Source: Aureococcus anophagefferens (taxonomy: Eukaryota; Sar; Pelagophyceae; Pelagomonadales; Pelagomonadaceae). Taken from it: DNA of 64,000 nt. The position numbers and the translations under genes were made by a program. The notes under the pieces are model-generated. The model had not been told where the DNA came from. It worked only from the letters and a program-made list of their open reading frames with translations, and made no database searches. This document shows positions 1 to 64,000 of the stretch, in pieces. The stretch lies in NCBI RefSeq assembly GCF_000186865.1, contig NW_008705579.1, positions 483,443-547,442 on the forward strand, given 5' to 3'. Within the stretch, counting starts at the first letter, position 1, and each line of letters begins with the position of its first letter.

Positions 1-145
1 CATCGACGGCGCCGCCGAGCCAACGGCAGGGGCGCGCACGAGAAAGGGGGGGATTCCCCGACACGCGAGTCCGCCTCGACGACCACGCCACTAACGCGGC
101 CGGCGACCGGCGCGCGTGAGCTGTTAGTTTACGATGAGCTTTCTT

Positions 146-2635
146 CTAGTCGTCCCAACCATCGTCGTCGTCGCTGTCCGGGATCGGCCGGTCCTCCCCC
201 TCCGCGGCGGCGCGGCGCGCGCGCATTGCGGCGACGACGGCGTCGATGTCGTCGCCGGCGGCGTCGATGTCGTCGCTCGCGGGCGTGCCGAGGAGGGCGC
301 TCGCCGTCGGGGGCGCTACGCCGGCGTCGAGGCGCCGGCGCGCTCGCGCTCGCGCCTCCTCGCGCGTCGCCCGTTCCGCGGCTAGTTGCTCCGTCCTTGC
401 GGCGTCGCGCGCGGCTCGCTGGGCGGCCCGATCACGGGCCAGCCTCTCTCGCTCGACGCACTGGAGCTCGCGCTGCCAGCATGCGACGAAGCCCTGGAGG
501 AGCGAGAAGACCTCGCCGAGTCCTCGACCCGGGCGCTCCCCAAAGTCACGGGCGAGGTCAGCGCCCGCGCGAGACGTCGCCTCCCGGGCGGCGTACAGGG
601 CCCTGACGTGCGCCGAGAGCCAGTCCGCCCAGGTTTCGAGGGCCTCCGCATCCGGCGGGCCGGCGGCGGCCTCCGCGCGCACGAGACCCAGGTCCGCGTC
701 GAGACGCGCGAGGCCCTCCTCGGTCTCGGCGTCGGCCCGCGCCGTCGCCGCTCCCAGGACGTCGGAGAGCTCGACAACGAGCCCGGATGCCGCGTGGGCC
801 ATGTCGCTGTCGACCACGGCCCGGAGCACGACGCGAAGGAGGGAGTGGCCGCGCGCGCCCTTGAGCTCGCTCATCTTCGCGAGGCTCGAGAGGCCGACGC
901 CCGCCGCCTGCCGCGACGAGCCGTGGTTGAGCGCGTTGCCGACGAGGAGGGCGACGCGGAGGACGTGCCGGAGACTCTCGCTGGCCGCGATGGCCTCGAC
1001 GGCGACGAGGCGCGCCCGGACCGCCCGGCCGACCGCCGCGAGCGCCTTCGGCGCCGTAAATTTGACGAGGAGGACGTCGAAGCGGGACCGAAGGCGCGGC
1101 ACGCCGAGGACGAAGGCGGCGACGTAAGCTTCCTGCTCCCGCAGCGAGCGCCCCGCGGCGTTCGCGACGGCGTCCCCGAGGGCCGCGGCTTCGGCCGCGT
1201 CGTCCTGCGCCTTTGACGGCAGGACGACGCGCCGCAGGAGCTCGAGCGTATCCTCGCCGAAGCTCAAGTCCGACGACGAGCCCGCCAGCGCGCTCGCGAC
1301 GACGGGTCCATCGGCGAGACCCAAGTCCCGGATCTTCTTGAGCACGAGCGCGACGCCCTGGGCTCGCTTCGGCTGGAGCGCCGCGACGTCCGAGGAAGGC
1401 GTCGCGCGGGTCGCGTCGGACGCCCTCGTGGACGATGGCCGGGCCGGTTCCACGGAGGTCCGGAATTCCGTCTCCAGCTCCGCCATCGCCGACCCGACGA
1501 CCGCGCGCGCCGCGTCGAACGACGCGTCGTCGCACGAGTCCCACCACGACGAGCCGACGGCGTCGTCGTCCAGCGGGTCCCAGAAGAGTCGCTTCGTGGT
1601 CACGGACGGTTTTGGACCGTCGACCGGCGCACGCGATGCGCTCTTCGCCGCCGTCGGAGCGCCCGCCGGCGCCCCGCGGAGTAGCGCCGGGTCCAGCCCC
1701 TCGGCCCGCATTTTCAACGCGACGGCCGCCTCCGGCACTCCCATGCGAAGCATGCGCTGGAACCGGACGGCCCGCGGATCGACGGGTTCCTTTGGATGCA
1801 TGTCCTGCGGGTCGAGGCCCTCGGCTCGCATCTTGGCGTCGACGGCCGCCGCCGGCACGCCCATCTTGAGCATGCGCTCGTACTTTTCGTATCGCGGGTC
1901 TTTGGGACCCGCTGGCTCGAGGACCGGGGCCTCGAGGACCACGGCCGCACGAGATCCGTCGGGGTCTTGCGCCGGCGCGACATCTTGCGCCTCTTGTCTG
2001 GGGGGCCGCGCTTCGATCGCCATCGCCAGATCCGCGAGGACCGCGTCCGCGGCCGCCTCGGGCGAGGCTTCTGCCACGATGGCCTCGGATGTCATCGCTG
2101 ACGGCTGGTCTGATTCGGCGACGGTCTCGGGCGACTCGGCGTCGGCGTCGGCCGGCTCGGCGACGGCCTCGGGCGACTCGGCGACGGCCTCGCCGCCGCT
2201 TTCGCCCGGAGCGTTCTCCTGGCCGGCGTCGGATCCTTCGTCCTCCGAGGCACCCTCTGGGGCCTCTAGCTCGTCTGGCGGCGCCATGATCGACGCCCTC
2301 CGCACGCCCATGGACAATTCCAGCACCTGGGCCAGGGACAAGGCGGGCGCGTCCGCCGTCGCTTCGCTCGCGCCGGCCGCTCCGTCTCCGACGTCCTCTT
2401 CGCCGTCCAATAAACGCGACAGTTTGCTGCAAGCGAGGGCGACTCGCCCGAGGAGCTCGGGGTCGTCGCAGGCCGCCGCCGAACGGTCGGCTTTGGCGAT
2501 GAGCGTGGCGACGGCGACGCGCGCGTCGCGGGCGTCGCGCACGACGCCGGCCGCGACGTCGTCGGCGTCGTCGATTCGCTGCTGTTCGCTCTCCAGGTCA
2601 TCGAGGCGGATTCTATCCATGTCGTCGACGATCAT
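146..2635 (-). CDS. Formin-like protein (FH2 domain), 829 aa
   Basis: Predicted actin nucleator/elongator. Seen: an FH2 start motif (TKRLFWDPLDDD, about residue 345), an FH2 core (LLVGNALNHGSSRQAAGVGL followed by SSLAKMSELKGA) matching the family's GN-LN-G signature, and a charged C-terminal tail whose DDIDAVVAAMRARR resembles a DAD autoregulatory segment. Before FH2 are two copies of a short helix motif (ERMLKMGVPAAAV and QRMLRMGVPEAAV, each followed by a conserved KMRAEGLDP), like the WASH-complex CCDC53 motif seen in stramenopile formins. The N-terminal third is acidic, Ala/Glu/Ser-rich and low complexity. No poly-Pro FH1 segment is visible. The ATG at 2635 overlaps the stop of the upstream same-strand gene by four bases (ATGA). 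A second ATG five codons on could be the real start, or this could be a 3' exon of the upstream gene. Family call is firm; the start is uncertain. Confidence 0.78.
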   Translation of the reverse strand: MIVDDMDRIRLDDLESEQQRIDDADDVAAGVVRDARDARVAVATLIAKADRSAAACDDPELLGRVALACSKLSRLLDGEEDVGDGAAGASEATADAPALSLAQVLELSMGVRRASIMAPPDELEAPEGASEDEGSDAGQENAPGESGGEAVAESPEAVAEPADADAESPETVAESDQPSAMTSEAIVAEASPEAAADAVLADLAMAIEARPPRQEAQDVAPAQDPDGSRAAVVLEAPVLEPAGPKDPRYEKYERMLKMGVPAAAVDAKMRAEGLDPQDMHPKEPVDPRAVRFQRMLRMGVPEAAVALKMRAEGLDPALLRGAPAGAPTAAKSASRAPVDGPKPSVTTKRLFWDPLDDDAVGSSWWDSCDDASFDAARAVVGSAMAELETEFRTSVEPARPSSTRASDATRATPSSDVAALQPKRAQGVALVLKKIRDLGLADGPVVASALAGSSSDLSFGEDTLELLRRVVLPSKAQDDAAEAAALGDAVANAAGRSLREQEAYVAAFVLGVPRLRSRFDVLLVKFTAPKALAAVGRAVRARLVAVEAIAASESLRHVLRVALLVGNALNHGSSRQAAGVGLSSLAKMSELKGARGHSLLRVVLRAVVDSDMAHAASGLVVELSDVLGAATARADAETEEGLARLDADLGLVRAEAAAGPPDAEALETWADWLSAHVRALYAAREATSRAGADLARDFGERPGRGLGEVFSLLQGFVACWQRELQCVERERLARDRAAQRAARDAARTEQLAAERATREEARARARRRLDAGVAPPTASALLGTPASDDIDAAGDDIDAVVAAMRARRAAAEGEDRPIPDSDDDDGWDD

Positions 2636-5600
2636 TCCGATGGATTCGCCGCGACTGCCAGCGAGACTCCGACGTTCTGGCTGGCCGTCGCCGAGGCCTG
2701 ATTCGACCTCGACCTCGTTCTCGTCCGCGGCGTGGCCTGTCCGCTGGCCGCCGCAGCTGTGGTTGCAGCTGTGGTTCCCACGGCGTCCGGATTCGAGCTC
2801 GCCCGTCTGCGAATGACTTCTCCCGGAGTCAGGATCATGTGCGAGATCGAGTCATCGCCCATGAGAGTCGGCCGCGGCGTCTCCGCGATGCCCCAGCTGG
2901 CGTCTCGGATGGCATCGAGGCTGCTCTGGACGCCGGCAACCTCCAGCTCCGCGCGCAATCGCATTCGCCGCCGAACTTGCGCAGGCCCGGAGCCGAGCGG
3001 CCGCGCCGTGACGGTGGCGAGCAGGTCGACGCACGCCAGGCCGTACGCGAGTCGCCACGACGGCTCCTCTCCGGCCGCGCCGAGGTGCTCCGCGGAGTCG
3101 TCGAGGCGCCGCCTCACGACCTCCCACGGGCCATGTTCTGGGCATCCAAGCGTGCAGAGCGAGTTGACGACCGCCGAGTGGCCCGCGCCGCTCGCCGCCG
3201 CGAGCCGCGCCAGCTCGACCAAAATCCGCGTGACGCGCCGCGCCTCGGAATCCGCGTCCCACGAGGCGTCCGTGAAGTCCGGTTTGAACGACAGCAGTGC
3301 GATGTCACACAGGGTCGACATGGACGATCGCGGCGCATCCGGACGGGGCGCCGCCGACGACGCGCTCACCGACTCGAGGCAGATGGCGGAGGCGTACTTT
3401 GGCATTCGCAGGGCCCGCAGCAGGATCTTCGTCTCCAGCGGCACGCCACCGACGGTAACGACAGCACCCCTCCCCTGGCGACGCTCCTCAGCTGCCTGGG
3501 CGCAGATTCTCGAAAGCGCCGCTGTCGCCTCCGCGACGCTCTCCGCGATCGAGGAAGAACGGGGCGACGTCGCGGCCGCTTCGCCGGCTTCGGGCTCCGA
3601 GAAATGGACCTGCGCGTGGTTCCGACGCATGGATGCGGTCGTGACCGAGATGCGGTGGGTCATGCTCTTCAGTTGCTTCCGGGCGATGTCTCGGAGCTCG
3701 CGGGGCGTCGCGCCCGCGAGCTCGAGCGTGACCGCGGTGACCGTGAGCAGCACGGTGCAGATCCCGAAGAAGACCATGACCATGGAGAAGACGGTCCCCT
3801 GGAAGAGGTCCCCCGGCTGCCCGGATTGCTCCTCCATCTTCTTCGTGACGAATATCATCAGGCACATGAAGAAGATGATGACGATCTGGGTCTGAGCGAG
3901 CTCGGCGACGGCGTCGTCCGAATACTCGATGTACGGAGCCGCGTACGAGTAGACTTTGGCGCTGATGAGGGCGATCAACAGTCCGGTCGCGATCTGCGTC
4001 GCCGAGCCCGGATAGATGAAGACGAGGAGCGAGGTCATGCACAGCTTCCGGAAGAGGTCCGGGACGACGAAGAGATAGCAGCGGGGCTCGTATTCCTCGA
4101 AGAGGAACGACAAGTGGGATATCGACTCGTCCCTCTCTCTGAGCTTCAGCTTCGCGGCTTGTCGCTTCACCAGCCCGATGGTCTCCGAGCGCGTCTCGTC
4201 CGCCGACTGCGCCAAGCCGAACGTCCAAGACGCCATCCGCCGCAAGGCGAAGTGCTGGAGCGACGTCGCGCGATGCGGCCAGTGGAGCTCGCTCGATGAG
4301 CCGGCGTCGAGGTTCGGACGATCGACCATGTTCGACGAAGAATCCTCGGCTAAAATACGGGCAGCTTGAGAGTGTTCGGCGGAAGCGTCTTCCAACGGCG
4401 GGTCGATACGATGGCGATGGCTCCACAGGAGGCAGAAATAAAATGTCGGTATCCCAAATGGCCAGATGGCCACCATGAGCGCCGCGTAGAGCTTCCACAG
4501 GCTATTGTACCTCGTAGACTCGCAGTCGATCGAGTAGTCTGCCTCGAGGATGAAAAACGACGACGTGGACCCACCCGCGTCGGTTTCGCGGAGTTCGATG
4601 CCTACATGACGAAGCGTTCAGACGCGAAAGTCGGCAGGGGGACACGGGCTTCGATGCAGTTGAAATAGCGCAGGCACGTGGTCGAAACGGTCGGAAACAC
4701 GAGGAACGTCAGCACCAGGAACGCGTACATGGTGTGGATCCAAGCCGACCGGCGATCTTCCTCGTTGCTCGACCGCCGCATGTAGAACGCACCGACCAAG
4801 AAGATGCACAGGCCCACGAACACCGGCGTCATCGTCGCAATCAGGATGGTCCGATAGTAATCCATGCGCATGAAGCAATCGAACGGCAGCACGCGCACGA
4901 GGTTCAGCTCGAGGACGGAGGTCCACTCGATGAGCGTCTGGAAGGCCTCGGGCAGCGTCACCATCGGCAGACTCCAGGGGAGGGCATCAATGATTTGGAA
5001 AACCCCGATGACGATTTTGAGTTTCGTCAGCAGACTTTTTCGGTTGCGAGTGTTGAACTCGAAACTGAAAATGCGCAGGATCTGCTCATTTTCTTCCTCC
5101 TCCTCGTCCTCGCCGTCATCTTCCATGATGATGGGCTGCACGTCTGGGTGGCTCGGGGCGCCGCCGCATGTTGGTGCGCTGTCCACTCGGACATCCTCGT
5201 CCTCGTCATCTGAGAGCGCGCCGCAGCTCGGCTCTTCGTCGACGTCGCCACCGTCCGCGTGATCGCGCTCCTCGCGCGCCGCGTTAGAAAAGTCGATGCT
5301 GATCCTCTCCGGGTCCACGGGGGCGTCGACCCCACCTGCGTCATCGCCTGGATCGCTCGAAGTGCCGCCGGGATCGAAATCGGCGGCGGCTGGGTCGTAG
5401 AGATGCGACCGCGAGCCGAAGAACAGCAGCCCCCCCTTAATCACAGCGTCCGAGGCGCCCGCCTCGTGATCCTTCATCAGGTCCTTGGCAACCGTGAAGA
5501 TGATGTCCGTGTGATCGTAGAGGCAGCGATACGTCGCGAGCGCGAGAAGCAGCGCGGCCAGCGCGCAGCTAAAGATGGCGAGCGGCGTACCCTGCACGAC

Positions 5601-8600
5601 GGCGCCGCCCGGGCACTCCACGCATTTGTTCCGCAGCATGTCGTAGTGGAAGGAGCTGCTGCAGACCTGACACATCACGCCCTCCTGCCCGTCCGCGCAG
5701 AGTTCCTTCCACCGGCTCGCGTTCGCGCCGAGGCCGCGCCACCCCCCATCTTTGCAGGCTCCGCTGTACCCGCACTTGTACAGGTCGGTCGAATAGATCG
5801 AGGCGCGCCACCAGCCGGGCGCAATGCGCACGTCCTCGAGCGTGTTATTCGCCTCGACGCTGCAGTCCATGCCGCGCTCGCCGCTGACGCAGCAATCCGC
5901 GAAGCGCTCGGTGCTCTGGAGACCCCCGCGGTCGTCGCAGCTCATGATGACGCCCGCTTCCTCGTATGTCTGGAACGGGTTGAAGTAGTAGTCCTGGAGG
6001 CCTGCGAGGTTTCGCGGAGATTGGGCCCGGCGACGCGAGTCGGGACGCGGGACGAGGCAGCTGTAGCAACCCGCGGACCCGTAGGCCAGGGACGTCGAGA
6101 ACGGGGGGCAGGAAAGGCAGGAGGCGAGGCCCGGCGTGTTCGCGTACGTGTCGGGCGCACAGGGCGTGCACTCCGCCGCCGCCGACGACGACGTGCGGCC
6201 CGTCGGGCAGTCGTCGCAGGCGCCGCTCCCCGTCGTCGAGTATTTCCCGGCTTCGCACGCGGCGCATTCGGCGTCGCCTTGCTGCGAGAACCGTCCCGCC
6301 GGACAAGAGGTGCAGTTCGCGAAGTAGTAGTTTCCCACGCCGACGGGTACCTCGATCGTACCTGGGCGGCGGGTGACGGTCGCGCGCCCGAATTTGAGAC
6401 ACCGGAGCGAGACCCGCCGGACAAGTGCCGTTCGAGCACGACGGGCCGGTGAACGGGTCGAAGCAGTCGCAGGAGCCCGCGCCGCGCACGCCGTCCTCGC
6501 AGGTGCCCCTGGAGCGCCCCGAGTTGGCGACGCCGCACGTGTCGAGCATGCGCGGCCGGTCTCTGTCTTCGTCGCCGCCCTGCGGGCAGATGTCGCAGGT
6601 CGTACCGAAGTAGCCTGTCTGGCACGCCTCGCACTGCCAGCCCGCGAATCCGATGAGGCAGGAACACGTCGACTCCGAAAACAAGGACGACGTCTCGCAG
6701 ACGCCTCTGCCGGAGCACGGGTTCTCCTGGACGCAGAGCCCGTTCGCGAAGATGCTCGGGGCGCCGCGCTGCTGCCCGACGACGAGATCGGCGTCGCCGT
6801 CGCCGTCGACGTCGGCGACCGCGGGGGCCGAGAACTTGCCGACGTCGAAGGAGGAGACGGGGCTGTCTTCCGCGAACCTCTCCTGAAAGCTTTGGCCGCG
6901 TCGCTCGAAGTATCGGATCTTCCCCGTGCTCTCGCCGACGAGGAGGTCGACGTCGCCGTCCGAATCGAGGTCGTGGAACGCGGGCGAGCTCCAGTAATTG
7001 ACCTGAACGTCGCGGAACGGGCTGTCCTGGTCCTTCAAGATTTCAAACACCTCGCCGCCAAGGTTGGCGTAAAAGTCCAGCGTGCCGTAGTAGTTTCCGA
7101 CGACGAGGTCGAGGCAGGCCGTCCCCATTCACGTCGACGAGCGCGGGAGCGCTATGCTTGCTGACCGCGATGGACGCGAACGCATCTTCTTCTTGGAACT
7201 CGGTTACGTTCGCGTTGCGAAAGAAGAGGAGTCGTCCGTCCTCCTGCCCGACGACGAGATCCAGGTCGCCGTCGGAGTCGAGGTCGCCGAGCGCGGGGGA
7301 CGCGTGTTCCCCGACGACGACGCCGGGGAGCGGCACGGGCGCGGCGAAGGCCGACGCGCCGGTGCTCCGAAAGAAGTAGATCACGTGACCGGTCTTTGTG
7401 CCGACGACCACGTCCGGGAGTCCGTCGCCGTTGAGGTCCCCCACGGCCGGTTTGGAGTATTCGCGGTCGTCGTTCGAGTCGAGGTCAAAGGTCACGCTGG
7501 AGAACGGAGACTGCGCTCCCGCGAGGTCCTGGAAGTTCGGGTCGAACCTGCTGTCGTAATTCTTCAGGAACGTGGCGCCGCCGCTCGAGCCCACGACGAG
7601 GTCGACGTAGCCGTCGCCATCGACGTCCGCGGCGACGGGGCGACTATGCGAGCTCACGGCGAAGCCTAGGAAGGGTGAGTCGAGCACGTTGACGAAGCGC
7701 GGCTCGACGGGCGTCCCCTGGCTCTCGTAGTAAAAGAGCGCGCCATCGCTTCCGCCGAGCACGAGGTCTGCGTCGCCGTCGCCGTCGAGATCAGCGAAGG
7801 ATGGAACGCTGTCGTCGCCCTCGTTGATCGAAGCGAACCAGTCGCTGCTGTCTGGAGCGAAGAAGAAGCCGTCGCCGCGGGTGTAGCGTCGCAACGCGCC
7901 GTCGGTCCCGCCGCAGACGAGGTCCAGCCTGCCGTCGGCGTCCAGGTCCACCAAAGCTGGGTGATTTCCACCAACGTCGACGCCGGCGAACGGGTTCGCG
8001 CGTCCCGTCATGTTGACGAATGTGCCTCGCGCGTTCTCGAGGTAGTCGATCCGGCCCGCGGCGGTGCCCAAAACGAGATCCACGTCCGCGTCGCCGTCGA
8101 CGTCTCCGAGCGCCGGGCGCGTCCTCGCCCCGACGCGCATCTCCTCCAAGGGCTTCCACACGAACTCGCCGCCGTCGTTCCGGAGGTAGAACATCGACCC
8201 GTCCGTCGCGACGACGGCGTCTACGTCGCCGTCGCCGTCGACGTCCTCGAACGCGAACGCCGCGTCGAGGGCCGTGTCCAGAGACCCGAGGCGACTTTCT
8301 CGGAAGCGGTGCGTGTTGCCCCAGCAGGCCTCCGTGCTTTGGAGGCGGCAGTAGGCGGGGCTCGTCGCGGGTACCGACGTCGGCGCGGGAGACGCGACGA
8401 CCGTCGGCGCCGCGCTCGCCGTCGGCTGGAGCGAGGGCGCGAGACTCGTCGGGCCGAGGGTCGTCGTCGTCGGCGCCGGCGTGAGCGACCGCGCGGACGA
8501 GGGCGCGCGCGTGGGCGCCTCGGTGGCGCACGACTCCTGGACGTCTCCGCCGGAGAACAGCATGGACATTTCTGTCGGAGCACCACCGGTCACGGCGCCG

Positions 8601-11600
8601 AGCGTCCAGGACACCTCCTCCGGGAAGAGGCCGTCACCGTTCACCGATGCTGCGTAGCAGCCGTCGGCGAGGCAGAAGCGCTCCGTCCCGGTCGCTCCAG
8701 CGTCGAGCGTCGCGTGGAAGACGCGGTCCCCGCTTTCGGAGTAGAGCGAGAAGAAGGCGTCGGTCCAGCCGTCGAGGCCGGAATCGAACATTTCGAGGCT
8801 GTAGATCGAGGCGCCCGCCTCGCAGGCGAGCGCCGTCGGGGCCCGCGAGGGCGCGCTACTCGGCGCGGGCGCGGGCGCCGCGGTCGTGGGAGACGCGGTC
8901 GGGCTTCCCGGCCGCGGGCTCGGCGCGGGCGTCGGTTTCGCGCTCGGCGCTGGCGTCGGCGAAGGGGTCGTCGGGACGAACTCGACGGCCGCCGGATCGA
9001 GGCACGCGTAGGCCGTTCGTCCGCACGCGTGGACGGGGCCGTCCGCGCACGTCGATTCGCAGCAGTCGCCGCCGTCGTAGCCGCAGGCCTCGCTGTTGTA
9101 GGCGCCCGGGTCGCAGGCGCCGTCGCCGACGTAGGCCGGGTGCGGCACGAGGCACGTCGACGGCACCGTCGGGCGGGGCGTCGGGCGATCCGACGGCGCG
9201 GCCGTCGAAGGACGGCGCGTCGCGAGGATTGAGGTGGGCGCGCGCGTCGGCGAGCTCGTCGACGGCGAATCCGTAGGAGCGGGCGTCGGCCGCGGCGTCG
9301 GCGTCGGCGTCGGCCGCGGCGTCGGCAACGGCGTCGGCGTCGGCGTCGGCGGCGACAAGGTCGCCGTAGGCGACGACGTGTACGCGCCGAGGGTGACGGT
9401 CGACGAGGCTGTTGTCAGGAGCGACGCCTCCGTGTTCACCGTGGCCGATTCGAGGGCAGATCCGGATCCGCTCTCGATGGCCGCGGCCAGCGCCGTGGCG
9501 TAGCTCCCGTCCTCGACGGCCGAATTGAGCTCGGAAACGGTCGACGAGCCATCGCCGGCCACCTCGAGTTCGAAGCTGATTTCGGTCGCGTCGCTCAGTC
9601 GACGACGGCCCTCGATGGCGACGAGACGGCGGTTCTCGTAGTCGCTCGCCGCGACGCCCGATATCGACTCTTCCGGGACGTCGGTCAGCGTGTTGGAGAT
9701 GGAGACCTTGAACACCTCGATCGCGCCCGCGTCACCGTTGAAGGCGTCCGCATCGACGCCGTCCAACACGAGAGCCGTGACCACGCGCGCGAAGTCGTAG
9801 GCGACGGGCGCGGTCGTCGGCCGCGTCGACGGCGCGGTCGTCGGCCGCGTCGACGGCGCGGTCGTCGGCCCGGTCGACGGCGCGGTCGTCGGCCCGGTCG
9901 ACGGCGCGGTCGTCGGCCCGGTCGACGGCGCGTCGAGCGCGCGCGCCGTCGGAGGTGCAGTCGGCAAGGCCGACGGCCGCGGGTCGCAGACGTTCGCGTT
10001 GCAGATGCCGCCGCGACAGTCCGACGTCTCCTCGCACGTCGCTCCGAAGCCGCACGCGGGACAAACGCCACCGCCGCAGTCGACGTCGGTCTCCGCGCCG
10101 TCGAGGACGCCGTTGGCGCACGCGAGCGGCGTCGGTGCGACCGTGGATGGCGCCGAGGACGGACTCGCTGTGGGCCGGACGGCGACGACGGCATCGGTGA
10201 TTTCCGCGACGTCGACCGTCTCGAAGGCGGTGCTGCCCTGCTCCTCGGCCTCCGCGGCCAGCTCGCTCTCGAGGGCGTCCTCGGTGAGGTCCGTCGAAAT
10301 GGTCTCGACGAGCGAGCTCGCGTCTTCGGGACTCGCCGCGGCGATCGTGTACTCGACGACCGTCTCGCCGCTCGCGCCCTCGCCGAAGCTCACTTCGATG
10401 TCCTCCTCGTCGACGCCCAGGATGTTCGCGAGAGACGCGGAGAACACGTCCTCTGAGCTTTCGACGAGGGCCTCCGACATCCCGGACACGGTGAATTCGC
10501 CCGTCACCTCGGGCGCCAGCGTCGGCGCGGGCGAAGCTGGCGACCCCGTCGGCGAAGCGGTCGGGACGCTGCTGCAACCGCAGGCGTCGAAGCACGCGTC
10601 AAAGGCCAGCGAATCATCGGCTCCGACGACGGCGCAGCGGGTGCTCGGTAGGACCGCGACCCACGGGCAGTCCTTGGACGGCGTGTTCTTCTTGTGCCAC
10701 GACGCGCTGTCCCGGCAAAGCAGCGTCGGGGAGAGGGACGGGACCGCGGTCGGGGGAGCGGGCGTCGGCCGCGGCGTCGGCGCGAAGACGGGACTCGCCG
10801 TGGGGGTTCCGGGAGTGGCGGTCGGCGCGGGCGTCGGTTCGGGCGTCGGAACGGGTCGCGGCGCCAGACTCGGGACGCCCGAAGGCGCCGACGTGGTCGG
10901 AGATTCCGACGGCGAGAGCGTCGTAGGCGCGGCCGTGGTCGGCGCTCGTGTCGAAGGCTCCGGTGTCGGCCGCGGCGTCGGCGCGAACACGGGACTCGCC
11001 GTGGGGGTTCCGGGAGTGGCGGTCGGCGCGGGCGTGGGCGCTCGCGTCGAAGGCCGGGAGGTCGTCGGCGCCTCCGAAGTCGGCGCCGAGGTCGTGGGGA
11101 AGGATGTAGGCGAGGACGTCGTCGGTGCGAGCGTCGTCGGTGCCGGAGTTGGAGCGGGCGTCGGCGGATGCGACGCCCGCGGCGTCGGCGCAAACACGGG
11201 ACTCGCCGTGGGGGTTCCGGGAGTGGCGGTCGGCGCGGGCGTCGGTCGGGGCGTCGGAACGGGCGACGGCTCCGAGGTCGTCGGGGCGGCGGTCGTCGGG
11301 GCGACGGTCGTCGGGACGCTCGAACTGGGCTCCACGGACGGCCGAAATGTGGGCTCCAGGCTTGGCTCCAAGGTCGGCGATTCTGTCGGCGCGGGCGTGA
11401 ACGAGACCTCGAACTCCGCCGAGTCCGCGAGCGTCGGGTCGTCCGAGCACGCCAGCGTCAGGATGTAGGTGCTGACCTCCGCGTCGCCGGCGACGGTCTG
11501 CGCCTGCTGGCCGTCGTTGGTCGCGGTCTCCGCGCGGACGACGGTCCCGTCCGAGTCCGAGACCTCGACGTCCACGGTCGCGCAGGCGCCGGGGTCGCCG

Positions 11601-14600
11601 CGGTAGACCCAGAGGACGTCGCACTCGACGCCGGAGACGCAGGTCGAGCCGATGCCGATGCTCGTGATGCGCAGGAAGGAGGCGGATGGGGCGAGCGTCG
11701 GGGCGAGCGTCGGCTCGGGCGTCGGGCGGGGCGAGGGCGCGGACGTCGTCGGAGATGAGGTTGTCGGGACGCTCGTCGTTGGCTGCATCGTAGGACTGCT
11801 GGTCGGGAGGGGTGCGGGAATGCTCGTTGTTGGAGCGGCGGACGGCTCCCTCGAGTAGGTAGGCTCCGCGCTTGGCTCTGGCGACTCCGTCGGCGGCAAC
11901 GTGGGCGCGAAGGTCGCAGTCGGGCTCGGCGTCGGGGGGAGCTCGCAGCTGGTGGAGGTAGAGACGTACGCCACGTCGTTGATGTAGCACAGATCGTTCC
12001 CGTCGCCGCCAGATGGAGGAGTGTTGGCGTCATCGTAGGGGTTTTGCAGCCGAAGCGTGTCGTCTCCGTCACCGCCAAATAGACCGCTAGACAGGCTACC
12101 GCCGAGTTCTAGTGTATCATCGCCTTGTCCCCCATAGAGGTAGTTAATGGTGCCCGAGCTGTAGAGAATGTCGTCTCCGTCACCGCCATGAAGCTCGGTC
12201 ATTTGGCCATATGCAATGGTGAGCGTGTCGTCACCGTCGTCGCCGTAGATCTTAGTATCGACTCCGTATTGGACGGTGATCACGTCGTCGCCGGCGTCTC
12301 CTCTAATGACGTTGCCCGGACCGAATGAGCCGGCGCTTCCAGACTCCATGTAGATGAAGTCATCCCCAGGACCGCCAGAGACACGGTAAGCGTTGTAAAA
12401 GTAACCCTCCAACACCACAACGTCATCCCCTTCGAGAGCGTCGATAGTGCCGAAACTGAAACTGTCGGTCGAATGGACGCAGTCGGAGAAGTCGGTGAGA
12501 TCCAGATAGAAGCTAAGAATGTTCCGATCCAGGTCCAGGCAGATACAGCCCTGGCGGCTGGAGAAGTCGTAAGTCCAGTCTATGATACTCAAATCGTCAT
12601 TTTGGCCGGCAGACTGGGTTGCTTCAGTTTCGTCCGTGCACCACCCGCAGCACGAAGCGCAGTCTCCACCGGCCAGGAAGCAGGCGGCCGTCTCCGCGGG
12701 CGCGGGGCTTGCGGATGGCGACGCAGTGGGTTGCTGCGTGCACCCGAAGCTGACGCCGCAATCGGTGACCGTGCAGCCAGCGGAAGAGGCGAAGTCCAAA
12801 GCCGAGACGCTGCTCGAGATGCACCAGCCGAGGTCCTGGTCGAAGGCGGCAGCACCCTCGAACATCCAGGTCATGTCCGTCACGGACGACGTGTCCCAGG
12901 CGCCGATGTCCTGGTTGAAGGCTTGAGCAATTGTGAACATGTACTTCATGTCCGTCACGGACGACGTGTCCCAGGCGCCGATGTCCTGGTCGAAGGCGTC
13001 AGCACTGTCGAACATGTTGCTCATGTCCGTCACGGACGTCGTGGTCCAGCCGCCGATGTCCTGGTTGAAGTTGGAAGCAAAGGAGAACATCTCGCTCATG
13101 TCCGTCACGGCCGACGTGTCCCAGCCGCCGACGTCCTGGTTGAAGTTGGAAGCAAAGGAGAACATGCGGTTCATGTCCGTGACGGCCGACGTGTCCCAGG
13201 CGCCGATGTCCTGGTCGAAGGCGAAAGTCTCGCTGAGCATCCAGCTCATGTCCGTCACGGACGACGTGTCCCAGGCGCCGATGTCGCGGTCGAAGGCGAT
13301 AGCATTGGAGAACATCTCGCTCATGTCTGTCACGGACGACGTGTCCCAGGCGCCGATATCTTGGTCGAAGGTGTAAGCATGGTAGAACATGCGTCTCATG
13401 TCCGTCACGGACGACGTGTCCCAGGCGCCTATGTCCTCGTTGAAATTATCGGCAGCACCGTAATTGAAATTGCCGTTCGACATACACAGCTCCGACATGT
13501 CCGTCACGGCCGACGTGTCCCACGTCGAGATGTGGCCGTACGTGAGCGCCGCCGCGTCCGCGTCCGACAGCCACGCGTCGACCGCGGTCTCGAGCTCGCT
13601 CTTGTCCGCAAAGCTGTATGAACCGACGGACGGCGGCGCGGTGAGAGCGACGGTCGGACCCGCGGACGGGCTCCGGGAGGGCGCGAGCGTGGGAGCCTCC
13701 GTCGGGATCGGCGCGGGTTCGATCGTCGGCGCGGGCGTGAACGAGACCTCGAACTCCGCCGAGTCCGCGAGCGTCGCGTCGTCCGAGCACGCCAGCGTCA
13801 GGGTGTAGGTGCTGACCTCCGCGTCGCCGGCGACGGTCTGCGTCTGCTGGCCGTCGTTGGTCGCGGTCTCCGCGCGGACGACGGTCCCGTCCGGGTCCGA
13901 GACCTCGACGTCCACGGTCGCGCAGGCGCCGGGGTCGCCGCGGTAGACCCAGAGGACCTCGCACTCGACGCCGGAGACGCAGGTCGCGCCGGCGCCGATG
14001 CTCGTGATGCGCAGGAAGGAGGCCGTCGGGGGCGAGGAGGGCGTCGCGCTGGGGCTCGAGGACGGACTCGGGGACGGCGCCGAAGAGGGCGACGCGGTCG
14101 GCGCGGCCGTCGGCGCGGTCGTGGGCGCTATGGTGGGCAAAGCTGTCGGCTTGGGCGTGGTGGTGGGCGTTTCCGTCGGTGAGAGCGTCGGTGAGCACCC
14201 GTCGTACATCAGGGTGAATCGCGCCTGGGTTCCGTTGTCGCAGAAGGTGCCCTGCACGTAGGAAGTCGCGTCGAACTCGACAAACAGCTCTCCCGCCTGC
14301 ACGTAGGAGAGCACATCCATGTCGTAGAAGCAGAATTGCCAGTGCGCGCAGCTCCCTATCATGGCGTAGTGGCCGTTGCCGCACGTGTCGAGGAGATCGC
14401 CGTTGGCGTAGACGGAGACGGCCTGTTTCCAGTCTGCGAAATCGCCCAGCATGTCCACTTTGAGCGTCGCCGACGTCGCGCATGAGAGCTGTGGGAACGT
14501 CGCGCCGTTGCGGCATCCGTCGCTGTCGCACGAGACGAGGGCCGTGGAGCTCGGCGTGTCGTCGTAGATGGTCGGCGTCGCGTCTGTGTCGTCCGGGCAC

Positions 14601-17600
14601 CCGTCGTACATCAGGGTGAATCGCACTTGGGTTCCATTGTCGCAGAAGGTGCCCTGCACAGAGGAATCTGCGTCGAACTCGACGAACAGCTCCCCCGCAT
14701 GCACGTAGGAGAGCACGTCCATGTCGTAGAAGCAGAACTGCCAGTCCTCGCAGCTGCTGAGCATGGCGTAGGCGCCATTGCCGCAACTGTCGAGGAGAGT
14801 GCCGTTGGCATAGACGTCGACGTACTCGGCAGTATTCTCGAAATCGCCCAGCACGTCCACTTTGAGCGTCGCCGACGTCGCGCATGAGAGCTGGGGGAAC
14901 GTCGCGCCGTTGCGGCATCCGTCGCTGTCGCACGAGACGAGGGCCGTGGAGCTCGGCGTGTCGTCGTAGACGGTCGGCGTCGCGTCTGTGTCGTCCGGGC
15001 ACCCGTCGTACATCAGGGTGAATCGCGCCTGGGTTCCGTTGTCGCAGAATGTGCCTTGCACGAAGGGACTCGCGTCGAACTCGACGAACAGCTCCCCCGC
15101 CTGCACGTAGGAGAGCACGTCCATGTCGTAGGAGCAGAATTGCCAGTCCTCGCAGCTGCTGAGCATGTTGTAGTGGCCATTGCCGCACCTGTCGAGAAGA
15201 GTGCCGTTGGCGTAGACGTCGACGTACTCGTTGTCCCAATCGAAATCTCCAAGGAGCTCCACTTTGAGCGTCGCCGACGTCGCGCATGAGAGCTGGGGGA
15301 ACGTCGCGCCGTTGCGGCATCCGTCGCTGTCGCACGAGACGAGGGCCGTGGAGCTCGGCGTGTCGTCGTAGACGGTCGGCGTCGCGTCGGTGTCGTCCGG
15401 GCACCCGTCGTACATCAGTGTGAATCGCGCCTGGGTTCCGTTGTCGCAGAAGGCGCCCTGCACCACGTGGGTCGCGTCGAACTCGACGAACAGCTCCCCC
15501 GCATGCACGTAGGAGAGCACGTCCATGTCGTAGAAGCAGGATTGCCAGTCCGTGCAGCTGTTGAAAAAGTTGTAGTGGCCGTTGCCACATATGTCGAGGA
15601 AAGTGCCGTTGGCGTAGACGTCGACGTACTCGTCGTATATCTGGAAATTTCCCAGCATCTCTAGCTTGAGCGTCGCCGACGTCGCGCACGAGAGCTGGGG
15701 GAACGTCGCGCCGGTGCGGCAGCCGTCGCTGTCGCACGAGACGAGGGCCGTGGAACTCCTCGGCTCGCCCGGCATCGTCGTCGGTGGCAGCGACGGCGCC
15801 GCGGAGGGGCCCAGCGTCGGCGCCGCCGACGGCGGGAGCACGGGAGCCGCCGTCGGTCTCGTCGTCGGCGCGGAGCTCGCGGACGGCGCGGCGCTCGGCG
15901 CGTGCGTGCCGCAGTCGTTCTCGTACCACGCGACGGTGTCGTCATTCCAGGACGCCGACAGCGCGTCGACGTCGCCGTCGCCGTCGACGTCTATGGCGAA
16001 GACGGAGTAGGCGCCGTCCGCGAGCGTCGTGATGACGCGCTCCGCGAAGGACTGGGACCCGTCGTTCTCGTACCACGCGACCGTGTCGTCGTCGTAGGAC
16101 GCCGAGAGCGCGTCGACGTCGCCGTCGCCGTCGACGTCGATCGCGAAAAGAGAGTAGGGGCGGTCTATCAGCGTCGTGATGACGCGCTCTGAGAAGGACT
16201 CGGACCCGTCGTTCTCGTACCAGGCGATGGTATCGTCGCGGGAGGACGCCGAGAGCGCGTCGACGTCACCGTCGCCGTCGACGTCGATCGCGAAGACGGA
16301 GGTGGCGCTGTCCGCGAGCGTCGTGATGATGCGCTCCGTGAAGGACTGCGACCCGTCGTTCTCGTACCACGCGACCGTGTCGTCGTTCATGGAGGCCGAG
16401 AGCACGTCAACGTCGCCGTCGCCGTCGACGTCGATCGCAAAGACAGAGCGGGCGCTGTCCGCCAGCGTCGTGATGACGCGCTCGGCGAAGGACTGGGACC
16501 CGTCGTTCTCGTACCACGCGACCGTGTCGTCAACGGCGGACGCCGATAGCGCGTCGACGTTGCCATCGCCGTCGACGTCGACCGCGAAGACGGCGAAAGC
16601 ATAGTCCGCCAGCGTCGTGATGATGCGCTCGGTGAAGGACTGGGACCCGTCGTTCTCGTACCACGCGACGGCGTCATCTTCGGACGCAGACAGCGCGTCC
16701 ACGTCCCCGTCGCCGTCGACGTCGATCGTAAAGACGGAGTTGGCGCCTCCGGCGGAGTTGGTGATGATCCTCACCGAGAACGAGACACTGGCGCAGCTCA
16801 CGGTCGGTCGCGGCGTCGCTGCAAGCTCGCAGTCGTTCTCGTACCAGGCGACAATATCGTCGTTCCAGGACACCGAGAGCGCATCCACGTCCCCGTCCCC
16901 GTCGACGTCGATCGCGAATACGCCAGTCGTCCATTCTTTTGACTCCCCGATGATGTGCTCCGTGAAGGACAGCGAGCTGTCATTCTCGTACCATGCAACT
17001 TTGCTACCAAACGCTGACAGCGCATCCACGTCGCTATCGCCGTCAACGTCGGTCCCATAGACGGATCTAGCACCGTTCGCACTGGTGGTGATGTCACACT
17101 CCGCAAACGACTGGGACCCGTCGTTCTCGTACCACGCAACCGTGTGATCGTTCATAGATGCAGACAGCACATCGATATCGCTGTCCCCATCAACATCCAT
17201 CGCGAAGACGGAGGCTGCGCCATCTGCGAGCGTCGTGACGACACGTTCGGTGAAGGACTGGGACCCGTTGTTCTCATACAAAGCGATCGTGTCGTCGGAT
17301 TTTGATGCCGACAGCACATCCAAGTCGCCGTCGTCGTCGACATCGATGGCATAGACGGAGTAGCCGAAATCTGCCGTCGCTGTGAGCACCCGCTCTGCGA
17401 AGGACTGGGACCCGTCGTTCTCGTACCAGGCGACCGTGTCGTCATAGTGAGCCGCCGACAGGACATCCGTGTCTCCGTCGCCGTCGACGTCGATGGCGAA
17501 CACAGAGGCGGCACCGTCCGCCGAATCTGTGATCATACGCTCGGTGAAGCCCAGAGATCCCTCGTTTACGTGCCATGCTATCGTGTCATCATAGATGGAC

Positions 17601-19282
17601 GCAGACAGCACGTCCGTGTCCCCATCACCATCAACATCGAGAGTGTAGACTGAGTGGGCACCGTCCGCCGCATTGGTAACGACGCGCTCGGTAAAGGACT
17701 GCAACCCGTCGTTCTCGTGCCACGCGACTGTATCGTCACCCATAGACGCAGATAGCACGTCTACGTCTCCATCACTGTCCAGGTCGATTGCGAAGATGGC
17801 ATGAGCACCGTCCGCCGAGTTTGTGATGACGCGCTCCGAGAACGCGACGCTGGCGCAGAAGACGGTGGGCCGCGGCGTCGGCGCGTGCGTGCCGCAGTCG
17901 TTCTCGTACCAGGCCACCGTGTCGTCGTTGATGGACGCCGAGAGCGCATCGACGTCGCCGTCGCCGTCGACGTCGATCGCAAAGACGGAATAGGCGCCCT
18001 CCGCCGAGTTTGTGATGTTGCGTTCCGCGAAGGTCTCGGCCCCATCGTTCTCGTACCAGGCGACCGTGTCGTCGCTTTCGGACGCCGACAGCACGTCCGC
18101 GTCCCCGTCACCGTTGACGTCGATCGCGAAGATGGAGTCGGCGCCATTCACCCAGTTCGAGATGACCCGTCCGGTGAAGGACTGGGAGCCATCGTTCTCG
18201 TACCACGCGACCGCGTTGTTGCCGAGGGACGCCGAGAGCGCGTCCATGTCGCCGTCGCCGTCGACGTCGATGGCGAAGACGGAGCGGGCGCTGTCCGCCA
18301 GCGTCGTGATGATCCAATTGTCCTTGAAGGACTGGGAGCCATCGTTCTCATACCACGCGACTGTGTCGTAGCCTGCGTCTGCTGATAGCACGTCGATGTC
18401 GCCGTCGCCGTCGACGTCGATCGCGAAGACGGACAGGGCGCCCTCCGCCGAGTATGTGATGACACGCTCGGTGAAGGACAGGGACCCGTCGTTCTCGTAC
18501 CACGCGACCGTGTCGTCGAACTCGGACGCCGAGAGCGCATCGACGTTCCCGTCGCCATCGACGTCGATCGCGAAGACGGACATGACGCTGTTCGCCGATT
18601 CTGTGATCTGGTGGTCAGTGAAGGACTGGGAGCTGTCGTTCTCGTACCACGCGACCGTGTCGTCGTTGTAGGACCCCGACAGCACGTCGACGTCGCCGTC
18701 GCCGTCAACGTCGATGGCGAAGACGGAGACACCGCCGTCCACCGTAGTCGTGATGTCGCGCCTGGCAAAGAACACCTCGTCCTCGTCCTCGAGCCGGCGT
18801 TTGCCGCCGCCGCCGTAGTAGTAGCCGTAGCGATCGTCGTCGGTGGTGTCGTCAGAGTAGTAGGTCGAGGGCGCCCACGTCGGGGATGACGTCGAGCCAG
18901 CCGCCCCGTTCTCGTACCACGCGACCTCGGCGAAGTTCGCCGACAGCACGTCGACGTCGCCGTCGCCGTCGACGTCGATGGCGTAGACGGAGTAGACGTC
19001 GCCCGCCGAGTTCGTGATCTGGCGCTCGGAGAACGCGACGCTCCCGCAAGAGGCGCCCACCGAGTCGACGCTCCAGCACGCCAGGACAAACAAGCAGCCT
19101 CTTGCCGCGCCGATCAGCCGCCCGCCGCGGCGCGGCGCGCGGCGCGCCCCGTCGCGGCGCGCCCCGTCGCGCCGCGCTTCGTCGCGCCGCGCGGCGCGCG
19201 CGCGGGACGGCCCGGGTCGACGGCCCGCCGCCCGCGGCTGCGCCTGGTTGGGGCTGCGCATGCCGCGAGGCGTCGGCACCAT
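2632..19282 (-). CDS. Giant mosaic cell-surface receptor/adhesin with GCC2/GCC3 and multi-pass C-terminus (about 5,510 aa, 3 exons)
   Basis: Best model is complement(join(2632..4601, 4658..6361, 6414..19282)) with one extra base near 7112. The start ATG at 19282 leads to a basic stretch and a signal peptide ([10 protein letters not shown]). Domains in order: 20 VCBS/FG-GAP repeats, four CUB-like Cys modules, a Kre9/KNH-like Ig module, BspA-type DUF285 repeats, RTX-like Gly/Asp repeats, a second KNH-like module, long Pro/Thr linkers, an ShK-like Cys module, a Cys-rich [17 protein letters not shown] module, an LNR (CGYDGGDCC), a second FG-GAP block, EGF-like and GCC2/GCC3 Cys repeats, then about seven transmembrane helices between about 5600 and 3690 and a cytosolic tail. 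The C-terminal segment matches the stramenopile GCC2/GCC3 membrane family ([20 protein letters not shown]). Likely role is adhesion or sensing at the cell surface; this is inference from domains. The two introns restore [11 protein letters not shown] and FNCIELRETD. Ligand unknown. Confidence 0.8.
4602..4657 (-). other. GC-AG mini-intron bounded by an 8-bp duplication (introner-like relic)
   Basis: On the minus strand, GCATCGAA occurs at 4657-4650 and again at 4601-4594. Removing 4657-4602 (GC donor, TAG acceptor, 56 nt) joins FNC to IELRETD and opens the frame into the conserved ADYSIDC region. The acceptor TAG is the in-frame stop of the upstream open frame. A GT donor at 4645 (44 nt) also keeps the frame but inserts four extra residues. 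Confidence 0.65.
6362..6413 (-). other. 52-nt GT-AG intron in the giant receptor gene
   Basis: Minus-strand GTCTCGCTC...CGCCCAG. Its removal joins TCPAG to [12 protein letters not shown], the typical start of a GCC2/GCC3-family repeat, and repairs the frame change at this point. No convincing flanking duplication is visible, unlike several other introns here. Confidence 0.7.
6740..8310 (-). repeat. Second FG-GAP/VCBS block of the giant receptor
   Basis: About ten divergent repeats of the form [13 protein letters not shown] followed by a Phe/Tyr-rich strand, spaced about 50-70 residues apart. They resemble integrin-alpha-type FG-GAP blades more than the first block, which is nearly uniform. 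The single-base frameshift near 7112 lies in one repeat (GDGLP/DLVVG). Confidence 0.75.
10730..11940 (-). repeat. Pro/Thr/Ser-rich linker with recurring [12 protein letters not shown] unit
   Basis: Several near-identical copies of a unit encoding [20 protein letters not shown] alternate with (A/S)PTT-type repeats. A closely related unit (TATPGNP-A-PVF) dominates the neighbouring gene at 30929-36565, so the unit is shared between loci. A KNH-like module ([13 protein letters not shown]) lies inside, at about 11400-11690. Presumably an extended, O-glycosylated stalk. Confidence 0.75.
11950..12460 (-). repeat. RTX-like Gly/Asp calcium-binding nonapeptide repeats
   Basis: The protein contains [46 protein letters not shown] and [10 protein letters not shown] at about 15-25 residue spacing. 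These fit the GGxGxDxUx parallel beta-roll consensus of bacterial hemolysin-type secreted proteins. They are an inserted module in a eukaryotic surface protein. The last units are followed by a Cys-containing cap ([15 protein letters not shown]). Nothing else here suggests a toxin. Confidence 0.7.
12735..13560 (-). repeat. BspA-type leucine-rich repeats (DUF285)
   Basis: About nine tandem units of roughly 25 residues with consensus [20 protein letters not shown], periodic at 75-78 bases in the DNA. DUF285 repeats are typical of bacterial and protist surface proteins. The block begins with a helical cap ([20 protein letters not shown]) and ends in a Cys-rich cap. Confidence 0.85.
14190..15775 (-). 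repeat. Four tandem CUB-like Cys modules
   Basis: Four copies of about 134 residues (about 402-bp period) share [17 protein letters not shown], the strand pattern [17 protein letters not shown], and GELFVEFDA plus [17 protein letters not shown]. The spacing of Cys and the YVDVY...FTLMYDGC ends are reminiscent of CUB/F5-8-type beta sandwiches, but I cannot assign a named family with certainty. DNA identity between copies is high, implying recent duplication or gene conversion. Confidence 0.7.
15910..19060 (-). repeat. Array of 20 VCBS/FG-GAP repeats
   Basis: Twenty units of about 52 residues with consensus [18 protein letters not shown] then [15 protein letters not shown]. Each DGDGD loop is a canonical calcium-binding motif. 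The plus strand therefore shows recurrent gtcgccgtcgccgtcgacg tracts every about 150-170 bases. The units are alike enough to suggest unequal crossing-over. Confidence 0.9.
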
Positions 19283-19522
19283 TCCCCTGGCTGTCGCCTC
19301 GACTTGAGTCTTGACCTTTCGGTCGAACAGCAACAAAATCCATGGCCCCCGCCGCTCGCTGTTGTTTGCTTCAGTAACGCGAGAGCCGGCTCGGCGGCTG
19401 CGGACCGCGGGTCGGCCCCGGCCGAGGCTGCTCCCGGAGTTGCCGCCGCCGCCCAAGTTGGCGAACGAGGGCAAAGGTGAATCACTCACCACAAGCAATG
19501 GGCGCTCGATAAGCACTGCCTC
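19283..19522. promoter_or_regulatory. Divergent intergenic region (shared promoter)
   Basis: 240 bases separate the start codons of the minus-strand giant receptor and the plus-strand DCAF4-like gene, so both promoters must lie here or overlap the coding ends. No TATA box or other clear element is visible. Confidence 0.4.
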
Positions 19523-20746
19523 ATGGGCCGCCGCAGCAGCAACAAGCGCCGCGCGCCGCCGGCGCCGACGGCCGACACCGCGCGCATCGAAGCCGCGCTC
19601 GCGCGCCAGCGCGCGGCGCGCACCGCCTCTCAAGCACCAGCGGCACCATCGGAGATCCCGGGCTTCGCGTACGACGCGTCGCGGAACCGCTACTTCCCCG
19701 GCGCCGCAGCGCCGCCGCCGCCGCCGCCGGACCGGAATCCCTGGGGCGAGCCGCCGGCGGCGTCTGTCGTCGCGCCGCTCTTCGCGCTCGCGACGCGCGC
19801 GGTCATGCGCGGCCGGTGCCGCGTCGCCGTCGGCCCGAGCGCGTCCGGCGGCGCGGCCTGCGCCGCCGCGGCCCGGGCCCCCGACGGCGCCGTCGCCGCG
19901 GCGACGGCGGAGACGGTCTTCGTCGCCGACGGCGACGCGAGCTTCTCCGCGCCGTGCCGCGACGTCGCCTGCCTCCGATTCTGCGACGGCGCGCTCCTCG
20001 TCGGCGAGGCCGGCGGCGCGGGCGTCGCGGGCTCCGTCGTCGTCCTGGCGCGCGGCGCCCAATCCCCTGGCCGCGCCGTCGCGCGCGTCTCCGCGCCGCG
20101 CGTGCGCACGCTCTGGTGCGCCGACGGCGCGTCTCCCGCGCGGCTCGCGCTCGGCGGCGGCGCGGGCGCGCGCCGCGGCCGGGCCGTCGGCGCCGTCGCC
20201 TTCGTCGCCGACGGCGCGGCCGTCGCGACGTTCGAGCTGCCGTCGGACGCCTTCGCCGCGCGCGTCGACGGCGACGCGGCCGTCGTCGGCTGCCGCGACG
20301 GCGTCGTCCGCCGCGTCGACTCCCGCGGCGGGCCGCCGTCCACGCTCCTCGACCGCCTCGACGGCGGCGTCGACGCCCTGGAGCCCTTCGAGCCCGGGCG
20401 CTACGTCGCGGCGTCGAAGCGCGGCGACGTCGCGCTCTTCGACGAGCGCGTCCCGGGGCGGAGGGTCCTGTCCCTCGCGCGGCCGCCCGGCGCCGGCCGC
20501 GCGGCCGGCGGCGTCGCCGTGTCCGCGGCGCTCCGCGCCTGCGCCGCCGCGGACGCCGGCGGCGTCTGCCGCGCCTGGAGCCTCGACGACGGCGCCATCC
20601 TCGCCGCCGCGGCGCGGCCCGGCGGCGGCCCCTGCGTCGCGCTCGGCTGCGCCGCGGCGGGCGACGTGCTCCCGGCCTTTGCGTTCCTCGACCGGGCCGA
20701 CGGCGCGTTCCTGCAGCTCACGGCGCGGGCCGAGGATGTCAGCTAA
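19523..20746 (+). CDS. WD40-repeat protein, DCAF4/WDR21-like
   Basis: 407 aa. The N-terminal motif [17 protein letters not shown] (about residue 45) is characteristic of the DCAF4 (WDR21) family, substrate receptors of CUL4-DDB1 ubiquitin ligases. The remainder is a diverged beta propeller: blades are recognisable from [54 protein letters not shown] and [12 protein letters not shown]. The WD dipeptides are mostly lost, and the composition is extremely Ala/Arg/Gly-rich from GC pressure. A short basic N-terminus precedes the motif. Divergent from the giant receptor gene. Predicted nuclear/cytosolic. WD-like propeller fairly sure; DCAF4 orthology is inference from the N-terminal motif. Confidence 0.72.
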
Positions 20747-20828
20747 GTTTAGTTCCGCGCGGGAAGGGCCGCAGCTCACGGCGAGGGCCGCAGCTCACGG
20801 CGAGAACCGCAGCTCACGGCGCGGGCCG
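20712..20828 (+). repeat. Four direct repeats at the 3' end of the WD40 gene
   Basis: GCAGCTCACGGCG plus (C/A)GGGCC or a close variant occurs four times, the first inside the last codons of the WD40 CDS and the others just after the stop. Units are about 19-20 bases in the distal three. The last copies lie between two convergent genes. Confidence 0.6.
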
Positions 20829-20850
20829 ACGACGACGCTTAGCCCCCAGT

Positions 20851-21498
20851 TTAATCTCCGCGCAGGAAGGACCGCGCGTCCGGGAGGAGCGAGCCCGCGG
20901 CGAGCGCGGCGGCGGCGACGACGAGCATGGACGCGTCGCGCGTCGACGCCTCGAGGAGGCGCTCGAAGGTCGCGACGAGGAAGACGAGGGCCGCGGCAAA
21001 GACGGCGACGACGAAGACGAGCTGCGGCGGCGGCGCGGGCACGACGACCGCGGAGCGCACCGCGGCGGCGTCCGCCTCGACCGCGAGGAGCGACGCGAGC
21101 GCGGCCGCGGGCAGCGCGGCGGCGCCGCAGCCGGCGACGCGCGCCGCGGCGAGGGCGCCCAGGGGCACGCGCGGGTCCGCGCTCGCGCGCAGGGCGCGCG
21201 ACGCCGCGAGGCCGCCGACGACCGCGAGCGCGCCGCTCGAGGGCGCGACGCCGCCGCCGGGCGCGACCCGCGCGACGACCGCGCGGCCGAGCTCGGCCAG
21301 GACGAGCGCGACGGCCGCCGGGCCCAGCGAGCCGCCGTGCGCCGGCGGCGACAGCGCGAAGCGCCACGTCGCCGGCGCCGCGGCGACGGGCGACGCCGCC
21401 TCCGGCGCCTCGGCCTGCACCAGCGCCGCGAACCGCGCCATCTCCTGCGCGCTCAGGCCGCCGCCGACGGGCGCCACGGAGTGGTCCGCGCGGATCAT
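20851..21498 (-). CDS. Hypothetical multi-pass membrane protein
   Basis: 215 aa from the ATG at 21498 (MIRADHSVAPVGGG). The open frame extends upstream to 21642, but that part looks non-conserved. Four or five hydrophobic segments are visible (PAAVALVLAELGRAVVARV, GALAAARVAGCGAAALPAAA, LVFVVAVFAAALVFLVATF, MLVVAAAALAAGSLL). I recognise no family. Convergent with the WD40 gene and divergent from the EF-hand-like gene. The frame is plausible because hydrophobic runs are continuous to the stop; its start, and a possible upstream exon, are uncertain. Confidence 0.5.
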   Translation of the reverse strand: MIRADHSVAPVGGGLSAQEMARFAALVQAEAPEAASPVAAAPATWRFALSPPAHGGSLGPAAVALVLAELGRAVVARVAPGGGVAPSSGALAVVGGLAASRALRASADPRVPLGALAAARVAGCGAAALPAAALASLLAVEADAAAVRSAVVVPAPPPQLVFVVAVFAAALVFLVATFERLLEASTRDASMLVVAAAALAAGSLLPDARSFLRGD

Positions 21499-21686
21499 CG
21501 CGTTGTGCTGTTGCCGGTTCTGCTGTGCGCGCGCAAGGCGTCGAGGCGCGCAGGCCGGCTCGAGAGCTCGATGGCGAGCCGCAACGATCACCTCAATGAA
21601 GATAATGAAGCCGAGCTGGCGTTCGAACTCCGTGTCCTCCACGCTGGGTTCGGGGCAGCCCCCGCCGGCCTCGGCCAGCGGGGACG

Positions 21687-22832
21687 ATGATCTTCGACCT
21701 GCCCATGGACCTCGTGGAGGCGGAGACGTACGACAGCATCGAGCTGCTGACGCGCGGCGAGTTCGGCGACGCGCAACCCGACGATCCGCGACCGGACCCC
21801 TTTCTCTTCTGCGCGCCGGCGGATCCAGAGCGACCTCGACCGCGGGCGCCGTCGGCCGAGAGCGACATCGAGGTCGTCGCCGAGCGCGGGTCGGAGCCTC
21901 GCGAGCCGGAGCCGGAGCTCGAGGCGGGCGAGGCGCCGGAGCCGGCGCCCGGACGGCGATCGCCCGGCCGGGACGAACCGCTCCGGCGGCGCGCGCGACG
22001 CGACCCCGACGAGGCCTGGCTCGAGGACGCGCGGCGCGCGTCGGAGGAGGCCTGGCGCGAGACGCGCGCGGCGCCCGAGGAGCCGAAGCCGCGGCGGCGC
22101 GGGCTCTTCCCGCGGCTCTGGCGCCGGCGGTCCGCGGACGCCTGGGAGGAGCGCAAGGAGGCGGCGCCCGACGCGGAGACGACGACGAGGAAGCGGCGGA
22201 GCCTCCTGGGCCGCGTCAAGCGCCTCGGCCGGTCGCGGTCGCGGAAGCCCGAGCCGCCGCCGCCGCCGCCCGCGGCGCCCGAGCGGCGGCCGCTCGCCGC
22301 GGCGCCCAAGTGCCTCCCCGAGCCGTGCCTCCCCGCGCCGCCCACGCCGCCGCCGCCGCCGGAGCCCCCGGGCGAGCCGAGCCCCGCGCCGGAGCCCGCG
22401 GGGCCCGAGCCGCCCGCGGCGAGTCCCGGCGCGCCCGCGCGGCGGCCGCCCGACGAGGCCGGCGAGCCCGCGTACCGGCCGCCGCCGGAGGAGGCGGCCT
22501 TCCAGCCGTTGATCGCGGCGCCGGGCGTTCGGCAGCCGGCGGAGCTCCCGCCGCGGCCCGTCGCGCCGGAGCACCCCATCATCGGCGAGGTCCGGCTCAT
22601 CATCCAGCTCTTCTACATCCTGGACCCGGAGGGCCGGGGCTGGGTCACGCGCGACGAGGTCATGGCCACGCTGCCCGTGCTGGGCTACGCGTCCGCCGCG
22701 GACCTCGAGGACCTCGCGCGGAACGAGGACCTCGACGAGCGCCTCGACAAGGTTGCCTTCTTCGAGTGGTACACGCGGTGCACGCCCCAGCTCGCGGCCC
22801 AGGTCCGGCGCAAGTACCCCGAGCTGTTCTAA
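21687..22832 (+). CDS. Pro/Arg-rich protein with EF-hand-like C-terminus
   Basis: 381 aa. Residues about 40-300 are low complexity, rich in Pro, Glu and Arg, with a basic stretch (RRGLFPRLWRRR) and KRRSLLGRVKRLGRSRSRK. The last 90 residues are well folded in character: EHPIIGEVRLIIQLFYILD, then a degenerate EF loop (DPEGRGWVTRDE), VMATLPVLGY, and a helical end with FFEWYTRCTPQL. The loop keeps Asp1 and a Glu at position 12 but not all calcium ligands, so it may be a structural EF-hand pair. Function unknown. Ends 93 bases from the convergent fatty-acid-kinase fusion. Confidence 0.68.
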   Translation: MIFDLPMDLVEAETYDSIELLTRGEFGDAQPDDPRPDPFLFCAPADPERPRPRAPSAESDIEVVAERGSEPREPEPELEAGEAPEPAPGRRSPGRDEPLRRRARRDPDEAWLEDARRASEEAWRETRAAPEEPKPRRRGLFPRLWRRRSADAWEERKEAAPDAETTTRKRRSLLGRVKRLGRSRSRKPEPPPPPPAAPERRPLAAAPKCLPEPCLPAPPTPPPPPEPPGEPSPAPEPAGPEPPAASPGAPARRPPDEAGEPAYRPPPEEAAFQPLIAAPGVRQPAELPPRPVAPEHPIIGEVRLIIQLFYILDPEGRGWVTRDEVMATLPVLGYASAADLEDLARNEDLDERLDKVAFFEWYTRCTPQLAAQVRRKYPELF

Positions 22833-22925
22833 CCACCCTGAAATTCGCCGAGCTCCCCCGCGAATCCGGACACTAGCGCGCCGGAGACAAGGGCGGGAGG
22901 AAAGCGGGGGCCGCGCGCGCGGAAC

Positions 22926-25900
22926 TCAGTAGCGCGCCGAGGCCGCGCGGCGGAGCGACGCGGAGATGGACCGGTGGTCGTTGTAGTTGTCCGAGGGCGC
23001 GGCGAGGAGGCCCTGGCGCTGGTGCGGCGTCTCGAAGTAGTAGGGGTAGTTCCCGTCGGTGCCGCGGCGCGTCCAGTAGGGGTTCGGCGCGCGGACGGGC
23101 GCGAGGCGCGGCTGGTACTGGGGCGGGGCGTCGTGGCCGTTGTAGCCCACGGGGGGCACGGCGACGTAGTGGGGCACGGGCACGTAGTAGCGCGCCTTCT
23201 TCGGCGACTCGGCCGACGCCGCGGGGCGGCTGTTGTTGATCGGGTAGAACTCCGGCGGCGGCGCGCGCGGCCGCGGCGGCGTCGCGGCGGGCGCCGGGGG
23301 CGCCGGCGCGGGCGCCGGCGCGAGGGGCGCGGGGAAGGCGGGCGCCGCCGGGGCCGCGGGCGCCGCGGGCTTGGCCGCGTCCGGCGACGGCCAGAAATTC
23401 GAGTAGCGCCGCGGCGCGGACGTGGACACGCGGCGGCCGCCGGCCCGGGGCGGCGACGCCGGCGGCGGCGCCGCGTCGCCGGCGAAGAAGGCCGCGAGCA
23501 GGTTCACCGTGTCGTCGCGGTAGAAGCTGTGGTGCGTGCCGAGCGCCGTCGTCCGCCGCGACGCGGCGACGCCGCTGTCCGTGAGGAGCGCCCAGGCCGC
23601 GTTCCACTTGTCCGGGTCGACGTCGGAGTCGCCGGCGTAGGTCCGCGCGAAGACGGGGATGCGCGCCTTGGCGATGGCCTTGCAGAGGTCGGGCGCGCCG
23701 TTCTCGTGGTACGACCGGAGCGGCTCCGCGCGGAACGTGTGCAGGAACCCCAGCGCCGTGCCCTTGCAGCGGTACATGAGCTCCGCGGCCTTCAGGCCCG
23801 ACGGCGCCGCGCCGCTCTGGAGCTGCTCGCGGCAGCGGTCGAGGAGCGCGGGCACCTTCTTGAGCACGACGCCCTTCCCGAGCGGCTTCACGAGGCACTT
23901 CGGCAGCTTCCGCGCCTTCTTGACGCTCTTGAGGCTCGCGGCGCTGAGGCCGCCGAGCACGGGCGACACCATGGCGAAGGTGACGACCTTCTTGGGGTAC
24001 TTGGCGGCGAAGTGGGCCGCGACGAGGCTCCCGAAGCTCACGCCGATGACGTGGACCGCCGGCGCGCCCAGGCGCTCGAGGAGCTCGCCGATCTGGCGCG
24101 TCCAGAGGTCGGGCCCGTTGTCCTCGAAGGCCGTGCGGTCGCTGAGGCCCACGTTGAAGCGGTCGAAGACGATGACGTCCGCGCCGTGCGCGGCCGCGAG
24201 CTGCTTGGCCATGTTCTCGTACATGAGGCACGCGCCCGTCGCGCCGGCGCAAAGGAGCACGGGCTTCGTCACGCGGTTCGCGCCCGATTTCGGCGCGAGG
24301 ACGCGCGCGAAGCAGACGCCGTCGACGAGCGTGAACGTGTCGCGGACGGGCACGCGGAGCAGGCCGCGCGCGGCCGCGGCCGTCAGGTCCTCCCGCGGCC
24401 GGCCGGACGCCGCCGACGCGTCGCCGGGCGCGACCTTGCCCTTGGCGCCGGGGGGCGCCGCCGTCGCCGCGGCGTCGGGGTAGCGGATCCAGCTGAGCAC
24501 GTAGCCGTTGGGGCCGAAGTGGACCTGGGCGGCGCGCGCGTGGGACGCGCCCCGACGTCCTCTCGGTGCCTTTCGACGAGCGATCCTCTCTCGGAGCAAC
24601 GCATGGGCGAACCGTCGAGTCGAAGCATCTCCGCCCCGAAGCGGACCATCGTCGTCGTCGCGATGTAGCAGACCAGGATGAAGCGCGCGGCCGGGTAGGC
24701 GTCGCGGAGCGCGTCCACGAAGTCGGCGACGAGGTCCGCGCGGCCCGTGTGCTGGACGACGAAGCCGACCTCGGCGCCCCGGGGCACGCGCGCCTTGACG
24801 AGGTCGAGCGCGGCGGCCCGGATCTTCGCGACGCCCTTGGCGCCCGTGCCCTTGGCGAACTTGCTCGGCTTCTCCGTCTGCGGGCGCCGGTGGTAGACGA
24901 ACTCGAGGCCGATCTTGAGCCCCACGGTCTGGACGACCTTGATGAGCGCCGGCGGCAGCTTGAGGCGGCCGCCCTTGATCGCGTAGTCGAGATTCGGCGC
25001 CGCGGCGATGCACGTCGCGCAGGGCTTCAGCGCGTCCATGCGCGCGGCGACGTCCACGGCGTCGGCGCCGCTCCCCGCGAGGCGCAGGGCCTCGAGGGTC
25101 ATCATGCCCAAAGCGCCGCAGACCATGTCCGTGTCGTAGACGACGACGCGGCGCCGCTGGTGCTCGTCGAGCCGGTCCATGGCCGCGTCGAGGTTCGCGC
25201 GCGTCGCCTTGGACACGAGCATGCAGTGGGTCAGGACCAGCACCTCCTCGACGCCCGGCGCGGCCAGGAGAGCGGTCAGCGCGTCGACGTAGGCCTGGCT
25301 CCGCGCGGCGGACGTCGACACCTGCAGGTCCTTGTCGAGGCGCATCCAGTCGCAGACCTCCTGGGAGTCGACGTCGACCTTGTCCTCGTAGCACTCCTCG
25401 TTGACGATGGTCAGCGTCGCCACGACTTTGAGCGTCTCGGGGAAGGCGTCGCGGAGCCGGGCCATGACCTCCACGGGTAAATCCGCGAGCGACGACGCGA
25501 GGATCGCCGTCTTCACGGGGCCCTTGGGCGCGCAGACCTCGTCGAGGTACGCCGACTGCGTCGACGCGACCTGGGCGCTCATGTCCTCGGCCTTTTCTTT
25601 CAGGAGCGCGCCCGTCGCGGAGAGCTTGCGCGCGGCGGCGAAGACGACGCCGGGCTCGTGCGTGTGGATGTGGATCTTGCCGAGCGTGCGGCCCCCGGGC
25701 CCCTCGACGACGAGCGGCACGATGGACGTGCCGTGGTCCTCGACGACCTTGACGAGGTCCGCCGCCGCGACGCCCGCGTCGAGGTCGAGGACGAACTCCG
25801 TGCAGTAGCGGCCGAGGGCGACGTCCTCGGAGCCGTCGTGGTCCGCGGTCGCGTCGAAGGTGTCGGAGACCTTGAACTTGCCCTCGTCGGCGTCGCCGGC

Positions 25901-26593
25901 GTCGTCGCCGGCGCCGCCGCCGGCGGCGAGGGCCGCGGCGCCCCGGAGGAAGTAGGCGAAGCCCTTGGCGCCGGAGTCGACGACGCCCTTGCCCTTGAGG
26001 ATGAACTTGCCGTCGACCTCGAGCTTGTCGGGCGTCTCCTCCGTCGCCGTCCACGCGCTCTTCGCCCAGGACGCGACCAACGCGCCGAGGTGCGACGCGT
26101 CGAGGTGCTTCGTCGACTCCATGACCACGGACGGTAAGGTGCCCTCCTTGCACTCGGCCACGGACGTCATCATCTCCGCGCCGACGTCCTCGAGCGCGGC
26201 CTTGAACTCCGCGACGTCGAGCGCGTCGCGCGCGTCGCCGCAGCGCTCGCCGCAGCGCCGGCTCAGCGACCCGAAGAAGAAGGTCAGGATCGTGCCGCTG
26301 TTGCCCTGGGCCGTGAGCACGCAGGCCTCGGCGACGGACGCCGCGACCTTGGCGAGGCTCCGCTCGCCCGACGCGCGCTTGAGGCCCTTGAGGATGCCCT
26401 TGCCCGCCATGGCCATGTTCGTGCCCGTGTCACCGTCGGGAATCGGGAAGACGTTGATCTTGTTGAGCTCCGCCTTGTTCGCGATCATGTGCTGGCAGCC
26501 CGCCCGGACGAGGGCCGCGTACTCGAGGCCAGACACGGACCGGCAGGCGCCGGACCGCAGCCCCTCGACGGCGGCGTCCTCGTCGCCGCCCAT
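22926..26593 (-). CDS. Fatty acid kinase fusion: FakA (DhaL + middle) - FakB/DegV - alpha/beta hydrolase (about 1,181 aa, 2 exons)
   Basis: Model complement(join(22926..24524, 24647..26593)). Residues 25-220 are a DhaL/DAK2 kinase domain as in FakA: NVFPIPDGDTGTNM (Mg/ATP aspartates), GNSGTIL and GVVDSGAKGF. Residues about 262-345 match the FakA middle domain (GRYCTEF, KIHIHTHEPGVV). Residues about 360-665 are a DegV/FakB fold (ASSLADLP, STSAARSQ, IKGGRLK), whose final HFGPNGY strand is on exon 2. Residues about 690-985 are an alpha/beta hydrolase with nucleophile elbow GVSFGS (Ser about 812), Asp about 950 (GDSDVDP) and His about 980 (GTHHSF). A Pro/Ala/Tyr tail ends the protein. In bacteria FakB presents a fatty acid that FakA phosphorylates to acyl-phosphate; the hydrolase may release that fatty acid. 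No targeting signal is evident. Domain calls are strong; the combined activity is inference. Confidence 0.85.
24525..24646 (-). mobile_element. Intron with introner-element features in the FAK fusion gene
   Basis: 122-nt GT-AG intron on the minus strand. Flanks are GTCCGCTT at the donor and GTCCACTT just after the acceptor (7 of 8 identical). Ends are CGGGGCGGAG and, inverted, CTGGGCGGCG. The interior CCGAGAGAGGATCGCTCGTC nearly matches the introner in the RBR gene. Splicing joins LVCYIATTTM to VHFGPNGY, completing the DegV domain. Confidence 0.65.
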
Positions 26594-26760
26594 CGCGCCG
26601 CGGCGGCCGGAGGAGGCGTGTCCTTACCGCGCGGAAAGAAACAGAGTAACCTTGGGAGAGCCCATGCGGTTTCGTTCTAACAAAGAGCGCCGCAGTGCAA
26701 GTTGGGGGCCCTATTTGCTTTCATGGGTGGTTGAACCCAAGGTGAAGCTCGTACGCGCCG
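26594..26760. promoter_or_regulatory. Divergent promoter region between FAK fusion and SET gene
   Basis: 167 bases between two divergent start codons, locally less GC-rich than the coding flanks. No specific element recognised. Confidence 0.35.
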
Positions 26761-27381
26761 ATGTCGTACTACGAGAAGGCCTTCGCAGCCCTCCTCGTGA
26801 CGTCTCATGCCGTCGCCTTCTCCGCGCGCGTCCAGTCCACAGCCAGACGACGCGTCGCGGTCTTCTCGTCCGCGACGGTGCCCGTCTTCACATCGGACCT
26901 CGACGCCGAGGGCCTCAACGCCGACGCCGGCGTGGCCATCAAGCCGTCGCCGGGCAAGGGCTTCGGCGCCTTCGCGACGCGGTCCTTCGAGAAGGAGGAG
27001 ATCGTCGGCGACTACGTCGGCGAAAAGCTCACGCTGCGCGAGAAGGACGCGCGCTACCTCGGCCGCGAGCAGAACTGGCGAGACAAGATCTGGCTCGCGT
27101 CGCGAAGGGCGCGCGGCGTCACGGCGTCGGGCACCTACATCTTCCAGGTCGACGACGACCTCTTCGTCGACGCGGAAGACCCGGTGCACGCGAACTGGTG
27201 CCGCTACATAAACCACCACAACGACCCGAACATGCGCGTCAAGTCGCTGGCCTACGCGTTCGGCGGCGAGCCCCGCGTCTGGTTCGTCGCGACGCGCGAC
27301 ATCGCCCCGGGCGAGGAGCTCTCCTTCGACTACGGCGACGAATACTGGGTCGAGACGGACACGCACGTCGTCGACCAATAG
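26761..27381 (+). CDS. SET-domain protein with heterokont plastid presequence
   Basis: 206 aa. The N-terminus is a signal peptide (FAALLVTSHAVAF) ending in an AVAF-S motif, the phenylalanine cleavage signature of bipartite plastid-targeting presequences in stramenopiles, followed by a basic Ser/Arg transit-like stretch (SARVQSTARRR). From about residue 58 is a compact SET methyltransferase: GKGFGAFATRSFEKEEIVG, GDYVGE, YINHHNDPN (the NHxxxPN-type motif) and GEELSFDYGDEYW. The catalytic Tyr and SAM-binding Asn-His are present. There is no pre-SET or post-SET. Predicted lysine methyltransferase in the plastid, substrate unknown; Rubisco LSMT-type enzymes are much longer, so this is a different class. 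Confidence 0.83.
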   Translation: MSYYEKAFAALLVTSHAVAFSARVQSTARRRVAVFSSATVPVFTSDLDAEGLNADAGVAIKPSPGKGFGAFATRSFEKEEIVGDYVGEKLTLREKDARYLGREQNWRDKIWLASRRARGVTASGTYIFQVDDDLFVDAEDPVHANWCRYINHHNDPNMRVKSLAYAFGGEPRVWFVATRDIAPGEELSFDYGDEYWVETDTHVVDQ

Positions 27382-27539
27382 GAGGCGTAAAGTTCAAATA
27401 AAGCGACACATCTCGTCAACTTGACGCTCGCGAAAAGCCACAGCCGCACATCGACGGCAGCCACGCCGCGCGCGCACGCCGCAAACCCGCGCGCCCTCGA
27501 CACAGACACGCACAAACTCCCGCCGCGCCGGCCGCGACC

Positions 27540-29189
27540 ATGGCCGCCGCCGAGGGCCCGCGCGCGCTGCTCAACTTCGAGGTCGTGCTCCTGCGGAGCT
27601 CCACGGCCGAGCCCTGGGGCCTCCAGCTCGAGTACCAGCTCTTCAAGGCGACGGAGGCCGGCGCGGCGAGCCCGCACTGGGGCTGCTTCGTCGTCGCGGA
27701 CATGCGGCCCGGGTCGCCGGCGGCGCGGGAGCGCAAGCTCCGGGTCAACGACACGATCGTCGGCGTCGACGGCGCGGCCGTCGCCGCGGCGTCGCGCGAG
27801 GACTTTGCGGAGCTGCTGAGCCTGCTCCACGGGCGGGGCCGCGCCGTGCTCCTGACCATCGCGCGCGCCAACGAGGCGCCGCCGCGCCGGAGCGTGCGCT
27901 TCGACGGCGACGACGAGGGCGCGCGCGTCGTCGTCGCTTCGGTGGACGACGCGCGCGGCTCCGTGTCCGTCGAGATCCGCGGGCCCTGGCGGCCCGCGCT
28001 CACGGGCGGCGCGCCGACGAGCGCCGAGGCCGAGCCGGAGACGGCCGACGCCGGCGGCGCGCCCGAGGACGAGCCGCCGCCGGCCTGCGCCGAGCCGGAG
28101 GACGCGGTGCCGCCGGATTTCGAGGCCCGCGCCGTCGCCGGCGCGCTCCTCGACGACGCCTTCGACGCGGACTTTGGCGCGGACTTTGACGGCGCCGAGT
28201 TCGCCGACTTCGCGTCCGCGGCGCCCGAGGACGCCGTCGCGGCGGAGCGGGCGCCGGAGCTCCGGGCGCCGGAGCCCGCGGCCGCGCCGGCCGCGCCGCC
28301 GGAGCCCGAGGCCGCGACGGAGCCCGCCGCGGCGCCCGAGGCCGACGCGCCGCCGGAAGCGGCGGAGCCCGAGGCGCCGCCAGAGGCGCCGCCGGAGGCG
28401 CCGCCGGAGGCGCCCGAGGCGCCGGAGCCCGAGGCCGCGGAAGAGGCGGAGACCGCGGCGCCCGAAGCGGCGGAGGAGCCGGAGCCCGAGGCCGCGGAAG
28501 AGGCGGAGACCGTGGCGCCCGAAGCGGCGGAGGAGCCGGACGACCAGCTTGACTTGGAGGCGAAAGCGGCGCACCGCGCGGCGCTCGACACCTACACGCC
28601 CGAGCCAGAGGCGGAACCCGAGGCGGAACCCGAGGCCGAGCCGGAGCCCGAGGCCGAACCGGAACCGGAGCCTGAGGCCGAACCGGAGCCCGAGGCGGAG
28701 CCCGAGCCCGAACCCGAGCCCGAGGCGCCGGAGGCGCAGCCCGAGCCGGAACCGGAGCCGGAGCCCGAGGCGCCCGCGCCCGCGCCCGAAACCCCCGAAA
28801 GCCCCGAGGCCCCCGAGCCGAGCGCCGAGGACCTCGCGCTGAGCGTCGCCTACCGGCTCAAGTTCGTGCCCCTCGACGACGACGGCTGCACGGGCGCGCG
28901 CCTCGCGGGCTTCATCCCGCGCGCGGACGGCGGGAGCCGCGCGGCGCGCTACGCGCCGCCGCTCATGGTCGGCGACGTCCTCGTGGCCCTCGACGAGGCG
29001 AGCGTCGTCTCCGTGCCCTACGCGGACATCCTCGCGGCGCTCCGGAGGCCGCCGCCCCAGGCGCTCCGCTTCGTCCGCGTCCCCGAGGAGCCGCCGGGCG
29101 CGCCGTCGTCGTCGCCCGCGAGCTCCGCCGCGTCGCCGCCGGCGCGGAAGTCGTCCTTCTCCTTCCCCCCCTGGCGGCGGTCGCCCTAG
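27540..29189 (+). CDS. Two-PDZ protein with long Glu/Pro/Ala linker
   Basis: 549 aa. An N-terminal PDZ-like domain (about 8-100: [46 protein letters not shown]) and a C-terminal PDZ-like domain (about 440-515: [40 protein letters not shown]) flank about 300 residues dominated by [13 protein letters not shown] repeats. The acidic repeat probably forms an extended spacer. The tail is Ser/Pro-rich and basic. Likely a scaffold joining two PDZ ligands. The antisense frame is also open across this region, but codes only the complement of the repeat. Starts 158 bases after the SET gene. Confidence 0.8.
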
Positions 29190-29251
29190 GTCGTAACTAG
29201 AGGTCGTAACGGCGCGGGAGGATCCCGCGGTGTCGCGTCGCGGGAAACAGC

Positions 29252-30719
29252 TCACGCGGACGACGCGGCGCGCGGCACCTCTCGCGGCGCCTTGGTCCGC
29301 GCCGCGGCGGCGACAAGGAGCGCGACGCCAAAGACGGGCACGGCCGCCGCCGCGACGCGCCCGAGGCCCCGGGCGCCGTCCGCGAGGCGCCAGGGCCCGC
29401 CGTGGACCGCGACGAGCGACGCCGCGCCCGCGTCGCGGCTTTGGACGTCCGCGTTGTCCTGCCACGTCGGCGAGTTCGGCACGCCCCAGCCCCCCGGGTG
29501 GACCCAGGTGCAGTGGGCCTCGATGAGCCCGTCGTTGAGCCCGCGCCGCACCTTGGCGAAGCCGTTGTCGCCCCAGTACTCGCCCCACGAGTTGCGGATC
29601 TCCCAGTACGCGCCCAGCTCGTCGCTCTCGCCCCAGCCGACGACCTCGATGACGTGGTCCGTGTCGTTGGCCCGGCGGTCGCCGACGGGCGACGCGGGCA
29701 CGAGGCCGGCGCGGTAGCGGAGGTACGTCGTCGCGTCGACGTTGCACGTGATCGGCCCCGCGCGCGCGATCTCGGCGCGCATGGCCTCGGCCGCCGCCGC
29801 GGCGCCCACGTCGAAGGCGCCGGGCAACCTGCCGTAGGCGGCGACGGCGATGCGCGGGTAGGGGCTCACCGCGCACGTGTCGTCGCCGCAGCACGCCGCG
29901 TCGAGCGGCGCGTCGCCGGGCACCTGTGTGGAAAGCAAATCTTCAATCCGACTTCAATGTGCGCGTAATCGAACGATTTGGACCAGACTCTTTCGCTATG
30001 CTTCGAGGACTCGACGAGAGCAATCGATTCGTCCAAAAATCAGCCGAATCGACTTCGATTTGGCCGAGCTACTAGTAGAGAATCCTGAAGTTTGGTGGGG
30101 ACCCCCCGAACCAGTGGTTGATTTCCACACAGCCGGGCACGGCCCAGCACTCCGTCTCGGAGCCGTCCTCGTTCGACGGCATGCAGTTGCGGCAGATCGT
30201 GTCCGGCGCGCAGCCCAGGCCGTCCGTCGCTAGATAGGGAAAGCAGCCCGCCGCGGGGACGCCGCCGAAGCGCTCGACCCACCGATAGACGCCCGCGGAC
30301 GACCCGCCCGTCGCGCAGCTACCCGCGACGCCCCAGCCCTCGTCGTCGCCGCCGCAGTTGAGCATGACCTGGATCGCCGCGACGAGGTCCGGCCCGTCGA
30401 AGGCGTCGCCGCCGGACCGCAGCGCGAGGTACCGCGCGATCTTCACGCGATCCGCGAGCGCGTGGAACGACGCGAACGCGAAGCACGCGCCGCAGTACTT
30501 GGGCACGTGCTGGTTCATCGACGCCACGAGCATGGAGCCGTAGCCGGCGATGCGCCGCCAGCTGAAGGTCTTCGGCAGCGTCGCCGACGGCGGGACGGGC
30601 AGGTCGGAAGCGGCGAGCAGCACCTCGGCGCGCTCGTCCTCCCAGGCGATGACCTGGCCCCGGGCGTCGCAGCGCGCGGCGAGCAGCGCGAGCATTGCCA
30701 AAATGCGCTTCATTGCCAT
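29252..30719 (-). CDS. Cathepsin Z/X-like papain-family protease with C-terminal membrane anchor (416 aa, 2 exons)
   Basis: Model complement(join(29252..29923, 30141..30719)); ATG at 30719 starts a signal peptide (MKRILAMLALLAARCDARG). LPKTFSWR and NQHVPKYCGACFAFAS carry the oxyanion Gln and catalytic Cys in the cathepsin-Z-specific NQHxPxYCG context. The usual Trp after the Cys is Phe. Catalytic His is in DHVIEVVGWG and Asn in IRNSWGEYWGDNGFAKV on exon 2. The last 40 residues contain a hydrophobic helix (AAAAVPVFGVALLVAAAA) followed by basic residues, suggesting a type I membrane anchor, unusual for this family. The intron is an introner element; splicing gives CWAVPGDAPL. Secretory/lysosomal peptidase. 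Confidence 0.85.
29924..30132 (+). mobile_element. Introner element A (209 bp, 8-bp TSD, TIRs)
   Basis: The element is bounded by inverted repeats CTGTGTGGAAA (11 bp, perfect) and flanked by the direct repeat GTGCCCGG (29916-29923 and 30133-30140). Host gene is on the minus strand: the left TSD supplies the GT donor, and the inverted repeat supplies the CACACAG acceptor, giving a 217-nt intron. The plus strand carries CGTCCAAAAATCAGCCGAA, identical in the element at 46151, so the element lies antisense to its host gene. Confidence 0.88.
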
Positions 30720-30888
30720 TGCGTTGCGCGCGTGCACCGAGGTTGCAGCACCACCGCTTGCGGCGCGATCGACGGCGAGCTTCTAAGCTCAGATTTCCAC
30801 ACTCTTCACCCTGTCAGGCTTCTTGAGTTCAAGGTACCGACGTCCCGCGCCACTTCCCCGGGCGAACCCCATTCGGGCGCAATTATCG

Positions 30889-30911
30889 AATAATAATAAC
30901 AATAATAAATA
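30889..30911. repeat. AT-rich AAT-repeat tract 3' of the membrane-protein gene
   Basis: A short AATAATAATAACAATAATAA-type tract just past the stop at 30929, a strong contrast with the surrounding DNA. It may serve in 3'-end formation of the minus-strand transcript. Confidence 0.45.
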
Positions 30912-30928
30912 GTCCAACGTGCAGTTCC

Positions 30929-33900
30929 CTAGGTCGTATAGTAGCTCTCGGGGAGCGCGTCCGCATCGAGCCCCATGGCCAGGAGCGTCGTCGCCGGGGC
31001 GTAGTCCTGGTTGTCGCAGCCGTTCTCGTACCACACCGTCGCGTCGGCGTCCGCGAGGGCCGCGAGGACGTCGAGGTCCGCGTCGCCGTCCATGTCCGAC
31101 GCGACGACGTAGCGGACGCCGTCGGCCGTCGTCGACACCATGTGCTCGTCGAAGCCCATGGCGCCGTCGTTCTCGTACCAGGGGATCTCGCCGCCGTCCT
31201 TGTTCGCGCCGATGACGTCGATGTCGCCGTCGCCGTCGAGGTCCGTCGCGAAGACCGTGTACGCGCCGTCGGCCTCGTCGGAGATGACGTACTTGTCGAA
31301 GTCGCAGCGCCCGTCGTTGTCGTACCAGACGAGCTGCGACGCGCCGCGGACGGCGACGAAGAGGTCGACGTCGCCGTCGCCGTCCGCGTCGCGCGCGACG
31401 ACCTCGCGCGGCTGGATGAGCTCCGTGTCGACGACTCGCGGCGAGAAGTTCATGTCGCCGTCGTTCTCGTACCACGTCACGGCGTAGTCGTAGCCCGTCG
31501 CCACGAGCACGTCGAGGTCGGCGTCGCCGTCGATGTCCGCCGGGAAGACGCTCCAGGGGCCCGCGAGGCCCGTGGCGACGTAGGACTTCTGCCAGCGGGC
31601 GCCGGACCCGCCGCGGCCGGAGAACCAGAAGACCGTGCCGTCGGCCCAGGCGCTCGCGAGCGCGTCGGTGTCGCCGTCGCCGTCGAAGTCCAGGACGACG
31701 ATGGCCGTCGGCGCCTCCTCCGCGTCGAGCAGGAATTCGTAGAAGCTCATCTGGCCGTCGTTCTCGAAGACGCGGGTCGCGTTGTCGCCCCAGGACACGG
31801 CGAGCACGTCGAGGGCGCCGTCGTCGTTGACGTCCCCGTAGGCCGCGAAGGCCGCGGACATGGCGCTCGTCGTGATGAGGTGGTCCGAGAAGGCCTGCGC
31901 GCCGTCGTTCTCGGACCAGGCCAGCGTGTTGTCGTGGAGCGACGTCGTGAGCACGTCCATGTCGCCGTCCTGGTCCAGGTCCACCCCCCAGGTGAAGGAC
32001 GGGGACTTGACCGCGTCGTCGACGACGTGCGCCGAGAAGTCGAGCCCGTGGCCGTACGCGCAGCGCTCGACCGTCGGCGCCGCCGCGGCGCGCTTCGTCG
32101 GCGCGGGCGACGGCGGCCGCGCGGCGGCCGTCGGCCCGGGCGCCGGCGCCGCCGTCGGAACCTGCGTGAAGCCGCCGGCCTCGTAGAGCCCCCGGATCAC
32201 GGACGTGTCCAACGCGGCGCCGTAGGCGAAGAGGTCGTCGATGGCCCCCGTGAACGGGAACACCTCCTTGCCGCCGACGCGCAGACTATTCGTCGTGGGG
32301 GTGTCCAGCACCGCGGCGCCGGCGGCGACGACCTCGCCGTCGACGTGGAGCCGCCAGTCGACGGACTCCTCGTAGACGATGGCCACGTGGTGCCACTCGC
32401 CGGCCGTGACGTTCGTCTTGTTGACGGTCGCGGAGCACGTGCCCTTGAAGGCCACCTCCAGCGCCTCCTCCTCGAAGCCCGCGCGGAGGCCGAAGTGCTG
32501 GCAGTTATTGTCGCCGCCGCCGATCATCAGGATGTAGGCGCCGTCGTACGCGTCGATCCGCAGCCAGGCGCCCAGCGTCCGCGACTTGGAACCCGTGAGC
32601 TTGGGCACGACGTCGTCCATCTCGAAGCCGTGGAGGCCGCCGAAGAAGCGCGCGGGCGTCCCGAAGGGGCCCGTCGTCTTCGACGAGCCGTAGGTGTCGC
32701 TGATCGTCCAGCCGTTGACGACGTCCGTCGTCGACTGGCCGTAGCCCGTGCCCGTGCCGTCGTCGAAGTCGAAGAAGAAGAGCACCTCCGACGTCGGCGC
32801 GGGCGACCCCGACGGCGCGGACGACGTCGGCCGCGGCGACGGCGCGGGCGAGGGCACGCGCGTCGGCGCGCCCGTCGGCGCGAGGCTGCAACCGCAGGCG
32901 GCGCGGCACTCGTCCGCCGCGACGGCTCCGTCCCAGCCCACCGTGGCGCAGCGCAGCCCGGGGCTCTCGCCCACCCAGGCGCAGTCGCGCGAGGGCTTGC
33001 CGTCGACGTACCACGCGGCGCTGTCCTCGCAGCCCGTCGGCGAGGCGCTCGGGCGCGGCGTCGGGGCGAAGACGGGCGCCGCGGTGGGATTGCCCGGCGC
33101 GACCGTCGGGGCCGGCGATGGTCGCGGCGTCGGTCGAAGCGTCGGCGTCGACGACGGGCGCGGCGTGGGCGTCGGCGTGGGCGCGAAGACGGGCGCTGCC
33201 GTCGGGTTTCCTGGCGTTGCTGTCGGGGCGGGCGATGGCCTCGGCGTCGGCGCGGGTGCGGGGGCGGACGTCGGCAGCGGCGTCGGCTTCGGGGTCGGCG
33301 CGAAAACGGGTGAAGCTGTCGGATTTCCGGGCGTCGCCGTGGGCGCCGGCGATGGCCGCGGCGTCGGCGCGGGTGCGGGAGCTGAGCTCGGAAGCGGCGT
33401 CGGCTTCGGGGTCGGCGCGAAAACGGGCGAAGCTGTCGGATTTCCGGGCGTCGCCGTGGGCGCCGGCGATGGCCGCGGCGTCGGCCCAGGTACGGGCGCG
33501 GACGTCGGCAGCGGCGATGGTCGCGGCGTCGGAGAAAAGACGGGTGCTGCGGACGGGTTTCCTGGCGTAGCCGTGGGGGCGGGCGACGGCCGCGGCGTCG
33601 GTCCTGGTGCGGGGGCGGACGTCGGCAGCGGCGATGGCCTCGGCGTGGGAGAAAAGACAGGTGCCGCCGTCGGGTTTCCTGGCGTAGCCGTGGGGGCGGG
33701 CGATGGCCGCGGCGTCGGTCCTGGTGCGGGGGCCAACGACGGCAGCGGCGATGGCCTCGGCGTCGGAGCGAACACGGGAGCTGCTGATGGGTTTCCGGGC
33801 GTCGCCGTGGGCGCTGGAGATGGCCGCGGCGTCGGTCCTGGTGCGGGGGCGGACGACGGCAGCGGCGTTGGCCTCGGAGTCGGAGCAAAAACAGGTGCCG

Positions 33901-36565
33901 CTGAGGGGTTCCCGGGAGTGGCCGTCGGTGCTGGCGAGGGCCTTGGTGTCGGCGCGGGCGCTGGAGCCGAGCTTGGAAGCGGCGTTGGCCTCGGAGTCGG
34001 AGCGAAAATAGGTGCTGCTGTCGGATTCCCTGGCGTAGCCGTCGGCGCTGGCGACGGCCGAGGCGTCGGTCCAGGCGCCGGAGCCGAGCTCGGAAGCGGC
34101 GTTGGCCTCGGGGTCGGAGCGAACACGGGAGCTGCTGATGGATTTCCAGGTGTCGCGGTCGGCGCGGGCGATGGCCGTGGCGTCGGTCCAGGCGCGGGAG
34201 CCGAGCTCGGAAGCGGTGTTGGCCGCGGCGTCGGAGAAAAAACGGGCGACGCTGTCGGGTTCCCGGGCGTCGCCGTGGGTGCTGGCGATGGCCGAGGCGT
34301 CGGCGCGGGCGCGGGGGCTAACGACGGTAGCGGCGTTGGCTTCGGCGTCGGCTCGAAAACAGGTGCTGCTGTCGGATTCCCTGGCGTAGCCGTGGGTGCT
34401 GGCGAAGGCCGCGGGGTCGGTCCAGGCGCGGGAGCCGAGCTCGGAAGCGGTGTCGGCCGCGGCGTCGGAGAAAATACGGGCGCCGCGGTCGGATTGCCTG
34501 GCGTCGCCGTCGGCGCGGGCGAAGGCCGAGGCGTTGGCGCAGGCGCCGGAGCGATAGTCGGCAGCGGCGTTGGCCTCGGCGTCGGAGCGAAAACGGGCGC
34601 CGCGGACGGGTTCCCAGGAGTCACCGTCGGCGCGGGCGACGGCTGGGGCGTTGGTCGAGGCGTCGGCGCGGACGACGGCAGATGCGTCGGCCTCTTGGTC
34701 GGCGTCGAGCTACACCCACAAGCGGCGCGGCACGCCTCCCAGGCGATGCGGTCGTCCCATCCCTTGACCGAGCAGCGCGGGGGGTGGTTTTGCACCCAGC
34801 TGCAGTCTTTCGCGGAATCGCCCGTTTTGTACCACGCGTCGTCGTCGTCGCAGCCCGTCGGCGCGCGGCTCGGCATCGACGTTCTCGTCGGCTGAGGCGT
34901 CGGCCGCGGCGTCGGCGCGAAGACTGGCGCGGCCGACGGATTTCCAGGGGTAACGGTCGGCGCCGGCGACGGCTCCGGGGTTGGTCGAAGTGTCGGCGCG
35001 GACGACGGAAACGGCGTCGGCCGCGGCGTCGGTGCAAAAACGGGCGCTGCGGATGGATTCCCCGGAGTCACCGTCGGCGCCGGCGACGGCTCCGGAGTTG
35101 GTCGAAGCGTCGGCACGGACGACGGTCGCGGCGTCGGCCGCGGCGTCGGCGCGAACACAGGCGCTGCGGATGGATTGCCCGGAGTCACCGTCGGCGCCGG
35201 CGACGGCTCCGGAGTCGGTCGCAGCGTCGGCGCGGACGACGGTCGCGGCGTCGGTCGCGGCGTCGGTGCAAAGACGGGAGCTGCGGATGGATTGCCCGGA
35301 GTCACCGTCGGCGCCGGCGACGGCTCCGGAGTCGGTCGCAGCGTCGGCACGGACGACGGTCGCGGCGTCGGCCTCGGTGTTGGAGAAAACACGGGAGCTG
35401 CCGAAGGGTTTCCAGGGGTCACCGTCGGCCAAGGCGACGGCCCCGGAGTTGGTCGGCGCGTCGGCGCGGATGAGGGACGCGGCGTCGGCCGCGGCGTCGG
35501 CGCGAAGACGGGCGCCGCCGACGGGTTGCCCGGAGTCACCGTCGGCGCCGGCGACGGCCGCGGCGTCGGAAGCGGCGTCGGCTTCGGCGTCGGCGCGAAG
35601 ACGGGAGCGGCCGAGGGGTTGCCGGGCGTCGCCGTCGGCGCCGGCGACGGCCGGGGCGTCGGCCGCGGCGTCGGCGCCGCCGACGGCGCGCCCGACGGCG
35701 CCGGCGACGGCGCGAGCGTCTTCGTCACGGTCGCCGACACCTCGCAGATCGCCGTCGACAGCTCCTCCTCCGCGAAGGACTCCTCGAGGCGCGCCGCGTA
35801 GAGCGCCGCGACGTCGTGCGCGGTGATGCCGTAGGTCTCCGCGAGGTCCTCGACGGAGACGACGACGCCGTAGACCTCCGCGGCGCACGCGTCCTCGAGG
35901 CGGCGGCCGCCGGGCGCGGCGTCGTCGCAGGTCATGTTCGACACGCTCGCCGGGTCCACGGCGAGGGCCGCGGCGACGAAGGCCTCCGCGAGCCGCTCGC
36001 CGCCTCCGTTCGCGACGCCGTCGCATCCCAGATCGTCCGCGGCGGTCCACGCGACCTCGATCGTGACGAAGGCGACCGTCGGCGCCACCGTTGGGAACGC
36101 CGGCGCGGCCGCGTCGTCGTCGTGCTTCGCGAAGAGGTCGACGCGCGGCAGGAGCAGCCACAGCAGGAGGCCGAGGAGGACGACGATGAGCACGCACGGC
36201 ACCGCGAGGAGGCCGCTCGAGACGCGGCGCGTCCGCGTCCCCGCCTTGGACCGGCGCGGGTAGCCGCCGTAGGCGCCGAGGCCGTAGTCGCCGAGCACGC
36301 CGTCGCGCGGGTCCGGCGCGTCTCGCGCCGGCGCCTCCTTCCTCGCCTGCGCGACTTCGACGATGTCGACCTCGAAGCCGTCCGCGTCCGTCAGCGCCAC
36401 GGACTCGTCGTCGGCCCGCTGGGACCCCGGCGAATCGTCCGGCTCGGCTTTTTGCGTGGAACACAGGAATTTGGTCGTGCAGACCATGCTCCAGCCATTC
36501 TCGTCCTTGGCCTCCTCGCGTTGGAAGAAGGCGCCGTCGAAGAAGCCGTCGCCCTCCCGCGACAT
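30929..36565 (-). CDS. Type II membrane protein: Pro/Thr stalk, ShK-like modules, LamG, VCBS (1,878 aa)
   Basis: Single open frame. A cytosolic N-terminus of about 120 residues precedes one transmembrane helix ([20 protein letters not shown]). Then come a SEA-like segment ([14 protein letters not shown] to ICEVSATVT) and more than 20 copies of a Pro/Thr/Ser unit with TATPGNP-A-PVF. It is interrupted and closed by two six-Cys modules ([20 protein letters not shown] and [20 protein letters not shown], each ending ACGC). A LamG/concanavalin-like domain ([14 protein letters not shown] to [14 protein letters not shown]) and seven or eight C-terminal VCBS/FG-GAP repeats ([17 protein letters not shown] etc.) follow. 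Likely an extracellular adhesion/recognition protein held by its N-terminus. It is a tandem paralogue of the gene at 36792-40143. Confidence 0.85.
33040..35680 (-). repeat. Pro/Thr/Ser stalk repeat array (about 39-residue unit)
   Basis: About two dozen tandem units encoding [16 protein letters not shown] then (S/T)A(A/S)PVF(A/S)PTP, period about 117-120 bases, interrupted once by an ShK-like Cys module at about 34710-34870. Adjacent copies differ mainly at third positions and in PSSAP/PTSAP variants, consistent with ongoing unequal exchange. Strongly polymorphic length between strains would be expected. Confidence 0.85.
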
Positions 36566-36791
36566 GGCGGCAACCCGGTCACCGCGGCGGCTCGGCGGAC
36601 GGCGCCGTGACCTGCCGCGCGACGCAGCTCGCGGCTTTCGGGAGACACATCGAATCGCAAAATAGAAAATTCAACAACGCCGATGAAGCTGGACGTGAAT
36701 TTTACTCCGCGCCGCCCTCTGGCCACCTCCCCCGCCTCCGCGCCGGGCGCGCACCCCCTGTTCGACAGTGCCATAGAAGCTGGGGATGAAT

Positions 36792-39700
36792 TTAGTCCAC
36801 GTCGTCGTCGTAGCCCTCCGCCTCCGCGATGATGGTCATGAGGCTGTCCGGCGCGGAGCTGGCCTCGAGCCCGAGCGCGAGGAGCGACGTCGCCGGCGCG
36901 TAGTCCTGGTTCTCGCAGCCGTTCTCGTACCACACGGTGCAGTCGCGGCCCGCGAGGGCGGCGACGACGTCGAGGTCCGCGTCGCTGTCCATGTCCGCGA
37001 CGATGGAGTAGCGGACGCCGACGGCCGTCGTCGACACCATGTGCTCGCCGAAGCCCATGGCGCCGTCGTTCTCGTACCAGGGGATCTCGTCCTTCTCCTT
37101 GCTCGCGCCGACGACGTCGATGTCGCCGTCGCCGTCGAGGTCCGTCGGGCAGATCGTGTAGGCGCCGTAGGCGTCGTCCGCGATGACGATCTTCTCCCAG
37201 TTCTGGCGGCCGTCGTCCTCGTACCAGACGAGCTCGGAGGCGCCGCGGACGGCGACGAAGAGGTCGACGTCGCCGTCGCCGTCGCCGTCGCGCGCGACGA
37301 CCTCCCGCGGCTGGATGACCTCCGTGTCGACGACGCGCACGGCGAAGGTCATGTTCCCGTCGTTCTCGTACCACGTCACCGCGAAGTCGTAGCCCGTCGC
37401 CGCGAGGACGTCGAGGTCCGCGTCGGAGTCGATGTCCGCGGGGAAGACGTTCCAGGGGCCGGCGAGCCCCTCGGCGATGTAGGCCTTGGCGTAGTACGTG
37501 GCCAGCTCGCCGTGTCCTTCGAACCAGAAGATCGTACCCTTGTACCACGACGCCGCCAAGACGTCCGTGTCGCCGTCGCCGTCGAAGTCGAAGACGACGA
37601 CGTCCGTCGGCGCCTCCTCCGAGTCGAGCTGGACCTCGAAGAACGACATGGCGCCGTCGTTGACGAAGAGCCGCGTCGTGTTGTCGCCCCAGCTCACGGC
37701 GAGGACGTCGAAGGCGCCGTCCTCGTTGACGTCGCCGTAGGACGCGAAGGCCGCGGACATGGCCGTCGACGTGAGGAGCCGCTCCGTGAAGGACTGGTTG
37801 CCGTCGTTCTCGGACCAGGCGACCGTGTTGTCGTGGAGGCTCGTCGTCAGCACGTCCATGTCGCCGTCCTGGTCCAGGTCCACGCCCCAGGTGAAGCTCG
37901 GCGACCCGATCTCGTCGTCGACGACGAACTCGGCGAAGTCGAGGCCGCGGCCGTGGGCGCAGTGCTCGACGCTCGGCGCCGGCGTGCCCCGCGCCGTCGG
38001 CGCCGGCGACGGCGGCCGCGTCGCCGCCGTCGGCGACGGCGCGGGCGCGGCCGTCGGCGCGTAGGTGCGGCCGCCGCGGTCGCGGAGCGCGCGCACGGCG
38101 TCGGCGTCGAGCGCGGCGCCGTAGGCGAAGAGGTCGTCGACGGCGCCCGTGAGCGGGCTGGCCGTCGTGCCGCCGACGACGAGCGGCGCGGCGCCCGCCG
38201 TGTCGAGGACCGCGGTCCCCGACGCGGCGACGTCGCCGTCGACGTAGAGCGTCCACGCGGCCGCGCCGTCGTAGGCGACCGCGACGTGGTGCCACCGCCC
38301 CGCGGCCAGGCCCGCGTCCGCGACGGAGACGGCGCAGTCGCCCTTGAAGGCGAGCTCCAGCGCGCCCTCGCTCCAGCCCGCGCGGAGGCCAAAGTTCTCG
38401 CACGCGGCGGCGCCGCCGCCGATCTCGAGCGCGTAGCCGCCGTCGAACGCGTCGATGCGCAGCCAGGCGCCGAGCGTCCGGGGCCCCGCGCCCGCGAGCG
38501 CCGGCGCGACGTCGTCGAGGGCGAAGCCGTGGAGCGCGCCGAGGAAGCGCGCGGGCGTCCCGAAGGGCCCCGTCGTCCGGCTCGAGCCCGACGAGTCGGA
38601 GATCGCGTGGCCGTTGCCCGACGCGTCGACGAACGCGTCGCCGTAGCCCGTGTCCGTGCCGCCGCTCGGGTCGTCGAAGTCGAACCAGAAGAGCGCCTCG
38701 GACGTCGGCGCGGCCGTCGGCGGCCGGCTGCAGCCGCAGGCGCCGCGGCACGCGGCCGCGGCGACCGCGCCGTCCCAGCCGACGGCCGCGCAGCGCGGCG
38801 GGTGGCTGCGGACCCAGTCGCAGTCCTTCGAGGGCGCGCCGTTCTTGTGCCAGGCGCCGCTGTCGTCGCAGGCCGTCGGCGCGGCGCTCGGCGCGGCGGC
38901 GGCCGTCGGCGCCGGCGACGGCCGCGGCGTCGGCCCAGGTGCGGGAGCCGAGCTCGGAAGCGACGTCGGCCCCGGCGTCGGCTCGAGCACGGGCGCTGCC
39001 GTGGGGTTCCCGGGCGTCGCCGTCGGCGCGGGCGTCAGCCCTGGCGCCAGCGCCGCGCCGAGATCGCCGGGATCGCCGGCCGCCGGCCGCGCCGCGCGCG
39101 TCGCGAGGACGGTCGCCGAGACGTCGCAGATCGTGTCGAGCTCGTCGTCGGCGAAGCTCTCGACGAGGCGCTGCTCGTAGAGGCCCGCGGCGTCGTCCGC
39201 GGCGTCCGCGGAGACGAGGTCCCGGACGACGACGACGACGCTGTAGCGCTCGACGGCGCCCGCGCAGCGCCGCGGCGCGGCGTCGTCGAGGCGCCGGCCG
39301 GGGACGACGGCGCAGGTGACGTTCGACACGGCGATGGGGTCGATGGCGAGCGCGAGCGCGACGTAGCGCGCGTCGACGGCGCCGCCGCCGCCGAGCGGGA
39401 CGCCGTCGCAGGGCGCCGCCGACGTGCCGTTGGCGACGAACCCGGTGCCGTTGGCGACGAGGGTGCCGTTGTCCGCGCTGGTCCACGCGAGCTCGACGGC
39501 GACGACGGCGGCCGTCGGCGCGGCCGTCGGAAGCGCCGAGGGGCCGACGGGGTCGTCGTCGTCGCCGGCGAGGTTCAGCTGGGGCGCCACGAGCCAGGCG
39601 ACGGCGCCGAGCATGGCGACGACGACGACGCAGGCGAGCGCTTGGAGGATCGTGGCGCCGCCGCGCGACTTCGAGCGCCGCGCGAGCGCCTCCGAGGATC

Positions 39701-40143
39701 GCCGGAGGAAGCCCCCGCCGTATTCGCCGAGGCCCTACGAACCGGAACGTTTGTCGAAGGCAACAACGAACGGAAGGACGCGGAACGCGCACGAACTCGT
39801 CGAGCACGCTGCCGCGGGGCTTCGCGGGCGACGCGGCGTCGACGGCGATGCCGACGATGTCCACGCTGACGGCGTCGCCTCGGATCGCTTCCTCCCGCTC
39901 GCGGACGGCGACGGGCGTCGCCTGCGGCGTCGCCGGGCCCGGGCCGGTCTCGACCGGCGGGCTGTCCGGCTCGGCGCGGGCCCCACAGAAGAGGTTCGGC
40001 GTCGGCGCGGAGCAGATGAGTTCCTCGTTGGCCGTGCAGAGCAGCCCCCAGCCATCGTTGGGCACGAGCGGCTCGTCGAAGAAGTCGCCGTAGTCGAAGT
40101 GGCCGTAGTCGAGGACGCCGTAGCTTTGCTGCGCCTCCGGCAT
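36792..40143 (-). CDS. Type II membrane protein: short stalk, ShK-like module, LamG, VCBS (1,097 aa, 2 exons)
   Basis: Model complement(join(36792..39734, 39793..40143)). Paralogue of the downstream gene: it shares the cytosolic motif DGWGLLCTANEELICS (paralogue [14 protein letters not shown]), a helix (LQALACVVVVAMLGAVAWLV), a SEA-like segment ending ICDVSATV, one Pro/Thr unit, one six-Cys module (CDDSGAWHKNGAPSKDCDWV), LamG (FWFDFDDPSGGTDTGYG) and VCBS repeats. The Pro/Thr stalk is one unit rather than more than twenty, so stalk length is the main difference. The intron joins SVLDEF to GLGEYGGGFLRR, matching [12 protein letters not shown] in the paralogue. Ends EGYDDDVD. Confidence 0.85.
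39735..39792 (-). other. 58-nt GT-AG intron
   Basis: Minus-strand GTGCGCGTTCCG...GGTTCGTAG. Supported by frame restoration and by alignment of the joined peptide to the intronless paralogue at 36565-30929. The acceptor is TAG, as in two other introns of this window. No flanking 8-bp duplication is seen. Confidence 0.75.
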
Positions 40144-40166
40144 CGTCGACACGCCGCTACGTCCGC

Positions 40167-40208
40167 ATATGCGAGCTCCGACAGACCATATGCGAGCTCC
40201 GACAGACC
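40167..40208. repeat. 21-bp perfect tandem duplication
   Basis: The 21-base unit beginning ATATGCGAGCTCC and ending GACAGACC occurs twice back to back, 24 bases upstream of the start of the type II membrane gene, in its probable promoter/5' UTR. Confidence 0.8.
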
Positions 40209-40250
40209 ATCGGGCGTTTCAAAAAGAACGGAGCCGGCACCGTGTGACCT

Positions 40251-41648
40251 TTACCCGACGCCTCGGCGGCGCCGCGGCCCCGCGACCCCGCCGCCGTCGT
40301 CGCCGCCGTCGGGCTCGTCGCGGCCCTTGGCGCCCGCGGCGCGCGCGGCGGCGCCCGCGCGGAGGAAGGCGACGTTGGCGGCCGTCGCGAAGACGGCCGC
40401 GGCCGCGGCCGGCGGCAGGGCCGCGTCGACGGCGTCGACGGGCCGCCGCGCGTCGGCGCGGAGGCGCGCGTAGGGGAAGAGCGCCGCGGCGCCGGCGATC
40501 GCCGCGAGCGCGAGCGCCTCGCGGGCGAAGGACCGCGGCGGCGCGCGGCCCCGCCGCGCCTGGAGGGCGACGAACGCCGCGGCCGTCGCGGGCAGGAGCG
40601 CGCCGAGGAAGGCCGCGGCGCCGACGTCCGGCGGCGCCTTGGCGAGGCAGGCCGCCTGGCACCCGACCCAGGCCCGGGCGACGGCGGCGCCGACGGCCAG
40701 CGCCGCCTGGCCCGCGGCGGCGTCGCCGCCGGGCGCCGCGCGGGCCCGGCGCCGCGGCGCGCGGGGCCCCGCCGCCGCGGCGGCGGCGCACGCGAGCGCC
40801 GCGATGAGCGCCGGCGCGCCGAGCACGGCGACGGCGACGCGGCCCGGCGACGGCGCCGCGGCCGCGCCGCCCGCGGTGGCCGCCGCCGCGGCGCGCGCGG
40901 CGCGCCAGCGGCCGTGGAGCGGCAGCAGGGGCGCCGCCCACCAGGCCCAGGGCACGGCGGCGTCGCCGAAGGCCAGGCGTGCCAGCGACGCGGCCCGCGA
41001 CGCCTCCCAGGCCGGCGGCATCGCGTTCGCCGTCCGGACGAGGCGCGTCGCGGCGCCCGGCGCGCCGTTGAGCAGCAGCAGCAGCGGCGACGCCGCGTAG
41101 CGGCTCGGGAGCCGCGCGCAGCCGCCGCCGCAGGCCGCGCCCGCCGCGGGGTCGACGTAGGCGCACGCCGCGAGCGCACGCCCGAGCGGCGGTTCGCCGC
41201 GGGCCGACCGCGACACGACGACGGGCCCGCCCGGCGCGCTCGAAGCGGCGGCGCCGTCGTGGACGGCGCAGTAGCCGCATTTGCAGTCGAAGAGCGCGTC
41301 GACGTCGCCGGCGACGGCGAGGCTCGCCGGGTCGACGACGACCGCCGCCGCGAAGCGGCGGAGGCCCCGCGCCATCGCCGCGCCGAACGCCGCGCGCGAC
41401 GCGCCGCCGCGGCCCGCGACGGGCACGACCTCGTAGCCGAAGCGCTCCAGGGCCGCGACCCAGCCGTCGCCCACGCGCGGGCCGACGAAGGCGACGAGGG
41501 CGCCGCGCGTGCCGTAGCCGCGCAGCGACGCGCCGAGCGCCAGAGCGCCGACGCTCTCGCCGTCGGCCTCGACGACGACGACCCAGGCTTCCTGCGCCGT
41601 CGTCGCTGCGACCAGCGCCGCCAGCGCCGCGGCGAGGCGGCGGCGCAT
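40251..41648 (-). CDS. GT8-like glycosyltransferase with multi-pass C-terminus
   Basis: 465 aa from the ATG at 41648, which opens a signal peptide (MRRRLAAALAALVAATTAQ). AWVVVVEADGESVGALALG and SLRGYGTRGALVAFV resemble the start of glycogenin/GT8 folds (a donor-binding Rossmann-like strand plus helix). VVVDPASLAVAGDVDALFD sits where GT8 enzymes have the metal-binding DxD, but the exact DxD is not clear. A short Cys cluster (CKCGYC) follows. The C-terminal 200 residues hold about six hydrophobic helices and a basic tail. GT8 membership is tentative. Divergent from the Rho GTPase gene, 160 bases apart. Confidence 0.55.
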   Translation of the reverse strand: MRRRLAAALAALVAATTAQEAWVVVVEADGESVGALALGASLRGYGTRGALVAFVGPRVGDGWVAALERFGYEVVPVAGRGGASRAAFGAAMARGLRRFAAAVVVDPASLAVAGDVDALFDCKCGYCAVHDGAAASSAPGGPVVVSRSARGEPPLGRALAACAYVDPAAGAACGGGCARLPSRYAASPLLLLLNGAPGAATRLVRTANAMPPAWEASRAASLARLAFGDAAVPWAWWAAPLLPLHGRWRAARAAAAATAGGAAAAPSPGRVAVAVLGAPALIAALACAAAAAAGPRAPRRRARAAPGGDAAAGQAALAVGAAVARAWVGCQAACLAKAPPDVGAAAFLGALLPATAAAFVALQARRGRAPPRSFAREALALAAIAGAAALFPYARLRADARRPVDAVDAALPPAAAAAVFATAANVAFLRAGAAARAAGAKGRDEPDGGDDGGGVAGPRRRRGVG

Positions 41649-41808
41649 TCGAGCGCTGCAGTGCGACGCTTGGGTACTCGATAGCGGCCCAGATCGATGG
41701 CGCGGCAATCCAGCAGCATGAAGTCGTTGCAGGAAAGTTGACGGCACTGACCGCAAATCTCGCGACTTCCTCGAGCCTTCCGCGGCGGCAGCCTTGTCGA
41801 AGCACACT

Positions 41809-42429
41809 ATGATGCCCGCGCCGCTGAAGATCGTCATCGTCGGCGACGGCGCCGTCGGCAAGACCTGCCTGCTGAAGAGATTCACCGAGGGCCGATTTCC
41901 TGAGACCTACGTGCCGACGGTCTTCGACAATGCGGAGGCGGCCCTCACGCTCGACGACGGCCGCGACTGCCTCGTGTCGCTCTGGGACACGGCCGGCCAG
42001 GAGGACTACGCGCACCTGCGCAGGATGAGCTTCCCGAACGTCCACGCGTTCGTCGTCCCCTTCTCGTCGACGCGCGCGTCGAGCTTCGACAACGTCGTCC
42101 GCACGTGGCTGCCCGAGTGCGCCGAGGCCGACGCGACCGCGCCCGTCATCCTCGCCCGGACGAAGATCGACCTGCCGTCGCGCGTCGACCACGCCATGGG
42201 CGCGGCGCTCGCGCGCGAGGTCGGCGTCGGCTACGTCTCGACGTCCGCGCTCACGGGCGAGGGCGTCCGCGAGCTTTTTCACGCGGCGGCGCGCGCGGCC
42301 CTGGACCAGCGCGAGCGCGCCGCGGCGCGCCTCGCGAAGCGCACGCGCTTGCGACGGGCGCTCTCCTACCTCGGGCTCTTGAAACTGCCCGGGGCGCCGC
42401 GGTCCCCCCTCGCGGCGGGGAGGCTATGA
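41809..42429 (+). CDS. Rho-family small GTPase lacking a CAAX box
   Basis: 206 aa from the ATG pair at 41809. P-loop GDGAVGKTC, switch I YVPTVFDN with effector Thr, switch II WDTAGQEDYAHLRRMSFPN, base recognition ARTKIDL (T in place of the usual N/T-KxD first residue) and STSALTGEGV. YVPTVFDN and the WDTAGQEDY context identify the Rho/Rac/Cdc42 branch rather than Rab or Ras. The insert helix of metazoan Rho proteins is absent. The C-terminus is basic (KRTRLRRALSYLGLLK) but ends GRL without a prenylation motif, so membrane attachment, if any, must be electrostatic or via another route. The stop overlaps that of the convergent EngB-type gene by six bases. Confidence 0.88.
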   Translation: MMPAPLKIVIVGDGAVGKTCLLKRFTEGRFPETYVPTVFDNAEAALTLDDGRDCLVSLWDTAGQEDYAHLRRMSFPNVHAFVVPFSSTRASSFDNVVRTWLPECAEADATAPVILARTKIDLPSRVDHAMGAALAREVGVGYVSTSALTGEGVRELFHAAARAALDQRERAAARLAKRTRLRRALSYLGLLKLPGAPRSPLAAGRL

Positions 42430-43382
42430 TTGTTGTAGCGCGCTCCGGTGGACGGGGACGCCGCGGGCGCCGTGGGGCCGCTCCGACGCGCCCTCGGCGT
42501 GGGCCGCGAGGGCGCCCCAGAGCGCGTCGACGCCGGCGCCCGTCGTGCCGCAGCACGGGAAGACGGCCGCGGCGCCGGCGACGTCGTCCTCGACGACGCG
42601 CGCGGCCGCCGCGAGGACCGGCGGCGGGAGCAGGTCCCCCTTGGAGAGCGCGACGATCGCCGGGACCGGCGCGTCGCGCGCGGCGAGCGCCGCGAGCCAG
42701 TCGCCGTCCAGGCCGCAGAGGCCGCGCGTCGCGTCGACGACGACGACGGCCGCGGCGAGCGGCGCGCGCGCGCGCACGTACGCGAGGCCCGCGGCGTCCC
42801 AGCGCCGCTGCTCCCGCGGCGCCGCGACGCTGAAGCCGTAGCCGGGCAGGTCCACGAGGTAGCAGCGCGGCGGCCTCCGGTCGACCTGCGGGGGCGGCGG
42901 ACGTCGTCGAAGAAGGCGGCGCGGCGACGCCGGCGGCCGACGCGGTACCAGTCGATCGTCCGCGTCCATCCCGCGCGGTCCGACACGGCCGCGGCGCCCC
43001 GGGCCGGCGCGAGGCCGCAGAGCGCGTTGAGCAGCGTCGACTTGCCCGCGTTCGCGTGGCCGACGAGGCAGACCTCGGGCAGCGCGTGCTTGAGCGCCGG
43101 CGCGCGCCGCTCGTCGTGCTGCGCGGCGACCTTGACGGCGTCGAGCGCGGGCTCGCGCCGCCGGAAGGCGCCCGCGGCGCCCGCGCGCCGCCGGCCGAGG
43201 CCCAGGGCCTTGATGTCCCGGAGCCACCGCCGGTCGCGCGGGCTCGAGGTCTCCAAGGCCTCGAGGCGCGCCAGCCAGGCCTCGCGCTCCTCGACGATGG
43301 CCTCCGTGACGGAGTCGCGCCGCTCGCGGCGGGATCGCGATATGCGCGTCGCAAAGTGTCGTTGGAAGGTGGTTTTGTGCAT
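42424..43382 (-). CDS. EngB/YihA-type GTP-binding protein (2 exons)
   Basis: Model complement(join(42424..42885, 42942..43382)). G1 GHANAGKSTLLNALCG, G2-region AGWTRTIDWYR, G3 YLVDLPGYGFSVA (the diagnostic DLPGYG of EngB), G4 ALSKGDLL (SKGD for the bacterial TKxD) and G5-region VFPCCGTTGAGVDAL. EngB proteins assist large ribosomal subunit assembly; eukaryotic copies usually serve mitochondria or plastids. The N-terminus (MHKTTFQRHFATRISRSRRERR) is basic and could be a mitochondrial presequence. The start at 43382 is a guess because the upstream frame remains open through a 48-bp tandem repeat. Intron removal joins TIDWYR to VDRRPPRCYLVDLPG. Confidence 0.82.
42886..42941 (-). other. 56-nt GT-AG intron with near 8-bp flanking duplication
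   Basis: Minus-strand donor GTCGGCCG and the bases after the acceptor GTCGACCG match at 7 of 8 positions, the placement expected of an introner target duplication. Terminal inverted repeats are not clear. Frame change between exons equals the intron length modulo 3. Confidence 0.6.
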
Positions 43383-43466
43383 CGCGAGGATGCGCGCGCG
43401 GGCCGCTAAGATGGCGCTGGTTTTGTGCATCGCTGGGATGCGCGCGCGGGCCGCTAAGACGCGCAC
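43371..43466. repeat. 48-bp imperfect tandem duplication
   Basis: GGTTTTGTGCATCGC followed by a GATGCGCGCGCGGGCCGC core occurs twice with 48-base spacing. It sits at the 5' end of the EngB-type gene, so the deduced N-terminus would contain AARARI/LAMHKT twice if the upstream frame were translated. Confidence 0.7.
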
Positions 43467-43594
43467 ATCCTGTGGCAAAAGATAAAAAAGCTGATCTTCG
43501 CCGCAACGCCAGCCCGCCCGCGTCGTTGGCGCAAAAAACCAGCGCTGCGCGCGCCGCGGGCGTCGTACCACCACCGCCACACACGACGGACGCC

Positions 43595-44383
43595 ATGGCG
43601 CGCGTCGTCGCGGCCCTCGACGGCGGCGACAGCCTCGACAACGAGATTTACGCCCAGAAGTGCGCCGCGGCGCTCGAGGCCCTCGAGGCGGAGCTCGCGG
43701 ACCAGGACCGGCGCTTCGCGACGATCCGGGAGACGCTGTCGCTCACGGCCGAGTCCCTCGAGGCGCTGTCCGGCGCGGAGGACGCGACGCTGCCGCCGGA
43801 CGTCCTCGCGCGGCTCGACGAGAAGACCGACGGCCTCGAGGCCGAGGCGTCGCGCGCGCTCGAGCGCGAGGCCGCCGTCGACGACCTCATCGCCGCCGCG
43901 CGCGCCGAGGCCGCGGTCGCGGGCGTCGGCGGCCTGGAGCTCGAGGACGACGACGGCGGCGCGGCCGCGGCGGCCGCGCCCGCGCGGCGCTTCGAGCTCG
44001 TCTTCGACGGCCCCCTGGGCGTCCGCGCGTCGCTCATGCGCGACAAGGACCGCAAGACGACGCACGTCATCGTCGACGAGGTGCTGGGCGCGTGCCCCCA
44101 CGCGGGCGAGGTCGCGGCGCTCGACGAGATCGCGACGGTCGCCGGCGAGCCCCTCGACGTCGACGGCGCGGGCGACGACGCGGCGACGTTCGCCGCGGTG
44201 CTCGAGCGCATCCAGCGGGCGCCGCGGCCCCTCGCCGTCGGCTTCTACCGCCGCGCCGCGCGCTACCTCCAGGCGAACGTCGCGGCCGCCGGCGCCGCGG
44301 GCCGCGACTCGCCCTTCAACGCCGCGGGCGCGCTCGGCGGCGTCCTGACGACGTGCCTCCCCGCGGGCCCCTCCCTGCTCTGA
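43595..44383 (+). CDS. PDZ-like protein with coiled-coil N-terminus
   Basis: 262 aa from the ATG at 43595 (MARVVAALDGGDSLDN). Residues 15-110 are helical and acidic with heptad-like Leu spacing (ALEALEAELADQDRRFATIR). Residues about 130-225 look like a PDZ fold: FELVFDGPLGVRASLM, THVIVDEVLGACPHAGEVAA, IATVAGEPLDVDG, and a closing helix and strand AAVLERIQRAP-RPLAVGFYR. No other domain is recognised. Shares only 212 bases with the divergent EngB-type gene, and is convergent with the BolA gene 19 bases away. Function unknown; a scaffold or chaperone-like role is possible. Confidence 0.68.
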   Translation: MARVVAALDGGDSLDNEIYAQKCAAALEALEAELADQDRRFATIRETLSLTAESLEALSGAEDATLPPDVLARLDEKTDGLEAEASRALEREAAVDDLIAAARAEAAVAGVGGLELEDDDGGAAAAAAPARRFELVFDGPLGVRASLMRDKDRKTTHVIVDEVLGACPHAGEVAALDEIATVAGEPLDVDGAGDDAATFAAVLERIQRAPRPLAVGFYRRAARYLQANVAAAGAAGRDSPFNAAGALGGVLTTCLPAGPSLL

Positions 44384-44402
44384 GTAGTAAATTTATCGGG
44401 TG

Positions 44403-44818
44403 CTACTTCGGCAGCGCGGTCTTGAGCTGGAACCCGTGCATGTCCGCGATCTCGTCCTTGAGCACGCCCTGCACGAGCTTGTGCTGCTTGATCGTGTTCA
44501 GGCCCGCGAACCGGGGCGACTCGATGTAGCACTTGTACATGGCCCCGCAGCCGCCCTGCGGAGCGCGCGCGCGGAATTCGGGCCGCGACGCACGCGCGGC
44601 CGGCGCGCGCGCGCGCGGCTTTCGTTTGCCGAGGGACGCGGCGCGCGCACGGAGACGTCCTCGACGGCGACCTCCACGGCGCCCAGCTCCGCCTTGAGCT
44701 TCACCTCCATCTGCTCCGACGGCGTCGACAGAGCCGCCGCGAGCTGGAGCTGGTGCGGTCGTCGCGCTCCCGTTCGCGCGGCCGTTCGCGCCGTGTGTCG
44801 CAGCGTCAACGCGAGCAT
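44403..44818 (-). CDS. BolA-like protein, BOLA3 type, mitochondrial (106 aa, 2 exons)
   Basis: Model complement(join(44403..44555, 44651..44818)). Neither exon is obvious alone. Splicing the 95-nt intron joins VAVEDVS to GGCGAMYKCYIESPRFAGL, reproducing the BolA core. LNTIKQHKLVQGVLKDEI and ADMHGFQLKTALPK follow, with the conserved His of KQHKLV and the GCGAMY Cys that in BOLA3 contributes to Fe-S cluster ligation with a monothiol glutaredoxin. The N-terminal 36 residues (MLALTLRHTARTAARTGARR) are Arg/Ala/Thr-rich with no acids, a typical mitochondrial presequence. Role: mitochondrial Fe-S cluster maturation. Divergent from the RBR ligase gene. Confidence 0.9.
44556..44650 (-). other. 95-nt GT-AG intron in the BolA gene
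   Basis: Minus-strand GTGCGCGCGCC...CGCTCCGCAG. The joined peptide matches the uninterrupted BolA family sequence exactly at the junction (DVS/GGCG). Very GC-rich; no flanking duplication. Confidence 0.85.
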
Positions 44819-44998
44819 CGTTTTAGAGCGATACGCGTGGGATCGAGTGCTTTTGGTGCGCCGCGAACGCTGGCGCAGGCGCCAGCTTCGGCTGCGCAAG
44901 GCGATCAGAGTCCACGTTTGACAGATCATCAGATGTTTGACCAAGCTCGTCGTCGGTGGGGTCGTCCTGCCGCCAGCACGGTCGAGAAGGTTCGCGCG

Positions 44999-46809
44999 AT
45001 GGCCGAGGTGATCGACCTCATGGCGAGCGATGACGACAGCGAGGACGAGGTCCAGCTTGTATCGCCACCGGCTGGCGCCCGGCGCCACGCGTCGACGGGC
45101 CGCGCGCCGGCGCCCGTCGACCTCGTGTCGCCCGCGGCGCCGGCGGCGCCGGCGCCGGCGCGCGGGCGGAAGCGCAAGGCCGAGGAGGCCGCGCCGGCCA
45201 TGCGCCGCGGCGCGAAGCCCGCCTGCTGCCTCAACGACGTCGACCAGACCTTCGAGCTGTCCGCGCCCGAGCGGACGGCGCTGCTGGCCGGTATCTTCGG
45301 CGCGTCCGCGGCCGCGGTGCACAAGTGGCGCGTCGCCCACGAGCGGGCGCGCCCCGCGGGCGAGACGACGCTCTGGCGCCTGGTCGAGGCCTACCGCGCG
45401 CACGCGGGCCCCGCGCCGCTCGACGGCGCCGGCGGCGCCGCGGGCCTGCCGCGGGAGCTCGCGGGCCGCTCCGGCGAGAAGATCACGACGGCGTCGGCCG
45501 TCGCCTACGCGCGGCGGCGCCTCGCCGCGGCGGACGCGAAGCCCGCGCACGACGCCGAGGTCGACGCCGTCGTGCCCGCGCCGGACGGCGACGGCGGCGC
45601 GCTCCCGTGCCTCGTCTGCATGGACCGCTTCGCGCCGTTCGACGTCGTCTGCTGCGGGTCGCCCGCCGCGGAGCTCCACGCGGTCTGCCGCCCCTGCTTC
45701 CGCCAGCTCTGCGTCCGGTTCGCCTCGGACAGGGGCGTCGGCCCGGGCGGCGTCGGCTGCCCGACGCCGGACTGCGCCGCGCTCTTCGCGGCGGAGGACG
45801 TGCGCCGGAACGTCGCCGCGCTGGACGTCATGCAGATGGAGGAGCGCGAGCGCGACAGGAGCCTGCGCGTGGCCCTCGGCGGCGCGGCGGCGGTGCTGCG
45901 CTGCCCCTGCGGCGCCGTCGGCGCCGTGTCCGAGGCCGACGCCGGCGACGGGCGGGTCCGGTGCCCGGGGGCCGGCTGCGGCGAGGTCTACTGCGCGCGC
46001 TGCGGCAACCCGGCGCACCCGGACCGGCCCTGCCCGCCGCCGAGCGACATGATCAAGTGGCTCGAGCGGAAGACGAAGAAGTGCCCCAAGTGCGGCGAGC
46101 CCATCGAGAAGAACGCGGGCTGCCAGCACATGACCTGCCGCTGCGGCCACCGGGGCAGGAAAAGGGTGATTCAACGTCGCTTCAACGTGAGTGTTCCGCG
46201 CGCGCGCGTTCCGGAAAAAGCATCCACGCTTCGAGACCGTTCCGAGAGATGATCGCTCGTCCAAAAATCAGCCGAAACGAGCGGAAAACGACCGAGATAG
46301 GAGCCTTTGAAGTTGGGAATTTCGCACCCTTTTCCTGCCCAGGCGGCCACGACTTCTGCTGGCTCTGCCTGGGGCCCTTCCCGAACTGCAACTGCGGCCA
46401 CTTCGAGGACGAGTCGCGGCGCGCGGCGCAGGAGCTCCAGCGCCAGCAGGCGCGCGGCGGCGGCGGCGGCTTCGACCCCTGGGGCGGCTTCGGCGGCGGC
46501 GGAGGCGGCGGCGGCTTCGACCCCTTCGGCGGCGGCGGCGGCTTCGACCCCGCCATGCTCGGCTTCGACTTTGGCGGCCGGCGCGGCGGCCGCAGCCGGG
46601 GCGGCGGCGGCCGGCGCCAGGGCGGCGGCGGCCGGCGGCGCGGCGGCGGCGGCGGCGGCGACGGCTTCCCGGAATACAACCCGGCGGACTTCGAGCGGGC
46701 GGCGCGCGGCGGCGGCCGCGGCGGCCACGACTGGGGCGGCGGCCAGGCGCTCGGTTCGGGCCGCCGCCGGAGCTCCGAGGGCTCGGGCCGCCGCCGGAGC
46801 TCGGGGTAG
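44999..46809 (+). CDS. RBR (RING-IBR-RING) E3 ubiquitin ligase with Gly-rich tail (536 aa, 2 exons)
   Basis: Model join(44999..46142, 46343..46809). RING1 about residues 200-265 (LPCLVCMDRFAPFDVVCC, CRPCFRQLC, GCPTPDC), IBR about 300-345 (LRCPCGAVGAV, RCPGAGCGEVYCARCGNPAH), RING2 from about 361 (KCPKCGEPIEKNAGCQHMTC then RCGHDFCWLCLG). The first Cys of GCQHMTC is the expected catalytic thioester Cys. The N-terminus has an acidic/Pro-Ala stretch with a basic segment (RGRKRKAEE) suggestive of nuclear localisation, and a helical Ala-rich region. The C-terminus is Gly/Phe/Arg-rich (GGGGGFDPWGGFGG; RGG-like). The RING2 domain is split by an introner element; only splicing at the 8-bp duplication restores CRCGHDFCW. 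Confidence 0.9.
46151..46342 (+). mobile_element. Introner element B (192 bp, 8-bp TSD, 18-bp TIRs)
   Basis: Flanked by direct repeats GCGGCCAC (46143-46150 and 46343-46350). Terminal inverted repeats are CGGGGCAGGAAAAGGGTG and, inverted, CTGGGCAGGAAAAGGGTG (17 of 18). The intron is 46143-46342 with a GC donor from the target duplication and a CCCAG acceptor from the inverted repeat. It shares CGTCCAAAAATCAGCCGAA and several other blocks with the element at 29924-30132; here it lies in the sense orientation. Confidence 0.9.
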
Positions 46810-47138
46810 CGCCGCGGCTAATCTTCACTCCGCCTACTTGCCCGCGGGCTATGTGGGAGAGCTGCAGCTGCCCAACCGGTGGCTCGTGACGGCAGTTGGC
46901 TGCCCCAGCCCAGCGGCGTGTCCGCACCCCCAGCACCCAACACGGCGAGCGCTACAGCAAGGTGTTTGGGGGGGAGATATCCTATGCGGCAAGCGCGCCT
47001 CCAAGGAGCCCCTGCTCGAAAAGGGGGGGGGGGGGGCCCCCCCGAAGGGGAGCCCCCCCCGGGAGGTGTGGGGGTGGGGGGGGGGGGNNNNNNNNNNNNN
47101 NNNNNNNNNNNNNNNNNNNNNNNNNNNNNNNNNNNNNN
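46810..47138. other. Low-quality stretch with homopolymers and assembly gap
   Basis: Follows the RBR stop. 46840-46990 holds non-repetitive DNA without a supportable gene. 47015-47087 is dominated by G and C runs and ends in a 51-base N gap (47088-47138). The C-terminus of the J-domain frame on the minus strand is lost here. Confidence 0.8.
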
Positions 47139-47537
47139 CCTAGGGGGCGGCGGCTGNCGGAGCGTGGCGTCGTAGCGGGCCCGCGCGTTGGCGTCGAGGA
47201 GGACGGATTTGGCGTCCGCGAGGCGCCGAAACGCGGCGGCGTCGCCGAGGGGCTTGTCGGGGTGCACCGTGCGGGCGAGGTCGCGGTAGACCTCGGAGAT
47301 CTCGGCGTCCGCCGCGTCCGGGGCGACGCCGAGGACCTCGTAGTGCGTCGCCGCGGACAGGATGGACCGGATCACGCGCCGGAGCGCGGCCGCCTCGCCG
47401 CGATTTGGCTGCCGCACGTCGGCGCCGGCGCCGGCGGGGACCTCGTCGACCTCGGCGCCGGCGGGGACCTCGTCGACCTCGGCGCCGGCGGGCACCTCGT
47501 CGACCTCGGCGCCGGCCGCCTCGGCGCCGGCGGCGAC
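47139..47537 (-). pseudogene. J-domain (DnaJ) coding fragment without start or end
   Basis: Minus-strand frame encoding a J domain: helix I/II ATHYEVLGVAPDAADAEI, SEVYRDLARTVHPDKPLGDA with intact HPD, and FRRLADAKSVLLDANARARYD. Such domains stimulate Hsp70 ATPase. Upstream are three EVDEVPAGA repeats. There is no ATG in the frame, which is directly continuous with the LamG/VCBS protein through one TAG (47540-47538). The 3' part runs into the N gap, with an N in the last readable codons. It may be a 3' exon of the upstream gene, a broken gene, or an assembly join. Classified as fragment rather than functional gene. Confidence 0.65.
47434..47516 (-). repeat. Three 27-bp tandem repeats (EVDEVPAGA)
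   Basis: Three consecutive near-identical 27-base units, plus a partial one, encode Glu-Val-Asp-Glu-Val-Pro-Ala-Gly-Ala just upstream of the J domain. Confidence 0.8.
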
Positions 47538-48857
47538 CTAGTCGACGTCGCCGTCGCCGTCGACGTCGTGCGCGATGGCGGCCTTGAAGTCCTCGCCGCT
47601 CCCGGCGACGCGCTCCGAGAAGGACTGTTGGCCGTCGTTCTCGTACCAGATGACCCGCTGGGGCGTGGCGTGGGCGGTGAGCTCGTCGACGTCGCCGTCG
47701 CCGTCGACGTCGCCGCACCAGACGGAGTGGGGCGTGCCCCAGTTCCAGAGGTAGTGCTTCGAGAATTGGACGGTGCGGCAGGACCGCGTCGGCCGCGGCG
47801 TCGGCGCGGGCGTCGGCGGGGGCGTGACGGCGTCGTAGAGGACCTGGACCGCCGCCGCGTCGAGCGCGCTCGAGTAGACGTAGACCTCGTCGATGGCGCC
47901 GGAAAAATATCCAATCGCGTAGTTGACGCTATACCAATGTCCGAGGCGGAGGGTGTTGAAGGTTCCCGTGTTCGCCGCGACGGCCCCCGTGCCGGCCTGC
48001 GACCCGTCCAAGTAGAGAGTCCAATCGGATCCGTCGTAAGTCAGGCAGTAGTGGTGCCAATCGCCGTCGTCGGAGCCCGGCATTTCCACGTCGGGGTACC
48101 AGTTCCAGAACTGGACCGTGAACACATCACTCGCCGTGGAGCCCGTCTGCAGGCCAAACGCGAGGTAGCTGTTCTCGGACCCGTATCCGAACAGAAAGTC
48201 GCCGCCGCTGAGGTCGTCGACTTTCGCCCACAAGCACACGGTCCGCGCGGCGCCTCCGAGGATGTCCGCCGTCACCGCCGCCGGGAAATCGACGTAGTCG
48301 TCCGTCCCGTCGAAGGACAGCGCGCCGCTCCCGTCGCGGCCCGTCGTCGCCGTCGCGCCGCTGATCGTCCCGTCGAGGCTGCCGTCGCTGTCCTCGGCGG
48401 CCGTGCCGTCGTCGAAGGAGTAGTGCGCGACGAGCGGGTGCGTCGGCTGCGGCGTCGCCGTCGGCGCGGGCGTCGGGCTCGGGTCGCAGTCCTGGCCGTC
48501 GCTGCTCGGCTCGTAGCCCGCGGAGCAACTCGTGATCGTGGAGCAGATGTCGATCTTGTGCCGCGTGTAGAGCGTGCCGCTCGTGCCGTCGCCGTCGCAG
48601 ATCTTGCAGCCGTCGTTGTTCGAGTTGTAGTACATCGTGAGGCCGCAGGTATTGTCCGCGTTCTCGTACAAGTTCTCGCGGCAGACCTCCCGGTGCCCGG
48701 AGCCCGTGCCCAGATCGAGGCACACGGTGTCGCACTCCTGGGTTCCTTTCTGCTCCCAGGTGCAGGCGGTGATCTTCGTCAGGTCCGCGCCGCAGCCCGC
48801 GGCGAGCAGCGCCAGCGCCAGCAGGCCCCGCGCCGCGGCTTTGGGGCTGCAGCCCAT
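47538..48857 (-). CDS. Secreted LamG/VCBS protein (439 aa)
   Basis: Signal peptide MGCSPKAAARGLLALALLAAG. A Cys-rich module follows (ACTWEQKGTQECDTVCLDLG to SCSAGYEPSSDGQDCD, with YYNSNNDGCKICDGDG). After a short Pro/Thr linker is a LamG-like sandwich (VAHYSFDDGTAAEDSDGSL, DGTDDYVDFPA, RTVCLWAKVDD, DWHHYCLTYDGSDWTLYLDG, GAIDEVYVYSSALDA). A second Pro/Thr linker and two VCBS/FG-GAP units ([32 protein letters not shown]) end the frame. The stop comes in the middle of the second VCBS unit, so the array is truncated or the true C-terminus lies in the J-domain frame that follows in phase. Probably an extracellular recognition protein. Confidence 0.78.
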   Translation of the reverse strand: MGCSPKAAARGLLALALLAAGCGADLTKITACTWEQKGTQECDTVCLDLGTGSGHREVCRENLYENADNTCGLTMYYNSNNDGCKICDGDGTSGTLYTRHKIDICSTITSCSAGYEPSSDGQDCDPSPTPAPTATPQPTHPLVAHYSFDDGTAAEDSDGSLDGTISGATATTGRDGSGALSFDGTDDYVDFPAAVTADILGGAARTVCLWAKVDDLSGGDFLFGYGSENSYLAFGLQTGSTASDVFTVQFWNWYPDVEMPGSDDGDWHHYCLTYDGSDWTLYLDGSQAGTGAVAANTGTFNTLRLGHWYSVNYAIGYFSGAIDEVYVYSSALDAAAVQVLYDAVTPPPTPAPTPRPTRSCRTVQFSKHYLWNWGTPHSVWCGDVDGDGDVDELTAHATPQRVIWYENDGQQSFSERVAGSGEDFKAAIAHDVDGDGDVD

Positions 48858-49152
48858 TTTGCGTCACTCGATCCTATGTGGGACAACCCATTGTCCCGGG
48901 ACAAGCCAGGAGTGGCAGGACGACACGGCGGTGATCAACTTGCGGAAGTATCGGCATCGAGCATCGATGCTGAAGTCAGCACGACTTTCGGCAAGTAACC
49001 CCGAGTATCGGGGCGTTGGAATGGTTGCCTGTCGTCCTTGGTTGTCGTGGGATAGTATATAGGATCCTGTCACAAAAACAACACATTGAAGGCGATTCCT
49101 ATCTTCCGCGAAAAGAGTGAACATCCCGGCCTCTCGTTCGCGAACGGCCGTC
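48858..49152. promoter_or_regulatory. Promoter region with palindromes and TATA-like element
   Basis: Upstream of the minus-strand LamG gene and downstream of the methyltransferase-riboflavin kinase gene. Seen: a perfect 14-bp palindrome TTGTCCCGGGACAA (48891-48904), a hairpin CCCCGAGTATCGGGG near 49000, and a TATATA core near 49055. Markedly less GC-rich than its surroundings. Any regulatory role is inference. Confidence 0.4.
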
Positions 49153-50433
49153 TTACTCCGCCGCGTCGAAGACGGCGGCCTCCACGGGCCCGTCGCCGAG
49201 GAAGCCCGCGAGCTTCGGGCGCAGGGCGCGGAGCGCGGCGTCGCCGGCGAGCGCGCGCCGGGCCACGTCGATGTCGTTGCGGATGTTCGCGAGGAGGGTC
49301 GGGAAGTCCGGGAACTTTTGCTCGGGCCGCTGGCGGCTCACGAGCACGAGCGCCATGGTCTCGCCGTAGAAGTCGCCGCCCTCGTAGTCGAGGAGGTGCG
49401 CCTCGGCGATCTTGAGCGGGTTCTCCGCGTCGACGAACGTCGGCGAGTAGCCGACGTTGACGACGGCGGGCCGCGGCTCCGCGGCCGGGTCGTCGCCCGC
49501 GAGCTTGGCCCAGGCGCCGTAGACGCCCGCGTCGACGGTCCGCAGGGCGTCGCCGAAGAGGTCCTCGGGCAGGTTCGCCGTCGGCACGCCGAGGTCCTTG
49601 CCGCCGCGGCCGTAGCCGCGCGCGACGGGCCCCCGGAGGCCGAGCGGCGCCGCGAGGCGCGCGAAGGGCCGCCGCGTCCACGTCGCGTAGTAGGGCGCGG
49701 CGTCGTCGACGCACCCGACGTCGAGGGGCGGGCCGAGCGGCGGCGCGAGCGCGCGCGCGGCGTCCTCCGTCCGCGGCAGGCCGTGCGGCACGACCGACGG
49801 GTCCCGCGCCTTCAGCTCGTCCACAAAGTCCGCGCCGAGCGGGTGCGCGACGACGACGGTCCCGCCGGGAGTCAGCACCGTCGCCGCGGCGTCGAGCGCC
49901 GCCGCCTGGTCGAAGAAGTTGCCGAAGCACGCGTTGAAGACGACGGCGTCGAAGGGCTCGCCGGCGTACGTCGCGCAAAAGTCGACGGCGTCCGCGGCCG
50001 CGTAGGACACGCCGGCGCCGCCCTTGGCCTCGGCCTCGGCGACCATGCGGGGGGAGAGGTCCACGCCGACCACGGCCGACGCGCCGTACGCGCCGTAGCG
50101 CCGGCTCAGGCAGCCCGTGCCGGAGCCGACGTCGAGGACGCGCGGCGCGGCGCCGGCGCAGCCGGCGACGACGCGCCGCGCGAGCGCGTCGAGCACGGCC
50201 TCGACCTCCGGCGGCGAGGCCTCCGGCGACGCGAAGTAGGCCGCGGCCTCGTCGAAGACCGCGCGCTGGCGCTCGATGTGCTTGGCCGCGTCGCCCCTGG
50301 CGGCGCCCGTGCCCGTGCCGGCGCTGTTCACGAAGTTCGTGTGCGCGGCGATGGCGTTCTTGGAGGCGCTGAGGGCCGCGGCTCGCGCGATCAGCGCGAC
50401 AGAGAACGCGAATCGCTGCGTGTGCGGCGCCAT
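49153..50433 (-). CDS. Methyltransferase-riboflavin kinase fusion (426 aa)
   Basis: ATG at 50433. The N-terminus (RFAFSVALIARAAALSASK) looks like an organelle presequence. Residues about 55-250 form a class I SAM-dependent methyltransferase: RVLDVGSGTGCLSRRYG (motif I), VVGVDLSPRMV with the ribose-binding Asp, DAVVFNACFGNFFD and LTPGGTVVVAHPLG. Residues about 264-420 are a complete riboflavin kinase: GYGRGGKDLGVPTANLP (GxGRxLGxPTAN flavin/ATP motif), DAGVYGAWAKL, VVNVGYSPTF, EAHLLDYEGGDFYG, RPEQKFPDF and LLANIRNDIDVA. It would convert riboflavin plus ATP to FMN. In plants riboflavin kinase is fused to a HAD phosphatase; here the partner is a methyltransferase of unknown substrate. No intron, linker short. 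Confidence 0.86.
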   Translation of the reverse strand: MAPHTQRFAFSVALIARAAALSASKNAIAAHTNFVNSAGTGTGAARGDAAKHIERQRAVFDEAAAYFASPEASPPEVEAVLDALARRVVAGCAGAAPRVLDVGSGTGCLSRRYGAYGASAVVGVDLSPRMVAEAEAKGGAGVSYAAADAVDFCATYAGEPFDAVVFNACFGNFFDQAAALDAAATVLTPGGTVVVAHPLGADFVDELKARDPSVVPHGLPRTEDAARALAPPLGPPLDVGCVDDAAPYYATWTRRPFARLAAPLGLRGPVARGYGRGGKDLGVPTANLPEDLFGDALRTVDAGVYGAWAKLAGDDPAAEPRPAVVNVGYSPTFVDAENPLKIAEAHLLDYEGGDFYGETMALVLVSRQRPEQKFPDFPTLLANIRNDIDVARRALAGDAALRALRPKLAGFLGDGPVEAAVFDAAE

Positions 50434-50705
50434 GTGCGGCGGCGCATGCGGCAATTATTTTTGTCCCTTTTGTCCGAGGAATTCCGGCCTGCAGGCGCCT
50501 GTCGAGCGAGAGAAGCCCGATCTAGCCGGTGGGGCGCGGCGTCCCGGCACACGAACGCGTCGGAGGGAGCGGCGCGCGGGGTTCCTCGACCCTTCGACCG
50601 CGCTCCTCCGAAAAATCGACGCGGAACGCCCCGCCCAACCCTTCAAACCCTGCAAACCTCCGAACCAGCCATCGTTTCACCCCGGCCGTCCGCGCAGGTC
50701 CCGAC

Positions 50706-51008
50706 ATGGCGTTCCGCACGTCCGCCGTGCGCTTCGGCGGCGCCGTCAAGGCGGGCGTCCAGCCCCACCTCGAGATCTGGTGGAAGAAGAAGCCGAGCAC
50801 CGGCGCGGTCGACGGCATGACGACGCAGATGATCTCGCCCTTCGAGCTCCAGCCGACGCGGTCCCTCTGGGAGCAGTTCGGCCCGGCGAACTTCCTCAAC
50901 AACTTCCCGTCCATCTGGGACATCGGGCCGGGCGCGGTCGCCCTCGTCGGCACGTACTACTGGGCCGACTGGTACTTCGACTACCTCGGCAAGCACCACC
51001 GAGACTAG
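50706..51008 (+). CDS. QCR8/UQCRQ-like cytochrome bc1 subunit (100 aa)
   Basis: Small protein with MISPFELQPTR, resembling the SPFEQ signature of complex III subunit 8, then a Pro-Ser-Ile-Trp-Asp turn, a single transmembrane helix (IGPGAVALVGTYYWADWYF) containing the YW pair, and a basic end (LGKHHRD). The N-terminus (MAFRTSAVRFGGAVKAG) is basic and Ser/Ala-rich as for mitochondrial proteins. Length agrees with the family (80-110 residues). The match is motif-level only; another small respiratory-chain subunit is possible. Its promoter is shared with the divergent methyltransferase-riboflavin kinase gene. Confidence 0.5.
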   Translation: MAFRTSAVRFGGAVKAGVQPHLEIWWKKKPSTGAVDGMTTQMISPFELQPTRSLWEQFGPANFLNNFPSIWDIGPGAVALVGTYYWADWYFDYLGKHHRD

Positions 51009-51403
51009 GCCGGCGCATCACCCCCGGCGGACCGTTCGCCCTGCGTGGGCGGCGCCGTCGACGACATAGTTCCCTCGCCGCGCCCCGCGCCGCGCGTGCG
51101 GGCCCCGCGCTTCGCGGCGAAAGCCGCGTGCGCGGGACCGCGGCCACCCCCTCCTTTTGGGCCATAAGTTCGTCCGACCTTGGTTGTTCATAGCAGCGCG
51201 CGAGGAGGAGGCGAAGATGAATAGTGCGAGAGAGGCTGCTGAGCCTCACGTGCTTCAACGTTGGCTCGGTGCCGTTTCTTAGCCCAAGACATGGGCGTCA
51301 GTCTCGCGAACAGTAGCGTTGGTCGGTGCTCCTGACCGCCGGCTTCCGCAGCCCGTCCTGGTCCAGCAGCCCACGAACGCCGCCCAGCACGGGGGCTCGC
51401 AAC
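51009..51403. other. Intergenic stretch, nothing recognised
   Basis: About 395 bases between the QCR8-like gene and a small membrane protein gene. Open frames here are short and unsupported. No tRNA, repeat family or introner core is seen. Confidence 0.6.
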
Positions 51404-52207
51404 ATGCCATCGAGACGTCAGCTCTTCAAACTCCCATCGAGACGTGTGCTCCTCTGCTGCGCGTTCGCCGCCGCGGCGCCCGCACCCCCGAACACGACGA
51501 CGCGCGTCGCGCAGCGCCAGCACGAGCAGCTCGTGCACCTCCACGAGCGCAAGCGCGAGGAGTTCCTCCGGCGGCACAACGCGACGGCGCCGCAGCGCGA
51601 CGGCGCCGCGGCGCGCGCCGGGCCCCGCGCCCAGCACCGCGACGACGCCCCGGCGCCCGGCGAGAACGACGCCCACCGCGACGACGCCCCGCCGCGGCCG
51701 CACGCCCCGCCGCCGCCGCGCGCCGACCCGCCGCCGCCGCGGCTCGCGCCGTCGCAGCAGCTCGAGTGGGCGCTCGTCTCCGCGCCAAAGGCGTTCGTCG
51801 CCGCGCTGGGCCTCGCGCTCACCTACTGGGTCGCGCGCTGCATCTACGGCACGGGCGCGCGAGAGGACCACGCCGCCAAGTCCGTCGAGCTGAAGCAGCT
51901 CGCGACGGCGACGTCGTCGTTCGAGGCCTCGAATCGGCTGCCCGCGCGCCGCGCGCCGCCGCCGCCGCCGCCGCCGCCGCCGAAGCCGCCGTCGCCGACG
52001 AAGACCGACCGCCGCGCGGCGCGCGTCGCCGCGGAGGGGTCCCACGTCTGGGCCGGCGGCCGCCTCGTCGAGGGCGCGGCGGGCGCCGCGGCCGCGCGGG
52101 ACCCGGAGGCCCACGACGAGCGCGACCTGCCGACGGACTCCGAGGACAGCTGGCTCGCCGTGGACCCGCCCTCCGAGGACGACGCGCGACGAGGCGGGGG
52201 CTCGTAA
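51404..52207 (+). CDS. Hypothetical single-pass membrane protein
   Basis: 267 aa from the ATG at 51404 (MPSRRQLFKLPSRRVLLCC), which starts a basic-plus-hydrophobic signal-like segment. After a His/Arg/Pro-rich low-complexity region comes one clear transmembrane helix (APKAFVAALGLALTYWVARCI). A proline run and an acidic C-terminus (DLPTDSEDSWLAVDPPSEDD) follow. No family recognised. The antisense frame is also open. This strand is preferred for its ATG, signal-like start, and stop 60 bases before the next same-strand gene. Confidence 0.5.
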   Translation: MPSRRQLFKLPSRRVLLCCAFAAAAPAPPNTTTRVAQRQHEQLVHLHERKREEFLRRHNATAPQRDGAAARAGPRAQHRDDAPAPGENDAHRDDAPPRPHAPPPPRADPPPPRLAPSQQLEWALVSAPKAFVAALGLALTYWVARCIYGTGAREDHAAKSVELKQLATATSSFEASNRLPARRAPPPPPPPPPKPPSPTKTDRRAARVAAEGSHVWAGGRLVEGAAGAAAARDPEAHDERDLPTDSEDSWLAVDPPSEDDARRGGGS

Positions 52208-52267
52208 GAGGGTTTCGGTCCATCTTCAACATGGAACGCGCTTAAAAACGGCCGAGGAAGGCATGCG

Positions 52268-53061
52268 ATGGCCTCCCGGCACGCCGCAGGCGGCGCGGTA
52301 GCCGCGCCGCCGACCAACATGTCCTCCCTCAGCCTCGAAACGACGACCAGCTGCAGCCGCGTGCGCGTCGCGCCGGCCTGGGACGCGCCCGCCGTCGAGA
52401 CGCGCCACGCGTCGATGCCCGAGGCGTCGAAGGGCCTGCCCGCGGACCCGGCGACGTGGGATCTCGCGGAGGTTGGAACGTTCGTCGCGGGCATCGTGGG
52501 CGACGACTGCGACGACAAGCTCGTGGAGCGGTTCCGCGCCGAGCGCGTCGACGGCGCCGCGATGCTCGGGCTGAACGAGGCGCTCCTGGAACGGCACTTC
52601 TCCGACGCGTCCCTGCTGGGCGACCGCCTCCGCATCTTGAAGGGCGTCGCGTGGGCGGCGCGCGCGTCCGAGGAGGCGCAGCACCCGGGCCTGCGGTCCC
52701 TGCTCGGCCAGGGCTTCGGCGTCGTCGCCGGCGTCGCCGGCGCCGCGATGGCGCCGCACCTCGCCGAGTCCTTCGGCGCCGACGGCAACGCGCGCGACTG
52801 GCAGATCGACCTGTTTAAGAAGGCGCGGGACGGCATCGGCCAGCGTCGCGACGCTTTTCGAGAGATTTCGGCCGGGGGAACGACGAACCGTCGCCATCGT
52901 CGCGCGCGGTAGGCATCGGCGGCCTCGTCATCCGCTACGAGGTGCTCCTGATTCTAGGCGGCATCTGGGTGTCGTGGATCCCGCCGGGCGCGCAACTCGT
53001 CGTCCTGCTGCCGATCCTCTTCGCGATCACGTTCGAGGTCTTCGTCTGGACGCGGACCTGA
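52268..53061 (+). CDS. SAM-domain protein with two C-terminal membrane helices (about 237-241 aa, 2 exons)
   Basis: Model join(52268..52832, 52913..53061) using a GC donor, or exon 1 to 52844 with a GT donor; both keep frame. A sterile alpha motif at about residues 63-130: DLAEVGTFVAGIVGDDCDDK, LVERFRAERVDGAAMLGLNE and LLERHFSDASLLGDRLRILK, matching the five-helix pattern with the central DGAAMLGL. Exon 2 adds hydrophobic helices VLLILGGIWVSWI and LVVLLPILFAITFEVFVW. SAM domains mediate protein-protein or polymer contacts; here it would sit at a membrane. Function otherwise unknown. Next gene begins 16 bases after this stop. Confidence 0.75.
52833..52912 (+). other. Intron bounded by 8-bp direct repeat (introner-like)
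   Basis: GCATCGGC occurs at 52833-52840 and 52913-52920. Splicing with a GC donor at 52833 and the TAG acceptor at 52910-52912 gives RDGIGGLVIRY. The alternative GT donor at 52845 adds QRI(G)-type residues. Inverted termini are weak. Confidence 0.6.
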
Positions 53062-53076
53062 CCCTTCGCGGGGACC

Positions 53077-53553
53077 ATGGGCGGCGTGTGCAAGGGCGAC
53101 TCGGACGGCGAGCAGGAACGGCTACAAAAGTCCGCGCGGACATGCGACGACCCGAGGCTGGCCTACGAGTACGCGCGGACGTCTTCCGGGGCGCCGGACG
53201 AGGCCGCGGGCCGGCGCGTGATCCGGAGGACGACGCTCGTGTTGCGCGCGCTCCTGTTGATCTGGCTGCTGGTGTGCGTCGGGGTCTTTTTGCTGTTCTA
53301 CTTGCTCGGACTCTTGGTCGGCACTTCCTTGCACATCGCGGTCGTCGTCTTCCTGCTGTGCCTGGCCGCCTTCGTCTGGTCCAGCCACGTCCGGACGATC
53401 AGCGGCTCGTCCTGGTCGGCGCACCGGCGCGACTTCAGGAGGCTGTACCGCGCGGACGACCGCGACGACGGCTTCACGGCCGCGAGCCCGATCCTCGCGC
53501 GGAGCTGCGACGCCGCCGAGGAGAAGGCGCGAGACCCACACACCGCCGCATAG
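53077..53553 (+). CDS. Hypothetical two-pass membrane protein (158 aa)
   Basis: An N-terminal polar region (MGGVCKGDSDGEQERLQ) is followed by two long hydrophobic helices (LLLIWLLVCVGVFLLFYLLG and LHIAVVVFLLCLAAFVW) and a basic/acidic C-terminal tail. MGGVC could be an N-myristoylation/palmitoylation start. No family recognised. The start lies only 15 bases beyond the upstream same-strand stop, so transcript boundaries must overlap or the two are co-transcribed. Confidence 0.62.
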   Translation: MGGVCKGDSDGEQERLQKSARTCDDPRLAYEYARTSSGAPDEAAGRRVIRRTTLVLRALLLIWLLVCVGVFLLFYLLGLLVGTSLHIAVVVFLLCLAAFVWSSHVRTISGSSWSAHRRDFRRLYRADDRDDGFTAASPILARSCDAAEEKARDPHTAA

Positions 53554-53686
53554 TGACGGCGCGGGCGGCGCTCCCCAGCACCCCGCGCCCGAGAAGCGGC
53601 GGTTTATAAATGTGACGCCGCGGGCCCCTAGGCCGCGCGGACCCGCGTCCCGCGCCCGAGACGCGGCGCATAGGCCCCGCGGGCCC

Positions 53687-56600
53687 CTAGGCCGAGCAGC
53701 TGGTGTCGCACTCGACGGTGGCGATGGACACGTTCATGCCCATGCCGCCCTTGAAGATGCCCGCCGAGGACCAGGTGGCGCCGTCGAAGGCGGAGGCGCC
53801 GTCGTCGCCGTCCTTGCACTCGGCGTCCTTGCGCTCCCCGGGCTCGCTGTCGCCCCAGGCCGCCTTGGCCGGCTCCGCGCGGACGACTGGCTCCGCCTCG
53901 ACGATCGCGCCGCCGCCGTCGCCGCCGCCGCCGCCGTCGCCGTCGCCGTCGCCGAACTTGTCCTTGAGCGCGACCTCGATGGCGGACTCCCACTCCGACG
54001 CGCTGATCGTGCCGTCGTCGTTCCCGTCGAGCGCGTCGAGCGCCGCCGCGAGGCGCCCGGGCGAGAGGAGGCCCTGGAGCGTCTCGTTGCCGGACTGCTC
54101 GAGGAACGCGCGGACGTCGTCGTCCGCGACGCCCGCGCAGATCTCCGCGCGGTCCAGGGAGCCGTTGCCGTCCTTGTCGATCATGTCGAAGACGCGGCGC
54201 GCCAGGGCCAGGAACTCGCGCTTGTCGCGCGCGCGCGGCATCTTCACGTGGCAGCACCGCGACAGCCGCGCGTAGAACTTCGCGAGCCCCATGATGACGC
54301 AGTAGACGACGACGCAGAAGAAGACGACGAGGATCATGCCCACGGCCTCGGACGCGCCGCCGCGCCGCGCGCCGGACTTCTGGAGCGACGACACGATGGG
54401 CCCCACGAAGGCCGGGAAGAACGCGACGACCTCCTCGACGATCGTGTCCTGGATGTCCTCGGAGAAGGAGAAGAAGAAGGCGACCCAGACGAGCATGACG
54501 TCCTGGGCGACGTGGGACGCCCGCCGGTCGCTGTCGTGGAGCCCGTCGATGACGTCGTCGACCGTCGGCCGCTTCGCCGCGCCGTCGCCGCCGAGCACGC
54601 GCGCGCCGGCGCGCGTGCCCCGGAGCTCCGGGTGCATGGCCAGGAGGTAGTAGGCCGCGCTGGAGGGCACGAGCGTCGCGTAGGGCACGGCGTCGCCGCC
54701 GTCGTCGAAGATGGCGAGCGAGCTCTGGACCTTGGTGAGCACGAGGCTCGGGATGAGCACGTAGTAGATGCCGACGACGAGCGGCTTCATGACCGCGAAG
54801 TAGAGCGCGAGCGCGAAGGCGCACTGGAGGAGCCAGACCTTGGACTTGCGCAGGCCGAAGGCCGAGCCCGTCGTGATGAGGTAGTAGGAGAAGTAAAAGT
54901 TGATGGCGACCATCGCGGCCCACGCGGCGACGTAGTGCCTCGCCTCGGGCGCCTCGTCGGGCGCCTCCATCTCCTCGTCGAGGCGGTCCGCGCAGGCGCC
55001 GGCGACGGCGTGGTCGTGGGACTTCATGCTCTGGTGGCGCACGTGCCCCGCGAAGCAGTGCTCCTTGGCCGCCGCGTCCTCGGCCTCGTTCAGCTCCTCG
55101 TCCCACTCGCGCGCGCGAGTCAGCTGCTTCCGGACGCGCGCGCGGACTGCGGCCTCGAAGCCGCTCGCGTCGCCGGGGACCCAGCCCCAGGTCCCCATGA
55201 GCTCGTCCTTGCGGGCCCGCAGGAGCGACGCGGCGCGCCGCGCGTCCTTGCGCGTCGACTGGTCCGCCTTCGTCGCGTAGTAGCTCAGCTCCGCGCAGCG
55301 CGCGCGGACCGCGTCCGCGACGAGCGGCGCGAGCGCGTCGACGTCCTCGTCGCTGCCGCCCTTGAAGAGGGACGCGCCGGCGCTCATGGAGCGCTTCATG
55401 ACGGACTTGGACGCCGTGATGCTCCGGCGCATCGCGCGGCCCGCGGAGCGGCCGGGCGACTTGCCGGGCGTCCGGACCTTGTCGCGGTTCAGCCAGGCCC
55501 CGTTCGCCGCCTCGAGGGACGTCGCCAGGTCGCCGACCCAGTCGATGGCGTCCTCGTCCTCGCCGTCGTCCTCCTTGTTCAGGGCCGCCTCGACGGCGGA
55601 GAAGTCGTCCTCGCCGGCGATCTTCTCGAGGATCGATCGCTGGTTGTCCGCGGCGTCCGCGGCCGCGAGCAGCAGGGGCTCGCCCTCGACGTCGTCCAGG
55701 AGCGTCCGCAGGTCCGACAGGATCAGCGCCCGCTCCTCCGCCGGTTCCATGGCCGGCACTTTGCACTCGCGGCGGTGCTGGGGCCAGTGCGCCGTCTGAC
55801 ACGCCAAACCGCAGTACTTGACGCCCAGACACCGCGAGCAGCGCAGCGCGGCGCCCGGGTTGCCGCAGTGGCCGCAGACGGCCTCCGGGGCCCGGCACGT
55901 GGGCCCGTGGGCCGGCCAGGCGGCGCGCTGGCACGCCGCGTCGCAGTAGCGCGCGTCGAGGCACCGCGAGCACCGGAGCTGCGCGCCGGGCTTGGCGCAG
56001 TGGTCGCAGAGGTCGTCGGCGGGCGGCGGCCCGTCCGTCTCGTTGAAGTCGGCGACGCGCCGGCCCAGGGCGTCCGGCGCCGGCGGCGCGCCCGCGTCGA
56101 GGAGCGCCGGGGGCTCGTCGCCGCCGAAGGTGATCTTGACGGTCGCGGCGTCGGCGTCGGGCGCCGGCGGCGCGCCGCCGACGCCCGCGCCGTCGCCGGC
56201 CTCGTGCGTCGCGTCGAACTGGATCTTGACGGACGTGATGGTGTCGTCGCTCGCCTCCTCCGGCGACCGGTCCTCGAGCGCCTTGCGCTCGCGCGGGTCC
56301 CAGTCCTTTTCGACGGGCGCGAAATTGGGTTCTTCGACTTCGTACCCCAAACACTCGAGGATGGCCGGCGGCACGGGCGCGATGAGGTACTCCTCGAAGA
56401 GCCAGCCGAAGACGTGGCAGCAGGGCACGGTCAGCGCGAACATGGCCACGAGGAGCACGTAGTGGCTCACCTTCTCCGAGTCGTCGTCGCTCGGCTTCCG
56501 GCCGTAGCACGCCTGGGAGCAGAGGTCCCAGGAGCACATCTCCTCGGGCTCGATCTCGAAGCCCCGATTCTCCGTGATGGCCAGCGCGAAGCGGAACACG

Positions 56601-59600
56601 TTCTTCAACCCGCCGCAGGACCGCTCGTCGAAGCGCGCCGCGCAGTCGTCGTCGACGTCCGGGTACTCGAGGTTCGTCTGGAGCGCCGTGCCGTAGAGGA
56701 AGATGAGGATCTCGAAGCCGCAGATCCACGCGCGCGCGCGCCGCGTCATCGACTCGCTGTAGCAGCAGTACCAGTTGATGTAGGGGTGCTGCACCCTCAG
56801 GCCGATCGCGACGCGCGAGTACCACGGCAGCATGAGCTTCTCGAGCTCCTCGGACAGCTCGTAGCCGCCCTCCGAGCCCTCGCTGCCGTCGTCGCCGGCG
56901 GCCTCGGCCTCGGCGGCCTCGGCGGCCTCGGCGGCCTCGGCGCGCGCGGCGTCGCGCGCGTCCATGCGCGGGCCGACGACGGACGCGACGACGCAGAGCG
57001 CGAAGAGCGTCACGAGGCAGTAGATGACGTAGACGGCCTTGGACAGGTCCGGCGGTGCCATGAGGTTCGCCGCGTAGGCCGAAAGCATGGCCGTCGCCTC
57101 GTCGGCCGTCGAGTAGTAGCTCGAGCTCTCCGTCTCGGCCTCGCACGCGCACGCGGTCGCGTTCGCCTCCGCGGTGGCGCCGCACGTGTCCGGGGCGACC
57201 CAGGACCGGCCGTCGTAGGTCGCGCAGGCCAGCTCCTCGCCGGGGCACTCGACCAAAATGGTCTCCTCGGCGCCGCCCGTGCAGGGCAGCGACAGGACCT
57301 CGCCGTCGGGGCACACGAACGTCGCGTTGCCGTAGAAGCCGCAGGGGCACGTGAGGTTCGCGCTCGTCGTGCCGTTGACCTCGTCCTCCGCGGCGACGTT
57401 CGCTCCGGCCTCGACGTTGAGGGTGACGTTGAGCGGCGCGGGCGCCGCGGCGTCGCCGAGCCGCCGCCGCCGCCGGCCGCCGCCGGTCGCGACGCCGAAG
57501 CGCGCGACGCTCGACGTCACGGCGCCGCCCGTGCCGGCGTAGGGGTCATTCGTGAGCGCGCTGAGGCTCACGTCGTAGGCGTCGCCGGGGCCCAGCACCG
57601 CCGGGAGCACCGCGGACGTCAGCGTGCCCGGCAGCGCGAGCGCCTGCGGCTCCGTGCCGTTGCCCGTGAGGCTCTGGGCGCCCATGACGACGTTCTCGGA
57701 CTGGATGAAGACCGGGTCCTCGCCGGGCACGGCGCCGGCGAGGAGCGCGGCGCCGATGTCGTCGAGCGCCTCGCCGAAGACCGTGCCCGCGCGCACCGCG
57801 GCCTCGGACGGCGCGGCCGTCGGCGCGGCGCTCGGCGGAACCTGGGGCGCGGCCGTCGGCGCGATCTGCGGGAGCGCCGTCGGGCTGCCCGGCGGCGGCG
57901 ACGGGTAGGGCGTCGGCGCGAGCGACGGCGCGTCCGTCGCCTCCGCCGCCGCGAAGAGCGGCGTGCCCAGGAGGCTCGACATGGTCCCGAGGATGTCGTT
58001 CGCCGCGTTCTCCGAGATGCCCAGGTCCGTCGACATGCTCGACAGGCTCGACACGGCCCCGAGCGAGTCCTCGGCGGCCTGGAGGTCGACGACGGACGCG
58101 TCCGCGGTCGACACGGCCGCGCCCGCGGCCGCGGCCGCGACGAGGTCCGCGTCCGCGTCGAGGCCGTCGACGACGGACGACACGGCGCCGATGAGCGTCG
58201 ACGCCAGCCCCGTGTCGTTGCCGCCGCCCGCCGACGGCGCCGCCGCCGCGACGACCTGGAGCAAGTCCTCGCCGCTGTCGAGCGCCGTCGCCTCGGCCAG
58301 GAGGCCGTCCGTGAAGTTCGCGAGCGCGGCGCCCGCAAGGCTCGTCTCGCGCACGCGCACCGACACGTAGGCCGCCGCCTCGCCGCCGAGCTGGTCCCGC
58401 GCGACGGCCACGACGNNNNNNNNNNNNNNNNNNNNNNNNNNNNNNNNNNNNNNNNNNNNNNNNNNNNNNNNNNNNNNNNNNNNNNNNNNNGCCGGCGCCG
58501 CGACGCCTCGCCGTCGAGCGACACGGCGTTCCACGACGAGTTGAGGCCCAGCGACGGCGCGACGGCCTCGCCGAGCGTCGACGGGCCGACCTTGCCCTTG
58601 AGCACGACGCGCGCCTTCGACGACACGCGCACCGTCGACGCCTCGATGACGGCCATGGGCGGGTCCGACGCGACGAAGTCGTGGGACACGGCCGCGGCCG
58701 CGGACCGGCCGTCCGCGGACGACACGTTCACGGCGAAGTCGTGCGGTCCCGGCCCCAGTTGCTCCGCGTCGACGGTCAGCACGGCGCCGGGTGAGGCCAC
58801 GGCTTCGCCGTCGACGACCCAGGCGAAGGCGAGGCCCGCCGTCGAGCCGCCCTCGACGTCCTCGTCGTACGACCCGGACGCGTCGATGTCCACGGACCCG
58901 GACGCGGGGAGCACGCGGTCGCCGCCGGAGATGGCCGCGACGACGGCGCCCACGGACACGGCGAGCGTCGTCGACGCGGACGCGTTGACCCCGATGCTCA
59001 GGTCCGTCGCGGTCACGGCGAGGTCGTACGTCGCGCCCGCGTCGAGCGCGTACGCCGCGAGCTTGAAGAAGCGCGGGTCGTTCGACGTCGACGCGACGTC
59101 GACGAGCCGCGACGCCGCGTCGTAGAGGCGCCAGGCGTAGACGACGGCACGGTCCACGACGGGCCGCCCGTCGCAGGACGTCGCGATGGCCTCGCCCTTG
59201 ACGGAGAGCGTCGCGGACCGCGCCGTCGTCTGCGCCGCGCCGCCGACGACGGACACGCGCGGCGGCGTGTCGCTGCGGATCTGGACCGCGACGGGCTCCG
59301 ACGTCGCCGACGACCCGAGGAAGTTCGTGGCGACGACGGAGACGCGGAATCGGCGGACGCCGCGCCGCGCGAGGCCCGCGAGCTCGTGCGCCTCGATGAG
59401 CAGCGTCGGCGACGCGCCGCCGGCGTTCGCGCGGTCCGTCGCGTTGCCGAGCACGGCGGCGCCGTCGGCGTCGACGACGACCCAGGCGTAGGCGAAGGCG
59501 CGGCCGCCGGAGCCCGTCGAGAGCGACGCGTCGAGCTCGACGGCCTCGCAGTCGGAGACCGTCGTCGGGCCCTGGAGGATCGCCCGTACCGCGAGCGGCG

Positions 59601-62600
59601 GACTCGGTGCCTCGACGACGGCGCTCGACGCGTTCGCGGGGCGGTCGCACTCGCAGCGGAAGCCGTCGCAACGCCGGCGCAGCACGCCCGGGAGCAGCGT
59701 CACGTCGTCGCCGGGGTAGAGGTCCGGCGCGGCCGCGGCGTCGGCAACGACCTCGTTCGAGTTCGCCCAGTAGCAGGCCGCGCCCCCGGCGCCGGGGAAG
59801 TCGAGGACGTCCGCGCAGGGGAAGCGGACGCCCGCGCTCCGCGACGCCATGTCCGTCGCGTCGTCGAAGGCGACGACCACCTCCGCGCCCGTCGACGTGA
59901 AGACCGCGCCGGCCGCGGCCGGCGGCTCCTCGACGCTGCCCAGGTCGCGGAGCATGTCGCAGGACGGCACCGTCGGCGCCGCGCTGGGGAGATTCGTGGG
60001 AGCGGGGCCGGGGATGTCGGTCGGCTTGGCACTCGGGCTTCCCGTCGCGGGCGGGGCGGTCGGATTCCCCGGAGCGGGCGACGGCGCGGGCGTCGGCCGC
60101 GGCGACGGCGCGGGCGCGGGCGCGGGCGTCGGCGATCGGGACGGTGACGCCGTCGTCGGCGCGCGCGAGGGCCGCGGCGTCGGGCCCGCGGAGGGCGCGG
60201 CCGTCGACGGGCTCGCGGTCGACGGCGCGGCCGTCGTCGGCGCGAGCGACGGCGCGCCGGAGGGTTCGGGGCTCGGCGACGGCGACGGCGCGCCGCTGGG
60301 TGCGGCCGTGGGCGCCGGCGACGGCGCCGCCGTCGGGCCGAGCGTGCCGACGACCGTCGTCTCGGCGTCGAGGACGGTCTGGGACGTGATGTAGGCCTCC
60401 GCGCCGCCGTCGTCGAGGCGGCGCCGCCGCGCCGCCGCGACCCTCGCGACGCGGTCGCTGCTCCACTCGCCGGCGGCGATCTTGTTGTCGAAGTAAGCGC
60501 CGAGCGCCGCCGCGACGGCGTGGACGGTGGCGCCGGCGGCGGCGAGGTTCTCGGCGTACATGTCGAACTCGAGCGAGAAGTCGGCGCCGAGCGTCGCGTT
60601 CGCGTCCGCCGCGCGGCGGCGCCGCGCGCTCGCGTCGCCGGCGTCGCAGACTGAAGAGAACGTCGCGATGGTGTGCTGGCGGCCGGATTCGCCGCGGCGA
60701 TGTAGTCGTAGACGACGGCCTCCTCGACGGCGTCGACGCCGTGCGCGTAGTAGTCCGCGCAGTACGCGGCGCCGTCCTCGTAGTCGCCCGCGGGCGCCTC
60801 GACCGCCAGGGCGACGGCGATGGCCACGGTGGCCCGCGTCGGCGCGGCGCTCGGCGCGGCGCTCGGCGCGGGCGTCGGCGGCGCGCTGGGCGCGGCCGTC
60901 GTCGGCGCGGCCGTCGTCGGCGCGGGCGACGGCCGCGCGGAGGGCCCGGCTGTCGGCCCGGCGGTGGGCTTCCCGGTGGGCGACACGCCGCCGACCGTCG
61001 GCGCGGGAGCCGGCGCGGCGCTCGGCGCGGGAGCCGGCGCGGCGCTCGGCCGCGCCGTCGTCGGCGCGACCGTCGTCGGCGCGGGCGACGGCCGCGCGGA
61101 GGGCCCGGCTGTCGGCCCGGCGGTGGGCTTCCCGGTGGGCGACACGCCGCCGACCGTCGGCGCGGGAGCCGGCGCGGCGCTCGGCGCGGGAGCCGGCGCG
61201 GCGCTCGGCCGCGCCGTCGTCGGCGCGACCGTCGTCGGCGCGGCGGTGCTCGGCGCGGCGGTGCTCGGCGCTGCCGTCGGCGCGGGCGTGTAGGACACGA
61301 CGAAGGCGCGCGAGTCCGCGACGCTCGCGTCGTCGGAGCACGCGGCGGTTAGCGTGTACTCGTTGACCTCCGCGTCGCCGGGCACGACCTTGGTCGCCGC
61401 GCCGTCGTTCTCGACGGTCTCGCTGGCGAGGACGGTCCCCTCGGGGTCCGCGACGGACAGGTCCAGCGTCGCGCAGGCGCCCGCGTCGCCGCGGTAGAGC
61501 CAGAGCACCTCGCAGGGGACGTCGTGGACGCACGTATCCTCCGCGCCGACGCTCGTGATGGCGACGAAGGACCGCGTCGGCGGGAAGCTCGGCGACGGCG
61601 ACGGAGCCGCGGAAGGCGGCGTCGAGGGCGACGCCGAGGGCGTCGAGGACGGCGCCGAACTCGGCGCGGGCGTGGGGAAGGACGTGTAGGAGACGCGGAA
61701 GCTGATGGCGTCCGTCAGCGACGGGTCGTCCGCGCAGGAGAGCGTCAGCGTGTACTCGTTGGCCTCGGCGTCGCCGGGGATGATCTGCGAGTCCGCGCCG
61801 TCGTTGTCCAGCGCGGCCGTGGCGACGACGGCGCCGTCGAGGCCCGCCACGACGACGTCCACGGTCTCGCAGGCGCCCGCGTCGCCGCGGTAGACCCAGA
61901 GCAGCTCGCAGGCGACGTAGGAGACGCACGCGGCCTGCGCGCCGCCCATGGACACGATCTCCAAAAAGGACGTCGTCGGCAGCAGGGTCGGCAGGGGGGA
62001 GGGAATCGCGGTCGACGGGCTCGGCGTCGGCGGGAGCGACGGCGCGGCCGTAGGCGACGCGGTCGGGGACGACGAGGGCGCGGCCGACGGAAGCGACGAC
62101 GGCGCCGCGGACGGGGACGACGACGGGGACGACGAGGGCGCCGCGGACGGGGACGACGTCGGCGAGCCCGTCGGCGCCTGCGAGTACGACACCTGGAAGT
62201 CGAACGAGCCGGAGATCGACGCGTCGTCGGCGCACGCGACCGTCATCGCGTAGCGGTTGATCGTCGCGTCGCCGGGCACGACCCGCATCTGCACGCCGTC
62301 GTTGTCCGTGGTCTCCGAGCCGACGACGACGCCGTCGAGGTCGGTGACGGCCACCGCCACGGTCGCGCACGCGGCCGCGTCGCCGCGGTAGACCCAGACG
62401 ACCTCGCACTCGACGCCGGCGACGCAGGTCGCCGAGTCGCCGACGCTCGTGATCGAGATGAAGGAGGCCGTCGGCTCGCTCGTCGGAAGGGCGCTCGGCG
62501 ACGACGAGGGCGCGGCGGACGGCGCGGCGCTGGGGAGCGAGGAGGGTCTCGCGCTGGGCGACGCCGAGGGCGCGGCGGACGGCGCGGCGGTCGGCAGCGC

Positions 62601-64000
62601 CGAGGGAGGCGCACTCGGTGCGGCCGACGGCGCGGCCGACGGCGCGGTGGTCGGCGACGCCGACGGCGCGGCCGTCGGCGCGGGGGACGGCTCGGGCATC
62701 GGCGCGGCCGTCGGCGCGGCCGACGGTCTCGCGCTAGGCGCAGATGATGGCAGGCCGGACGGCGCGGCGCTGGGGAGCGAGGAGGGTCTCGCGCTGGGCG
62801 ACGCCGAGGGCGCGGCGGACGGCGCGGCGGTCGGCAGCGCCGAGGGAGGCGCACTCGGTGCGGCCGACGGCGCGGCCGACGGCGCGGTGGTCGGCGACGC
62901 CGACGGCGCGGCCGTCGGCGCGGGGGACGGCTCGGGCATCGGCGCGGCCGTCGGCGCGGCCGACGGTCTCGCGCTAGGCGCAGATGATGGCAGGCCGGAC
63001 GGCGCGGCGCTCGGTGACGAGGAGGGTCTCGCGCTAGGCGTCGCTGACGGCATCGTGCTTGGTCCGGGGGTCGATGTAGTCGGCGCCGCGGTGGGCGCGA
63101 GCGTGGCGCAGTCGTTCTCGTACCACGCGACGGTGCTGTCGCCGTAGGACGCCGAGAGCGCGTCGACGTCGCCGTCACCGTCGACGTCGATCGCGACGAC
63201 GGACTGGGCGTTGTCCGCGAGGGTCGTGATGACGTGCCTGGTGAAGGACAGGGAGCCGTCGTTCTCGCACCACGCGACGGTGTCGTCGGTGTAGGACGCC
63301 GACAGGACGTCGACGTCGCCGTCGCCGTCGACGTCGATCGCGAAGGCGGAAGTGCCGCCGTCCGCCAGCGTCGTGATGATGCGATCGGTGAAGGACTGGG
63401 AGCCGTCGTTCTCGTGCCACGCGACCTCATCGCCGATCTCGCACGCCGACAGCGCGTCGATGTCGCCGTCGCCGTCGACGTCGATCGCGATGACAGACTT
63501 GGCGCCGTCCATCAGCGTCGTGACGATGCGCTCAGTGAAAGACTGGGACCCGTCGTTCTCGTACCACGCGACCGTGTCGTCGTAGTAGGACGCCGACAGC
63601 GCGTCGACGTCGCCGTCGCCGTCGACGTCGATCGCGAAGACGGACTGGGCGTAGTCCGCCAGCGTCGTGACGATGCGCTCTGTGAAGGACTGGGTTCCGT
63701 CGTTCTCGTACCACGTGACCGTGTCGTCGATCTGGGACGTGGACAGCACGTCGTTGTCGCCGTCGCCGTCCACGTCGATCGCGATGACAGACTTGGCGCC
63801 GTCCGCGAGCGTCGTGATGATGCGTTCGGAGAAGGACTGGGAGCCGTCGTTCTCGTACCAGGCGACCGTGTCGTCGGCGTAGGACGCCGACAGCGCGTCG
63901 ACGTCGCCGTCGCCGTCGACGTCGATCGCGAAGACGGAACCGGTGCCGTCCGCGAGCGTCGGTGATGACGCGCTTCGTGAAGGACTGGGACGCATCGTTC
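53687..64000 (-). CDS. Polycystin-1-like REJ protein with MYND fingers and EF-hands (partial, N-terminus beyond window)
   Basis: Three frames join into one gene (frame changes at about 63960, 60676-60716 and the N gap). From N to C: at least six VCBS repeats, Pro/Ser linkers, three KNH-like modules, a SEA-like Arg-rich segment, an REJ domain (about 59960-58500: YAWVVVDADGAAVLGNAT, VDIDASGSYDEDVEGG, FAWVVDGEAV), and a Cys module ending CATYDGRSWV-C-CAC that resembles a degenerate GPS. About eight or nine transmembrane helices follow (first AVYVIYCLVTLFALCVVASV). In the large cytosolic loop are two MYND zinc fingers (CDHCAKPGAQLRCSRCLDARY; second CGHCGNPG). Near the end are two EF-hand loops (DKDGNGSLDRAE, DGNDDGTISASE). 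REJ plus multi-pass architecture recalls polycystin-1. Stop at 53687. A calcium-responsive surface receptor is inferred. Confidence 0.78.
58416..58490. other. Assembly gap (75 N) inside the REJ region
   Basis: The gap separates the REJ domain frame from the downstream frame, so the apparent frame change here reflects unknown gap length rather than a mutation. Confidence 0.95.
60676..60716 (-). other. Candidate 41-nt GT-AG intron or frameshift
   Basis: The minus-strand frame breaks between VEEAVVYDYIAAANPA and HTIATFSSVCDAG. A GT (GTCGTCTACG) to AG (GCCGCCAG) removal of 41 nt has the right length modulo 3 and joins VEEA to HTIATF. A lost base in the GCC run would explain it equally well. Confidence 0.4.
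60922..61239 (-). repeat. Two 159-bp direct repeats
   Basis: A 159-base unit (53 residues, containing SAAPAPAPTVGGVSPTGKPT) occurs twice in tandem with almost no differences, in frame, inside the Pro/Ala linker of the REJ protein. Confidence 0.85.
62521..63000 (-). repeat. Perfect 240-bp tandem duplication
   Basis: 62521-62760 and 62761-63000 are identical base for base over all 240 positions (80 codons of Pro/Ser/Ala linker). A third partial copy begins at 63001. The identity implies a very recent event or an assembly artefact. Confidence 0.97.
63115..64000 (-). repeat. VCBS/FG-GAP array of the REJ protein (continues off the window)
   Basis: At least six units with [17 protein letters not shown] and [15 protein letters not shown], the same consensus as the array at 15910-19060. 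One extra base near 63960 breaks the reading frame of the last unit seen (RVIT/TLADG). Confidence 0.88.

Follow-up and report, generated by a model that had tools for sequence, protein, structure and literature searches.

Acyl-phosphate formation by fatty acid kinase (Fak) has been described in bacteria (PMC9136124, PMC8892158). In Staphylococcus aureus and others the enzyme has two components, with FakA and the DegV-type carrier FakB as separate proteins. FakA Asn32, Asp38, Asp40, Thr41, Asn82 and Asp185 contact Mg or the nucleotide, and catalysis requires FakA Cys240, His282 and His284 as well as FakB1 Arg173 (PMC9136124). FakB1 Thr62, Ser95, Ser171 and His270 form a network at the carboxylate (PMC8892158). 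In Enterococcus faecalis and Streptococcus pneumoniae, the thioesterases TesE and TesS, separate proteins acting on acyl-ACP, free fatty acid for Fak (PMC12288450). We found no eukaryotic Fak in print in the open-access literature, and in the available part of a paper on trypanosomatids FakB is mentioned as bacterial (PMC8561143).

Here we describe a gene in a 64,000-nucleotide stretch of Aureococcus anophagefferens DNA (the window), whose product, called here the window protein, carries kinase, carrier and hydrolase domains on one chain. We read it as a single-chain bacterial-type fatty acid kinase that gained a C-terminal serine hydrolase, the latter most likely supplying the fatty acid, and we hold this reading tentatively, at slightly less than even confidence. 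What is new is the hydrolase fusion, together with the occurrence in a eukaryote.

Gene structure and the exon junction

The gene lies on the reverse strand. Exon 1 (24647..26593, 649 codons) encodes the DhaL kinase, the middle domain of FakA and all but the end of the DegV domain, and exon 2 (22926..24524) adds 532 codons and the stop; the two are separated by a phase-0 intron of 122 bp with GT..AG ends (24525..24646). Both frames are open and the spliced product has 649 + 532 = 1,181 amino acids, with the domains in the order DhaL kinase, FakA middle domain, DegV/FakB, alpha/beta hydrolase and low-complexity tail. From the first to the third codon position, the GC content runs 0.69/0.46/0.98 for exon 1 and 0.70/0.57/0.99 for exon 2, third-position GC being at least 0.95 in all 11 computed 100-codon blocks of the exons; the intron gives 0.75/0.60/0.78 and has no codon periodicity. 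We aligned residues 1-760 of the spliced protein with fourteen one-chain proteins that carry DhaL, FakA_M and DegV, two of them with bacterial names. Their similarity to it starts near residue 17 and runs to near residue 665, and most end within some 20 residues of that point (P0016 about 30 further). These relatives and the environmental protein P0027 continue uninterrupted over the joined exon ends. Exon 2 opens with the codons for the final DegV strand, which carries an H-x-GP motif (24477..24524, residues 650-665). Here the window protein reads VHFGPNGYVLSWIRY against VHAGPGTAGVAFIGY in P0004 and IHQGPGAYGVSWMRF in P0027; over the junction itself, TTM|VHFGPNGYVLSWIRY faces VLGVHAGPGTAGVAFIGY in P0004. 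Since the one-chain relatives finish DegV with this segment, exon 1 alone encodes an incomplete DegV domain.

P0027 is a diverged protein of 482 aa from a 1,560-bp metagenome contig, in which Pfam detects both DegV and Abhydrolase_1. Over the position of the window protein's exon junction it reads CCYVGATTMIHQGPGAYGVSWMRF, then linker and hydrolase, without a stop. Its identity to the window protein is 67/127 (53%) in the DegV part, 30/64 (47%) in the linker and 78/153 (51%) in the hydrolase. P0027 leaves the kinase and the end of the hydrolase uncovered, and what it confirms is therefore limited to the DegV-hydrolase joint. It also has about 30 extra residues ahead of the GGR motif, absent in the window protein, which may be an unspliced intron. 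Two other environmental proteins, P0003 and P0026, are about 99% identical to the window protein.

A hydrolase encoded by a separate gene, with the joined reading a model error, would agree with the unspliced frame of exon 1, which meets a stop 736 codons past its ATG (746 stop to stop), and with P0003, which omits the middle of the gene, its sequence passing from about 25260 to 23661 and changing frame, perhaps as an artefact. We consider a separate gene extremely improbable, given that P0027 holds DegV, linker and hydrolase in a single frame and that DegV needs exon 2 to be complete. We also rejected an additional exon upstream that would carry a targeting signal: the ATG of a divergent SET-domain gene lies at 26761, the two start codons are 167 bp apart, and homology begins at about residue 17.

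Sequence evidence thus confirms that the gene is real and that the exon model holds. The length, the domains and the 24647/24524 junction proposed in the first-pass annotation are all correct, judging by the open frames, Pfam, the codon-position GC and the relatives that span the junction; its C-terminal serine hydrolase joined to DegV recurs as the same joint in the diverged P0027, at 47-53% identity. The proposed eukaryotic host is likewise borne out by the intron and by the content of the assembly (49 Mb, 86 contigs), in which chlorophyll a/b-binding proteins give 75 matches and histones 32, counted exon by exon and not as genes. The host is a photosynthetic eukaryote. Bacterial contamination was rejected on the same matches, the intron of the gene and a contig of at least 547 kb.

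Kinase and carrier domains

The DhaL/Dak2 kinase domain spans 25934..26446 (residues 50-220; Pfam Dak2, E 5e-24) and the FakA middle domain, for linking or dimerisation, spans 25565..25810 (residues 262-343; Pfam PF21645, FakA-like_M, E 1.6e-10), both above their gathering scores. We compared the residues known from FakA in an alignment of 94 rows (A6), which holds, besides the window protein, 74 genes taken from bacterial records with names and 19 proteins found by search, the latter including four two-component FakA; L076, P0003, P0015, P0023 and P0025 are excluded from it. N47, D53, D55, T56 and N98 sit at FakA Asn32, Asp38, Asp40, Thr41 and Asn82, N47 lying just beyond the Pfam Dak2 range, and D206 takes the place of Asp185 by position only. 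These six columns are identical in 93 of the 93 other rows. In the middle domain, C264, H308 and H310 stand at the places of the catalytic Cys240, His282 and His284, shared by 91, 93 and 93 of the 93 rows. All nine FakA residues examined are kept (D206 by position only), each the same in 91 to 93 of the 93 rows, so the kinase residues are intact by alignment, as first proposed. In agreement, Foldseek pairs the DhaL part of an AlphaFold model of exon 1 with chains of the FakA ATP-binding domain at a TMt of 0.82-0.90; the mean pLDDT of this model is 68, and residues 46-52 of the kinase fall below 50. Scored with exon 1 alone, the NCBIfam models YloV (185 bits, cut-off 396) and FakA_VfrB (95 bits, cut-off 975) fail.

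The DhaL domain is common to dihydroxyacetone kinase (DhaK-DhaL) too. The window protein differs from that enzyme in having FakA_M and DegV, and it scores 185 bits with YloV against 24 bits with DhaL. Genome-wide there are two Dak2 matches and one DegV match, and the second Dak2 gene (L001) may be the dihydroxyacetone kinase.

The DegV/FakB domain lies at 24686..25513 (residues 361-636). Pfam DegV matches exon 1, the only part scored, at E 3.6e-18 with 66 bits against a gathering score of 27; NCBIfam DegV (TIGR00762) fails with 75.6 bits against a cut-off of 99.7, the last strand, in exon 2, being outside the query. The FakB1 numbers were mapped by motif, FakB1 being absent from the alignment. 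R543 stands at Arg173, with R in 90 of the 93 other rows of A6. T427 stands at Thr62, in a column with T in 76 rows and S in 16; its placement varies with alignment depth, the 16-row alignment A1 setting S432-Q433 at the SQ columns and A6 setting T427. S461 stands at Ser95 (Ser in only 56 of 93 rows), and H651, from exon 2, stands at His270 in the one-chain alignment. Ser171 is replaced by G541, in a column with G in 63 rows and S in 26. By this motif mapping the DegV domain probably keeps most of the carboxylate-binding and catalytic residues (R543, T427, S461, H651), with G541 for Ser171. The DegV part of the exon 1 model matches DegV and FakB chains with a TMt of 0.63-0.74 (Foldseek), and residues 423-426, 448-450, 455-463, 533-546 and 552-587 are among its stretches under pLDDT 50.

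These conserved residues suggest that the kinase half probably makes acyl-phosphate. In the mechanism that we infer, the fatty acid would be held by the DegV domain, and DhaL, the Cys-His-His of the middle domain and the DegV Arg would phosphorylate its carboxylate with ATP to give acyl-phosphate. The same chemistry might act on another carboxylic acid, the altered DegV pocket binding no common fatty acid. In this sense, the DegV SGT motif is lost and reads RAN (the A6 columns have S in 87, G in 89 and T in 80 of 93 rows), there are inserts near 446-459, the window protein is 20-27% identical to the 93 other rows, the NCBIfam cut-offs are failed, and the genome search revealed no known user of acyl-phosphate. 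We think a different ligand unlikely, as most residues for holding and phosphorylating the carboxylate match by alignment and the DegV/FakB structures with a ligand in their title, among the Foldseek matches listed, are fatty acid or lipid binders.

One-chain relatives in bacteria

A scan of prokaryote species genomes confirmed at least 462 relatives, a number that may include two-component FakA, and the best 80 were kept, a set that leans to relatives of P0007. The titles of these best 80 of at least 462 name Bacteroidota, Neomarinimicrobiota, KSB1, Calditrichota, Acidobacteriota, Aminicenantes, Thermotogota and others. FakA and FakB are on one chain in all 75 loci with a called gene (five of the 80 had no gene called by motif, L076 was called in the second round only, and L035 had no called neighbour). 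In the same best 80 of at least 462, 73 of 74 one-chain genes encode 550-649 aa and one 700-749 aa. NCBI and JGI already label such proteins of about 600 aa as DegV family ('DegV family EDD domain-containing protein'). We found no paper on the one-chain form in the open-access literature, and the available parts of PMC13400652 and PMC4993169 are without it.

The joining of FakA and FakB as such was rejected as a novelty, since DhaL-FakA_M-DegV chains of about 600 aa are widespread in bacteria. The first-pass annotation had set the fusion against bacterial FakA and FakB as separate proteins. That contrast was overstated, the one-chain form being common (75 of 75 called loci among the best 80 of at least 462), and it is the part of the overall reading that falls; the one polypeptide, the eukaryotic host, the kinase residues and the joined hydrolase stand, as probably do most of the DegV residues, so that the first-pass reading is supported in part.

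PlsY uses acyl-phosphate. At 74 loci from the best 80 of at least 462, PlsY (PF02660) accounts for 25 of 140 immediate neighbours, at about one third of the loci, and 11 of the 140 bear a domain set that we take to be NDP-forming acyl-CoA synthetase, an enzyme that handles acyl-phosphate. Because both enzymes handle this compound, their presence speaks for the one-chain form acting as a Fak.

By its Dak2, FakA_M and DegV domains in order and without FakA_C, the window protein belongs to the one-chain fusions. It aligns with the bacterial proteins over their full length at 20-27% identity, with the three domains in the same order and the kinase residues kept. The bacterial proteins have no hydrolase and often lie beside PlsY, whereas the window protein has a hydrolase, a eukaryotic host and no PlsY found in the genome. 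With two-component Fak it shares the DhaL domain, the middle domain, the DegV carrier and the same catalytic residues (PMC9136124, PMC8892158). It differs in that FakA, separate from FakB, has a third, FakB-docking domain, FakA_C, for which the window protein gave no Pfam match (PF13684) at E 0.1; DegV occupies that place. In a tree of 96 rows the branch of the window protein is very long (3.46) and groups with six rows of two-component FakA (support 93/76); this placement is not decisive for the donor lineage and is compatible with one origin of the one-chain form or with several.

Searches for further relatives gave none among 7,994 scored candidates with the 1,181-aa chain, where words were probably swamped by Ala-rich matches, none among 19 stretches when exon 1 alone was compared with genome contigs, and none among 101 stretches when the hydrolase was compared with viral contigs.

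The hydrolase domain and its possible place in the reaction

The alpha/beta hydrolase domain occupies 23469..24356 (about residues 706-1001), followed by a low-complexity C-terminal tail, Pro/Ala-rich and Tyr-rich (22929..23468), whose length differs in the near-identical P0026. Pfam Abhydrolase_1 matches positions 87-188 of exon 2 above its gathering score. The probable nucleophile is Ser812 in GVSFG (24036..24038), a serine kept in P0026 and P0027. Asp948 or Asp950 in GDSDVD (23622..23630) is the probable acid by motif position, a few residues past a predicted strand, and His980 or His981 in GTHHS (23529..23534) the probable base by motif, in a short predicted strand (model residues 329-334) after the strand at 321-326; both lie beyond the coverage of P0027. 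Because Abhydrolase_1 covers 102 of 245 profile positions, the Asp and His rest on motifs and a low-confidence model. Of the Ser-Asp-His hydrolase first annotated, the fold and the GxSxG serine are thus upheld by Pfam and P0027, with Asp and His as candidates. Free-standing alpha/beta hydrolases such as esterases and monoacylglycerol lipase have the fold and the GxSxG nucleophile in common with exon 2, but their sequence identity to it is low. Exon 2 has no second match in the genome.

The putative hydrolase would most likely cleave a nearby acyl ester or thioester and pass the fatty acid to DegV. The sequence of steps put forward in the first-pass annotation, release by the hydrolase, binding by DegV and phosphorylation by DhaL, would be of this kind. 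We place fatty-acid supply first among its possible roles because separate thioesterases do this for Fak; TesE and TesS are fatty-acid-releasing enzymes upstream of Fak, as we propose for the hydrolase, and so a precedent in trans (PMC12288450). The hydrolase model is poor, and its Foldseek matches are generic and give no substrate class. The fold of TesE and TesS probably differs from that of alpha/beta hydrolases.

Use of the product ranks second, and is strengthened because PlsX and PlsY were not found in the genome. An exon-by-exon search, which a split gene could escape, gave no match for PlsY, PlsX or PF13607 (NDP-forming acyl-CoA synthetase), and the same searches gave a match in 8, 8 and 11 of 14 control genomes, respectively; organelle contigs may be absent from the assembly, and PF13607 is not in every succinyl-CoA-ligase-like enzyme. 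PlsY is described as without eukaryotic homologues (PMC5700162). With these matches missing, a use for acyl-phosphate is missing too, and the hydrolase might just as well work downstream of the kinase, moving the acyl group from DegV-held acyl-phosphate to its serine and on to an acceptor, in place of PlsY or PlsX. Consistent with such a transfer, PlsY often adjoins the bacterial one-chain relatives, whereas it was not found in this genome; exon 2 has NCBIfam matches, weak and well short of their cut-offs, that include acyltransferases (acetoin dehydrogenase acetyltransferase subunit, E 3e-6; MetX, E 2e-4; OlsI, E 0.02), and RhlA, described as thioesterase and acyltransferase, is at rank 49 of the 50 Foldseek matches listed. 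We regard this order of steps as rather unlikely, because hydrolases are the best and the majority of the listed sequence matches of exon 2 and the fold match is generic.

It may also be that the hydrolase plays no part in channelling and is a passenger or a regulatory domain, in which case the two halves would act separately. The low-complexity tail would suit such a domain, as would the bacterial neighbourhoods: a three-row profile found no hydrolase relative when run on the 592 proteins encoded up to five genes away at 74 loci, or on the 74 Fak genes themselves (best 80 of at least 462). A single-sequence search of the same proteins matched only the DegV part of one Fak gene; its positive control was weak, using the sequences from which the profile was built. 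The Pfam tally of neighbours lists 25 of 108 families, so that a hydrolase in a lone neighbour could escape it. A passenger seems to us improbable, more so than a hydrolase acting after the kinase, as P0027 keeps the linker and both domains at similar identity.

Some algae might possess a eukaryotic one-chain acyl-phosphate route in which hydrolase and kinase exchange a DegV-held acyl group, lipid-bound acyl groups being activated with ATP without acyl-CoA, acyl-ACP, PlsX or PlsY, and in which the hydrolase may itself be the acyltransferase for the product; this wider proposal is possible, though doubtful. If a eukaryotic Fak with a built-in hydrolase is true, it raises the question of what uses acyl-phosphate where PlsX and PlsY were not found. 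The fusion also offers a single protein for the joint assay of fatty acid release, binding and phosphorylation. Furthermore, it would mean that a eukaryote is able to activate fatty acids as acyl-phosphate.

Surroundings of the fusion gene

The fusion gene (26593-22926, minus strand) and a SET-domain gene, located by domain search at 26761-27378 on the plus strand, lie on opposite strands with start codons 167 bp apart, and the upstream region common to both is very short. By its motif, the N-terminus of the SET-domain protein resembles a plastid-targeting signal. Beyond it there are a plus-strand frame with a PDZ domain and a long acidic Ala/Glu/Pro repeat (27402-29186) and a papain-family protease stretch on the minus strand (29255-29950). 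A stop-to-stop open reading frame of 4,583 codons (7043-20794, minus strand) holds numerous repeats, with types of 18 and 17 residues, separated by Pro/Thr-rich spacers, and the product looks like a giant surface protein.

P0003, an environmental protein of 99% identity, jumps from about 25260 to about 23661 with a change of frame, leaving out some 1.6 kb that separate DegV from the end of the hydrolase. This jump may be either an artefact or a deletion.

Neighbours of bacterial fused Fak genes

Among the 140 immediate neighbours of fused Fak at 74 bacterial loci, 11 carry CoA_binding_2, Succ_CoA_lig and ATP-grasp domains, a set which we take to be an NDP-forming acyl-CoA synthetase; such a neighbour could convert the Fak product to acyl-CoA. 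This gene comes after fused Fak at L048, L056, L062 and similar loci, which were assigned to Bacteroidota records by gene-length match. DUF502 and DUF1295 occur in 14/140 and 11/140 of these neighbours, respectively (loci L005-L084).

Position of DegV and a possible origin of FakA_C

In the one-chain proteins, DegV (fusion residues 361-665) occupies the place of FakA_C in two-component FakA. FakA_C is described as structurally related to FakB (PMC9136124). FakA_C may be a decayed carrier, descended from a fused ancestor.
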